64,000 bases of DNA from Arenicola marina. Lineage: Eukaryota > Annelida > Polychaeta > Arenicolidae. This document shows positions 1-64,000 of this stretch, one piece after another. The position numbers were made by a program, and so were the translations under genes. Each line of letters begins with the position of its first letter. Position 1 is the stretch's first letter. The DNA lies in assembly GCA_964019135.1 (NCBI GenBank), contig OZ025261.1, positions 29,558,029 through 29,622,028 of the forward strand, read 5' to 3'. Under the pieces are notes generated by a model that searched no databases, was not told where the DNA came from, and saw only the letters and a list, made by a program, of their open reading frames with translations.

Positions 1-183
1 AATGTCGATTTTTTACGACCTTCCGTGTCGCTTTTGGCTTAGTTCAGTGTGGTTTTATACAAAAATCTGTGTCGATGTCGCTTTTGCAGTTTCTCAGTGT
101 CGGAATTTAGGTGTCAATGACGAATGTCGTTTTTTTTTTCAAATATGCCTGTATCGCGTGTCACCATGCGTTTACCCCTTGCA
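1..183 (+). repeat. Dispersed repeat family A, copy 1 (cut by window edge)
   Basis: This T-rich stretch with recurring TGTCGATGTCG words matches 10321-10500 in the same orientation. Shared blocks include TTTTACGAC, CCGTGTCGCTTTTGGCT-like and AAATATGCCTGT, in the same order. No coding content is apparent, and the left end lies outside the window. Confidence 0.7.
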
Positions 184-265
184 GACCTCCAGAGTTGTGG
201 ATCTTAATTTCGCTTGCATATCACACAGCGTAATGACAAACAGTAACAGCCACTTTGTCGAAAAC

Positions 266-324
266 ATGTCTAGGTGGACTTTGAACCAAAATGTCTAGGT
301 GGACTTTGAACCAAAATGTCTAGG
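266..324. repeat. 25-bp tandem repeat, about 2.4 copies
   Basis: Two exact neighbouring units start at 266 and 291 (ATGTCTAGGTGGACTTTG...), and a partial third starts at 316. Confidence 0.85.
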
Positions 325-569
325 CTGCCTGTAGCCATAAACAAGGACAGGGCAAGGTTTGCACGTCGTTTGTATGTTATTTAGTGTTTTTGTTTTATTC
401 CGCTAAGGAAGGACTGACTCACTCTACCCTGGATTTGACTGATGGCGGCACACATGGGAGGGCTGGGGGTGGGGGGGCGGGGTTAGAGACTGTGAGGCTA
501 AAGGGGTAAAGAGCTACACGAGCATCCCTAGTTGCCCCTTTCCCCACCCCTCGTCTAGCTTTGATATTT

Positions 570-1753
570 GAGTTGAGGATGGGGTGGTAGGTTTCTTTAG
601 ATAAGTTGATTGGTCAGTTGGGGATGGTGATGTAGGTTTCTTTAGATAAGTTGGTTGGTCTGTTGAGGATGGTTAGGTAGGTATCTTTAGCTAAGTTGGT
701 TGGTCTGTTGGGGATGGTGATGTAGGTGTCTTTAGCTAAGTTGGTTGGTCTGTTGAGGATGGTTAGGTAGGTGTCTTTAGCTACGTTGGTTGGTCTGTTG
801 AGGATGGTTAGGTAGGTGTCTTTAGCTAAGTTGATTGGTCTGTTGAGGATGGGGTGGTAGGTGTCTTTAGCTAAGTTGGTTGGTCTGTTGAGGATGGTTC
901 GGTAGGTGTCTTTAGCTAAGTTGATTGGTCTGTTGAGGATGGTTAGGTAGGTGTTTTTAGCTAAGTTGATTGGTCTGTTGAGGATGGTTAGGTAGGTGTC
1001 TTTAGCTAAGTTGGTTGGTCTGTTGGGGATGGTGATGTAGGTGTCTTTAGCTAAGTTGGTTGGTCTGTTGAGGATGGTTAGGTAGGTGTCTTTAGCTAAT
1101 TTGATTGGTCTGTTGAGGATGGGGTGGTAGGTGTCTTTAGCTAAGTTGGTTGGTCTGTTGAGGATGGTTAGGTAGGTGTCTTTAGCTAAGTTGATTGGTC
1201 TGTTGAGGATGGGGTGGTAAGTGTCTTTAGATAAGTTGATTGGTCAGTTGGGGATAGAGTGGTAAGTTTCTTTAGCTAAGTTGGTTGGTCTGTTGGGAAT
1301 GGTGAGGTAGGTGTCTTTAGATAAGTTGATTGGTCAGTTGGGGATGGTGAGGTACGTGTCTTTAGCTAAGTTGGTTGGTCTGTTGAGGATGGTGATGTAG
1401 GTGTCTTTAGCTAAGTTGGTTGGTCTGTTGAGGATGGTTAGGTAGGTGTCTTTAGATAAGTTGATTGGTCTGTTGGGGATGGAGTGGTAAGTTTTTTTAG
1501 ATAAGTTGGTTGGTCTGTTGAGGATGGGGTGGTAGGTGTCTTTAGCTAAGTTGGTTGGTCTGTTCAGGATGGTGATGTAGGTGTCTTTAGATAAGTTGAT
1601 TGGTCAGTTGGGGATAGAGTGGTAAGTTTTTTTTAGATGAGTTAGTTGGTCTGTTGGGGATGGTGATGTAGGTGTCTCTAGCGAAATTGATTGGTCTGTT
1701 GGGGTTGGAGTGGTACGTTTTTTAGATAAGTTGGATGGTCTGTTGGGGATGGG
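570..1753. repeat. 45-bp minisatellite, about 26 copies
   Basis: The unit reads roughly GGTAGGTGTCTTTAGCTAAG followed by TTGGTTGGTCTGTTGAGGAT and a short variable join, with a 45-bp period. Copies differ at a few recurring positions (GCTAAG/GATAAG, TTGGTT/TTGATT, GGTTAG/GGTGAT/GGGGTG), so there are several monomer subtypes. No gene is supported here. Confidence 0.95.
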
Positions 1754-1879
1754 GTGGGGGGGGGCACTATATATAATTAGGTATATACATATGACTGACA
1801 TTTTTTCAAAATTGCAGTTTTTGACTATATAGTCCAGTTGATATTGAAAGTAAGTAACCTGCAGATCAGTGTACCATAA

Positions 1880-2010
1880 TTTCTGCCAGTGTCTATTATA
1901 GATGCTTTTTAACCACACAGTTATGTCAATGTCTATTTTATATGCCCTTTTAACCAAAAAGTTCTGTCGATGTCCATTCTAGATGCCTTTTTAAACCAAC
2001 AAATTTTCTC
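1880..2010. repeat. About 40-bp tandem repeat, 3 diverged copies
   Basis: GTCTATTATAGATGC, GTCTATTTTATATGCC and GTCCATTCTAGATGCC occur at 1891, 1931 and 1972. Each is followed by a TTTTTAACCA-like block. The array sits between the 45-bp minisatellite and its decayed continuation. Confidence 0.6.
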
Positions 2011-2127
2011 TCAATGAACACAAAATCGGGCACTTTTCTCTCGAAGCTCCAATTATATGCTCTCTACGGCATGGGCGGCACATCCCCACCAATGTAGTAA
2101 TGTAGTGCCCCCCCCCCTTCCCCCCCG

Positions 2128-2535
2128 GGTGGTAGGCTTTAGATATGTTGATTTGTCAGTTGTGGATGGAGTGGTATGTTTAGATATGTTGCTTGGTCTT
2201 TTAGGGATGGTGGGTGGGGGGGGGGGGGTAGCCTAAACATGTTGGTTGATCTGTTTGGGTGGTTTGTTTTAGATATATAAGTTGGTGTGTTTGGGAGGGG
2301 GTAGGTTTTAGATATATAGGTTGGTCTGTTGGTGATGGAATAGTACGTTTTCAGCTATTTTGGTTGGTCATTTGGGGATGGGGTGGTATTTGTTTTTAGC
2401 TATTTTGGTTGGTATGTTGTTTATGGTGTGGTACGTTTCTTAGATAAGTTGGTTGGGCTGTTGGTTATATGGTGGCATATTTTATATATGTTGGTCGGTC
2501 TGCATGGGATTAGATGGTATGTTTTAGATATCTAA
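2128..2535. repeat. Decayed continuation of the 45-bp minisatellite
   Basis: Words of the 570-1753 array recur here (GGTGGTAGG, TTTAGATA, GTTGGTTGGTCTGTTG) at irregular spacing with many differences. This looks like an old edge of the same array, cut off by 1754-2127. Confidence 0.65.
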
Positions 2536-2784
2536 GGGGGTTTGCTGTACACTAATGATCCAGAGGCAGTGTTTGTCTGCAGAGCGAAGCGATACCGAGA
2601 ACTACCGACTAACTAATAATGGGGGATTTCCAGAATCTACACAAAATGTAAGTGTCGATTTAACAATAGACTTCTGAATTTATGACCGTATTATGAGTGT
2701 GTGATGCTCCCAATATAATTTTAGACACCATTTTGACAATAAACTCCACAGTTAACATGGTTTGCTAGAACTGGGGGGGCAGCA

Positions 2785-3080
2785 AGGGGGGGGGGGGATC
2801 GTGTTCCCAAGTCACGAAAAAGACATTTCTTTATTCGCAGGTCACCTTGAATTAAAAGGAAAAATCCCCGAATACAATGGACAAAGCGGATACATAATGT
2901 AAATTGGCCTTTTCCCAATTCACCGTTATTTAATATTAAAATTCCCAGTTCACGATTAATGAAATATCCCATTCTCAGTTCACGAAGAATTATTTTCCTT
3001 ATTCCCAGTTCACGAAGAATTATTTTCCTTATTCCCAGTTCACGGTAAAAGGAAAAGCCCATTCCCAAAGAACGGAAATA
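2785..3080 (-). repeat. Dispersed repeat family B, copy 1
   Basis: The reverse complement matches 38494-38722. Shared blocks are TATTTCCGTTC, GAACTGGGAAT, ATATTAAA, GTGAATTGGGAAA, GGCCAATTTA, TGACTTGGGAACACGA and a terminal C-run. Internally a unit containing CCCAGTTCACGAAGAATTAT is repeated in tandem. The short open frame across this stretch is a by-product of that internal repetition. Confidence 0.75.
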
Positions 3081-6000
3081 GCCCTAGGCCTGGAAATATA
3101 CCAGGGCCCTGTAGTTAAAACCTTACGTATGGGATCGCTGTCTTCCAGAATTCGTATTTGTTTTAAGAGAGAGTGCATTCACATAAGCGTTGCACTATTC
3201 AATTTGACGTGAGTTCGGCCAGTGCTCTCGCACGAATCGGGCTAAAACTGCCGAGAAGTGTCTGGTTCGCTTCAGAAATGTGTTAACGTTTACGTGTTCC
3301 CTGAGTAACGCTGTATTCATTGCCCGTCCAGGCATATCCTGAAATCTTCAATCTTCTTCTCGCCTGCTTTTTTTTATTTTTGTCAATTTTGCATGTCACA
3401 GTATGCCAGGAGATGTCGCGCGGGGCATCCAGAAGTGTCAGGGTGGGATCAACATGTACAAACAATCTCAGGATCATCTCAGCTCACAGTCTGTCCCAAT
3501 AACGGCAGGCTAGTCCAGAATACATCCACATCGGTTCCGGGCGGGGGGAGGGGGTGGGGGGAGTTGGGAGGGGGAGGGGGAGTGGGAGGTGGCGGTGGAG
3601 GTGTAGGTGAGCGGGAGAGGGAGTGGGTGTAGGGAGGACGAGAGAGGGTAGGAGCGGCGCTGTTTTGTTAAACCCGACCATCCATATTTTTGTTTTCGTG
3701 TCTTGGAGAACCCGCTTTTGTCCTTGGCGATCCGACACGCGCCATGGCCTGACGTTGAAGAAAAACACCGACAATAATTTAAATAATATAACGTAAATAA
3801 TACCAGCCCCCCCCCCCCCCCCCCAATTTGGCACCTTTGAGGCGGCGGCACCAGCCTGACACATTTAAGGCGACGGCACCAGCCTGGCACTTTTGAGGCT
3901 TTGGCACCAGCCTGGATCCTCGCGCAGACGACTTTTACAACTCCTAAACGCCGATAAAACGGCCCTTCATTTCATAAAACAGCCCGATGTTTATCTCTGC
4001 ATCACAAAACTGTTAATTGCCCGGTGAGCTGGCTCCAACTGTTTATTAGTGTTTGCTACTGTTTTCCTCTTTTGTCTCATTGTTGTGTTGTTCTGGTGTC
4101 TCCCGCCCTGTTGTCGATTGCAACATATTTGATTGCCGTAAACTGTGCGTTTGTTTTGGCGCGTAACATAATCATTCCGATGACAAAACTGGTATTTAAT
4201 GTGCTTGTAAAGCCCTCGCTGAACCTTCTGCGAGACGGAGAGAAAGCGAATAAATAATCACAGATAACGTTGTGTTGTCAGTAATAAACAAGAGACATGG
4301 AGTGGGCAGTGGAGGGGGTGCCCGGACAGCTTACCGCGCTATTAACACAAGCACCTATGACGTAGGATTGAAGGTTGGTTCAGACCCACTCAATAGATAG
4401 ATCTAAGGGCGTATTGCATGGGGGACTCACAACATGCCTCTTTGCATGGGTTAGACGAAGAACGTATAGTGCATATTCTACTGTTCTGAACCCTATAGGG
4501 AAACAGGTGCGTTGAAGCTGTGTTTTGGGGACGATAGCCTTCACATTTATAGTGTTTATTTTCCTCATATTTGTTCCTGATAATATTTCGCTCAGATTTG
4601 TGTCCGATCTTACTTCCCTCATATTTGTTCCTCGGATTTGTTCATCCTCAGTTTAATCCGCAGGGTTATTCCCCAGTCTTCCCCCAGATTTCCTCCCCCG
4701 GGTTTCTTTCCCAGATTTCTTATATATAGTGTTTCCCAGGTTCGAGTGATGGCGTCAGTCTCTAGAGTACCTTGGCTGAGGCAAAACCGCTTCAAAGGAC
4801 TTCACGAGATGGCAGAACAGGGAACACTCGTCCTTAGTTTTTACCCAAATATTAAAGCACCAACTACCCTCCCTCCCTCCCTCTTCCCTCGTGCTTGACC
4901 ATCTGCCCCCCTCCCCCCACCCCCCGCATATACCCCTCTCTTCTACACTGCACACTTGTGCACACTGATCCCACATCCCCCTCTCCCTTTTACCACCACG
5001 TCAACCGTCCATATTGTCTTTGTTCTTCAGGGCGTGTCATTGGATTCTCAAGTGGATGTCCCTGTTTGAAAGACTACCGAGGTACTTAAATTTGTAGAAT
5101 CTAAATATTTCATCCCGTGGGTGGTGATAGATCCTTCACCTGGCGAACTTTTCTTTAACTGCACAGCCTACGCATCGGGGCGGGCGGGGGGGTTCTAAGC
5201 AAAATTGCGACCGGAGGGTCCACCAAACCTAACGCCTCAGATGGCCTAACTTTTGCATTGACAAACGGCTTTCGTCCTCAAAAAAGGAGGGGGGGTTCCC
5301 CCTGGAATCCTAATCAGCAGTCCAACAAACTGTAAATTGCTTGTTGTAAAATCTGTAAATATAAAACAATCTGTTCCATTAGCCTTATCTAAAGTCCCTG
5401 GCACCAATGTTTAATCACAATAATTGTTTGCCAAAGCCATTGTCATGAGAGCATGCAAAAATAGTGATTTCGAACTTGACCGAAGCGACCCCTTGCCTCA
5501 TTCCCATTCTATCTTAATGTTTCCCTGACCCAGTTCAAGTCCTGCACCCCGACTGACACTGACACTCCAGTCACCAGTTCCATCCTCGGACAGCTGGTAC
5601 TGGTTGGTACTGCTGGTACGAAAATTGTAACATGGCGCCAGCACATGCAGAACATTGTTATACGAACACAACGTTTAAAACGGACGAGGACATCATAAAC
5701 TTCAAGATAATATCTATAGGTAGTTTACAGATGTGGATGCAGGGTGGAGGGGGAGGGGGAGGGGGAGGGGAGGGGGAGGGCGAGAGGGGGGGGGCCCGTT
5801 TTAAGGATTTAGGGAGAGACATTTTTGGGTGAAACCAGGCATATGACATTGGGAGTGAGAATCCTATTTAATGGCCACCATTTTGCATCGTTTACTTCAG
5901 ATTCTTACGCGAAAAGTGAAAATTAATCCAATCGATGATATATTCGCAGTTTAGTATCAAGTACGCCACTTTTAGCATTTGCTAAAGAATACCGGACGAA

Positions 6001-6148
6001 TTCATTCAATGTTGATGCATTATTCAAACGTTTTGAAAAAATATTTAGCTCCTCCATTTTGACCGTACGACAAGGGAATCTCTTCATTTTTCAAATTCTG
6101 TATAGAGTATGCAACATATGCAACCTAAACAATCCTCAAAAACTTTCG
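3081..6148. other. Intergenic stretch, low-complexity tracts, no gene seen
   Basis: It holds a G-rich GGGAGG tract (3540-3635), a C-run near 3807-3824 followed by three 28-bp units (separate entry), a pyrimidine-rich decayed TTTGTTCCTC region (4550-4735) and a GGGGGA tract (5743-5795). The open frames are short, lack convincing splice sites and resemble no family I recognise. Confidence 0.5.
3830..3913. repeat. 28-bp tandem repeat, 3 copies
   Basis: Three units each end in GGCACCAGCCT, preceded by TTTGAGGCGGC-like blocks. They follow directly after a long C-run. Confidence 0.8.
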
Positions 6149-6555
6149 TCACCCTAGCACCGTTGAGGTCAACCGTGAGGTTGGCAGTTTCGTGGGGCAG
6201 AGGCGATGTGAGGACCGACTGCCCTCTACAGGGAGAGTGATGTAACCCATTAGATGTGTGTCAGTTGGTCGGGCGAGACGTCCATTTTGAGTTACTCCCA
6301 TAAAACTTGCTCGCGCATGCGCTCGAATCCGCACTAAGATTCCAAACACAATTAATCATGTCAAGGACCTGAGAAAATGCCGAGATGCGACACAAAACTG
6401 AAATGCTGACAAACACCGGGCATAAAAACTATAAGAACACAGGGCTATCGAAGTGGCGGAACGCGTTGTGGCGCTTATACTTATTCAAATGATGGATGCA
6501 CAGCAGAATACATCCTACCGGGATCTTCCCACGGACGTATAATTATATTTGGCAA

Positions 6556-6935
6556 TTAAAGCAATATACTTACATGCGCCATCTTAGATTTTGTACATTT
6601 TAGAATCAACACTAAAAGTATCTCAAAACTTATGATGCATATGTTTTATATCTCTTTGAGTCTGTAAAACAAACATTTCAACATAAAACTGCGCGGTCTA
6701 TTTTTATCGCGCGCGGACGTGATAGCGAGCCGCGGTCGACATCACACACAAAATACCGAACGGCGAACAGGCGCGCAGGGATATAAAGCCGGCCACCAAC
6801 TTCTGCTCCGGTGACCAGATTGCTTCTCTCTGGATAGCCCACAGGCTTTCAGGATTTAAATTCAAGACAGAATGTACTTATTTCACATGGAGAAGAGGTT
6901 GGTAATACAAGAAATTACGGAATATATTGCTTTAA
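6556..6935 (+). mobile_element. TTAA-flanked inverted-repeat element, copy 1
   Basis: This 380-bp element begins TTAAAGCAATATA (6556-6568) and ends with its reverse complement TATATTGCTTTAA (6923-6935). Its whole length matches 10608-10973 in the opposite orientation, and the similarity stops at the TTAA on both sides in both copies. TTAA at each end with short inverted termini fits a non-autonomous DNA transposon of the kind that duplicates TTAA, as piggyBac elements do. The inner termini do not show the usual piggyBac CCCT, so the superfamily is uncertain. A GGATATAAAG word lies near 6779. No transposase frame is present. Confidence 0.8.
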
Positions 6936-7059
6936 GGGATTCATACATCGAGTGTTTTGTTCTTCCTGGAAACAAGATCGTGTTGCCATGTATAACAGCA
7001 CGCCACCAATTCACATAGTGCAGTACGCAATTAAATATGTACATACTTAGGGTAGATAC

Positions 7060-7645
7060 TATTATATTGGTGAATAATATTTTTTTGGTGAATAATATTA
7101 TTTGGGTGAGTAATATTATTTTGCTGAATATTAACGTTTTACATTTAGGTTAAATTATGAGATAAAGGATTTTTTCGAACAATAACTGTGTAATATTACC
7201 GCAGAAACGTAATAATGTAACAATAAGCCTTATTATTGCAACAATAACCAGTAATGTTAATGCAATAACCGCGAATTTTGCAATAACACATACCAACACT
7301 CATATTACAGTAACAATTACCTACGAAACTGTAACAATGACCACACACCTCTGTTACAATACTCGTGTATAATTACAACACTAACCAAGGTAACCAGGAC
7401 TCCTGTACAATGTCCGTGTCATAGTTGGGCACTAGCTGTCACTGACACGGTTAAAGTAGCGTTGTAATATTATAATAATAACTCACGATACTGCAACAAG
7501 AACAGTGCAATATCGTGACAATAACTGTATAATGCCATAACAATTCATAAATACATTATAATATAAACTGACGGTACCGCAACAATAAGAATGTTATATG
7601 GTGACAATAACTGTATAATGCTATAACAATTTATAAGTACCGTCA
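7060..7645. repeat. AT-rich decayed tandem repeats
   Basis: From 7060 to 7140 there are about four units of GGTGAATAATATTAT. From about 7190 to 7645 words such as CAATAACTG and GCAACAATAA recur. A clear pair, GTGACAATAACTGTATAATG, lies about 87 bp apart near 7515 and 7602. This is an old, degenerate array. Confidence 0.55.
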
Positions 7646-8284
7646 TATTTGCTCTAGGGAATCCCTCTCGTGCAATCTAATCGACCCAGTTTGTGACCCA
7701 TGAAGCGGCTAACTGCGCATTCCATGGCACAGTCATATCTCCACTGACAGCTCGTGGGTCGTGACAATGTGGTCCCTCAATCGGCTGCGTAATGAACCCC
7801 CCGGAGTGAATATGAGAGTGAAATTACGAGCTTTTAGTGGAGTCACAATGGAGTACGTCATTGTCTGTTAAAGATTCTACTGTAATAAACAGAGAACTTA
7901 CATCAGATGTTTTGTCTCTTTTGGTGAAACTCAAGAGCTCCACTTATATCTGGCGGCCTGAGAGGTGTACGTACCTCTCTGTGTGCCATCCTCCAGCAAT
8001 TAGTTAGTGTCTACATGTTTGTGTAAAGTCTCACGCTTGGCATTCCACGTGGTCGCGAGAGGTGTAGACCGACAGGGTTTAACCCCCCCCTCCCCCACCC
8101 CCGCCCCAAGCAAGCTTAAAGCTTTGCTAGACGAATTTGTCACCGCACAGCCAGTCCTGCTGGTGACTCACTCGGCAACCAACGCCATCATAATATTTTG
8201 AATCTCGTTTTTGCCTGACCGCCCACCGACCGCACCCCCCCCCCCTGCCCCCACCCTTTAACACAGAGAGAAGAGCATATCACC

Positions 8285-8448
8285 CAGTGGCGGATCTAGG
8301 GGGGGGGTTAGTGGGGTTGCCCCCCCCCCCCCCCTTGGAAAACTCCAAAACCCGACTTTAACATACACTGTTAAAGTCGGGTTCTCCAAGTCCCCCCCCC
8401 CCCGGTCGCAAGTCTTCAGAGCAGCCCCCCCCCCTAGATCCGCCCCTG
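8285..8448. mobile_element. G/C-rich MITE, family C copy 1
   Basis: It starts CAGTGGCGGATCTAGGGGG and ends CCCCCTAGATCCGCCCCTG, an inverted terminal repeat. An internal inverted pair (AACCCGACTTTAACA... and TGTTAAAGTCGGGTT) makes the element strongly self-complementary. It is related to 59508-59720 (shared GTCGGGTTCTCC and CGGTCGCAAGT) and to 57618-57770. CAGNGGCGGATC termini are common among hAT-like MITEs, but the target duplication here is unclear. Confidence 0.75.
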
Positions 8449-8639
8449 TGACACCCACCATTAAAAGAGACTATATCCAAAACTAAAATGATGATCTACG
8501 AAGGGAACTCAAAGGATGACGGTCTGTGAAGACAACTCAAACGGTGGTCTACGAAGATGTGCTTAACGCTGATCACAATCGGATATGTATGATGTAACGG
8601 TTGGTTGTAGCTGAGCAGCGATACGTTCAGTGACGTCTT

Positions 8640-9060
8640 TATCTAACATCCAATGCCTCAATTAGGTCAGCCGTAGCCTTTAGACGTTGCTTTTGACAAT
8701 ATAGCGTTTACGTTGCTGAAGTTCATGTGATGCCTCTTATTCCTTAGGTCAATATAATGTTTCCTGCTGCTTAATTATAACAATCTAATGCTTCATATTG
8801 TTAGGTCCATATAATGCTTCAGTTGCTCATGTAAATACAACTTATTTCACGTTGCTTCCGTAAATAACATTCTTCGTGTTGTAGTTAGTGAAAGGTTTCA
8901 CGTTGTTCAAGATCAGTATAATACCACACTTTGATAAAAGGCCATTTTAGAATGTTTCGAGCGGCATCGTTAAATGTTAAAAGTTACGCATAATGCTTAC
9001 GATGCTCATGTAAATATGATGCTTTACGTAGTCAGGATATCTAACGTGCTTCAAGTAGCC
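8640..9060. repeat. Decayed flank of the 27-bp minisatellite
   Basis: TTCACGTTGCT, GCTCATGTAAATA and TAATGCTTC-like words recur irregularly and become more regular towards 9061, where the clean array begins. Confidence 0.5.
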
Positions 9061-9335
9061 AACTTTGCACTATCGTGTTTCACGTTGTCAAGGTAACTAT
9101 CGTGCTTCACGTTGTCAAGGTAACTATCGTACTTCACGTTGTCAACTTGGCACTATCGTGCTTCACGTTGTCAAGGTAACTATCGTGCTTCACGTTGTCA
9201 AGCTAACTATCGTACTTCACGTTGTCAACTTGGCACTATCGTGCTTCACGTTGTCAAGGTAACTATCGTGCTTCACGTTGTCAAGCTAACTATCGTACTT
9301 CACGTTGTCAAGCTAACTATCGTACTTCACGTTAC
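9061..9335. repeat. 27/29-bp minisatellite, about 10 copies
   Basis: The unit reads TATCGTGCTTCACGTTGTCA plus AGGTAAC or ACTTGGCAC. Spacing is 27 bp with some 29-bp variants. The short open frames across it are by-products. Confidence 0.9.
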
Positions 9336-10320
9336 TCATGTATATTCAGAGTGCTTAAGGTTGCTTGGGCCCGGGTGATGTTTTACGGTACTTGACACGC
9401 TTCCGTAGACGTATCACTAACCCACCAGTCCCAATTTGTTATCTTCTGCATGTCTAGCCGTACAGTACCACCCACTTACCACCTCGCTGTCCACGTCCCG
9501 AGTAACCCCCTCCCTCCACCACCTATCACCCACCACACCCAGCTTCACCACCCACCACCCCATACCCAATGTCCCCTCACACACCCACCCTCTCCCCCGC
9601 CGTTATCACACCCTTCCTGAGCTACTAACAGGTTCTCTTGCCCCGCTTTAAAACGTCTAATTGGCCACGCACCGCCGCCCGCCTGTCCACACTTACTAAA
9701 CGCCGAAATGAGCGAGCGAGCAAGCAGCTGTTAATTATATCTTATCTTGGAACTTCACCAGATAACCCCATTTAGCGTAAGTCTGCGAGAGCCGCCCTCT
9801 GCAAGGTTATAGCTGTGTGGTCGGCCAGTCAGCTGGCTGGCAAGCTAGCTTCGTCTCGCCGCTGTACCCTTCGCCTGGATGCCAGTCGCACGTACGCCAT
9901 TGTAACCAAGTTTTGCTATCGCTCTGCATGGCCTTATTTTTTGGTGTCCCGGGATTTAGTTCTGGCCACCCATAGGGATGTGGCATTGTGTTTTACTTAT
10001 CCGCCGCGGTTGAGCCGTGTTCGCTTTCACAATGCCGCGGGAATGTTATCAATCAGTGATAGACATGGCGTCTTTGGTGGGCCACCAAGGGCGGGGACGG
10101 AAGTGAGAGAAGGGGAGGAAAGGTTGGGGTTGGGGGGGGGGGGCAGACATGGAATCCCCTGTGTCAGAATGCCCTCCCGGTAAATGATGTTCAGTTTTCA
10201 GAACTATGGCGATATCGTCCTCTTTAGTCAGTTTCCAACCCCACCGTTCTAGGGGTAAGGAAGGCGGTGGGGGGGGGGGGGGGGGGTCAGTGTCCAGTGT
10301 CTGTTTTTCGAAAGTCTCAG
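9336..10320. other. Intergenic stretch, no gene supported
   Basis: It holds a pyrimidine-rich CCACCACC tract (9470-9600), an open frame at 9815-10183 with no recognisable domain, and a G-run of about 20 near 10268-10287. I see no splice-flanked exon here. Confidence 0.4.
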
Positions 10321-10500
10321 TGTCGAATGTCGATGTTTTACGACATTCCGTGTCTCTTCTTGGCTAAGGTCAGTGTCGTTTTTTTCTGATAAAGTGTCGA
10401 TGTCGCTTTTTTAGACACACAGTGTCGCAATTTGGGGGTCAATGTCGAATGTCAATTTTTTAAATATGCCTGTGCCGCATATCGCCATTTACACCTTTCA
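10321..10500 (+). repeat. Dispersed repeat family A, copy 2
   Basis: It matches 1-183 in the same orientation (AATGTCGAT, TTTTACGAC, TCCGTGTC, CAGTGTCG, AAATATGCCTGT in order). Confidence 0.7.
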
Positions 10501-10509
10501 GCGCCCTCG

Positions 10510-11310
10510 TTCTGAGAGTTAATACGTTCTGTCCTGATGGTTAAACTATTGTCCTGAAAGTTAAACGACGTCTTTACCGTCTTTGGTAGTTAAAACACCC
10601 ATCATGGTTAAAGCAATATATTCTTAAATTTTTTGTATTTTTTTTACCAACCTATTCCCCATGTCAAATAAATGTATTCTGTCTTGACTTGAAATCCTGA
10701 AAGCCTGTGTGCTATCCGGAGAGAAGCAATTTGGTCACCGGGGCAGAAGTTGGTGGCCGGCATTGTATCTCTGCGCGCCTGTTCGCCATTCGGTATTTTG
10801 TGTGGGATGTCGACCGCGGCTCGCTATCACGTCCGCGCGCGTTTTATGCTGATTGTTGTTTTACAGACCCTCAGAGATATAAAACATATATGCATCATGA
10901 TTTTGAGATACTTTTAGTCTTGATTCTAACATGTAAAAAATCTAAGATGGCGCATGTAAGTATATTGCTTTAAACTGCTCTCTTGACAGCTTAACAATCA
11001 TCATGGTGGTAAACTAGGGTCCTATCGGAGCAGTGCCCTTTTAGTGAAGTACTGATACCTAAATTACAGCCCTTTTAGTGGATTTACAATCCTAACAGCT
11101 AAACTACAGTTCTCATGGTTACACTGCGGTCCTTTGAGACTGATAAACTTTTGTCCTGATGGTTCAACTGCAGTCACACCAGCAGACTACAATCCTGATG
11201 GTTCAACGGAAGTCCTGCCAGGTAAACTAGTCCTGATGTTTAAACGGCCGTCCTGGAAGTTAAACTAAAGTCTTGATGAATAAACTACAGACCTGATAGT
11301 TAAACTTCAG
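10510..11310. repeat. Decayed ~21-bp array interrupted by a transposon
   Basis: Variants of GTCCTGATGGTTAAACTACAG recur from about 10525 to 10605 and again from about 10985 to 11310. The TTAA element 10608-10973 lies between the two parts, so it inserted into an existing tandem array. Confidence 0.65.
10608..10973 (-). mobile_element. TTAA-flanked inverted-repeat element, copy 2
   Basis: This 366-bp copy is in inverse orientation to 6556-6935. It begins TTAAAGCAATATA (10608-10620) and ends TATATTGCTTTAA (10961-10973). Internal landmarks shared with copy 1 include GATGTCGACCGCGG, GCCTGTTCGCC, ATGCATCAT and TAAGATGGCGCATGTAAG. It is inserted in a decayed ~21-bp tandem array and has no coding capacity. 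Confidence 0.8.
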
Positions 11311-11311
11311 A

Positions 11312-12862
11312 ATGAGAGTTCGTGTATGTCCGAGTGTATGTCCTGAATGACCGAGTGTGTGTCCGGATTGACCGCATGTATGTCCGGAATGACCGCGGGT
11401 ATGTCTGGAATGATTTAGTGTATACCCGGAATGAAAGAGTGTATGCCCGGAATAGCCGAATGTCTGTCCGGAATGATTGAGTGTATGCCCCGAAATGGCC
11501 GAATGTATGCCCGGAATGAATGAGTGTATGTCCGGAATGGCCGAGCGTATGTCCGGAATGACCGAGTGTATGTCCGGAAGGACTGGGGGTATGTGCGGAA
11601 TGACCGAATGTATGTCCTGAATGACCGAATGTATGTCCTGAATGAATGAGTGTATGCCCGGAATGACCGAGTGTGCGTCCGGAGTGACCGAGTGTGCGTC
11701 CGGAGTGAGCGAGTGTGTGTCCGGATTGATCGAGTGTATGTCCGGATTGACCGAATGAATGTCCGGAATGACCGAGTGTATGTCTGGAATGGCTGAGTGT
11801 GTGTCCGGGATGGCCGAGTGTATATCCGGATTGACCGAGTGTATGTCCAGAATGACCGAATGTATGTCCGGAATGACCGAGTGTATGTCCAGAATGGCCG
11901 AGTGTGTGTCCGGATTGATCCAGTGTATGTCCGGAATGACCGAGTGTATGTCCGGAATGACCGAATGTATGTCCGGAATGACCGAGTGTATGTCCAGAAT
12001 GGCCGAGTGTGTGTCCGGATTGATCCAGTGTATGTCCGGAATGACTGAGTGTATGTCCGGAATGACAAGGTGTTTGTCCGGAATGACCGAGTGTATGTCC
12101 GGAATGACTGAGTGTATGTCCGGAATGACCGAGTGTATGTCCAGAATGGCCGAGTGTATGTCCAGAATGGCCGAGTGTGTGTCCGGATTGATCCAGTGTA
12201 TGTCCGGAATAACTGAGTGTATGTCCGGAATGACCGAGTGCATGTCCAGAATGGCCGAGTGTGTGTCCGGATTGATCCAGTGTATGTCCGGAATGACTGA
12301 GTGTATGTCCGGAATGACAGTGTGTATGTCCGGAATGACCTAGTGTATGTCCGGAATGACCAAGTGTGTGTCCGAAGTGACCGAGTGTGTGTCGGATAGA
12401 TCCAGTGTATGTCCGGAATGACCGAGTGTATGTAAGGAATGACAGGGTGTATGTCCGGAATTACCGAGTATATGTCCGGAATGACCGAATGTATGTCCGG
12501 AATCATTGAGTGTATGCCTGGAATGACCGAATGAATGTCGGGAATGACAGAGTGTATGTCTGGAATGATTGAGTGTATGTCCGAATTTACCGAATGAATG
12601 TCCGGAATGACCGAGTGTATGTCTGGAATTCTTGAGTGTATGTCCGAATTGACCGAATGAATGTCCGGAATGACCGAGTGTGTGTCGGATTGATCCAGTG
12701 TATGTCCGGAATGACCGAGTGTATGTCCAGAATGACCGAGTGTATGTCTGGAATGCTTGAGTGTGTGTCCAGATTGACCGAATGAATGTCCGGAATGACC
12801 GAGTGTATGTCTGGAATGACTGAGTGTGTGTCCGGAATGACCGAGGGTTTGTCCGAAAAGAT
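11312..12862. repeat. 21-bp minisatellite, about 74 copies
   Basis: The unit is GACCGAGTGTATGTCCGGAAT with substitution variants (GGCCGAGTGTGTG, GATCCAGTG, GATTGAGTG). Variants recur in a fixed order: AGAATGGCCGAGTGTGTG appears at 11891 and 11996, a spacing of 105 bp (five units), so a higher-order pattern is superimposed. Long open frames on both strands (for example 557 codons on the minus strand) follow from a unit of exactly seven codons. Confidence 0.95.
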
Positions 12863-13580
12863 TGATGCTTGGATCCGCATGAATCCAACTGAGAACCGAG
12901 TTCCGATTACACATGCTTGGAAAAAGTAGGGGTTGGGGTGGGGGGGGGGGGGCGTGGTAAGCGTGCATGACCATATCTGACCATAGTGACTCCCGTATGC
13001 CAATCACCTTACTCGGAATACAATTCAAACCTAACTGACAAAACGCATCCAAGCCCGGCATCCGCCCGCCCCGCCCCCGTGACGCCACTTTCCTCGCGTA
13101 TAACGAAATCCTGGATCAATTCACTTGCATATATATAGCATATATATAGCAGCGTGCAGTGCTGGGTTCAACGACCTGCCTATACATCCGGGTTACCCGA
13201 CAACCTCTCCACCGATAGTCTATGTTTGTACGTATCCATGAATATGATGTAAAAACTATGGAGTGGCGAACAAAGGCCTCCGGTTACTCTCTGATGGACG
13301 TCAGAAAAACCGGTTGTCCATGGCAACGGCGACAACCCGACAGCGCTCTCACTCGACCGCTGAACGTGACGAACATAAATTGACATAAAACGGCCTCGGT
13401 GACACTCCTCGATTACGTTGGGTGAGACATTAGCGAAAGAGTGTTTCTTTTCTTAATCGAATCATCCATAAAACTGGAGACCACGTTGGTCCCGATAGGA
13501 CTTTTTCAAGTCAAGTCAAGCGATATGTGAGCTTGTGATCCAACCAACCAGTAAACAATGATCGTCATTTGGCTGAGGCC
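12863..13580. other. Upstream region of the + strand gene, no other feature
   Basis: It includes a G-run (12939-12952) and a short GCATATATATA duplication near 13127-13150. No coding exon is recognised. Confidence 0.4.
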
Positions 13581-13584
13581 GCCA

Positions 13585-13594
13585 TATATAATAG
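13585..13594 (+). promoter_or_regulatory. Possible TATA box of the cysteine-module gene
   Basis: TATATAATAG lies 111 bp before the ATG at 13696, which would leave a 5'UTR of about 80 nt. This is positional inference only, because AT-rich words are common here. Confidence 0.3.
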
Positions 13595-13695
13595 ATCTAT
13601 ATGCGATGTTTCGTCATACCACACAAGGAGGAGCTTGATCATAGCGCGTGGAGACAACCGCATGACGTAATAATAAAGTGTGCAAACGCATCGCC

Positions 13696-13771
13696 ATGGT
13701 TACCAGCGCCGGATTGCTGTTTGCTCTGCTATGGATACTATGTTGTCCATTTTTAACCATGGCAAGATCTG
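13696..13771 (+). CDS. Exon 1: signal peptide of the cysteine-module protein
   Basis: The start is in a strong context (CGCCATGG). It encodes 25 residues, a short N-terminus then a long Leu/Phe/Trp-rich core, and ends in TCTG|GTACGT. The last base starts a codon (phase 1), which matches the phase of the exon at 21940. No other ATG nearby leads to a hydrophobic leader with a donor. Confidence 0.68.
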
Positions 13772-16700
13772 GTACGTTTTTAGGTTATATTATGTTGATG
13801 TGAAGTGTTGTTGGGTGATGTGTCTTAGTCCTTACACCTGCACCAAGCGGATATGTTGTACAGGTCATCTCCTGAACAGCGACCGTTAGGAAACTGCGAT
13901 GTGGGATGTACAGGGCTCGCGGGTTGCTTTTCCGTTTTATGTGCTTTGGGTACCAAAAAAAAAAAACACGTGCTGGTGGAACGAGTGCACATGACGCTGG
14001 TTCCTTGCCGCTGCAGCAGCCTGAGGTCTCGAGATAATAAGTCGAGGTCTCTACTTAATAACTCGAGATCTCGAGATAATAACTCGAGATATCTACTTAA
14101 TAACTCGAGATCTGGAGATAATAAGTCGAGATCTCGAGATAATAAGTCGTGGTCGCTACCTAAAAAGGCGAGATCTCGAGATAATAAGTCGAGCTCTCGA
14201 GATAATAAGTCGAGATCTCGAGACAATAAGTCGAGGTCTCTACTTAATAGGTCGAGATCGGGAGATAATAAGTCGAGATCTCGAGATAATAAGTCGAGAT
14301 CTCGAGGTGATAAGTCGAGATCTCGAGGTGATAAGTCGAGATCTCGAGATAATAACTCGAGATCTCTACTTAATAACTCGAGATCTCGAGATAATAAGTC
14401 GAGGTCTCTACTTAATAAGTCGAGATCTCTACTTAAAAACGCGAGATCTCGAGATAATAACGCGAGATCTCGAGACAATAAGTCGAGGTCTCTACTTAAT
14501 AGGTCGAGATCGGGAGATAATAAGTCGAGATCTCGAGATAATAAGTCGTGGTCTCTACCTAATAAGTCGAGGTCTCTAATTAATAAGTCGAGGTCTCTAC
14601 TTAATAAGTCGAGCTCTCGAGATAATAAGTCGAGATCTCGAGACAATAAGTCGAGGTCTCTACTTAATAGGTCGAGATCGGGAGATAATAAGTCGAAATC
14701 TCGAGATAATAAGTCGAGATCTCGAGGTGATAAGTCGAGATCTCGAGATAATAACTCGAGATCTCTACTTGATAACTCGAGATCTCGAGATAATAAGTCG
14801 AGGTCTCTACTTTATAAGTCGAGGTCTCTACTTAATAAGTCGAGATCTCTACTTGATAAGTCGAGATCTCTACTTAATAACTCGAGATCTCGAGATAATA
14901 ACTTGAGATATCTACTTAATAACTCGCGATCTGGAGATACTAGTTCGAGATCTCGAGATAATAAGTCGAGATCTCGAGATAATAAGTCGAGGTCTCTACT
15001 TAATAAGTCGAGGTCTTTACTTAATAAGTCGAGGTCTCTACCTAATAAGTCGAAATCTCGAGATAATAAGTCGAGATCTCTACTTAATAACTCGAGATCT
15101 CGAGATAATAAGTCGAGGTCTCGAGATAATAAGTCGTGGTCTCTACCTAATAAGTCGAGGTCTCTACTTAATAAGTCGAGATCTCGAGATAATAAGTCGA
15201 GATCTCGAGATAATAAGTCGAGGTCTCTAATTAATAAGTCGAGGTCTCTACTTAATAAGTCGAGCTCTCGAGATAATAAGTCGAGATCTCGAGACAATAA
15301 GTCGAGGTCTCTAGTTAATAGGTCGAGATCGGGAGATAATAAGTCGAGATCTCGAGATAATAAGTCGTGGTCTCTACCTAATAAGTCGAGGTCTCTACTT
15401 AATAAGTCGAGATCTCGAGATAATAAGTCGAGGTCTCGAGATAATAAGTCGAGGTCTCTCATTAATAAGTCGAGGTCTCTACTTAATAAGTCGAGCTCTC
15501 GAGATAATAAGTCGAGATCTCGAGACAATAAGTCGAGGTCTCTACTTAATAGGTCGAGATCGGGAGATAATAAGTCGAGATCTCGAGATAATAAGTCGAA
15601 ATCTCGAGGTGATAAGTCGAGATCTCGAGATAATAACTCGAGATCTCTACTTGATAACTCGAGATCTCGAGATAATAAGTCGAGGTCTCGAGATAATAAG
15701 TCGAGGTCTCTACTTTATAAGTCGAGGTCTCTACTTAATAAGTCGAGATCTCTACTTGATAAGTCGAGATCTCTACTTAATAACTCGAGATCTCGAGATA
15801 ATAACTTGAGATATCTACTTAATAACTCGCGATCTGGAGATACTAGTTCGAGATCTCGAGATAATAAGTCGAGATCTCGAGATAATAAATCGAGGTCTCT
15901 ACTTAATAAGTCGAGGTCTTTACTTAATAAGTCGAGGTCTCTACCTAATAAGTCGAAATCTCGAGATAATAAGTCGAGATCTCTACTTAATGACTCGAGA
16001 TCTCGAAATAATAAGTCGAGCTCTCGAGATAATAACTCGAGATCTCGAGACAATAAGTCGAGGTCTCTACTTAATAAGTCGAGATCTCGAGATAATAATT
16101 CGAGATCTCGAAATGATAACTCGAGATCTCTACTTAATAACTCGAGATCTCGAGATAATAAGTCGAGATCTCTACTTAATAACTCGAGATCCCGAGATAA
16201 TAAGTCGAGGTCTCTATTTAATAAGTCGAGCTCTCGAGATAATAAGTCGAGATCTCGAGACAATAAGTCGAGGTCTCTACTTAATAAGTCGAGATAATAA
16301 CTCGAGATCTCGAGATAATAAGTCGAGATCTCGAGATAATAAGTCGAGGTCTCTACTTAATAAGTCGAGATCTTGAGATAATAAGTCGAGGTCTCTACTT
16401 AATAAGTCGAGATCTCGAGATAATAGGTCGAGATCTCGAGATAATAAGTCGAGGTCTCTACTTAATAAGTCGAGATCTCGAGATCATAAGTCGAGGTCTC
16501 AAGATAATTAGTCGAGATCTCGAGATAATTATTCGAGATCTCGAGATAATAAGTCGAGATCTCGAGATAATAAGTCGAGATCTCGAGATAATAAGTCGAG
16601 ATCTCGAGATAATAAGTCGAGGTCTCTACTTAATAAGTCGAGATTTCGAGATAATAGGTCGAGATCTCGAGATAATAAGTCGAGATCTCTACTTAATAAC

Positions 16701-19700
16701 TCGAGATCCCGAGATAATAAGTCGAGGTCTCTATTTAATAAGTCAAGCTCTCGAGATAATAAGTCGAGATCTCGAGACAATAAGTCGAGGTCTCAACTTA
16801 ATAAGTCGAGATAATAACTCGAGATCTCTACTTAATAACTCGAGATCTCGAGATAATAAGTCGAGGTCTCTACTTAATAAGTCGAGATCTTGAGATAATA
16901 AGTCGAGGTCTCTACTTAATAAGTCGAGATCTCGAGATAATAGGTCGAGATCTCGAGATAACAAGTCGAGGTCTCTACTTAATAAGTCGAGATCTCGAGA
17001 TCATAAGTCGAGGTCTCAAGATAATTAGTCGAGATCTCGAGATAATTATTCGAGATCTCAAGATAATAAGTCGAGATCTCGAGATAATAAGTCGAGATCT
17101 CGAGATAATAAGTCGAGATCTCGAGATAATAAGTCGAGATCTCGAGATAATAAGTCGAGGTCTCTACTTAATAAGTCGAGATCTCGATATATTAAGTAGA
17201 GTATGGTTGAAGAAATATTATCAACCCATGTCCCCTGAGAGCTTAACCTACTCTGATGATTATAATTCTGATATACGCATTAAATTCAGTGGTTAGTTGT
17301 GCATCCAATACCAGCTGTAGTCGATTTCTTGTGTTAAAGTTGCATGTGGAACTCTTTCCCGCCAAAACTAATGAGGTCAAAATACATATAAGAATCAGTC
17401 CTTGAATCATTCAAGACTTCTTTTATCCATACTCCACCCATACCAGACTGCCAAATAGTGTCTCTTAGCCTTGTCCGTGATATTAATTTACCACAAGTTT
17501 TCATTTTAGTGGTAAACGTCATCAGTTTGAGTGCTTCGCGATGCTTTGTTATAAGTAGCAGTGCCACGACCGAGTTCTGTGGTGTCCCGGGATAGACACG
17601 TTTGCCACACCACAGCCGAAACGGCGATGTTTATCAGGTTTCTGAATTTATAGTATGAAACAATCGAATTTTCTGCAAAGTTTGATATAAATTTCGCCTG
17701 GGCTTAGTTTTCGCGGGAAAGAACGCGACATGCAACTTTAAGCGAGTGAAGGCAAACAATCACAGGACGATACCCGAGCAGCACAGCATAGATATCCATA
17801 ACTATGTATCGTGGGGTCTCGACCAGGTCCCGAAGTGACTGTACAGCCCTATAGCATTGACGTAGAGCATAGATATCCATAACTATGTATCGTGGGGTCT
17901 CGACCAGGTCCCGAAGTGACTGTACAGCCCTATAGCATTGACGTAGAGCATAGATATCCATAACTATGTATCGTGGGGTCTCGACCAGGTCCCGTAGTGA
18001 CTGTACAGCCCTATAGCATTGACGTAGAGCATAGATATCCATAACTATGTATCGTGGGGTCTCGACCAGATCCCGAAGTGACTGTACAGCCCTATAGCAT
18101 TGACGTAGAGCATAGATATCCATAACTATGTATCGTGGGGTCTCGACCAGGTCCCGAAGTGACTGTACAGCCCTATAGCATTGACGTAGAGCATAGATAT
18201 CCATAACTATGTTTCGCGGGGTCTCGACCAGGTCCCGAAGTGACTGTACAGCCCTATAGCATTGACGTAGAGCATAGATATCCATAACTATGTATCGTGG
18301 GGTCTCGACCAGATCCCGAAGTGACTGTACAGCCCTATAGCATTGACGTAGAGCATAGATATCCATAACTATGTTTCGCGGGGTCTCGACCAGATCCCGA
18401 AGTGACTGTACAGCCCTATAGCATTGACGTAGAGCATAGATATCCATACCTATGTTTCGCGGGGTCTCGACCAGATCCCGAAGTGACTGTACAGCCCTAT
18501 AGCATTGACGTAGAGCATAGATATCCATAACTATGTTTCGCGGGGTCTCGACCAGGTCCCGTAGTGACTGTACAGCCCTATAGCATTGACGTAGAGCATA
18601 GATATCCATAACTATGTATCGTGGGGTTTTCGACCAGATCCCGAAGTGACAGTACAGCCCTATAGCATTGACGTAGAGCATAGATATCCATACCTATGTT
18701 TCGCGGGGTCTCGACCAGGTCCCGTAGTGACTGTCCAGCCATCCTATACGTTCTTCTGTTCACTGCGGGATGTGGTTATTTGGCATCCGTCCCCCAATGT
18801 AAGATGATGGGTTCGCAGATTATGCTGCTGTAATTTTGCGGCATTTGCGCTTTCAGGAGAAAATTATTATAAATAATTAAGTTGAGATTGGCTCAGCTAG
18901 CCGGAGTTCGACTGACGGGAACAGCTGATGTCGAGCTCTTCAGAAGGAAAGTTTTTTGTGACATGTTGCTCCTTTAGGCCGATTTTGTGCACATAAGCTG
19001 CGTCCAAAAAACATCCAGCGATATAGCCTCGGGCGACCCACTCTGTCCAACGGCGGAACAGAGTGGGTCTCCCGAGGCTACCAGCGACAATGAAATTGGG
19101 TTGGTGTCAGGGGCGCGAACCCAAGACTTATGGTAATGTAGCTCAGTCCGCTTACCAACCGTGGATTTTGTAAAGCCCGTGTAGAAAGAAAAACGGCAAC
19201 TGCTATTATTTTCCCTTTTACTTTTCAAATTAGATGTACTTAAATGGATCTATGTTAATGTTTTTCAACAAGATGCAGGTAGGAAGACATTGGGTTATAC
19301 AGTTATTGTAGGTTAAGACTTGCATATATATCATTATGGCATGGACGAGACGGATGCCATGTTTTATTATTACATAATGGGAAAATTATAACATTTAGGT
19401 GAGCACAAAATCGAGGTTTGTAGCTTAAATAGACCCATCTACCACAAGCAATGGAAGTGGTATTTTAGGCTGCTTTTGTACACACAAAAACTAAACTGGG
19501 CCAAGTCCACTCACCCCAAGACAGGGCTTGCATGGCCAATTTGTACCTCCAGGACACGATTAATGGGTCCCTTGTTCGAAACCACCCGGTCTTGTCGATC
19601 CAATCTGAGGCATATTTCATTGAAAACTACTCTTTGTCCCTGGAGCCTAGGGCCTACATTAGCCCTCGTGCGAACAACACCAACCTAAAACAACACAATA

Positions 19701-22700
19701 GCAATCATCCCAAGATTTCAGGTTGCCATTTGATACGAAGAAGGGACCCCATAACCTGGTCTATTCCTAGCTTGATTGGCGTCCCTAAACCGGACCAAGG
19801 AGCCTTTTTTCTCCAAGGGATCCTAAGATTTGAAGTTTGGTGTTTAGAGCCGGATATGTTGAATCATTAGGTGATACCGTGCGCGTGGCAAGAGTCATAA
19901 TAACATGAAGCCATAGCCAGAGGGTAAGGACGTGTCTATGAAATAGCATGCGTCTCATGAGTTGTTGCCGCTTTCGCACTCCCCATCACAGAGGTTAAAT
20001 TCAGACAATTCATACACACGATTCCCTTAATTCCGTGTATCTAGTAGCCTTGTGTTACATCCCAGAGACCTCTACCTCACCGTCAACTCACAAGTTAATA
20101 CCATCTCTTTGTTTGAGACCGGATAAAGGCTCTTCCCAATCGAAACGCAGTTTATAGCCCCATCCACAGAGAGAATCATCGTTTATTTAGACCAGGAAAA
20201 CAACAATACAATACAGCATACAGCAACAACGAACACATCATAATCCCTGGCTGTGGAGACCACCATTATGGGTGTGGCGAACCTTCAGCTCAAACTGTGG
20301 TGTACGTCGTCTGACTGACCGCCGTACGACTGTCTACGCAGTGAAACATCCTTGGATTTTCTAACGACCTTTTCTAACTGTCTAACTAAGTATGGAGTTA
20401 TCACAAGCCAGATGGGCTCATGCCATCCCCGGGCTCACCCCGTGGCCTAGTGGGTGGAGCGTTCGGCCGGCTCTGTTAGGCCAGTCCAAGCCAGATGGGC
20501 TCATGCCATCCCCGGGCTCACCCCGTGGCCTAGTGGGTAGAGCGTTCGGCCGGTTCTGTTAGGCCAGTCCAAGCCAGATGGGCTCATGCCATCCCCGTGC
20601 TCAACCCGTGGCCTAGTGGGTAGAGCGTTCGGCCGGTTCTGTTAGGCCAGTCCAAGCCAGATGGGCTCATGCCATTCACGCGATCACCCCGTGTCCTAGT
20701 GGGTAGAGCGTTCGGCCGGTTCTGTTAGGCCAGTCCAAGCCGATGCATGGTTTGAATCCAACACACCTTGTGGCCCAGTCGGTAGCGCCTTCTGTGGCTC
20801 ATGCTCCACCTGTACAAGTATCTATGTTTGCGCATGATAAAGAACCCAGGTCTTCCTTGGCAAAGAGTAGGGGTTTATCCCTGCTGGAGACATGGCTCCT
20901 CTTGACCATTCCAATAGACATGACCTCTTTAACATAGATTAAAGCATTGATTAAGCCAACCAACCATCAAAACTTTCCAATGCCATCTGCGCAGTATTTT
21001 TTTAAGAGAATCTACATGACAAGCGCCGTGCAATGGACCCCGACCAAGCTTGAGTACTTTTCCTTTGATAATGAGTATGAAATTGACAAGAATCAAGAAT
21101 CAAGGTCCTTTCATCTGTTTATATATCTATAACTGACAAGACAGTGACATGCTGCTTTGTTTGTCCGATTTCGGTTTAAACATATTTATTTAACGAGGAT
21201 ACCCCGAATAGCATAGGCTAGGAACATGGGGCTTCCTAAAAAAAAATGAAAAGCAATATGTTACAATGTAAAACAAAATATGCAATAGTACAATGGGTCG
21301 TTTGTCCGACTTTTGTGTCCGACATAGCGCACGCGGAAGACCTTTTTTCACCGCACGGTTGGGTAAACACCACAGTGACGTCAGTGAATGACTGACAGCC
21401 TGGATCGGTCTATTACTCTGACATCGGTGAAGTCATCTCGTTCGTATCGTCAATGGTGACCGGCATGTCCCACGGATACCGATGGATATGTTATCAAAGC
21501 GAAGAGAAGTGTTACTCGGACAGAGTTCAGGCAAAAACATGTTCTGAGCTAAAGTCTGGAACGTGTTTGGAACGATTTGTAGCTTGGAACTGTAGCGTTA
21601 TCATGCAACCATGAACGGTGCACACTGTGTAGGGTCATCAAGCAACCATGAACGGTGCACACTGTGTAGGGTCATCAAGCAACCATGAACGGTGCAAAGT
21701 ATGAAGGATCATCGCGCAACAAGAAAAGGTGCAACGGCTGCTAAGTCATTAAGGAACCATGAAAGGTGCAAAATGCGTAGGAGGATCAAGCAACCATGAA
21801 CGGTGCAAGGGTTGCAGGGGCATCAAGCAACCATGAACGGTGCAACGGCTGCAGGGTCATCATAGAGCAATCTTGAACGGTGAAAGTTTTATTAATTGCC
21901 AGTCATGCAATCTCTATACATGTTTCTTTATATTTCCAGATTCATGCGAAGCGTCCTATTGCGCAGGCCTGAGACCGGACGAATGCTACCTGAACCATGA
22001 GGTCTGCTGTCAGACCTGTGCTCAGTACGAAACAGGCGTCACCGGTAGGTATATAATGAGCGGGTTGAGCAAGTCATGTGACAGGTTTGCTCTCTGGCAC
22101 TTTCACCCCAACCCCATTTCATTGTTCTGAGAGACTTCTTTGGGCCAGTTTAGCCTCCATGATGCGTACATAAAATGGCCCAAAGTACAAGCGTTTCATT
22201 TCCGCACAGACCAAATGCTGAGTGCCAACCTATATTCTATATTCCACCTTCAGAGCGCTATGACTTCTTGCAAAACTTTGCTGCCATAGTTTTGTTGCCA
22301 TTGCCGTTATTGCGCTGGGCTTGGCTCCAGATTGGCTGCAATAGGTCGGGGTTAATTTCGAGCTTCAGCTACTCCCTCCCCCCCCCCCCCGCACCTCTCC
22401 CAGTCATGGTCGCTCCATGTCCGTAGGACACACGAAATGTTTTTATTTTTATGTTAAAACCGGTTTGCGCTGTGCGGTGAGTCATGTTGAAAGAGCCGCG
22501 CGGGATGCGAGTTTGTAGGCCCACGAGTAGAGTGAGTCCCCTTGATTGGCCAGAGTCCAGTTCTAACGTCGAGAGTAGCGTTGAAGGAGTAGGGAATCAC
22601 TTCGGTCCCGGTGGCTTCGGACGCCCAAAATGGCCTAAAACGCACCATGTATATATGTGTGTAAAAAAGAAAGGCACGGGCACAGGGTAAACCACAAGCT

Positions 22701-24947
22701 GTAGGTAAGTCCAGGATAACAATATAATAGATAAAAACAGGCCAAAAACAGATCTGGGGAAAACATATAACAGATCAAAACGGGTCTGGGGAAAATGAAA
22801 TGGATCAAAACAGGCCAAAACGAGAATAGATCAAAATAGGCCAAAACAACAGTGAACAATCGTGAACAATTGCCACATTGCACACTTATGAATGAAAATG
22901 GAGACCCCGTGAGGGTAAATATGAGATGAACACTGAAACCAAGGTTTCAGGGGACCGAATAAGACGTGTCTTCATCAGGGGCCGTTCACGTCTCATCGCT
23001 GTTTCTGATCGCACATCAAACTAGCCGATCGAGTCGCCGCCCCACAACATAGGATTCATAACAAACCCCAGTCGAGAAGGCGGCCCCGATCAGCTAGCAT
23101 GGCGGCGAAATGGCCCAACAGCGATCTACCAGACTCTGATAGCAATAGGCTTGGTGAAAATACTGAAACGGTATAGAAAATCATACCTAGTTCAGTGAAC
23201 CTATAGAGTCTTGGTTACCTGGCGTGGCAGAGGCATCGAGTGAAGTCGCCAAGAGGGCTACTGCCTTTTAAACCGACCCACCGTGTGTTCTGTGCACGCA
23301 AAACTAAAACTGCAAATGAGTAATTCAGAGCCAAAATGTGAGCATAGAATGAGAAGGCCAAACCAAGGAGTGGTCGCGGTGAGGAATAAGGCCTAAAACG
23401 ATGGTTATGTACAAGCTGGGTTGGGGCGGGTGGGCCAACTCATAATACAAACTGAATGCAGTCGCTCGGTCAACAAAGGACCGACTACAGACGAAGTAGG
23501 GATGATATGGAAGGCGAGGCGTATTATTTACTTACCAGGTAAATACGGTCCGTTATTGGATCGGAGCCTCAGACTATGGGATGACGGGAACCCCACACAA
23601 ATAATTTAGGTACGCGTGGCTAGCCAATAGCCAAAATGCGTCGAATGGTCAAAACCGTGGGTGAACCTTAACTGTAAAAGGTAGGTGAAGTCAACTTGTA
23701 GCTCACATTTGGATGCTAACAAGAGTACTTCTGACAGATGCTACTCCCGGTAGTCCCCTTGATTGGCCAGAGTCCAGTTCTAACGTCGAGAGTAGCGTTG
23801 AAGGAGTAGGGAATCACTTCGGTCCCGGTGGCTTCGGACGCCCAAAATGGCCTAAAACGCACCATGTATATATGTATGTATATTTGTCGTAATGGGTTTA
23901 ACGATTACGTGTATCCAAAATGGCGCCCAGTTCAGATGATGGTGCTCCGTAAAACGTCTTCCAAAGATATATAGGCCTATTGTTTATTTTTTGGATGAAT
24001 TTAATAGCCAAATCGGATTAAGTTATGCGAAATTATGATTTTTAGGTCCAATGTGCCTAGACAAGTCAGAATTTTCAACCATGTCTCTTCTTCTGGAAAA
24101 CACCCGTGGAAAGTACAGGCTGAAACTGGGACCCAACGGAGTTAGTCGCCTAAGGCAAATCGAAAGGGATGAAAGGGATGAATATGGTTGCATATTCAGG
24201 ACACTTTAACCACTACCCAATGGGAGTAGGAAGGGAAAGTGTAGCCATGTTCCCGGGGGGTAACCCCCTGCTCTTTGCGAAGAAGGACATGGGATCTTTA
24301 CCCTGTGACCACGCATACATGACCACAGCTGGGCTCGACCACCGTTCCTCGTGCCGTTAGACTCTCAGGTGGCCAGAGCACTCAGTGCGTGCGCTCTAGC
24401 CCACTGAGCTACCGGGCCGGCCCCGAAAGGGATGAAGAATATGATGACGTAAAAAGATGTGTAACGTGTAAATATAACATTTTACAGAACGGTAAAAATG
24501 AATACCGGTACGTAATCAAATATGATTTACTTTAATATTGATCCTACGTCTAGCCCACGCCTTGGTTTTCAACTGCAAAAAGATTTTTTTCTCGAACGTT
24601 ATATATTTTAATTTAATTAATTTATATATTTTTGGGTCTAATATAGTGAGTGACAAGAGATTTTGTCGCTGTTTACAGGTTGCGAGTTTGGTGACCGCGC
24701 GTCCATCTGTGGCCTTGACTTCTGTAACGTCACCGACAATGTGGAAATCTGCTGCGACACCTGCCGTGACGTCACTACCGATGGCTTCAGCACTACCACA
24801 GTCGCCATGTCTACCCGAGTCACTCCGTCAAGGCCGGATATGACGCCCCCGCCGTCTGCAGCGCCACCAACGGCAGTCGTTGAAACGAAGATGTTTTTCT
24901 TGATGATGTTATTATACTTCCACCCACATTGTTTGAGCCTGTGTTGA
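13696..24947 (+). CDS. Small secreted protein with two PLAC-like cysteine modules (3 exons)
   Basis: The span joins 13696-13771, 21940-22044 and 24679-24947. The sum is 450 nt, exactly 149 codons plus stop, with both introns in phase 1. Residues 1-25 form a signal peptide (MVTSAGLLFALLWILCCPFL...). Residues about 28-49 carry module 1 with spacing C-x4-C-x7-C-x6-CC-x2-C. Residues about 62-88 carry module 2 with C-x8-C-x4-C-x8-CC-x2-C, starting CEFGDRAS. This six-cysteine pattern resembles the PLAC module at the end of ADAMTS/papilin proteins and similar CxYGD repeats in invertebrate extracellular proteins. A Thr/Ser/Pro-rich stretch follows, then a hydrophobic tail (MFFLMMLLYF) that could be a GPI signal or membrane anchor. 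No protease domain is seen, so the role is unknown. Intron 1 is 8.2 kb and almost entirely tandem repeats. Alternative: the exons belong to a larger gene with undetected exons. Confidence 0.72.
14023..17198. repeat. 21-bp satellite with two monomer types, about 151 copies
   Basis: Type 1 is TCGAGATCTCGAGATAATAAG, whose core CTCGAGATCTCGAG is a perfect palindrome. Type 2 is TCGAGGTCTCTACTTAATAAG. They alternate in non-random blocks. A block with the rare variant ACTTGAGATATC at 14901 reappears at 15804, exactly 903 bp (43 units) away, showing an internal segmental duplication. Another block near 16289 reappears near 16806. The array lies in intron 1 of the cysteine-module gene. An 814-codon SR-rich frame through it is a by-product of the 7-codon unit. 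Confidence 0.95.
17199..17784. other. Unique-looking intron sequence between two arrays
   Basis: I see nothing beyond single-copy-looking AT-rich intron DNA. The small open frame at 17334-17567 (-) has no recognisable domain. Confidence 0.4.
17785..18740. repeat. 81-bp minisatellite, about 11.8 copies
   Basis: The unit runs from CGTAGAGCATAGATATCCAT through GTGGGGTCTCGACCAGGTCC to CCCTATAGCATTGA, 81 bp. Copies are nearly identical, with two-state sites (TATCGTGG/TTTCGCGG, CAGGTC/CAGATC, CGAAG/CGTAG). A 325-codon minus-strand frame arises because 81 bp is 27 codons. The array is within intron 1 of the + strand gene. Confidence 0.95.
19024..19080. repeat. Near-perfect hairpin, 23-nt arms
   Basis: The arms are 19024-19046 (TAGCCTCGGGCGACCCACTC...) and 19058-19080, complementary except at one position, with an 11-nt loop. 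The hairpin lies just upstream of a tRNA-like relic. Confidence 0.85.
19100..19170 (-). repeat. tRNA-like / SINE relic
   Basis: On the minus strand TTGGTAAGCGGACTGAGCTA resembles an A box and its D-arm neighbourhood. GGGTTCGCGCCCC (19110-19122) resembles a B box at a suitable distance. It does not fold as an intact tRNA by eye, so a relic of a tRNA-derived SINE is more likely. Confidence 0.4.
19171..20404. other. Intron 1 sequence, no strong feature
   Basis: AT-rich and mixed sequence. A roughly 45-bp stretch at 19463-19508 (GCTTTTGTACACAC..., AAACTGGGCCAAG) resembles 30799-30841, perhaps a small dispersed repeat. No exon with matching phase is recognised. Confidence 0.35.
20405..20945 (+). 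mobile_element. tRNA-derived SINE with 5' part tandemly amplified
   Basis: Four exact-length 83-bp units start at 20405, 20488, 20571 and 20654, with the next phase point at 20737. Each contains the A-box-like TGGCCTAGTGGGTAGAGCG. Only the last copy continues into a B box (GGTTTGAATCC, 20749-20759) and the SINE body, where AAAGAACCCAGGTCTTCC and GCAAAGAGTAGGGG occur. That body matches the element at 24174-24423, and from memory it resembles the conserved central domain of Meta-type SINEs. It lies in intron 1 of the + strand gene. Confidence 0.75.
21595..21880. repeat. 37-bp tandem repeat, about 8 copies
   Basis: GCAACCATGAACGGTGCA recurs at 21605, 21642, 21679 and, with changes, at 21716, 21753, 21790, 21827 and 21867. 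The outer units are the most diverged. It ends 60 bp before exon 2 of the + strand gene. Confidence 0.9.
21940..22044 (+). CDS. Exon 2: first PLAC-like cysteine module
   Basis: The acceptor is TTTCTTTATATTTCCAG with a good pyrimidine tract, and the donor is ACCG|GTAGGT. Length is 105 nt and the phases are 1-1, the symmetric pattern typical of shuffled extracellular modules. It encodes CEASYC...DEC...CCQTC followed by AQYETGVT. Confidence 0.8.
22536..23874. mobile_element. Element with 123-bp direct terminal repeats
   Basis: 22536-22658 and 23752-23874 are near-identical direct repeats (AGTCCCCTTGATTGGCCAG ... CACCATGTATATATGT) enclosing about 1.1 kb with no coding capacity. Direct terminal repeats around a short non-coding interior suggest a small non-autonomous LTR-like or Penelope-like fossil. 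The close match of its ends suggests a young insertion. Near 22943-22979 the minus strand carries a CTGATGAAGAC ... GAAACC motif of the kind seen near Penelope-type ends. The whole lies in intron 2 of the + strand gene. Family assignment is uncertain. Confidence 0.5.
22735..22850. repeat. Decayed ~22-bp tandem repeat
   Basis: Variants of AGATCAAAACAGGCCAAAA recur inside the element at 22536-23874. Confidence 0.5.
24174..24423 (-). mobile_element. tRNA-derived SINE with 13-bp target duplication
   Basis: The minus strand starts with GGCCGGCCCGGTAGCTCAGT (A-box region, 24392-24412) and has a B-box-like GGTCGAGCCC (24331-24340). The body contains AAAGATCCCATGTCCTTC and GCAAAGAGCAGGGG, shared with the SINE at 20405-20945. 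Direct repeats CGAAAGGGATGAA flank it at 24161-24173 and 24424-24436. It is in intron 2 of the + strand gene. Confidence 0.85.
24679..24947 (+). CDS. Exon 3: second cysteine module, stalk and hydrophobic tail
   Basis: The acceptor is CGCTGTTTACAG|GTTGCGAG. The first two bases complete a Gly codon with the last base of exon 2. It encodes CEFGDRASICGLDFC...ICCDTC, then a Thr/Ser/Pro-rich stretch of about 40 residues and MFFLMMLLYFHPHCLSLC before TGA at 24945-24947. The tail ends in a less hydrophobic stretch than a textbook GPI signal, so the anchoring mode is open. Confidence 0.78.
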
Positions 24948-25521
24948 TACACAGTTACTCAAGGACGTGGTTCACGATGGTTTCAATTGAAAGACAGAAC
25001 CCTTATTTGGTGACTTTTTATTGCGTTGCGTAACTTAATGGTTAATAGTTTATTCCAAGGAACTAGATGGGGGAGTTTTTTTCAGATCGTTGGAACAGCC
25101 GTAAACATTGTATAACACTCTCTCACAAGGAGGCTGAACAATACGGCAAGTGAGTTGAAATTTATACTGGTTAAGTCAATGTGCTATCAGAACACAAGTC
25201 TGTACGTCCTTGCAATGTTAATGTTATGTTGCTTTAACGATATTGTTTGGCTCATGATTGTTATTCACGGTATGAGATGATACTGTGTTTTAACGGCTGT
25301 TATTGTAGTGAAACGTAAACACAATATCCAACTTTTTACACGGCGATCTATCATCCATGCCATCAATCACACGGTGCCCCATAGATTACATCGTCAGAAT
25401 AATACCCACATTTATAACTTTTTAAGTTTAACTTTTAAGCAACACAAATGTAATTAATTTGGCGACTCTTTCATCCTGTCAGATTACATTTACTATAGAC
25501 CCAACCGTCCATGCCAACATA

Positions 25522-25527
25522 AATAAA
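25522..25527 (+). terminator. Candidate poly(A) signal of the + strand gene
   Basis: This is the first AATAAA I see after the stop at 24947. It would give a 3'UTR of about 0.6 kb. Confidence 0.4.
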
Positions 25528-27206
25528 ACATTATCAATGACAGAAACACCGACGTTTGTAACAACCATTGAACACTTTTATTTTGCCAATAACCATTGCG
25601 ACCGACATGTTGACCCAACTTAAAACATCAGTATATATATATATATATAGCATTATGTGTCTAAACAAGCAGTGTTTAGCGATGGGGTTGGAGGGAGGGG
25701 TGTGCAGAATGTCCTGGAGCATGCCTATGTGAGTGAGCACGCAGTCATTTTGGAGTGAAGTGGGAGTTATTTATAGTCTTGCTTGCTTGACTTCTGTTTT
25801 GGGGGAGGTTTTCTGAGTATATTTATCAATCTGGCGTCTTGCGCAATGCGCCAGATAGCGTTATATTTCTGAAGGCAAAAAGTTATATTTCACATATCGA
25901 GAATGCATGCATGATATTATTAGCTGGTTACATAATGTGATAATATATGTTTGCCAGGGGAACTAATATACATAATATGCCGGTGAATATCTCGCAATGG
26001 AAGAAAAGCGCAAATAGGCAAACGTCATGTAAATATGGCGCAATGTTAACTTGTTAAGGATGTTAGTAAAGAGATGGCTATATCATTCGTTTCTAGTAAT
26101 AAAATCGTCCACGCGAAATTTGATACTGAGAGTTGTCACAAGGAAATGATTCATAGGCTACGAAAAGGTTCGTTCATTCGGGGCATGAAGAATCCAAGTT
26201 CTCTATTGTCGTATTGTTGGATAATACGAACAACGATGCCTCAATATTAACTCTTGGCACAATCGATTTATTGTCAGCCTTCTACTGTTAAGACATTGCA
26301 CGTTCGTTAACCCCGAAACAATACATGAGCTACTCGATAACGGAAGAGTTTGCTACTAAATACGACTTGGTGCTGACGTAAAAATCGTATGTGAACAGCT
26401 AGCCTAAAAAGCTTTTGTTCGACTTCCTGTCCAACTAGTAATTCATAAGGTTGTCCTATCTGTTGTGTTTCCGCAACTTGCTTGACTAGATAACGCTACA
26501 TATTTATTATAATAGCATGAAATAAATTAATCGCGGCAGTCTTGGAAAAAGAAATGTATACAGTTAGTATGTTAGAAAAAGCTTTGCGTTACTTGCTAGA
26601 AGGTTCGGTTTCTTACCCTTTCTCATGACAATTGAGAGGCTTAGCACAACGAGAAACAGCAAGCGAATTATGGCCAAGTTACATATTTACATTCCGTGAA
26701 GATACAGCTGGCAACGCAGAGAAATACAAAACTCCCTTGCAAGCACATACTTTTTCTTAATGCAGGCCACGTAAATCTACTGATTTACGTTTGAGGAGCT
26801 CTTTAAACTGTCCAACCTGTCACGACGCATGCAGTTAGATAAATCCACACCCCCGCCAAAACCGGAACCTGGGCTGCCGTCACTTCCGATTCGCCACCAC
26901 GTGTACATGTGTACAGTGCATCGTTTCGGCGGTGTTATCTGGTGGCACAGACTCTGGCAGGCTCGTTGTCTGCGAATGACACAGTAGCCTGTCTTATCAG
27001 CAATGAGCAACACCGACTCTTAACTGCTCAATGGTCAAGAAAAAGAATCTTAGTGACGCACAATCCGTTTCGTTTATGGTCCACACGTGACTCGCATTGT
27101 TATCTGCACTGCCGAAACATCGGCATTGACAATTAAGCACCTAGTGGCGTGTCTTTGCATGCAATATCAGAACATCAGCTTTATATATCTCTCCGCCTCT
27201 CGCTGC
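25528..27206. other. Region between two convergent genes
   Basis: AT-rich single-copy-looking DNA with a short TA microsatellite near 25630-25650. A TTTATT at 26503-26508 is a possible poly(A) signal for the minus-strand gene. No exon is recognised. Confidence 0.4.
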
Positions 27207-27419
27207 TTAGAGATTTCTGGGACACAGCCCCCGACTCTTGGTATTTTCCTCCAGGAGCCCCAGGTCGACCTCGTCACAGCCCTGGACCTGGATGGGCATG
27301 TTCCAGTTGGACGGCTGCTGCAGAGCCGCAATCACTTGGCGCTTGCAGATCAACAGATCGCGCATGGTCTCATCCTGACCCGTTACCATAGAGACGTCGA
27401 CGTCGAACGCTACCATGTG
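27207..27419 (-). CDS. IgGFc-type gene, exon 8 (terminal)
   Basis: The acceptor CGTTTTCACTCCAG is followed by CACATGGTAG in phase 0. It encodes HMVAFDVDVSMVTG ... CKRQVIAALQQPSNWNMPI ... GLCPRNL, with stop at 27207-27209. Three of the six C-terminal-region cysteines are here. Confidence 0.8.
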   Translation of the reverse strand, partial: HMVAFDVDVSMVTGQDETMRDLLICKRQVIAALQQPSNWNMPIQVQGCDEVDLGLLEENTKSRGLCPRNL

Positions 27420-30400
27420 CTGGAGTGAAAACGAATTACGGTTTATTTATTTGTGATCGATAGACTTCCATAGAAAAGGATTGTTATACGTTTCATAGTA
27501 GTGGATAACATATTGTGTAAGAAGCAGCAGCTTCAATATAAGTTGTATGCCATAATAACACATTGTTAGTATTGTATCTCAAAATATGGTTTAAACTCTT
27601 GTTGATTACAAAGGCAATATGAAAAGTAAATAATAACTGGAATAATAAGGTTTAATAGTGTAATAATGAGCGGACAAGAATACAGATTTTTATCCAGACT
27701 ATCATCCAGTGTAAGTATTTGATCTGAGTAAGTATTGAACCGTTACGCCCTCTCCCCACTCCACTGGGTGTTACCACTACGTCACTGTATATCACCATAA
27801 ACATCTTTCCTATACTGTTCATTTATTAATTGTGCATCCAATATTTTGGCTCTTCTCCAATTTTTGGGAATATTTCTCGCAGAAGATAACTACTCGAGCT
27901 AATGTGGGGAATGATTCAAAATCACAAACGAGACGCCGAAAGTCCAGTCAAGATCGACAGCCGATAAAAAACGCTTCAACACGGATTGATCTAATACATC
28001 TTGCGTTTGACTACTTTCGTTTCGTATCATTTGCCAAAGCGGTTCAGCTTTATGGACAGGATTAGCCGCATTGGTTCTTGGAATGTTAATCGAGCGTTAG
28101 CCCAGGAAATGTAGAGTATGAGGTGACGCACGAAATTACCATTCGTTCACCATTTATAACAAGGATGCGTTATCTATTGGAAATATTGTTTACTAACCAT
28201 GCACCTTGGCACCTTTATGGAGGGAGAGCTCGCCAAACCTGCAAAGAAATGCAACGGATCCATCAACTTACGCCTGCTTGGTTTTCTGCGTATTCGCTGA
28301 TGATGAGGTCCTCTATCTGTGTGTACTGAGTGTTGGGACACATCTGTCCGATGCAGATCAGGTAGTTGATGAGATCCTTGAGGTCATTTGGCTTCGGTCT
28401 TAGGACCTCCTTGTACTTCACCTTACACTCCGTGGTACGGGCCGGATATTTAAAGTCACCCGAAACGCTGAATCGCTGATTCGGTCCTTTCACTGAAGCT
28501 AAGAGAAGAACAAATCGATTAAAATATGTCATATCTTTATGCGTAGCTATTTCTTTCAGCATTTCTATATGACAAAGAGGCGTCGTCTTGTGGAAAGTTT
28601 CCTTTTATTACCCACGGTGTCTGTTTAGGAGGGTCATTAGAGGTAGAAAAGCTTGCAAATGTAACTGTTGGATTACCAGTGTGACAGCGCAACATCCCTA
28701 CATGCTAGTATGGAAGTGAGGAGGATGCATCGAATGTATTGTAAGGTTCTCGTGATCTGTCGAGACACTATGGCATCAGTCTGCATAATTTTTAAGTCTT
28801 GGAATACTTTGAAAGCGGTAACTTGGTGTGAAGGACCCACTCGCTCAACCCGCGGAAGTACGTTGTGTCAAAAAACCATTTGTGGCTATAACAAATGGAA
28901 ATATATCTACGTAAAAATCTGCGCTGCATATCTAGATATAAGAAAGGTTCCGTTTCGAATCCAGTCTATTTCTTAAATCACAATCAACGTGACATCAATT
29001 AAAAATAGTTAGATATGAATAATTCTGATTTGCCGATGTCAACTGAATGAAAAGACTCTCCGGCCGCTGCAAAATATCAACCTATTCTGATCACTATATG
29101 TTGAGCAATGGATGTTTAAGGAGAGTGAACCAGTGAAGCCACCAGGACAATTCCAGGGGGTGGCAGGGACCTACCCGGGGGAAAAGGGCGGTTGGTGGAG
29201 CAGGTGCCCGGAGCGACAGTCACCACAGGTGGTGCGGTGGTGAAGGTGAAGTCGAAATCCTCCTCCGGAACGGGATCACCATGGACTGTAAGGCAGAAGT
29301 GGATCGGGATTATATCAGAGTGATGCGCGGTAATAGAATAACGGTTTGTTGCAAACGTTACAGAGACGGTTTATCGTAAAGTGACTGAGAACAATATTGG
29401 ATCAATATTATTACTGATTAGATAGACATATAAATATTAGTTTATCATAGATACTTGTGAGGACGAAAAGAGAATACAAGAATGTGAGTTATAGAAGAGA
29501 GACAAGCAACAGGGAAAAGAACCATTATAATCGTAATAACTGATAGATGTCATTGCAATAATAACGAGCCAAAGTTGTTGGAAGCGACACTTACTGGCGT
29601 ATCCCGTGGCGTATCCATATCCGGTGGGCTCGACCCCTCCATGTCCATACAGGTACCCCACGAACTTGACATTGTCATCCGGATGGTACATGGTATAGTT
29701 GTCGGGATCGACCCCGAAGGACACGACCGCCCACTGGCCGTCCACCCCGGTGGTCCAACTCGCCGTGTTCCCGAAGACGGTGGCGATGGGTCGGTCGTTG
29801 AGAATGATTCCCGACGCGGCCGCTATGGGCGCCACCACTGTCAGGTAGTTGATGAAGGGCACGGTTCCCATGGTGTCCCACAGTCTGGCCGTCGTGAAGG
29901 TCATCCGGTTGGTCAGGTGGTCGTTCGGGGTGATGAGGGTCATGAAGGGGTCGGTGACGGTGTCCACGTTGCTGAACGCCCGATAGCCTTTGTTATACTG
30001 CGCCACGAGGCATTTCTCGCTGCACTTCACGGTGACGATGGACCGGGCGTCAGGGATGTCGACCGTGATGAAGTCCCCGCGATGCTTGAAGTAGGAGTCC
30101 GTGCCGCCGTTGTGGGTGATTACATCGATCGTGGTGTTCATGTAGCCGGCGATGACGCGAATGGTGTACCCGGCCTGGTACTGGCGCCCGATGATAGGAC
30201 CCGTGACGAACTGCCACCCCCACTCGTCAATCGGGGGCACCTGCTCTACGATGTGGTCGCAGAACTTCTTGACGACCGGGATCTGAGAGCACTCGTGGCC
30301 CCCGAGCACGGCGATGGGCCGCGTGGCGCTGACAAACACCCCGGTGTAATCCTCGATTTCCGAGTACGTCTGGAACACCTCGAACTCGCCCAGAGACCTG

Positions 30401-33400
30401 AAGAAGATGCGTCTGACGTCAGTTCCGTTGACGTAGGAAGCCTCCACGCACGTGTCCTTGTACGGCGACACGATCAGGAAGGTGGAGTGCCCAAGCGGAA
30501 TGTTGTCGAAGGACGGGATGAAGAATTCCTTGGAGGTGGCCGTCAGGGGCAGCACTAGCATGCCGTCCGTGCTACCCTGGGTGGCCTTGGCCGCTTGGAT
30601 GTTGATGCGGTGGTCGGCAGTCACTCGCAGAGCGTTGAACACGGTTTGCGTCGTCAGGGCGTCGTCGTCGTTGAGATTTCTACGCGTCACCTGTTCTACG
30701 AACTGCGGCACGATGGGGTCCTTGTAGCGCACCTCGTCCCGGATGTCAGTGCCAATCTTCGGAACCTGCGACAGAAAACGTATTAATTGGTGGTTTAGGC
30801 GCTTTTGTGCATTCTTGCAAGGACCAAACTGGGCCAGGGATTCTCCCCGGGGACCATCAATGAATGAATCATGCCCCAGGTTAGGTGCTCGGGCCACAGA
30901 TGAAAACTACCGCGCCGCCAGAGATACTATCTAGCGTTAGCTTTTAATCTGATGAAAAAACAAACACTTCTACTTCTAAGATGGAAAATGTTGGCGTTGT
31001 ATGCCGCTTGTGTCGCACATGAAGGCCTCAAATTGCCATTCTGCAGATGGGAGGGACAGCACTTTTGGGATTCGTATATTGCGTTATATTAGGGTTAGTT
31101 ACGCAAGAGAAGTAATACACACTAAGAAAAGCTTGCTACCCTTGACATTTTTAATCTACAGGATTATAGGATATTTCTTATCGCATTTTATCTGTACTTT
31201 CATACGGAAACCAATGTGCGAGAATTAAATAGGGTTGTTATTATGTGATAAATCTCTGCATTTGTATATTTTAAACGACCGCGTAGAAATAATGTATAAT
31301 AACATAGAGAGCAAGCGATAACACAGTACTCCCCCACCCTAATAGCAGACCCAGCGGGGGAGGGTGCTACTGCGGCGTATGCCCTACCACCGTGGGTAAG
31401 GCCGTACAAGCCCCCCCCCCCCCGACAGGTTTAGCCCCCGAGAATAGAGAAGTCTAGCCCTGTCCAGGAGCAGCAACCTGATCCCCCCCCCCCGCCCGCC
31501 TCCGCCGCCTATGCACTGTAATCGCGAAATTCAAGCCTCCTCACCCCCTAAAGTCTGGATCCGCCCCTGCCCCCACCCCCTCCACCCTCCCTTATTGTGC
31601 ACCTCTCTCCTTTTACAGCGTGCTTCAACCCAACAATGGAACTCTTCCAAATTTTCAGAGGTACTCACTCCAATGTGATCCCCCCCCCTCCTCCACCTTG
31701 CCACCCCTACATACATCCACCCACTCCCACCACGCCCCCCCCACCACGCCCCCCCCCCACCACCCACCACATTTTTCCACCCCTGGGTCGGCCTTTGGTG
31801 TACTCACCTCCACCCTGAAATGGCTTTGATTCCACATTGTTCCGAGGAATATTTCCTGGTAGACGGGCAGGTTGGGGTCATCCAGTGAGATGTTCATGAA
31901 GGCAAACACAAACACGTGCTTGTCGTTGTCTAAAAATAAACAACAACAATAAACCGGTTGCGTATATTTAATCCGCAACTGGCAGAATCTAGGATAACGT
32001 CGGATAATATAGAAATAGACAGCGATAGATAATAACATATTATCAAAAAAGCCAAACATTTCTACGTAAATGAGAACTATTGTACATTACGCGCCAAGAC
32101 GATGGTATAAAGAACTTAAAGGAATTTAAATTAATTTGGACTCTAAGATACGGAAAGTCTTATATGATGTGATATAAGCGGGCAGGATCAGTTTTGTTGT
32201 CTTGGCCTTCCATATCGAGCAGAGAAACTCACCCGTTAGCGCCGCAGACCCTAAAAGAAATGAATGAAAAGATATGTTACTGGACCGACATTGCATTATG
32301 CAGGTCATGATGCAACAACATTGTTGCGGCATGTACTTTAAGTGTCTTATTATTATCACACCTATACACTTTAGTACAGGTAATACCGGTACATGTTATA
32401 CCGGTACATGTTATAAGCGTACATGTTATACCGGCACATGTTATACCGGTACATGGATACCGGTACATGTTATAAGCGTACATGTTATACCGGCACATGT
32501 TATACCGGTACATGGATACCGGTACATGTATACTAGTACATGTATACCGGTACATGTTATACCGGTACATGTATACCGGTACATGTATACCGGTACATGT
32601 TATACCGGTACACGTATACTGGTACATGTAATACTGGTACATGTAATACTGGTACATGTTATACCGGTACATGTTATACCGGTACATGTTATACCGGTAC
32701 ATGTATACCGGTACATGTATACTGGTACATGTATACCGGTACATGTTAAACCGGTACATGTATACTGGTACATGTAATACTGGTACATGTTATACCGGTA
32801 CATGTTATACCGGTACATGTTATACCGGTACATGTATACCGGTACATGTTATACCGGTACATGTTATACCGGTACATGTGTGCCGGTACATGCATACCGG
32901 TACATGTATACCGGTACGTGTATACCGGTACATGTATACCGGTACATGTATACCGGTACATGTATACCGGTACATGTTATACCGGTACATGTATACTGGT
33001 ACATGTAATACCGGTACATGTTTTACCGGTACATGTTATACCGGTACATGTTATACCGGTACATGTTATACCGGTACATGTGTGGAGGTACATGCATACG
33101 GGTACATGTATACCGGTACGTGTATACCGGTACGTGTATACCGGTACATGTATACCGGTACATGTATACCGGTACATGTTATACCGGTACATGTACACTG
33201 GTACATGTAATACCGGTACATGTTATACCGGTACATGTTATACCGGTACATGTACACTGGTACATGTTATACCGGTACATGTTATACCGGTACATGTTAT
33301 ACCGGTACATGTTATACCGGTACATGTACACCGGTACATGTAATACCGGTACATGTTATACCGGTACATGTTATACCGGTACATGTCATACCGGTACATG

Positions 33401-36400
33401 TCATACCGGTACATGTGTGCCGGTACATGCGTACCGGTACATGTATACCGGTACGCGTATACCGGTACATGTATAAGGGTACATGTATACCGGTACATGT
33501 AATACCGGCACATGTATACCGGCACATGTAATATCGGTACATGTATAACGGCACATGTAATACCGGTACATGTTATACCGGTACATGTATACCGGTACAT
33601 GTAACAAAGGTACATGTATACCGGCTCATGCATACCGGTACATGTTATACCGGTACATGTAATACCGGTACATGTTATATCGGTACATGTTATGCCGGTA
33701 CATGTGTGCCAGTACATGTGATACCGGTACATGTAATACCGGTGCATGTGATACCGGTACATGTAATACCGGTACTAGTATACCGGTACATGTAATACCG
33801 GTACATGTTATACCGGTACATGTATACCGGTACATGTAACAAAGGTACATGTATACCGGCTCATGCATACCGGTACATGTTATACCGGTACATGTAATAC
33901 CGGTACATGTTATATCGGTACATGTTATGCCGGTACATGTGTGCCGGTACATGTCATACCGGTACGTGTAATGCCGGTGCATGTGATACCGGTACATGTA
34001 ATACCGGTACTAGTATACCGGTACATGTAATACCGGTACATTTATACCGGTACATGTATACCGGTACATGGATACCGGTACATTTAATACCGGTACATGT
34101 AATACCGGTATATATAATGCCGGTACATGTAATACCAGTACATGTAATACCGGTACATGTATACCGGTACATGTAATACCGGTACATGTTATACCGGTAC
34201 ATATTATACCGGTACATGTATACCGGTACATGTAATACCGGTACATGTAATACCGGTACATGTAATACCGGTACATGTGATACCGGTACATGTAATACCG
34301 GTAAATGTTATACCGGTACATGTAATACCGATACATGTTATACCGGTACATGTAATACGGGTACATGTGATACCGATACATGTAATACCGGTACATGTTA
34401 TACCGGTACATGTAATACCGGTACATGTTATACCGGTACATGTTATACCGGTACATGTAACAAAGGTACATGTGATACCGGTATATGTATGCCGGTACAT
34501 GTAATACCGGTACATGTAATACCGGTACATGTTATACCGGTACATGTAATACCGGTACATGTAATACCGGTACATGTTATACCGGTACATGTAATACCGG
34601 TACATGTGATACCGGTATATGTCATACCGGTACATGTAATACCGGGACATGTAAGACCGGTACATGTATACCGGAACATGTAATATCGGTACATGTTATA
34701 CCGGTACATGTTATACCGGTACATGTTATACTGGTACATGTTATACTGGTACATGTAATACCGGAACATGTTATACCGGTACATGTAATATCGGTACATG
34801 TATACCGGTACATGTAATACCGGTACATGTTATACCGGTGCATGTATACCGGTACATGTAATACCGGTACATATATAGCGGTACATATATACCGGTACAT
34901 GTATACCGATACATGTAATACCGGTACATGTCATACCGGTACATGTAATACCGGAACATGTTATACCGGTATATGTAATACCGGTACGTGTTATACCGGT
35001 GCATGTATACCGGTACATGTAATACCGGTACATATATACCGGTACATATATACAGGTACATGTATACCGGTACATGTATACCGGTACATGTAATACCGGT
35101 ACATGTTATACCGGTACATGTATACCGGTACATGTAATACCGGTACATGTAAGACCGGTACATGTATACCGGTAGATGTCATACCGGTACCTGTGATACC
35201 GGTACATGTAATACCGGTAGATGTCATACCGGTACATGTGATACCGGTACATGTAATACCGGGACATGTCATACCGGTAAATGGTATACCGGTACATGTA
35301 TACCGGTACATGTATACCGGTATATGTATACCGGTGCATGTAATACCGGTACATGTTATGCCGGTACATGTTATACCCGTACATGTATACCGGTACATGT
35401 AATACCGGTACATGTTATACCGGCGCATGTATACCGGTACATGTAATACCGGTACATATATACCGGTACATATATACCGGTACATGTATACCGATACATG
35501 TAATACCGGTACATGTCATACCGGTACATGTAATACCGGAACATGTTATACCGGTATATGTAATACCGGTACGTGTTATACCGGTGCATGTATACCGGTA
35601 CATGTAATACCGGTACATATATACCGGTACATATATACAGGTACATGTATACCGGTACATGTATACCGGTACATGTAATACCGGTACATATATACCGGTA
35701 CATGTAAGACCGGTACATGTATACCGGTAGATGTCATACCGGTACATGTGATACCGGTACATGTAATACCGGTAGATGTCATACCGGTACATGTGATACC
35801 GGTACATGTAATACCGGGACATGTCATACCGGTAAATGGTATACCGGTACATGTATACCGGTACATGTATACCGGTGCATGTAATACCGGAACATGTATA
35901 CCGGTACATGTTATGCCGGTACACGTAATACCGGTACATGTAATACCGTTACCAGTAATACCGGTATATATAATACCGGTACATGTAATACCGGTACATG
36001 TTATACCGGTATATATAATAGCGGTACATATGATACCGGTGCAAAACAATATGAACACAATATACGGGCGTGGTGGGGGGGGCAGTATAAAGTCGGCGAA
36101 GACCCCCAGGAGCCACCACCCCCCCCCCTTCCTCCCGCCCCCTATTTGTCTGCTCTATGGGCTATTTTGCCTTCTATGATCTATTTTACTTCATTTACCG
36201 CAATGGGTGACATTTCATGACCTCCAGCGGGTGCAATGGTTTTTCACGGGCGGTAACACACCGTTATTCACAAACAAGTCACCACACCCTTTGCGACGTC
36301 ATACCTCACCCAATTCCAAGGCCCTATTCATCGCACGACCGCGATAAATTCTCACCAGAAGGACCCAAGTTTTTCGGTGAGTACTGGCGACGCACGCACT

Positions 36401-37035
36401 GCGCTTAACATAAAATAGTTTTACATCACCAAGGTGAACGTATTCTTTGCCACCTCGACTTGCGTCACGTATCAATACAGGCTGGTGATTCCGCAGCGAG
36501 TAAATAGCTTTCACTACAATTCAACAGACCGGGCTATATATGAAGCTTAGTTTAGGATAGCTGTGGCCCTATTGTTTCTGCATGAAAGCCCGGAAACTTA
36601 CCCCGCAGTACGCCACAAATTATATTGCAATGGGTCCGCATCATGGGAAAGTGCGAACAACAGGGCGTTTTCAGCGCCGATACAATGAACAGGTCAATTT
36701 TTCCCACTCCTTCTCAGCCCATTTACCGATTGTAACAGAGGCAATGCGTGCTGGCTGGTTGCTGTCAAATCGAACGGAAATAATTACAATGCATAAATTG
36801 TTGCAGTAATTTAGAGGAGAAAGATATTTTTAAATATAAATTTAGTGGGGTTATGATAGGGGAGGGGTCCATTCGAAAAAAAAGCGACCCCAGGTGGGGC
36901 AGTGTTTATGATTGCAATGGGGTTTAGTGACACTTTTAAGGGGGTCGCGGGCTGCGGTGGCATATATTTCTCTTGTGAATCTTTTGTATTCTGTTCATAT
37001 TATAAATATGCTTCATACCGTCTGAAGGCGGTCCT

Positions 37036-37077
<42 letters not shown>

Positions 37078-40000
37078 TTTTATCTCTGTCTCTCTCCCCC
37101 CACCTCCCTCTCTCTCTATTTGCAAAAGCCCAGTCGTCTCATTCTGATTGTGTTATCTACCGTAGGACACCCAAAGCAAGCAACGAGGCCCTCGGCCTCC
37201 TTTCACAAGATGCAAGTTGAAATATTTGCCCCCGTCGGCTTTGCCTTCCTTTTCAAGGCCATGGCGACCAATATTATGGAAGGTGAGTTCGGCGAGGTTC
37301 TCTGTATGGGTGTGTGACTGTGTGTGCGTGTGTGTTGTAGGCAGGGGTAGGCGGGGGAGGGAGGGTAGGCAGGGTAGTAAGGGCATTGTGTGGTCGGGTG
37401 GAGCCCTGGTAAGCCGATATGTACATGGTCTAGGATATGACGAGGTGAAATATGCCTCCCCTCCCCTCCTTCCACGGTGAGAGCGCGGGGACAGTACTGT
37501 GGCGGATTACTCGAACTCAGTTTAGTCGGCTGCGGAGCTTCGTAGTCGGCCAAAGTTACCATGTAGAGGATAGGCGATTTCAGTCGACTAAGCCCCGTAG
37601 CCGGCTAAACTACGTACGTGAAATAGGCCACTGGGGCGTTGCAGGGTGGGGGGGGGGTCCTGAGAACCCTTTTCAAATGAAACAAATGAAGGCCTACTGC
37701 TACAGCGGATCGTTGGCAATACACTGTTGAGGTGGCAAGCATCTCGTGTGCCCCCTCCCTCTTCACCTGAAGCCACCCTGAACCCCAAGCCGTTCCGTTA
37801 CATTTCATCCCGGATATATATCATATGTAAATTACGATGTGATGTTATTCCAACCTTATGCGACTATTAACTGTGTGCGTCCTATAAAAAATGATCTACC
37901 TACCTTGGCTGCTAAATATATGTGATATGTATTACTGAATCACCGCTAGTTTTTTTTGCTCTGTGGATTCTCGCATCGCTTGATGTAAAGCGTCCCGAGG
38001 AGGTCATAAAAACAATGGTGACGAATTGACTACGAATTTGAAGCATAAAATAAAAATGTCTATCCTTTCTCCTCGGTCGAAGCGGTTCACCCATTATAAA
38101 TACCAGTGTAGGTTTTTGGGTCGGCACTGTCCTTCGCGCACTCAAAGGAATACAGAACATTTTGATTTAGACTTTAAAGGGTATTATTAAAAGACAATAT
38201 GCCTGTAATTATTAAATTAACACGAGAGTTGGTACCGATTAAAGGGTACAGTGTATTAGCAAACAATATCCTTTATCACGAGGTTATTTGGAATTTGTCA
38301 GACGTCAAATGAGGGAACGGTCTTGACAATAGACCAGTCTAGGCTGTTCATCATTCATTGACGTCACTGTTGCGTTTATCCAATCATGTGACGATAAAAG
38401 CATTTCCACGTGCGCTGTGAAATCAGCAACGTTTCTAGTTCTCACTTGTGCAGCGCGGCAAAATGGTGGGGGGGGGGGGGGGGTTACGAGAGGTATTTCC
38501 GTTCCTTGGGAACGGGCTTTTTATTTCACCGTTAACTGGGAATTGGACATTAGCCGACCGGCGTGATCAAGCAGTTTTAATATTAAACAACCGTGAATTG
38601 GGAAATCGCCAATTTATATCATCTGTCCGCCCCTTCCATTGTATGCGAGTAGTTTAATTCATCATGACCTGGGAATAATAGAAATCTATTCTTCGTGACT
38701 TGGGAACACGACCCTCCACCCCTCCTTCACCTCCGCTTCGATGTTGACCGATCAATTGTCGTTAACGTCACGCCACATCCTCAAGTGTCATGCTATGCTC
38801 GCGGGGGACTTCAACATCATTATTCTGCCGTTCATATTTCGCGTGGCATGAACCAACATGGCACGCCAATGCGACTGTTCGCGTATGTTTAACGTCACTT
38901 ACGGGCTGCGCCATAAAGTCGGCCATGTTCTTTTTATTGAGATGAACGGATTAATATAAGACATTATAAGGTGCGGCAATGCAAACATATTTCGGGCGAT
39001 TTAGATTTTTTAGCAGCGGGTGTACAGCTAGGTGCCCGCTGAATAATCTCGCTTCGGTTCTCAATTTAGAAACGTTTTCGGTGATGCTTTCCGCCGCATT
39101 CCGATAATTCCTGAGATATTTTATTAAATTTAATCGTAATGCTGGTATATCAGTGTCGTGTCAGTTCACGCTCGCTTACCTGTAATCAGGGCTGCAACTA
39201 CTAGGCAGGAACAGAAGAGGAACAGCTGGAAATAAACAAAAATGTTCAAAATAAGGAAGAACTGTCATAGCTTTGAATCTGGGATTGGATTTTATTGCGG
39301 TTTAAAGGCACTTTCGGCATGTAAGGTTAGATTTCATACATTAAGTCAAGGAAGAATCTATCTGAAGAAAACTATGCAGAGTACAAAGTTAGTTGGGCCG
39401 GTCGTTATACTCGTCAGGTTGGTCCCAGTTTTACTGTTCCGGTATTTTATCAACCAGTCTGCGAGAGATGTATTGCGGCGTATCGTGTGCCCGTGGTATA
39501 AGCAATGCTGAAGTCCTGCTACTGTATTTTCGCTTTTGTCGGCAAACGACATACAAACATCGCTTACTTGGTCCTCACAAAGATAAGCTAGCTGAATAGT
39601 AGTATGTTCAGGTTCTACAAAAATTGTTTAAGTGCCAAAACAACAGGTGACGCCGCATACGACAAAACGGTTCTTTGTATCTCTTTTGCAGCTAAACTAA
39701 AGTTACTAACAATGTAAGTTATATAATATATATTAGTGAAAAATTAGTCGTCCAATAAGTGATGTAATATAACACTGAGGGGTCCAGGTTTTAGTGCGGG
39801 GGAGAAGTAAACTAAGTCGCCTTTCATTCGAGTCGATTTGACGTTTTGCCGAGTTTGCGCCTCGCTGCAAGAGGGTACAGACCAGGCTTAAACCCCTAAC
39901 ACATTCCAGCCCAGCGTAGAGATAGGGTGGGGGGTGGAGTGGGGGGGGCTTCTTTTAGGAGGCGCAACCCTAGTCTGACAATTTTGCAGTTCATGTCCAC

Positions 40001-40662
40001 CGGACGGAGAAACTAGAAACTTGTTGCACACATTGACACAGCCTGACGTCTCCGGTATGAGCTTCACATTAAGGCGTCCCGAATACTCAACTGAGGGAAA
40101 TCCTGTCGTGTCTGAAAAAGTGATGTTGCCACCGGAACCTGATTGGTCCCAGGAAATTCCAGATACGTAAATATCGATCTAGCATAATTATAAACACTTG
40201 AATAGTTCAACAGTTGAACCTTACTTTTTGTACTATTAGAAATTTTACTGCAAGTCTGTCGTTATGGGAGTGACCCCTAGCATTTTTGCAATAGACATCT
40301 GCACACATGGGGTTGGAACCCACATACCGGCCGCGGGGCTTTGAGCGCAGGTAGAGCTCAACCGATAAAAGTCGAATATACTGTCATGTATCAGTGAATG
40401 AATTTGCTTCACATCCTCAATTTGCTGGCAACTTTGCTGTTATTCGTTTGTACCAATTGGATTTCTAGGACGAGCGGTATAATATAATGTATATTAATTA
40501 TATTATCCTATATTATCATTAGAATTATTATCATTAAAATATAGTAACCAATTCCTGGGTTTTCCATAACGCGACAAAACTGACATATTTAATACATTTC
40601 CGCAACTTTAAGATTTCAAGTTTCAATACATTTGGCACAGTCATACGTACTTTGCTGTCCAT
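27207..40662 (-). CDS. IgGFc-binding-domain secreted protein (8 exons, 639 aa)
   Basis: Exons in transcription order are 40662-40651, 39225-39180, 32250-32233, 31929-31808, 30765-29595, 29285-29175, 28498-28272 and 27419-27207. They sum to 1920 nt with every junction phase matching. Residues 1-20 form a signal peptide (MDSK then LFLFCSCLVVAALITG). Residues 26-66 hold an N-terminal strand-rich piece. Residues 67-456, one large exon, contain the IgGFc-binding domain: VLGGHECSQIP around 219-229, FCDHIVEQVPP around 234-244, WGWQFVTGP just after, then KCSEKC. Residues 457-493 are a Thr/Pro linker and 494-639 an unrecognised region with six cysteines. The family is named for the N-terminal domain of mammalian FCGBP. 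Invertebrate members are secreted or surface proteins with poorly known, often mucosal or immune-related roles. There are no VWD/TIL repeats as in FCGBP. The intron 2 satellite is a notable burden. Confidence 0.85.
28272..28498 (-). CDS. IgGFc-type gene, exon 7
   Basis: The acceptor TTGTTCTTCTCTTAG enters in phase 1, and the donor GCAGGC|GTAAGT leaves in phase 0. It is 227 nt and encodes SVKGPNQRFSVSG, TTECKVKYKEVL, DLINYLICIGQMCPNT and EDLIISEYAENQ. An alternative acceptor six bases further in (CTTCAG) would keep the frame and remove two codons. Confidence 0.8.
29175..29285 (-). CDS. IgGFc-type gene, exon 6 (Thr/Pro linker)
   Basis: 111 nt, phase 1-1, acceptor CTGCCTTACAG, donor CCCCCGG|GTAGGT. 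It encodes HGDPVPEEDFDFTFTTAPP and VVTVAPGTCSTNRPFPP, a flexible, likely O-glycosylated linker between the IgGFc domain and the C-terminal region. Confidence 0.78.
29595..30765 (-). CDS. IgGFc-type gene, exon 5 (IgGFc-binding domain)
   Basis: 1171 nt, acceptor TTTTCTGTCGCAG (phase 0), donor TACGCCA|GTAAGT (phase 1). It is the longest credible coding stretch in the window, with balanced, GC-rich third positions unlike the flanks. It contains the paired motifs GGHECSQIP and CDHIVEQ, the conserved WGWQFVTGP segment, potential N-glycosylation sites (VNGTDV, MNTTID, NYTMYH) and ends near YGYATGYA. The 327-codon frame on the opposite strand is its shadow. Confidence 0.95.
31400..31800. repeat. C-rich simple sequence with a MITE end fragment
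   Basis: Several C-runs of 9-14 and CCACC/CACCC tracts occur inside intron 4. GGATCCGCCCCTG at 31557-31569 matches one terminus of MITE family C, with no opposite end found. Confidence 0.6.
31808..31929 (-). CDS. IgGFc-type gene, exon 4
   Basis: 122 nt, acceptor TTTATTTTTAG (phase 1), donor GTGGAG|GTGAGT (phase 0). It encodes NDKHVFVFAFMNISLDDPNL, then PVYQEIFLGTMWNQSHFRVE, and joins directly to VPKIGTD of exon 5. Confidence 0.85.
32233..32250 (-). CDS. IgGFc-type gene, exon 3 (18-nt microexon)
   Basis: The acceptor CATTCATTTCTTTTAG and donor GTGAGT flank GGTCTGCGGCGCTAACGG. Phases are 1-1, adding six codons (GSAALT region) between the signal peptide and exon 4. Skipping it would keep the frame, so alternative use is possible. 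Confidence 0.65.
32374..36042. repeat. 14/15-bp self-complementary satellite, about 250 copies
   Basis: Units are ATACCGGTACATGT with an extra T, A or neither before the next unit, so 14- and 15-bp spacers mix. The unit contains the palindromes TACCGGTA, GTAC and ACATGT, so both strands read almost alike and give similar peptide repeats in many frames. It occupies more than half of intron 2 of the IgGFc-type gene. Scattered variants (ACAAAGG, TATATA, AGATGTC) recur in blocks, for example 34880-35080 versus 35455-35660. Confidence 0.95.
36043..38493. other. Intron 2 remainder of the IgGFc-type gene
   Basis: It contains C-runs (36118-36128), a CT microsatellite (37046-37120) and a possible + strand exon (37166-37282, separate entry). 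Near 38359-38400 a palindromic CRE (TGACGTCA), CCAAT and GATAAAAG cluster in a way that could be a promoter, but no transcript can be assigned to it. Confidence 0.4.
37166..37282 (+). CDS. Weak candidate exon inside the intron of the minus-strand gene
   Basis: It is flanked by TTATCTACCGTAG and GGAAG|GTGAGT, with 39 open codons and phases 1-1. It encodes GHPKQATRPSASFHKMQVEI and FAPVGFAFLFKAMATNIME. An upstream open frame from 36217 also ends at a phase-1 GTGAGT (36377), so a two-exon model is possible. No family is recognised, and chance is quite possible given the weak pyrimidine tract next to the acceptor. Confidence 0.2.
38494..38722 (+). repeat. Dispersed repeat family B, copy 2
   Basis: It matches the reverse complement of 2785-3080 over most of its length, beginning TATTTCCGTTCCTTGGGAA and ending near GTGACTTGGGAACACGA. 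It is preceded by a long G-run. No inverted or direct termini were found, so the element class is unknown. Confidence 0.75.
39180..39225 (-). CDS. IgGFc-type gene, exon 2 (signal-peptide core)
   Basis: 46 nt, acceptor TTTGTTTATTTCCAG (phase 0), donor TTACAG|GTAAGC (phase 1). It encodes LFLFCSCLVVAALIT plus the first base of a Gly codon: the hydrophobic core of the secretion signal. Confidence 0.8.
40309..40373 (-). repeat. tRNA-like / SINE relic
   Basis: The minus strand has ATCGGTTGAGCTCTACCTGC (A-box region) and GTGGGTTCCAACCCC (B box) at tRNA-like spacing. It lies in intron 1 of the IgGFc-type gene. Intact tRNA pairing is not evident. Confidence 0.45.
40651..40662 (-). CDS. IgGFc-type gene, exon 1 (start codon)
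   Basis: ATGGACAGCAAA is followed by the donor GTACGT, with A at -3 and G at +4. Four codons in phase 0 join to exon 2 to give MDSKLFLFCSCLVVAALITG, a textbook signal peptide. A short start exon is the weakest part of the model, but the complete phase match supports it. Confidence 0.7.
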
Positions 40663-41140
40663 GATGGTGTTATTCTAACTGAAGCAAGTTTCGCCTAGAG
40701 GGGTTTCTCTAGGACTGAGGGGATGACGTTCTCCGCGACGCGGTGACGCTCCGCGTTCTTGTGTCGTCTGCTTCCTCCCAAAAGGCGGGAACGTTTGTGC
40801 CCGGCGCGATATCCTTGGTTGGCAGTCCAACGTGAATGATCTTCGCCTCGTCTGCGCTCCTGTTGCTCTAGGTACGTCGCCCTCCACCCGCCTGGTAACA
40901 GTGACTACCTATCAATCCGGACTGAAGCCCACTGCGACGAATAGTGACCGGCCCTCGTTTGGGGGGTTGGGCAAGCAATATAGCCAGAAGAAACAAATAT
41001 ACCCAAAAAAGGGCGCGCCTTATAACTTCTTGTGACCCGACCGACTGTGTGACTAAGGTGTCGTGGGCGTGGCGGCGTGGGGTGGAGGGGATGGGGAGGG
41101 TGGTGGCGGGCGGGCGCGGGTGAGATGGTGGCGGTACGGG

Positions 41141-41220
41141 GGGGGGGGGTCGTCACGTCCAGTTGGGTGTGTCCGGAACATCTATGATCAATGCCCATTC
41201 GGTAACCTGCCACCCGCCTA
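41141..41220. repeat. Dispersed repeat family D, copy 1
   Basis: The reverse complement (GGCGGGTGGCAGGTTACC, TTGATCATAG, CACACCC, a C-run) matches 42355-42432. It is part of a G/C-rich repeat landscape at 41.0-43.0 kb. Confidence 0.6.
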
Positions 41221-42231
41221 CCCCCCTCCCACCCCAACCCTTCGACCTCCCCTTTCCTTCTCCCTCCCCCCATCCCCTATCCCCCACCCATCCTCGCCTT
41301 GCCTACCTTCAACACAACTACCTGTCCAACAAGGCAGGCACAGCTAGGTACCTAAAAAGAAACTCTAGGCCCAAGTCCCCCTAGAAGAAGAGGTTCACTG
41401 TGAAAAAAATGCCCTGGGAGGCCCTAGGGGCGAATGATAGTTGAGAGGTGTGAGAGCAGGGGGCGGAGGGGGGGGGGGGTGGAGGCGGAGGTAGGGGGGG
41501 GGGGTGTGGAGGCGGAGGTGGGGACGGGCGGCTGGCATGGCAGTTGAGATCCGCCAAACGAAGTTGTGTTTATTCATGTCATAGAGGAGATCGAGAGAGA
41601 CAGTCAAAGCTGGTGTGGAGTAGCGGGAATCTGGGTGGAGGTGGGTAGGTGGGAGGGAAAGAGTGGGGAATCCTCCTCCTCCCCACTCTCCCCATGGGCG
41701 TGCCCGGTGATGAGTGGGTGGAGGGGGGTGGTGGGCTGAGGGTGGAAGGCGGTGACAGGACCATGCTAAGAAACGTAAGGGTCGGTGGAGTGGTGGAGGA
41801 GAGGGGGTGGGGTGACTGTGCGGCAGAGCGCACTTAGGGTCTCCGCAATTGGAGCAATTGGACCGGAGCCGGTCAGTTCGGGCTAATATTATACCAGAGA
41901 GCGAAATATTCAGTTCAGACCGTTATGACAATGCTAGGTGCGACCGAAGGTGAAGCTTCCAAGGCTAGCAGCCCCATCCACCGCTCGTGGTACACGGACT
42001 CTAGACTCCCCGCCCCTCCCACCTCCTGCCGGCCATATGCACCCACCACCACAGTGAAGACGTTTCAAGGCGTGGCCCCCTACCGATACGCTTCACCGAG
42101 AGCGGCCCAAATGTCGTCACCCGAGTGACCTGCGTGAGATCACAAGCCATTTGAGCTCAGATCATACAAAACACACACATACCAACGCCCCAACACAAAC
42201 CCTTGTGTCCTCACCAGACCACCGTCACTCT

Positions 42232-42270
42232 TTTCACCCTCACCCTCACCCACACCCACACCCTCACCCT

Positions 42271-42325
<55 letters not shown>

Positions 42326-42326
42326 C
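42232..42326. repeat. CCCTCA hexanucleotide microsatellite
   Basis: About 15 CCCTCA/CCTTCA/CCCACA hexamers in a row. On the other strand this reads TGAGGG, one base from the telomeric TTAGGG, but the tract is short and interstitial. Confidence 0.85.
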
Positions 42327-42354
42327 AAAAGGGGATGATTGAATGGACGAGGGT

Positions 42355-42432
42355 GGCGGGTTGCCAAATGGCCCTTGATCATAGCTGTGCCGTACACACC
42401 CGACCGGACGCCGCGAGTCCCCCCCCCCCCCT
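42355..42432. repeat. Dispersed repeat family D, copy 2 (inverted)
   Basis: GGCGGGTTGCCAAATGGCCC, TTGATCATAG and CACACCCGACCGGACG, then a C-run, are the inverse of 41141-41220. Confidence 0.6.
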
Positions 42433-44050
42433 CCCCCCTACCCCCTCCCACACTCCCATTCTCGCCCCCGCCCGCCCCCCCCCCCCACCGGCCCCCACTT
42501 TCCTCTCCTCTCCACCCCACGGCCTCAACACACCCCACACACTCGTGTTTGCCGTAACCGGATGCTAATTTGTTAACGACAACGCTATCGCAGGGCGGGG
42601 CCTCCAGACAGAGCGTGGTGCACAAGAGAGGGGTGGGTGTGAGGGTGGGGTGTGGGGGGTGGGCGGGGTGGGGAGGGGGGGCTGGGGGCACTAGAGAGCT
42701 GGTGGGCTGGGGCGGGGCTGGGGCGGGCTGGGGCGGGGTGTGGGCTATGGTATGGAAGTATTACACTTCAATGGAGTATCCCCGATAGGGGGCCGGAATG
42801 GGGGGGGGGGGGGGGGGGGGTTGCAGTCCGGTACATGCCGAGTAGTCACATGATGAGTAGGGATCATGGTTGACTTCGCTCGAGCTGAGTTTTAAAACTC
42901 CTGGCTCACCTGACTGACTGCCCAAACGAGGTTTTTCACAATTAATGAGACTCTCCTGTGTGTTCCACTTTTATAAAAAGATACCGCGCTTTATCTGGGC
43001 CTAAGTGCTATCAGTCTCTGCTTAACCTGGCGGCGTCTAAAGACGGAACCCCATGAGAGTGCTCGGTAAAGAGAGCTCAGCAAAGTCCGTTACAGTGCAT
43101 CTCAAGCAGATATTCAGGCCCTTAGTAAAATTAACAATTCCCCACAGTGTGCAGTAACCGAACAATGTGTCAATTAAGCATCGGGCTCAATATGGTCTCT
43201 GTGCTGCTGGGCAAGCACATTCACCAATTTAAACATACCACATGTAAATCAATACGCTGATGGTTAAGCACGAAGACACGCAACATGTAAACATACTATC
43301 AGCGGAACCCCGTGAAGTATTCTTCGGGGGAATTATCTACAATTAGGATCGCGGTCAGAGAAAATAGCTCCTGCCGTGCGTAAAATCGTGATCAACATTC
43401 CTACGGCCAAAGATTCGATGCTCTACCAACGGACCAGGTTTCATAGCATAGCGACTCTACACAATGAAGCCATCCGCAGCAAGTTTGTTGTATTTTTTTA
43501 AACTTTTAAAACTTCAGAACTCTCAATGCAAAACGTGTCACAGATATATCTTAGATAGTTGACGCTGTGGCGTATTCATTGATCAGTCTCACAATGTTAA
43601 GTGTAAAGATATGGATATAATTATGCAAATTAAGACGAATCCTCAGTATTTAGTGCTGGCTAAAAGTGAGGTAAGCTGCTCACGTTCTTCCCTTTTAAAA
43701 ATGATAGCAGACATCATGCGAAACACATTTCAATTTCGGCCAAAAAAGGAGATCCCTTAATATGATCCGTTGATATTCAGCAATTGACGTTTTTATTCGT
43801 AGATAAAGCGTATTTAAATGCTTCGTAGAGTCTGTGTGCTCCTGTTTGCCGGGCGTTACCCATGTGGCAACACCTTCAAAGGGCGGAGCCCCCGACAGAG
43901 CAACGCGCACGAGAGAGGGTGGGAGTGGCGGGGGGAGGGGGGGGGGCGGGGCCCCACTTATGTGCTATATCACGTGCCCAGCAGCCACAGCGGCAGCCCA
44001 TGTATATTATATGGGTTTGGCGCAAGTGCCCCCAGGCAAGCCCGCTTCTC
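42433..44050. other. G/C-rich low complexity, then AT-rich unique DNA
   Basis: It includes a G-run of about 22 (42800-42821). A further similarity pair joins 42590-42645 and 43878-43920 (AGGGCGGGGCCTCC and AGGGCGGAGCCCCC, then GACAGAGC and GAGAGGG). A tRNA-like relic lies at 43372-43432 (-), with TTGGTAGAGCATCGAATC. No gene is seen. Confidence 0.4.
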
Positions 44051-44052
44051 TA

Positions 44053-44706
44053 GGGGCACAACGGTAACAATGTTAAAATCCTTCGACGTTAGTAGGGAAA
44101 CGACTGTAGCCTTTATTATGATGTGGGCGCGTACAATAATAGTGCTTACGTATTCTATGTACCTTGTTTTATCTTCTGACATCAAAAAAGTGTGTCAACA
44201 CTAGATTGTTGCAGTCATATTTTCGCAAACAAATGTTGGAGCATGCGACTTTTCCCTACCAACCGCTATGCGTATGCAGCGCCACCTGGCGAATCCCGCC
44301 ACCATTTGAACCATTTGTAGCCTGGGTCCCAAACTTTGTAACAGTCAATGACCTGTGAAAGAGGGCGCTGCTGTTCTTAAGTTCAAAGTGAGCGACTGAC
44401 AAGGCCCTCTAGCGGAGAGTCATATGCTAACGGAGAGGAGGAACCAAGTCACATTCACAGGTACTGGCATCCGCCAAAAACAAATATGGCGGACGGCTGG
44501 TTGGGAACAGTTGTGTGCTCGAACATTTCTTCGCGAAAATATAACCGAAACAACCTAGTGTCGACACACGTTATTGATGTCAGATGATAGAACAAGGTAT
44601 ATAGAATACTTAAACACTATGATTGTTCGAGCACACATTATAGCAAAAGCTACAGTCGATTCCCTACTAACGTCGAAGGATTTTCACATTGTTACCGTTG
44701 TGCCCC
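44053..44706. mobile_element. Foldback element with ~220-bp inverted repeats and TA flanks
   Basis: The left arm 44053-44275 and the right arm 44489-44706 are reverse complements over about 220 bp with scattered differences. The outer termini are GGGGCACAACGGTAACAATG. The dinucleotide TA occurs immediately outside both ends (44051-44052, 44707-44708), compatible with a TA target duplication as in Tc1/mariner-type elements. The 210-bp centre has no coding capacity. Both arms produce the same short open frame (MMSDD/EDRTRYIEY-like), a by-product of the inversion. The right end abuts the 49-bp satellite. Confidence 0.8.
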
Positions 44707-44708
44707 TA

Positions 44709-47700
44709 CGGCGTGAGGTGAGCAATAAGGACACACACCAGGTCCTCGTCCTATGGAAGGCGCGACGTGAGCAATAAGGACACACACCAGGTCCTCGTCC
44801 TATGGACGGCGTGACGTGAGCAATAAGGACACACACCAGGTCCTCGTCCTATGGACGGCGTGACGTGAGCAATAAGGACACACACCAGGTCCTCGTCCTA
44901 TGGAAGGCGCGACGTGAGCAATAAGGACACACACCAGGTCCTCGTCCTATGGACGGCGTGACGTGAGCAATAAGGACACACACCAGGTCCTCGTCCTATG
45001 GCCGGTGTGACGTGAGCAATAAGGACACACACCAGGTCCTCGTCCTATGGCCGGTGTGACGTGAGCAATAAGGACACACACCAGGTCCTCGTCCTATGGC
45101 CGGTGTGACGTGAGCAATAAGGACACACACCAGGTCCTATGGCCGGTGTGACGTGAGCAATAAGGACACACACCAGGTCCTCGTCCTATGGCCGGTGTGA
45201 CGTGAGCAATAAGGACACACATCAGGTCCTCGTCCTATGGCCGGTGTGACGTAAGCAATAAGGACACACACCAGGTCCTCGTCCTATGGCCGGTGTGACG
45301 TGAGCAATAAGGACACACACCAGGTCCTCGTCCTATGGCCGGTGTGACGTGAGCAATAAGGACACACACCAGGTCCTCGTCCTATGGCCGGTGTGACGTG
45401 AGCAATAAGGACACACACCAGGTCCTCGTCCTATGGCCGGTGTGACGTGAGCAATAAGGACACACACCAGGTCCTCGTCCTATGGCCGGTGTGACGTGAG
45501 CAATAAGGACACACACCAGGTCCTCGTCCTATGGCCGGTGTGACGTGAGCAATAAGGACACACACCAGGTCCTCGTCCTATGGCCGGTGTGACGTGAGCA
45601 ATAAGGACACACACCAGGTCCTCGTCCTATGGCCGGTGTGACGTGAGCAATAAGGACACACACCAGGTCCTCGTCCTATGGCCGGTGTGACGTGAGCAAT
45701 AAGGACACACACCAGGTCCTCGTCCTATGGCCGGTGTGACGTGAGCAATAAGGACACACACCAGGTCCTCGTCCTATGGCCGGTGTGACGTGAGCAATAA
45801 GGACACACACCAGGTCCTCGTCCTATGGCCGGTGTGACGTGAGCAATAAGGACACACACCAGGTCCTCGTCCTATGGCCGGTGTGACGTGAGCAATAAGG
45901 ACACACACCAGGTCCTCGTCCTATGGCCGGTGTGACGTGAGCAATAAGGACACACACCAGGTCTTCGTCCTATGGCCGGTGTGACGTGAGCAATAAGGAC
46001 ACACACCAGGTCCTCGTCCTATGGCCGGTGTGACGTGAGCAATAAGGACACACACCAGGTCCCCGTCCTATGGACGGCGTGACGTGAGCAATAAGGACAC
46101 ACACCAGGTCCTCGTCCTATGGCCGGTGTGACGTAAGCAATAAGGACACACACCAGGTCCTCGTCCTATGGCCGGTGTGACGTGAGCAATAAGGACACAC
46201 ACCAGGTCCTCGTCCTATGGCCGGTGTGACGTGAGCAATAAGGACACACACCAGGTCCTCGTCCTATGGCCGGTGTGACGTGAGCAATAAGGACACACAC
46301 CAGGTCCTCGTCCTATGGCCGGTGTGACGTGAGCAATAAGGACACACACCAGGTCCTCGTCCTATGGCCGGTGTGACGTGAGCAATAAGGACACACACCA
46401 GGTCCTCGTCCTATGGCCGGTGTGACGTGAGCAATAAGGACACACACCAGGTCCTCGTCCTATGGCCGGTGTGACGTGAGCAATAAGGACACACACCAGG
46501 TCCTCGTCCTATGGCCGGTGTGACGTGAGCAATAAGGACACACACCAGGTCCTCGTCCTATGGCCGGTGTGACGTGAGCAATAAGGACACACACCAGGTC
46601 CTCGTCCTATGGCCGGTGTGACGTGAGCAATAAGGACACACACCAGGTCCTCGTCCTATGGCCGGTGTGACGTGAGCAATAAGGACACACACCAGGTCCT
46701 CGTCCTATGGCCGGTGTGACGTGAGCAATAAGGACACACACCAGGTCCTCGTCCTATGGCCGGTGTGACGTGAGCAATAAGGACACACACCAGGTCCTCG
46801 TCCTATGGCCGGTGTGACGTGAGCAATAAGGACACACACCAGGTCTTCGTCCTATGGCCGGTGTGACGTGAGCAATAAGGACACACACCAGGTCCTCGTC
46901 CTATGGCCGGTGTGACGTGAGCAATAAGGACACACACCAGGTCCCCGTCCTATGGACGGCGTGACGTGAGCAATAAGGACACACACCAGGTCCTCGTCCT
47001 ATGGCCGGCGTGACGTGAGCAATAAGGACACACACCAGGTCCTCGTCCTATGGATGGTGTGACGTGAGCAATAAGGACACACACCAGGTCCTGGTCCTAT
47101 GGACGGTGTGACTTGAGCAATAAGGACACACACCAGGTCCTCGTCCTATGGCCGGTGTGACGTGAGCAATAAGGACACACACCAGGTCCCCGTCCTATGG
47201 ACGGCGTGACGTGAGCAATAAGGACACACACCAGGTCCTCGTCCTATGGCCGGCGTGACGTGAGCAATAAGGACACACACCAGGTCCTCGTCCTATGGAT
47301 GGTGTGACGTGAGCAATAAGGACACACACCAGGTCCTGGTCCTATGGACGGTGTGACTTGAGCAATAAGGACACACACCAGGTCCTCGTCCTATGGCCGG
47401 TGTGACGTGAGCAATAAGGACACACACTAGGTCCTCGTCCTATGGACGGTGTGACGTGAGCAATAAGGACACACACCAGGTCCTCGTCCTATGGCCGGTG
47501 TGACGTGAGCAATAAGGACACACACCAGGTCCTCGTCCTATGGCCGGTGTGACGTGAGCAATAAGGACACACACCAGGTCCTCGTACTATGGACGGTGTG
47601 ACGTGAGCAATAAGGACACACACAAGGTCCTCGTCCTATGGACGTTGTGACGTGAGCAATAAGGACACACACCAGGTCCTCGTCCTATGGACGGCGTGAC

Positions 47701-50700
47701 GTGAGCAATAAGGACACACACCAGGTCCTGGTCCTATGGACGGTGTGACGTGAGCAATAAGGACACACACCAGGTCCTCGTCCTATGGCCGGTGTGACGT
47801 GAGCAGTAAGGACACACACAAGGTCCTCGTCCTATGGACGTTGTGACGTGAGCAATAAGGACACACACCAGGTCTTATGGACGGTGTGACGTAAACAATA
47901 AGGACACACACCAGGTCCTCGTCATATGGCCGGTGTGACGTGAGCAATAAGGACACACACCAGGTCCTCGTCCTATGGACGGCGTGACGTGAGCAATAAG
48001 GACACACACCAGGTCCTGGTCCTATGGACGGTGTGACGTGAGCAATAAGGACACACACCAGGTCCTCGTCCTATGGCCGGTGTGACGTGAGCAGTAAGGA
48101 CACACACAAGGTCCTCGTCCTATGGACGTTGTGACGTGAGCAATAAGGACACACACCAGGTCCTATGGACGGTGTGACGTAAACAATAAGGACACACACC
48201 AGGTCCTCGTCATATGGCCGGTGTGACGTGAGCAATAAGGACACACACCAGGTCCTCGTCCTATGGACGGCGTGACGTGAGCAATAAGGACACACACCAG
48301 GTCCTGGTCCTATGGACGGTGTGACGTGAGCAATAAGGACACACACCAGGTCCTCGTCCTATGGCCGGTGTGACGTGAGCAATAAGGACACACACCAGGT
48401 CCTATGGACGGTGTGACGGGAACAATAAAGACACACACCAGGTCCTCGTCCTATGGCCGGTGTGACGTGAGCAATAAGGACACACACCAGGTCCTCGTCC
48501 TGTGGCCGGTGTGACGTGAGCAATAAGGACACACACCAGGTCCTCGTCCTATGGCCGGTGTGACGTGAGCAATAAGGACACACACCAAGTCCTCGTCCTA
48601 TGGCCGGTGTGACGTGAGCAATAAGGACACACACCAGGTCCTCGTCCTATGGCCGGTGTGACGTGAGCAATAAGGACACACACCAGGTCCTCGTCCTATG
48701 GCCGGTGTGACGTGAGCAATAAGGACACACCAGGTCCTCGTCCTATGGCCGGTGTGACGTGAGCAATAAGGACACACACCAGGTCCTCGTCCTATGGCCG
48801 GTGTGACGTGAGCAATAAGGACACACACCAGGTCCTCGTCCTATGGCCGGTGTGACGTGAGCAATAAGGACACACACCAGGTCCTCGTCCTATGGCCGGT
48901 GTGACGTGAGCAATAAGGACATACACCAGGTCCTCGTCCTATGGCCGGTGTGACGTGAGCAATAAGGACACACACCAGGTCCTCGTCCTATGGCCGGTGT
49001 GACGTGAGCAATAAGGACACACACCAGGTCCTCGTCCTATGGCCGGTGTGACGTGAGCAATAAGGACACACACCAGGTCTTCGTCCTATGGCCGGTGTGA
49101 CGTGAGCAATAAGGACACACACCAGGTCCTCGTCCTATGGCCGCTGTGACGTGAGCAATAAGGACACACACCAGGTCCCCGTCCTATGGACGGCGTGACG
49201 TGAGCAATAAGGACACACACCAGGTCCTCGTCCTATGGCCGGCGTGACGTGAGCAATAAGGACACACACCAGGTCCTCGTCCTATGGATGGTGTGACGTG
49301 AGCAATAAGGACACACACCATGTCCTCGCTCTATGGACGGTGTGACGTGAGCAATAAGGACACACACCAGGTCCTATGGCCGGTGTGACGTGAGCAATAA
49401 GGACACACACCAGGTCCTCGTCCTATGGACGGTGTGACGTGAGCAATAAGGACACACACTAGGTCCTCGTCCTATGGACGGTGTGACGTGAGCAATAAGG
49501 ACACACACCAGGTCCTCGTCCTATGGCCGGTGTGACGTGAGCAATAAGGACACACACCAGGTCCTCGTCCTATGGACGGTGTGACGTGACCAGTAAGGAC
49601 ACACACAAGGTCCTCGTCCTATGGACGTTGTGACGTGAGCAATAAGGACACACACCAGGTCCTATGGACGGTGTGACGTAAACAATAAGGACACACACCA
49701 GGTCCTCGTCATATGGCCGGTGTGACGTGAGCAATAAGGACACACACCAGGTCCTCGTCCTATGGACGGCGTGACGTGAGCAATAAGGACACACACCAGG
49801 TCCTGGTCCTATGGACGGTGTGACGTGAGCAATAAGGACACACACCAGGTCCTCGTCCTATGGCCGGTGTGACGTGAGCAATAAGGACACACACCAGGTC
49901 CTATGGACGGTGTGACGGGAACAATAAAGACACACACCAGGTCCTCGTCCTATGGCCGGTGTGACGTGAGCAATAAGGACACACACCAGGTCCTCGTCCT
50001 ATGGCCGGTGTGACGTGAGCAATAAGGACACACACCAAGTCCTCGTCCTATGGCCGGTGTGACGTGAGCAATAAGGACACACACCAGGTCCTATGGACGG
50101 TGTGACGTGAACAATAAGGACACACACCAGGTCCTCGTCCTATGGCCGTCGTGACGTGAGCAATAAGGACACACACCAGGTCCTCGTCCTATGGCCGGTG
50201 TGACGTGAGCAATAAGGACACACACCAGGTCCTCGTCCTATGGCCGGTGTGACGTGAGCAATAAGGACACACACCAGGTCCTCGTCCTATGGCCGGTGTG
50301 ACGTGAGCAATAAGGACACACACCAAGTCCTCGTCCTATGGCCGGTGTGACGTGAGCAATAAGGACACACACCAGGTCCTCGTCCTATGGCCGGTGTGAC
50401 GTGAGCAATAAGGACACACACCAGGTCCTCGTCCTATGGCCGTCGTGACGTGAGCAATAAGGACACACACCAGGTCCTCGTCCTATGGCCGGTGTGACGT
50501 GAGCAATAAGGACACACACCAGGTCCTCGTCCTATGGCCGGTGTGACGTGAGCAATAAGGACACACACCAGGTCCTCGTCCTATGGCCGGTGTGACGTGA
50601 GCAATAAGGACACACACCAAGTCCTCGTCCTATGGCCGGTGTGACGTGAGCAATAAGGACACACACCAGGTCCTCGTCCTATGGCCGGTGTGACGTGAGC

Positions 50701-53700
50701 AATAAGGACACACACCAGGTCCTCGTCCTATGGCCGGTGTGACGTGAGCAATAAGGACACACACCAGGTCCTCGTCCTATGGCCGGTGTGACGTGAGCAA
50801 TAAGGACACACACCAGATCCTCGTCCTATGGACGGTGTGACGTGAGCAATAAGGACACACACCAGGTCCTCGTCCTATAGACGGTGTGACGTGAGCAATA
50901 AGGACACATACCAGGTCCTCGTCCTATGGCCGGTGTGACGTGAACAATAGGGGCACACACCAGGTCCTATGGCCGGTGTGACGCGAGCAATAAGGATACA
51001 CACCAGGTCCTATGGACGGCATGACCTGAATAATAAGGACACACACCAGGTCCTCGTCCTATGGACGGTGTGACGTAAACAATAAGGACACACACCAGGT
51101 CCTCGTCCTATGGCCGGTGTGACGTGAGCAATAAGGACACACACCAGATCCTCGTCCTATGGACGGTGTGACGTGAGCCATAAGGACACACACCAGGTCC
51201 TCGTCCTATGGACGGTGTGACGTGAGCAATAAGGACACACACCAGGTCCTCGTCCTATGGCCGGTGTGACGTGAGCAATAAGGACACACACCAGGTCCTC
51301 GTCCTATGGACGGTGTGACGTAAACAATAAGGACACACACCAGGTCCTCGTCCTATGGCCGGTGTGACGTGAGCAATAAGGACACACACAAGGTCCTCGT
51401 CCTATGGACGGCGTGACGTGAGCAATAAGGACACACACCAGGTCTTGGTACTATGGACGGTGTGACGTGAGCAATAAGGACACACACCAGGTCTTCGTCC
51501 TATGGCCGGTGTGACGTGAGCAATAAGGACACACACCAGGTCTTCGTCCTATGGCCGTTGTGACGTGAGAAATCAGGACACACACCAGGTCCTCGTCCTA
51601 TGGCCGGTGTGACGTGAGCAATAAAGACACACACCAGGTCCTCGTCCTATGGCCGGTGTGACCTGAGCAATAAGGACACACACCAAGTCCTCGTCCTATG
51701 GACTGCGTGACGTGAGCAATAAGGACACACACCAGGTCCTCGTCCTATGGCCGGTGTGACGTGAGCAATAAGGACACACACCAGGTCCTATGGACGGTGT
51801 GGCGTGAACAATAAGGACACACACCAGGTCATCGTCCAATGGCCGGTGTGACGTGAGCAATAAGGACACACACCAGGTCCTCGTCCTATGGCCGGTGTGA
51901 CGTGAGCAATAAGGACACACACCAGGTCCTCGTCCTATGGCCGGTGTGACGTGAACAATAGGGACACACACCAAGTCCTATGGCCGGTGTGATGCGAGCA
52001 ATAAGGACACACACCAGGTCCCATGGACGGCATGACCTGAACAATAAGGACACACACCAGGTCCTCGTCCTATGGACGGTGTGACGTGAGCAATAAGGAC
52101 ACACACCAAGTCCTCTTCCTATGGCCGGCGTGACGTGAGCAATAAGGACACACACCAGGTCTTCGTCCTATGGCCGGTGTGACGTAAGCAATAAGGACAC
52201 ACACCAGGTCCTCGTCCTATGGCCGGTGTGACGTGAGCAATAAGGACACACACCAGGTCCCATGGACGGTGTGACGTGAGCAATAAGGACACACACCAGG
52301 TCCTCGTCCTATGGCCGGTGTGACGTGAGCAATAAGGACACACACCAGGTCCCATGGACGGTGTGACGTGAGCAATAAGGACACACACCAGGTCCTCGTC
52401 CTATGGCCGGTGTGACGCGAGCAATAAGGACACACACCAGGTCTTCGTCCTATGGCCGGTGTGACCTGAACAATAAGGACACACACCAGGTCCTCGTCCT
52501 ATGGCCGGTGTGACGCGAGCAATAAGGACACACACCAGGTCCTCGTCCTATGGCCGGTGTGACGTGAGCAATAAGGACACACACCAAGTCCTCGTCCTAT
52601 GGCCGGTGTGACGTGAGCAATAAGGACACACACCAGGTCCTATGGACGGTGTGACGTGAACAATAAGGACACACACCAGGTCCTCGTCCTATGGCCGGTG
52701 TGACGTGAGCAATAAGGACACACACCAGGTCTTCGTCCTATGGTAGGTGTGACGTGAGCAATAAGGACACACACCAGGTCCTCGTCCTATGGCCGGTGTG
52801 ACGTGAACAATAGGGGCACACACCAGGTCCTATGGCCGGTGTGACGCGAGCAATAAGGATACACACCAGGTCCTATGGACGGCATGACCTGAACAATAAG
52901 GACACACACCAGGTCCTCGTCCTATGGAAGGTGTGACATGAGCAATAAGGACACACACCAGGTCCTCGTCCTATGGCCGGTGTGACGTGAGCAATAAGGA
53001 CACACACCAGGTCCTCGTCCTATGGACGGTGTGACGTAAACAATAAGGACACACACAAGGTCCACGTCCTATGGCCGGTGTGACGTGAGCAATAAGGACA
53101 CACACCAGGTCCTCGTCCTATGGACGGCGTGACGTGAGCAATAAGGACACACACCAGGTCTTGGTCCTATGGACGGTGTGACGTGAGCAATAAGGACACA
53201 CACCAGGTCTTCGTCCTATGGCCGGTGTGACGTGAGCAATAAGGACACACACCAGGTCTTCGTCCTATGGCCGGTGTGACGTGAGCAATAAGGACACACA
53301 CCAGGTCCTCGTCGTATGGCCGGTGTGACGTGAGCAATAAGGACACACACCAAGTCCTCGTCCTATGGACGGCGTGACGCGAGCAATAAGGACACACACC
53401 AGGTCCTCCTCCTATGGCCGGTGTGACGTGAGCAATAAGGACACACAATAGGTCCTATGGACGGTGTGACGTGAACAATAAGGACACACACCAGGTCATC
53501 GTCCAATGGCCGGTGTGACGTGAGCAATAAGGACACACACCAGGTCCTCGTCCTATGGCCGGTGTGACGTGAGCAATAAGGACACACACCAGGTCCCATG
53601 GACGGTGTGACGTGAGCAATAAGGACACACACCAGGTCCTCGTCCTATGGCCGGTGTGACGTGAGCAATAAGGACACACACCAGGTCCCATGGACGGTGT

Positions 53701-55836
53701 GACGTGAGCAATAAGGACACACACCAGGTCCTCGTCCTATGGCCGGTGTGACGCGAGCAATAAGGACACACACCAGGTCTTCGTCCTATGGCCGGTGTGA
53801 CCTGAACAATAAGGACACACACCAGGTCCTCGTCCTATGGCCGGTGTGACGTGAGCAATAAGGACACACACCAGGTCCTCGTCCTATGGCCGGTGTGACG
53901 TGAGCAATAAGGACACACACCAGGTCCCATGGACGGTGTGACCTGAACAATAAGGACACACACCAGGTCCTCGTCCTATGGCCGGTGTGACGCGAGCAAT
54001 AAGGACACACACCAGGTCCTCGTCTTATGGCCGGTGTGACGTGAGCAATAAGGACACACACAAGGTCCTGGTCCTATGGACGTTGTGACGTGAACAATAG
54101 GGACACACACCAAGTCCTATGGCCGGTGTGACGCGAGCAATAAGGACGCACACCAGGTCCTCGTCCTATGGCCGGTGTGACGTGAACAATAAGGACACAC
54201 ACCAGGTCCTCGTCCTATGGCCGGTGTGACGCGAGCAATAAGGACACACACCAGGTCCTCGTCCTATGGCCGGTGTGACGCGAGCAATAAGGACACACAC
54301 CAGGTCCTCGTCCTATGGCCGGTGTGACGTGAGCAATAAGGACACACACCAGGTCCCATGGACGGTGTGACCTGAACAATAAGGACACACACCAGGTCCT
54401 CGTCCTATGGCCGGTGTGACGTGAGCAATAAGGACACACACCAGGTCCTATGGACGGCGTGACGTGAGCAATAAGGACACACACCAGGTCCTCGTCCTAT
54501 GGCCGGTGTGACGCGAGCAATAAGGACACACACCAGGTCCTCGTCCTATGGCCGGTGTGACGTGAGCAATAAGGACACACACCAGGTCCTCGTCCTATGG
54601 CCGGTGTGACGTGAGCAATAAGGACACACACCAGGTCCTCGTCCTATGGCCGGTGTGACGTGAGCAATAAGGACACACACCAGGTCCTCGTCCTATGGAC
54701 GGTGTGACGTGAGAAATAAGGACACACACCAGGTCCCATGGACGGTGTGACCTGAACAATAAGGACACACACCAGGTCCTCGTCCTATGGCCGGTGTGAC
54801 GTGAGCAATAAGGACACACACCAGGTCCTATGGACGGAGTGACGTGAGCAATAAGGACACACACCAGGTCCTCGTCCTATGGCCGGTGTGACGTGAGCAA
54901 TAAGGACACACACCAGGTCCTCGTCCTATGGCCGGTGTGACGCGAGCAATAAGGACACACACCAGGTCCTCGTCCTATGGCCGGTGTGACGTGAGCAATA
55001 AGGACACACACCAGGTCCCATGGACGATGTGACCTGAACAATAAGGACACTCACCAGGTCCTCGTCCTATGGCCGGTGTGACGTGAGCAATAAGGACACA
55101 CACCAGGTCCTCGTCCTATGGCCGGTGTGACGTGAGCAATAAGGACACACACCAGGTCCTCGTCCTATGGCCGCTGTGACGTGAGCAATAAGGACACACA
55201 CCAGGTCCTCGTCCTATGGCCGGTGTGACGCGAGCAATAAGGACACACACCAGGTCCTCGTCCTATGGCCGGTGTGACGTGAGCAATAAGGACACACACC
55301 AGGTCCTCGTCCTATGGCCGGTGTGACGTGAGCAATAAGGACACACACCAGGTCCCATGGACGGTGTGACGTGAGCAATAAGGACACACACCAGGTCCTA
55401 TGGACGGAGTGACGTGAGCAATAAGGACACACACTAGGTCCCCGTCCTATGGACGGTGTGACGTGAGCAATAAGGACACACATTAAGCCCTCGTCCTATG
55501 GACGGCGTGACGTGAGCAATAAGGACACACACTAGGTCCTATGGCCGGTGTGACGTGAGCAATAAGGACACACACCAAGTCCTCGTCCTATGGACGGCGT
55601 GACGTGAGCACTAAGGACACAAACCTGTTCCTCGTCCTATGGACGGTGTGACGTCTGCAATAAGGACACACACCAGGTCCTCGTCCAATGGACGGCGTGA
55701 CGTGAGCAATAAGGACACACACCAGGTCATCGTCCTATGGACGGTGTGACGTGAGCAATAAGGACACACATCAAGTCCTCGTCCTATGGACGGCGTGACG
55801 TGAGCAATATGGACAGAGACCAGGTTCATGTTGATG
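44709..55836. repeat. 49-bp satellite, about 228 copies (11.1 kb)
   Basis: The consensus unit is GTGAGCAATAAGGACACACA, CCAGGTCCTCGTCCTATGGC, CGGTGTGAC (49 bp). A 43-bp variant lacks six bases (CCAGGTCCTATGG), and C/A alternatives occur at TATGGCCGG/TATGGACGG. 45001-46900 is nearly homogeneous. 47000-55836 is mixed and carries higher-order repeats: a 288-bp block (five 49-mers plus one 43-mer) at 47783 recurs at 48071 and again at 49570, and a 245-bp block near 46941 recurs at 47186. There are no spacers, so it is not CRISPR. Confidence 0.97.
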
Positions 55837-55959
55837 AATTAGTCCCCATGCCTTTGTTTCGAAGGGTGGTTTCTGTTGATCAACGTTAGTTCCACCAAGT
55901 CATTAATGGTGTGTATGTGACGTGCCCCATGTCCATTATCTTGGCCCCACCACCATGCC

Positions 55960-56960
55960 TAGCCACCCTCCCCCATTTCAACCCCTATCTCCACCACCAC
56001 GCTTTATCTCTACTCCCCATTTCCACCCCTCATCCTCACCCCATCCCCACCCCTCATCCTCACCCCCATCCCCACCCCTCACCCTCATCCCCATCCTCAC
56101 ATCCATCTCCACCCCTGAATCCTCACCCCCATTTCCACCCCTCATCCTTACCCGCATCCTCACCTCCATCCCCATCCCTGAATCCTCACCCCCATCCCCA
56201 CCCCTGACCCTCATCCCCATCCTCACATCCATCCCCACCCCTGAATCCTCACCCCCATTCCCACCCCTCATGCTCACCCCCATCCTCACCTCCATCAGCA
56301 CCCCTGAATCCTCACCCCCAATCCCAACCGTCACCCTCATCCCCAACCTCACCTCCATCCCCACCCCTGAACCCTCAACCCCAATCCCACCCGTCATCCT
56401 CACCCTCATCCTCACCCCTCATCCTCACCCCCAATCCCACCCCTCATCCTCACCCCATCCCCACCCCTCATCCTCACCCCCATCCCCACCCCTCATCCTC
56501 AACCCCATCCTCACATCCATCCCCACCCCTGAATCCTCACCCCCATTCCCACCCCTCATCCTCACCCCCATCCTCACCCCCATCCTCACCCCTCATCCTC
56601 ACCCCCAATCCCACCCCTCATCCTCACCCCATCCCCACCCCTCATCCTCACCCCCATCCCTCACCTCCATCCCCATCCTCACATCCATCCCCACCCCTGA
56701 ATCCTCACCCCCATTCCGACCCCTCATCCTCACCCTCATCCTCACCTCCATCCCCACCCCTCCTCCTCACTCTCAATCCCACCCCTCATCCTCATCCCCA
56801 TCCTCACCTCCATCCCCACCCGTCCTCCTCATCCCCATCCCCACCCCTCACTCTCATCCCCATCCTCACCTCCATCCCTACCCCTCCTTCTCACCCCCAA
56901 TCCCACCCCTCCTCCTCACCCCCATCCTCACCCCCATCACTACCCAATCCTCATCCTTTA
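55960..56960. repeat. Pyrimidine-rich minisatellite (CCCCATCCTCACC)
   Basis: Irregular repetition of CACCCCTCATCCTCACCCCC and CATCCCCACCCCTGAATCC units, strongly strand-asymmetric. The 392-codon frame across it is a by-product. Confidence 0.85.
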
Positions 56961-57350
56961 ACTCTTCTCTCCATTCCTATCCCTCCCTTTTCCACCCCTT
57001 TCTGTATACACCCCCATCCCCACACTGCATCCACACCCTCATCCCCACCTTCATCCCACTTACTCGATTTCCTGACCCTTCCGAAATTTCTGCACTATAA
57101 TATGGACCATCACCTTGTATTAACGTCGAAAAGGGCGCACCTGTTATTCTGCCCAAGTTGACAAGTACATGCAAATATTTGCTTGCATTTTAAAGGTCCG
57201 GAACTTTTATGATATTTTTACGTCGGGTCACCGCCAGCCGTCAAAAGTGAACGCTTTAACTTCCACGCAGACACCTGCAATGGTAGGGACCATATTATAC
57301 GTACATGTACATAATATATGGATGACTGGAACGTCGGTTTTCACTCGCCC

Positions 57351-57835
57351 GGACTCAAAAACATTCGAAGAGTCATAAATATCAAAAAAGACATCCTTTT
57401 TGAGTAATTTTGGTGTCCCGTGAAAGAGCAATTATATTCAATTTTTTTTGCGCTGGGGCACATATTTCCGGGAAGTCTCCGTGAGGTCATCAGGCTGTGG
57501 AGAAAACGCACATATCAATTGTACTTTATACGCCCCTTATTGCTAGTACTGTACAACGTTCATTTCAATGATATTCCTTCGACGGAATGCGTCACCTATA
57601 GTATAGCTATATATATACAGGGGTGGATCCAGGAATGTGCCAACGGGGGTTGCTTTCTGAAGACTTGGGACTTTAACATGTATGTTAACATGTATGTTGT
57701 ATGTTCTGATTCCCAAGGGGGGGGGGTTGCAACCCCCCTAACGCCCCCCCCCCCACTAGATCCTCCCCTGTATATAACATATAAATAGGATATGACAATA
57801 ATTCAATGCTACGTCTAACTGTTCGAGCTCAGAAC
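57351..57835 (+). repeat. Dispersed repeat family E, copy 1, split by a MITE
   Basis: 57351-57608 matches 60538-60791 (GGACTCAAA, ACATTCG, GGGCACATATT, GTCTCCGTGAG, TACAACGTTCATTT, ATATTCCTTCGACGGAATG). After the MITE at 57618-57770 the match resumes (ACATATAAATAGGATAT at about 57777 and 60887). The MITE is therefore the later arrival. Confidence 0.7.
57618..57770. mobile_element. G/C-rich MITE, family C copy 2
   Basis: It starts CAGGGGTGGATCCAGGAATG and ends CACTAGATCCTCCCCTG, with TATATA on both sides as a probable target duplication. It is inserted into a copy of dispersed family E. Confidence 0.75.
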
Positions 57836-57882
57836 CAATTGATCTGCGGTCTAATGCGTTAATCGCTGTACCAGGGAGGCCA
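57818..57882 (-). repeat. tRNA-like / SINE relic
   Basis: The minus strand reads CCTGGTACAGCGATTAACGC and ATTAGACCGCAGATC, a D-arm/anticodon-like stretch, then GGTTCTGAGCTCGAAC at B-box distance. Confidence 0.4.
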
Positions 57883-57989
57883 GCGAATCCCCCAATGACC
57901 CCGTGGAACCGCCTGGAACCGCCCGAAGCACTGCTTCAGCTGTGTTTATCTGTGTTTGTATATTTTGGTTTCTCTCATTCTACAAATGA

Positions 57990-58245
57990 GTTGCATATCC
58001 CATGATGTATCCCATTGCATTTCCCACTACATATCCCATTACATATCAAATTACCATATCCCAATACATATCCCATTGAATATCAAATTAACATATACCA
58101 TTACATATCCCATTGCATATCAAATTAACATCTACCATTACATATCCCATTACATATAAAATAAACATATCCCATTTCATATACCATTACATATCCCATT
58201 ACATATCCCATTGCATATACCATTACATATGCCATTATCCACATT
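57990..58245. repeat. 12/13-bp tandem repeat
   Basis: Units are variants of ACATATCCCATT and ACATATCAAATT, about 20 copies. Confidence 0.9.
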
Positions 58246-58732
58246 GGACATTTGAAAAGTTAAATGAATAAGAAATATTACTTGCTTCTTTTGTTCTCTT
58301 CTCGTTTTCGCTTTGTACTTGCTATTCCATTTGTCACATACACACACCCTTTCGCCGCTCTCTCGCTCCCACGTTCCTCCAGCAGCAATCATAACATGCT
58401 TGCTTTTATTTTAGAGCCCACAATATCGCTCATCTGGGGTAGGTTTCATTACCTACTTACAGATTTATTGTTCCGGGAGGTTTCTTGCGCCAGTGGATGC
58501 GCACAAAAGCGGCCTAAGACAGACATTTCCAGCTGAGACATAATAACCCAAAATAACTGTTTTTACTTTCAAAGTTAGTACCGAAAAAATCAGAAAAAAA
58601 GAAAGCAGAAGGCATTTCCTTATACCCATTTATTTTCACTTCATTATAGCCGAAAATGCTTACATATGTCTTTGGACCTTTGTAGGTTCACACACATGAC
58701 GTAACCCTGATAAAAGAGCCAGACTGTGTCTG

Positions 58733-58925
58733 ATGCTGGGGTTTGAAAACTGTCTCTGTCCGAAGTACCGGGGGAAAACTGCCTATCTCTAAATGATGGG
58801 GCAATCTGTCTCTGTCCTAAATACCGGGGAAAAACTGCCTCTGTCTAATGCTGGGGCTATCTGTCTCTGTCCTAAACACCGGGGAAAAACTGCCTCTGTC
58901 TAATGCTGGGGCCATCTGTCTCTGA
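58733..58925. repeat. 55-bp tandem repeat, about 3.3 copies
   Basis: CTGTCTCTGTCCTAAATACC, GGGGAAAAACTGCCTCTGTC, TAATGCTGGGG repeats three times. The first unit is the most diverged. Confidence 0.85.
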
Positions 58926-59022
58926 CGTACGACGTACGAGTAACGTACCAGTTATTCAAATCGGTTTTGTGTTGAGCAAGCCAGCGTGCCCCATATATGG
59001 GACACAGACACTATGGTAATAA

Positions 59023-59244
59023 TTAAGGGCGATTCATGTAGCGAGGAATGTGGCACCTAAAACAAACCACTTGCACCTCATGTAATGATTCATTCTCTAG
59101 CTCATGATACGATAAGGCATAGGCGTATTTCAGATGGGGGATTCTATTGAATTCACCCGTTGGCCTCCAAAGTATAAAACTATTATACCCCACTTTGATG
59201 CTGCCTCTCGTAATCATTGCCTCAACCTGTCCTGAATATGGAAC
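59023..59244 (-). CDS. Candidate terminal exon, unknown protein
   Basis: After the acceptor-like TATTTCCTTGTTTAATAG, 73 codons run open to TAA at 59023. They begin VPYSGQVEAMITRGSIKVGY and continue NSFILWRPTGEFNRIPHLKY, AYALSYHELENESLHEVQVV, with mixed, non-repetitive composition unlike the surrounding repeat frames. In-frame stops sit directly before the acceptor. A TTTATT at 58629 could be its poly(A) signal. I find no matching upstream exon and recognise no family. Confidence 0.27.
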   Translation of the reverse strand, partial: VPYSGQVEAMITRGSIKVGYNSFILWRPTGEFNRIPHLKYAYALSYHELENESLHEVQVVCFRCHIPRYMNRP

Positions 59245-59507
59245 CTATTAAACAAGGAAATATTTCAGCTATAACATTCATTTGACGTTTCATAGCTGAC
59301 TATTACATTAAGTGATACTTTACGTAAGTGAATGAAGCAATCAATTCAATTAAACAGTCAGACGTTGCATGGCGCAATTATTAATGGCCAATTGCATCAA
59401 TTTATTAATCGATCATAGAAATTAGACTTTAAATTGGAAATGTCTATTCTCAAATAGCAGAGTAGACGCTTACTCATATAGGAGCGCCAAGGTCAGTAAG
59501 ACACAGT

Positions 59508-59720
59508 CAGGGGCGGATCTGGGGGGTGGGGGTTAGAGGGGTTCCAACCCCCTTTGAGAACTTGGAACATACACTGTAAAAGTCGGGTTCTCCGAGCCGA
59601 GCACGCCCCCCCCCCCCCCGGTCGCAAGTTTTTAGAAAGCATCCCCGCCCCCCGATCTCAAGTTTTCGGAGAGCACCCCGCCCCCCCCCACCCCTTAGCA
59701 AATTCCTAGATCCGCCCCTG
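59508..59720. mobile_element. G/C-rich MITE, family C copy 3
   Basis: CAGGGGCGGATCTGGGGGG starts and CCTAGATCCGCCCCTG ends this 213-bp copy, with ACAGT directly outside both ends. It shares ACATACACTGTAAAAGTCGG and CGGTCGCAAGT with 8285-8448. Confidence 0.8.
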
Positions 59721-60537
59721 ACAGTAACGCGCGACCAAGTCCATATTTGTATAAACAATACAGGTATCATGGGCTTTGCATTATAGTTATAGCTTGTAGG
59801 TAGCGATGTAGCGGAAACATATCACGTGGTTCTCACCGAGCGGCTACACGAGAACAATGCTGACGCCGAGGCGGGAGCCCAAACAGAACTCGCACTCAGA
59901 TATAACTATGCAGAATTACAGTATGTAGGGCACTTGTCATCTAGTGTTCAGGCGACAGAATGAAGTCCAATGATTGATTGACGTATAGTTATAAGGTCGC
60001 TGGGGGGCAAGACGGCAGGAGAGGCGAGGGGGGGGGGGGGTGTATGGTAGGGATGGGTGTGTGTAGGGCGGCCGTGATGTAAAAACGGGTTTGGGGTGGA
60101 GGGAGGGGGGGGGGGGAGGGAGCATGCACTCATCAGCAATGCTAACAATAGTAAGGTAGGGGTGGGTGGGGTCGCTCGAGCATCCAATGGGGGGGGGGGG
60201 GTGGTAACAGTCGTGTTCGCCATATATTCATCCGCCCAGCACCACAGCCTGACCCATCCACTCCTCGTCCTCCGCCCTCCCACCCCACGCCCCCTCCACC
60301 CCCCCCCCCCAACAACATCCGCCACCCACCTGGAGGGTTGGGCGTGACGTCTAGCGAGCCACCATCTTTGCTATGTTTGCGTGCAGGGCGTCACCGGGTT
60401 CTATACGGCCCAAGTGCTGGGACCACCACCGCCCAGCCATCCTCTAACTGTTGCTACATGTACAATTTCCGTAGGTTGAACTACGTCGTTGCGTTACACA
60501 ACCTACGTGCAGTTAGTATCGGGGGCCAAGTAAACCT
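59721..60537. other. G-run-rich stretch, no gene
   Basis: Several G- and C-runs (60026, 60106, 60188, 60299) with CCATATATTCATCCGCCCAG between them, loosely like repeat family D. Confidence 0.35.
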
Positions 60538-60935
60538 GGACTCAAAGACATTCGTAATAAATCAGTCACATATATCAATAAATAATTTTTTTGGAATAAT
60601 TTGGTGTCACATAAAAGAGTTAGGGCACATATTCCCTGAAGGTCTCCGTGAGATCATCAGTCTGTGGAATTTAAACATCATGCAGAAAACGCATATATCA
60701 GTAGTAAATTATAGGTCCCCTATTCCTAGTACTATACAACGTTCATTTTAAAGATATTCCTTCGACGGAATGGGACACCCATAGGTATAGCTTGTAAGAC
60801 TGAATGAATTATTTGTCACACACTTTTTATATATCAGGTTTGGTATTGAACTTTATAATATCTGATTATAATATGCAACATATAACATATAAATAGGATA
60901 TATCAGATCCATACTATCACATGTCAATTCGAGCA
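60538..60935 (+). repeat. Dispersed repeat family E, copy 2 (uninterrupted)
   Basis: See 57351-57835. Here the two parts are separated by only about 90 bp of AT-rich sequence, without the MITE. Confidence 0.7.
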
Positions 60936-62574
60936 ATATTGCGATGAGAAACGGACCCATTGTTCCATTAATGCCCAGGCATAGACCGCGTCGACAAAGT
61001 TTTAACTCATGTGCCGTTTTTTATCGCCAAGAAACGACAAACAAACATGCCTGCCATCTAAAAGCTTTTGCTTTATTTGAACATGAACATTTTGGACGGA
61101 CTCCTATAGATAGGAACACCATGGTACAGGCACAATTTACAGACATACATACCTCCGCCCATACCCCCCCCCCCCATCCCCTCTTCCTCCAATCAGCCCA
61201 ACCCCTCCTCTTACTGAACATTATCTTGTAGAAAATAGTGAAACAGATATGTGTAAGAAAAATAAGGGGCCCAACAGTCCCTGACAGGCCCTGGCACTCG
61301 CCTGACTGTCAAGTAATGAGAGGCCATTGAGAGAAATACACATATATTTAGGACACCAGCAGAACGACGAAAACTTCCATAGTCTAATTTAGTATTTCAG
61401 ACCGGACAAATTACATTTGATTTGTCAGATAATATCAGAAGAAAACACCATAAACAAAAATGTGAATACGTGATTGAATAAGTTGTTGGTTACATCCCTG
61501 AAACTGGGTGCTACGGTACAGAAAAAAACTTCCCTGAATGTTAAATGTCTCATGACAATTGATGAATTTCTGAGCAACAAAAAATCGCGTCCTTTTCTAT
61601 ATAGTGACATCGAGAAGGGCCCGTTTGAAGGCACGTAGGTCAAACGTGAACGTCCTATATATTGGACGCCCGGAACGAATGGGTTCACTTAATCTTGGAT
61701 ACATAGTTTACCCTGTACTGTATTGTATAGAGAATGTACCGCATTTGTTATAAGTATTCGGATTGGGTTACGCCTTGATACACACAGGAAGCCATTTTAC
61801 AATACGTGTGGTTTGTCGGAAAACCTATTTATTTCCATAGCATATGTGGGGACCACTCGCAGAACGAATACTTTACCAACGTTTCTTCTTCATATTCGGG
61901 CAGGCAGGCAGGCCCCCTCCTACTCCTACCCATACCCCCAACCCCTCTCCCCACCCCACCCCCCTCAGCACACGCCCCTGATTGTAATAGAGGCGTTGCC
62001 CGTAAAACCGGCGGTGGGCTGTATTTCTTTGAACGTGAGCGCCCTACACCGGTTGTTTAAATTGCACTGTGCATGCTGCACGTACCACGGGGGGGGGGCG
62101 GGACATGTTGTTGTAAAGAGGCATATGGGTTGTCGTCGCTTTGCCCCCCCCCCCCCACCCTTCTATCTTTATCTGTCCGTCGCCTTACTGTACCTGTGGA
62201 TTTAAGCCCAGTTATGGTTGGTCTACCAACATTGCCTGTTTGCCTTCAGTGAGTGGGGTGGCAAGTGGTGTAATATAGACATAGCTTAACGTTTAACGAC
62301 ACTGCAGACCAGGCTTGATGTTGGTCAAGTATCCACAGTGCAGTGACCTGTAAACACGTGCGATGAAGGCTTCTAACTAGAAAACTACGCAGCAAACGCG
62401 AGAAAAACATTGGCCTCTTATTAACTGATTCGACATTTAGGGAATAAATGTAGAGGACATGAAGTACTCAGCGCCATTTTATTCCGACATCCATGCTTCG
62501 AACACACACGCGCGCCTGTCAGCCACAAATATCACTAGACTGGATAACGGAGAGAAACAGAGGGCGGAGAAATA
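60936..62574. other. Intergenic stretch, nothing supported
   Basis: AT-rich and mixed DNA with C-runs near 61157, 61955 and 62143. Several open frames of 60-160 codons lack family resemblance and pass through simple sequence. Confidence 0.35.
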
Positions 62575-64000
62575 AAATATCAGGGGTGGATGAGAGACGA
62601 ATCAACCGGCCGGTGGCGGGAGACCGAGGGTGGGGAAGGAAACTATCAGGGGTGGGTGTGAGAGGAATCAACCGGCCGGTGGCGGGAGACCGAGGGTGGG
62701 GAAGGAAACTATCAGGGGTGGGTGTGAGAGGAATCAACCGGCCGGTGGCGGGAGACCAAGGGTGAGGAAGGAAACTATCAGGGGTGGGTGTGAGAGGAAT
62801 CAACCGGCCGGTGGCGGGAGACCAAGGGTGAGGAAGGAAACCATCAGGGGTGGGTGTGAGAGGAATCAACCGGCCGGTGGCGGGAGACCAAGGGTGAGGA
62901 AGGAAACTATCAGGGGTGGGTGTGAGAGGGAGCAACCGGCCGGTGGCGGGAGACCAAGGGTGAGGAAGGAAACCATCAGGGGTGGGTGTGAGAGGAATCA
63001 ACCGGCCGGTGGCGGGAGACCGAGGGTGAGGAAGGAAACTATCAGGGGTGGGTGTGAGAGGAATCAACCGGCCGGTGGCGGGAGACCGAGGGTGAGGAAG
63101 GAAACTATCAGGGGTGGGTGTGAGAGGAATCAACCGGCCGGTGGCGGGAGACCAAGGGTGAGGAAGGAAACCATAAGGGGTGGGTGTGAGAGGAATCAAC
63201 CGGCCGGTGGCGGGAGACCGAGGGTGAGGAGGAAACTATCAGGGGTGGGTGTGAGAGGAATCAACCGGCCGGTGGCGGGAGACCGAGGGTGAGGAAGGAA
63301 ACTATCAGGGGTGGGTGTGAGAGGAATCAACCGGCCGGTGACGGGAGACCGAGGGTGAGGAAGGAAACTATCAGGGGTGGGTGTGAGAGGAATCAACCGG
63401 CCGGTGGCGGGAGACGGAGGGTGAGGAAGGAAACTATCAGGGGTGGGTGTGAGAGGAATCAACCGGCCGGTAAAGGGAGACCGAGGGTGAGGGAGGAAAC
63501 TATCAGGCGTGAATGTGAGAGGAATCAACCGGCCGGTGGCGGGAGACCGAGGGTGAGGAAGAAAACTATCAGGGGTGAATGTGATAGGAATCAACCGGCC
63601 GGTGGCGGGAGACGGAGGGTGAGGAAGGAAACTATCAGGGGTGGGTGTGAGAGGAATCAACCGGCCGGTAAAGGGAGACCGAGGGTGAGGGAGGAAACTA
63701 TCAGGCGTGAATGTGAGAGGAATCAACCGGCCGGTGGCGGGAGACGGAGGGTGAGGAAGGAAACTATCAGGGGTGGGTGTGAGAGGAATCAACCGGCCGG
63801 TGGCGGGAGACCGAGGGTGAGGAAGGAAACTATCAGGGGTGAATGTGATAGGAATCAACCGGCCGGTGGCGGGAGACGGAGGGTGAGGAAGGAAACTATC
63901 AGGGGTGGGTGTGAGAGGAATCAACCGGCCGGTAAAGGGAGACCGAGGGTGAGGGAGGAAACTATCAGGCGTGAATGTGAGAGGAATCAACCGGCCGGTG
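62575..64000. repeat. 66-bp minisatellite, about 21 copies, continues past window
   Basis: The unit is GAGGAATCAACCGGCCGGTG, GCGGGAGACCGAGGGTGAGG, AAGGAAACTATCAGGGGTGG, GTGTGA (66 bp, 22 codons). The first copies are uniform. From about 63460 a variant (TAAAGGG, GGGAGGAAAC, GCGTGAATGTG) recurs at 63471, 63669 and 63933, that is 198 and 264 bp apart (3 and 4 units). Open frames on both strands are by-products. Confidence 0.95.

What the first reader, a model, noticed from the sequence alone, without database searches (positions are those of the whole stretch)
13696..24947. A three-exon gene hidden under 8 kb of intronic satellite
Three short exons, none obvious alone, join in phase 1 to an exact 450-nt reading frame: signal peptide, two six-cysteine PLAC-like modules, Thr/Ser/Pro stretch, hydrophobic tail. 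A free-standing two-module protein of this kind, without a metalloprotease or TSP1 part, is unusual as far as I know. The first intron is mostly tandem arrays, so automated gene finders would probably miss exon 1.
Basis: partly seen in the sequence, partly recalled or inferred. Interest (0 to 1): 0.75.

Follow-up and report, generated by a model that had tools for sequence, protein, structure and literature searches.

The report
Protease-free, anchored two-module surface protein
A gene hidden in repetitive worm DNA appears to encode a small cell-surface protein made of two cysteine-rich building blocks that in related animals often hang on the end of matrix-cutting enzymes, but here without the enzyme; whether the gene is active is not yet shown.

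Summary
The three-exon frame is present as described: 450 nt, 149 aa, GT-AG, phase 1. Exons 2 and 3 are genuine module exons: they hold the window's only two matches to the six-cysteine pattern (0.015 expected), and homologous phase-1 module exons lie in arrays on the same chromosome. PLAC membership is not supported; remote kinship stays possible. The modules belong to a repeated unit without a matching Pfam model, found in annelid and mollusc M12B/ADAMTS_CR_2 metalloproteases (75 of 120 listed relatives) and in entries with neither domain (45 of 120; some are fragments). One locus on the same chromosome has M12B and CR2 exons followed by modules and a Thr-rich tail. No protease exon was found within 100 kb of the window. 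Exon 1 is the only strong phase-1 signal-peptide exon in 264 kb and is single-copy, but nothing shows transcription. Four nearby copies hold exon 3 without exon 2. Best reading: a protease-stripped, GPI-tethered module protein, a surface binder or decoy. Main rival: a decaying fragment.

The parts
13584..13593 (+). TATA-like stretch about 100 nt upstream of the start codon
   Evidence: read in the sequence; not tested as a promoter
13696..13771 (+). exon 1: start codon in a CGCCATGG context, signal peptide of about 23 residues, phase-1 donor G|GTACGT
   Evidence: weight-matrix score 9.07 with cleavage TMA^RS; only strong candidate in 264 kb on both strands; 231 bp around it match only themselves in the genome
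13772..21939 (+). intron 1, 8168 bp, 58% tandem arrays (14023-17201, 17785-18740, 20404-20745, 21591-21862)
21940..22044 (+). exon 2: module 1, spacing 4-7-6, lacking the usual YGDR stretch between Cys 1 and Cys 2; phase 1 on both sides
   Evidence: best match among about 650 relative modules E 2.2e-9
22045..24678 (+). intron 2, 2634 bp, with a 129-bp direct-repeat pair at 22535-22663 and 23752-23880
24679..24947 (+). exon 3: module 2 (spacing 8-4-8), Thr/Ser/Pro stalk, GPI-signal-like tail (small residues S120-A121-A122, 9-residue spacer, hydrophobic 18 residues), stop
   Evidence: best relative module E 6.3e-10, also of the 8-4-8 type
25522..25527 (+). first AATAAA downstream of the stop, possible polyadenylation signal

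Best explanation
The locus is a small gene for a secreted, probably GPI-anchored surface protein: signal peptide, two six-cysteine modules, a Thr/Ser/Pro stalk and a hydrophobic anchor signal. It is the C-terminal, ligand-binding end of an annelid M12B/ADAMTS_CR_2 metalloprotease family without the protease. Shown by sequence: module homology, exon phases, the order ordinary module then 8-4-8 module then Thr-rich stretch, and the lack of protease exons within 100 kb. Inferred: exon 1 is joined to exon 2; the tail is a GPI signal; the protein sits on cells and binds the same matrix or substrate partners as the enzymes' modules, so that it docks or competes with them (decoy, like protease-free ADAMTS-like proteins; that comparison is from general knowledge).
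For: Open three-exon frame, consistent phases. Module homology at E about 1e-9 to 1e-10 to modules of M12B proteins. Homologous phase-1 module exons on the same chromosome: 27 of 34 genome matches lie on C14, and the 7 elsewhere all have E 0.41 or worse; exon boundaries and phases as in the window. Same order (ordinary module, 8-4-8 module, Thr-rich) in Capitella P0030, an M12B protein that also ends in a hydrophobic tail, and in clusters A and F of this genome; cluster F has M12B and CR2 exons just upstream. Hydrophobic GPI-like C-termini in 11 of 120 relatives, all 11 with M12B or CR2 domains. Exon 1 is the single strong signal-peptide exon in 264 kb and is not a repeat. tblastn of all 120 listed relatives over the 264 kb finds nothing better than E 0.01 except the modules of exon 2, exon 3 and one exon 3 copy; the same queries at E<=1e-3 find five protease/CR2 stretches in 10 kb at cluster F.
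Against: No transcript. No detectable relative of the whole 149-aa product in 5.8 billion proteins. No sign of purifying selection in exon 3: window against three copies 1 synonymous and 7 to 9 non-synonymous differences; against L027 3 and 4. Module 1 has lost the conserved YGDR stretch. The tail holds HPH and was not run through a GPI predictor. The decoy role is analogy only.
Confidence: 0.5

Rival explanations
1. Decaying fragment: exons 2 and 3 are a remnant of a larger M12B-module gene, no longer expressed, and the signal-peptide exon 8 kb upstream is coincidental or belongs to something else.
For: The segment sits in a recently duplicated, repeat-rich stretch; four copies of exon 3 at about 95% DNA identity, all without exon 2 and three with a replaced C-terminus. 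Differences in exon 3 look neutral or relaxed. Module 1 is degenerate.
Against: The frame is open in all three exons with four intact splice sites, stop, anchor-like tail and all twelve cysteines. Exon 1 is the only strong candidate in 264 kb and lies on the right strand with the right phase.
Confidence: 0.3
2. Larger or alternative gene: the exons are real and expressed but spliced to other, more distant or differently placed exons (another signal peptide, further modules or a protease beyond 100 kb).
For: Relatives usually have more modules (2 to 17 per protein). A weaker rival first exon exists at 18696.
Against: No other module or protease exon of this family in the 264 kb apart from one exon 3 copy. 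The rival first exon scores 3.05 against 9.07.
Confidence: 0.15
3. Tethered channel modulator: the modules have a ShK-like fold and the anchored protein modulates ion channels rather than binding matrix.
For: AlphaFold model of module 2 (mean pLDDT 79, pTM 0.42, three short helices) has one Foldseek match in the PDB, a minimal ShK homologue (5wcv, TM 0.66 by query, rmsd 0.9, 26 columns).
Confidence: 0.05

Closest known systems
Lophotrochozoan M12B/ADAMTS_CR_2 metalloproteases with C-terminal six-cysteine modules (e.g. Capitella P0030, Paralvinella P0026 fragment, Mizuhopecten P0068 'ADAM family mig-17')
   Same: Same module, same 8-4-8 subtype, same order before a Thr-rich stretch; some end in a GPI-like tail
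   Different: The window gene has no M12B or CR2 part and only two modules
Protease-free multi-module proteins of bivalves (P0013 Mactra, P0015 Mercenaria)
   Same: Signal-peptide-like start, array of the same modules, no protease domain
   Different: 17 modules and a transmembrane-like segment with a long cytoplasmic tail instead of an anchor signal
PLAC domain (PF08686)
   Same: Six cysteines ending in CC-x2-C, extracellular, linked to ADAMTS-type proteins
   Different: No Pfam match; lacks the C-x-D and the L-V stretch of the five PLAC domains of this genome
ShK/ShKT modules and astacin (M12A)-ShKT proteins of snails (passages of PMC6409789)
   Same: Six-cysteine module both free-standing and behind a metalloprotease; weak fold match
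   Different: Different cysteine spacing and different protease family; no ShK match by sequence
ADAMTS-like proteins and papilin (recall)
   Same: Ancillary modules of ADAMTS-type proteases occurring without the protease
   Different: Built on TSP1 repeats, which are not reported for the product nor in the precomputed Pfam lists of the 120 relatives

Membership tests
PLAC (PF08686) | match to the PLAC profile | tested here: not met
   no match at E<=10 for the product or for either module alone; against a five-sequence profile 115 and 46 of 500 Cys-preserving shuffles score as high
PLAC (PF08686) | remote kinship of the module family | tested here: inconclusive
   3 of 30 modules match PLAC, best E 0.0031; hhalign probability 47%, E 1.9e-4 for one pair
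six-cysteine module of lophotrochozoan M12B/CR2 proteins (no Pfam model found) | sequence homology of both modules | tested here: met
   E 2.2e-9 and 6.3e-10 among about 650 modules taken from 120 relatives
six-cysteine module of lophotrochozoan M12B/CR2 proteins (no Pfam model found) | one module per exon with phase-1 borders | tested here: met
   window exons agree with most module exons of clusters A-F; some array exons hold two modules
M12B/ADAMTS_CR_2 metalloprotease | M12B catalytic domain and CR2 domain in the gene | tested here: not met
   no such exon in window or 100 kb on either side, while the method finds them at cluster F
GPI-anchored protein | signal peptide plus C-terminal small-residue site, spacer and hydrophobic end | tested here: inconclusive
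   all elements present by eye and hydropathy; no predictor or experiment
ShK fold | fold and cysteine pairing | tested here: inconclusive
   single weak Foldseek match; disulfides not testable

The most novel reading that the evidence does not exclude
An expanding annelid family of matrix metalloproteases has shed a protease-free, GPI-tethered two-module paralogue, encoded under satellite-filled introns, that works as a surface decoy or docking receptor for the ligands of its parent enzymes; the module itself is an undescribed, possibly ShK-like repeat spread over annelid and mollusc surface proteins, including protease-free transmembrane receptors.
Probability: 0.3. Interest if true: 0.55.

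Novelty: new variant of a known kind. Interest (0 to 1): 0.42.

Why it matters
It places an apparently orphan gene in a defined family and shows how a long, satellite-filled intron can leave the parts of a short secreted protein hard to see. It also points to a repeated six-cysteine module, widespread in annelids and molluscs, for which no Pfam model was matched; such modules occur behind M12B proteases and in protease-free proteins, so their ligand is a testable open question. If the window gene is expressed, it is a case of an enzyme family yielding an anchored, non-enzymatic binder.

Tried and rejected
PLAC as the family: rejected, remote kinship left open. Single-protein search with the 149-aa product: no hit, explained by short, cysteine-dominated modules and the word filter. 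Pfam family searches of the genome for Reprolysin_5 (1 match, on C5) and ADAMTS_CR_2 (3 matches, none on C14) miss the split exons of cluster F, which tblastn finds; their silence is therefore no evidence of absence. tRNA and Rfam scans of the window: nothing. Pfam scan of ten other window ORFs: nothing at E<=0.01. PDB by sequence: one chance-level match, none for the module profile. Selection test on exon 3: too few changes to decide. Identifying the organism by COX1 failed because the tool was busy; annelid is inferred from the neighbour gene and from module relatives. Literature: nine searches listed no paper that describes this module; I read only passages of PMC6409789 and PMC10885894, the latter naming an annelid M12B peptidase; everything else was seen as listings with starts of abstracts.

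Full report
What is there. The product is a predicted signal peptide, module 1 (exon 2), module 2 (exon 3), a Thr/Ser/Pro stretch and a hydrophobic end. The six-cysteine pattern occurs in the window at these two places only, against 0.015 expected from 200 Markov controls. Intron 1 (8168 bp) is 58% tandem arrays, intron 2 is 2634 bp.

Exon 1. The start codon lies in a good context (CGCCATGG) with a TATA-like stretch about 100 nt upstream. With a weight matrix typed from recall the signal peptide scores 9.07 with cleavage after TMA; the next best first exon, at 18696, scores 3.05. In 264 kb on both strands, 14 loose phase-1 candidates appear and one strong one, which is this exon. The cut-offs for 'strong' were set after its score was known. 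The 231 bp around it match only themselves in the 867-Mb genome. This supports exon 1 but is no proof of splicing.

The genome. The window is C14:29558029-29622028 of an assembly of 867 Mb. The neighbour ORF on the minus strand at 29437-30906 is an IgGFc_binding protein (E 3.6e-42) whose best named relatives are the annelids Paralvinella (50%) and Capitella (37%); I take the organism for an annelid (inference).

Relatives in the same genome. A search with the mature part gives 34 matches, 27 of them on C14; the 7 elsewhere have E 0.41 or worse. They fall in three groups: four further copies of exon 3 between 29.67 and 29.95 Mb; arrays at 36.84-37.11 Mb; arrays at 0.92-0.93 Mb. The arrays consist of exons with phase-1 borders, mostly one module each, with the consensus xGCEYGDxxSWC...CY...CCxTC...TGxxG. 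Module 1 of the window is an ordinary module that has lost the YGDR stretch. Module 2 has the spacing 8-4-8, which occurs once in each of the six array loci A-F as read, and in 18 of 120 database relatives. In loci A and F, and in Capitella P0030, the 8-4-8 module is followed by a Thr-rich stretch, as in the window.

Relatives elsewhere. A query made of joined module pieces found 125 proteins, 120 listed, with named ones mainly from molluscs and annelids; 75 of the 120 carry an M12B or ADAMTS_CR_2 domain by the precomputed Pfam lists, 45 neither. Many of the 45 come from short contigs and may be fragments; others, such as P0013 and P0015, look complete, with a signal-peptide-like start, 17 modules, no protease domain in Pfam and a transmembrane-like segment matched only below Pfam's cut-off. 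Only proteins of about 0.55 to 1.75 times the 619-residue query could be found, so short two-module relatives would have been missed. The two window modules match relative modules at E 2.2e-9 and 6.3e-10. Eleven of 120 relatives end in a hydrophobic, GPI-like tail, all eleven with M12B or CR2 domains.

A likely parental form. In the 10 kb upstream of locus F (L047) tblastn finds five stretches of an M12B-CR2 protein, among them HEMGH and GAYHD (the two halves of the zinc-binding motif, recalled) and a CR2 stretch, on the same strand and about 1.6 kb before the first module. Locus F thus looks like a complete M12B-CR2-module-Thr-rich gene; its full model was not made. The same 120 queries over the window and 100 kb on each side give nothing better than E 0.01 except exon 2, exon 3 and one exon 3 copy. 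So the window gene lacks the protease as far as 100 kb reach.

Duplication. The segment from 20392 onwards recurs downstream at about 94-95% identity. The copies go from the 83-bp array almost directly to exon 3: 21356 joined to 24638 in three (L028-L030), 21084 to 24641 in the fourth (L027), so exon 2 is absent; in three, exon 3 is cut at 24874 and joined to 27785, replacing the anchor end; the fourth keeps it. The sequence before the L027 copy shows no match to the window. Whether the copies lost exon 2 or the window gained it is not settled. Differences in exon 3 between window and copies are 1 synonymous to 7-9 non-synonymous for three copies and 3 to 4 for L027, so no constraint is shown.

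PLAC and fold. No Pfam match for the product; a profile of five true PLAC domains from this genome does not separate the modules from Cys-preserving shuffles. Three of 30 family modules touch PLAC weakly, and profile comparison gives 47% probability. A model of module 2 (pLDDT 79, pTM 0.42) has three short helices and one weak PDB match, a minimal ShK homologue. The modules may thus be distant cousins of PLAC or ShK; I file them under neither.

Mechanism. Most likely the product enters the secretory path, is trimmed near residue 23, folds as two disulfide-bonded modules on a Thr/Ser/Pro stalk, and is GPI-anchored near S120. As ancillary modules of ADAMTS-type proteases bind matrix or substrate (general knowledge), a protease-free anchored copy would act as a binder or decoy on cells. 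All steps after the frame are inferred. The main rival is a decaying fragment; transcript data would decide.

Noticed in passing
window 29437-30906, minus strand: IgGFc_binding-domain ORF (Pfam E 3.6e-42) with a copy about 122 kb away at 94.5% DNA identity (pS 0.053, pN 0.035; the copy has an in-frame stop and small gaps).
   Followed up: partly
C14:29.58-29.95 Mb (L026-L030): Five copies of exon 3, one inverted; four lack exon 2 and three share the same two junctions.
   Followed up: partly
L047 and L038 (C14:0.93-0.94 Mb): Apparent complete M12B-CR2 metalloprotease gene with four of these modules and a Thr-rich end.
   Followed up: partly
L032, L033, L037, L039, L043, L045 (C14:36.997-37.081 Mb): Two nearly identical arrays of eight modules (clusters C and D), each ending in a stop right after the last module.
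   Followed up: partly
P0013, P0015 (Mactra, Mercenaria): Protease-free proteins with 17 of the modules, a transmembrane-like segment and a long tail; in P0013 the tail shows NPxY-like and other tyrosine motifs.
   Followed up: no
window 22535-23880: 129-bp direct repeats, 99% identical, 1217 bp apart in intron 2: a recent LTR-like element.
   Followed up: no
window 20404-20745: 83-bp tandem array whose unit holds a tRNA A-box-like stretch (TGGCCTAGTGGGTAGAGCG; motif recalled); ARAGORN calls no tRNA. The duplicated segments start at this array.
   Followed up: no
window 24184-24424: Interspersed repeat with 79-83% copies in the upstream 100 kb, SINE-like by eye.
   Followed up: no
window 44709-55825: 11-kb satellite of 49-bp units, 92% matches.
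   Followed up: no
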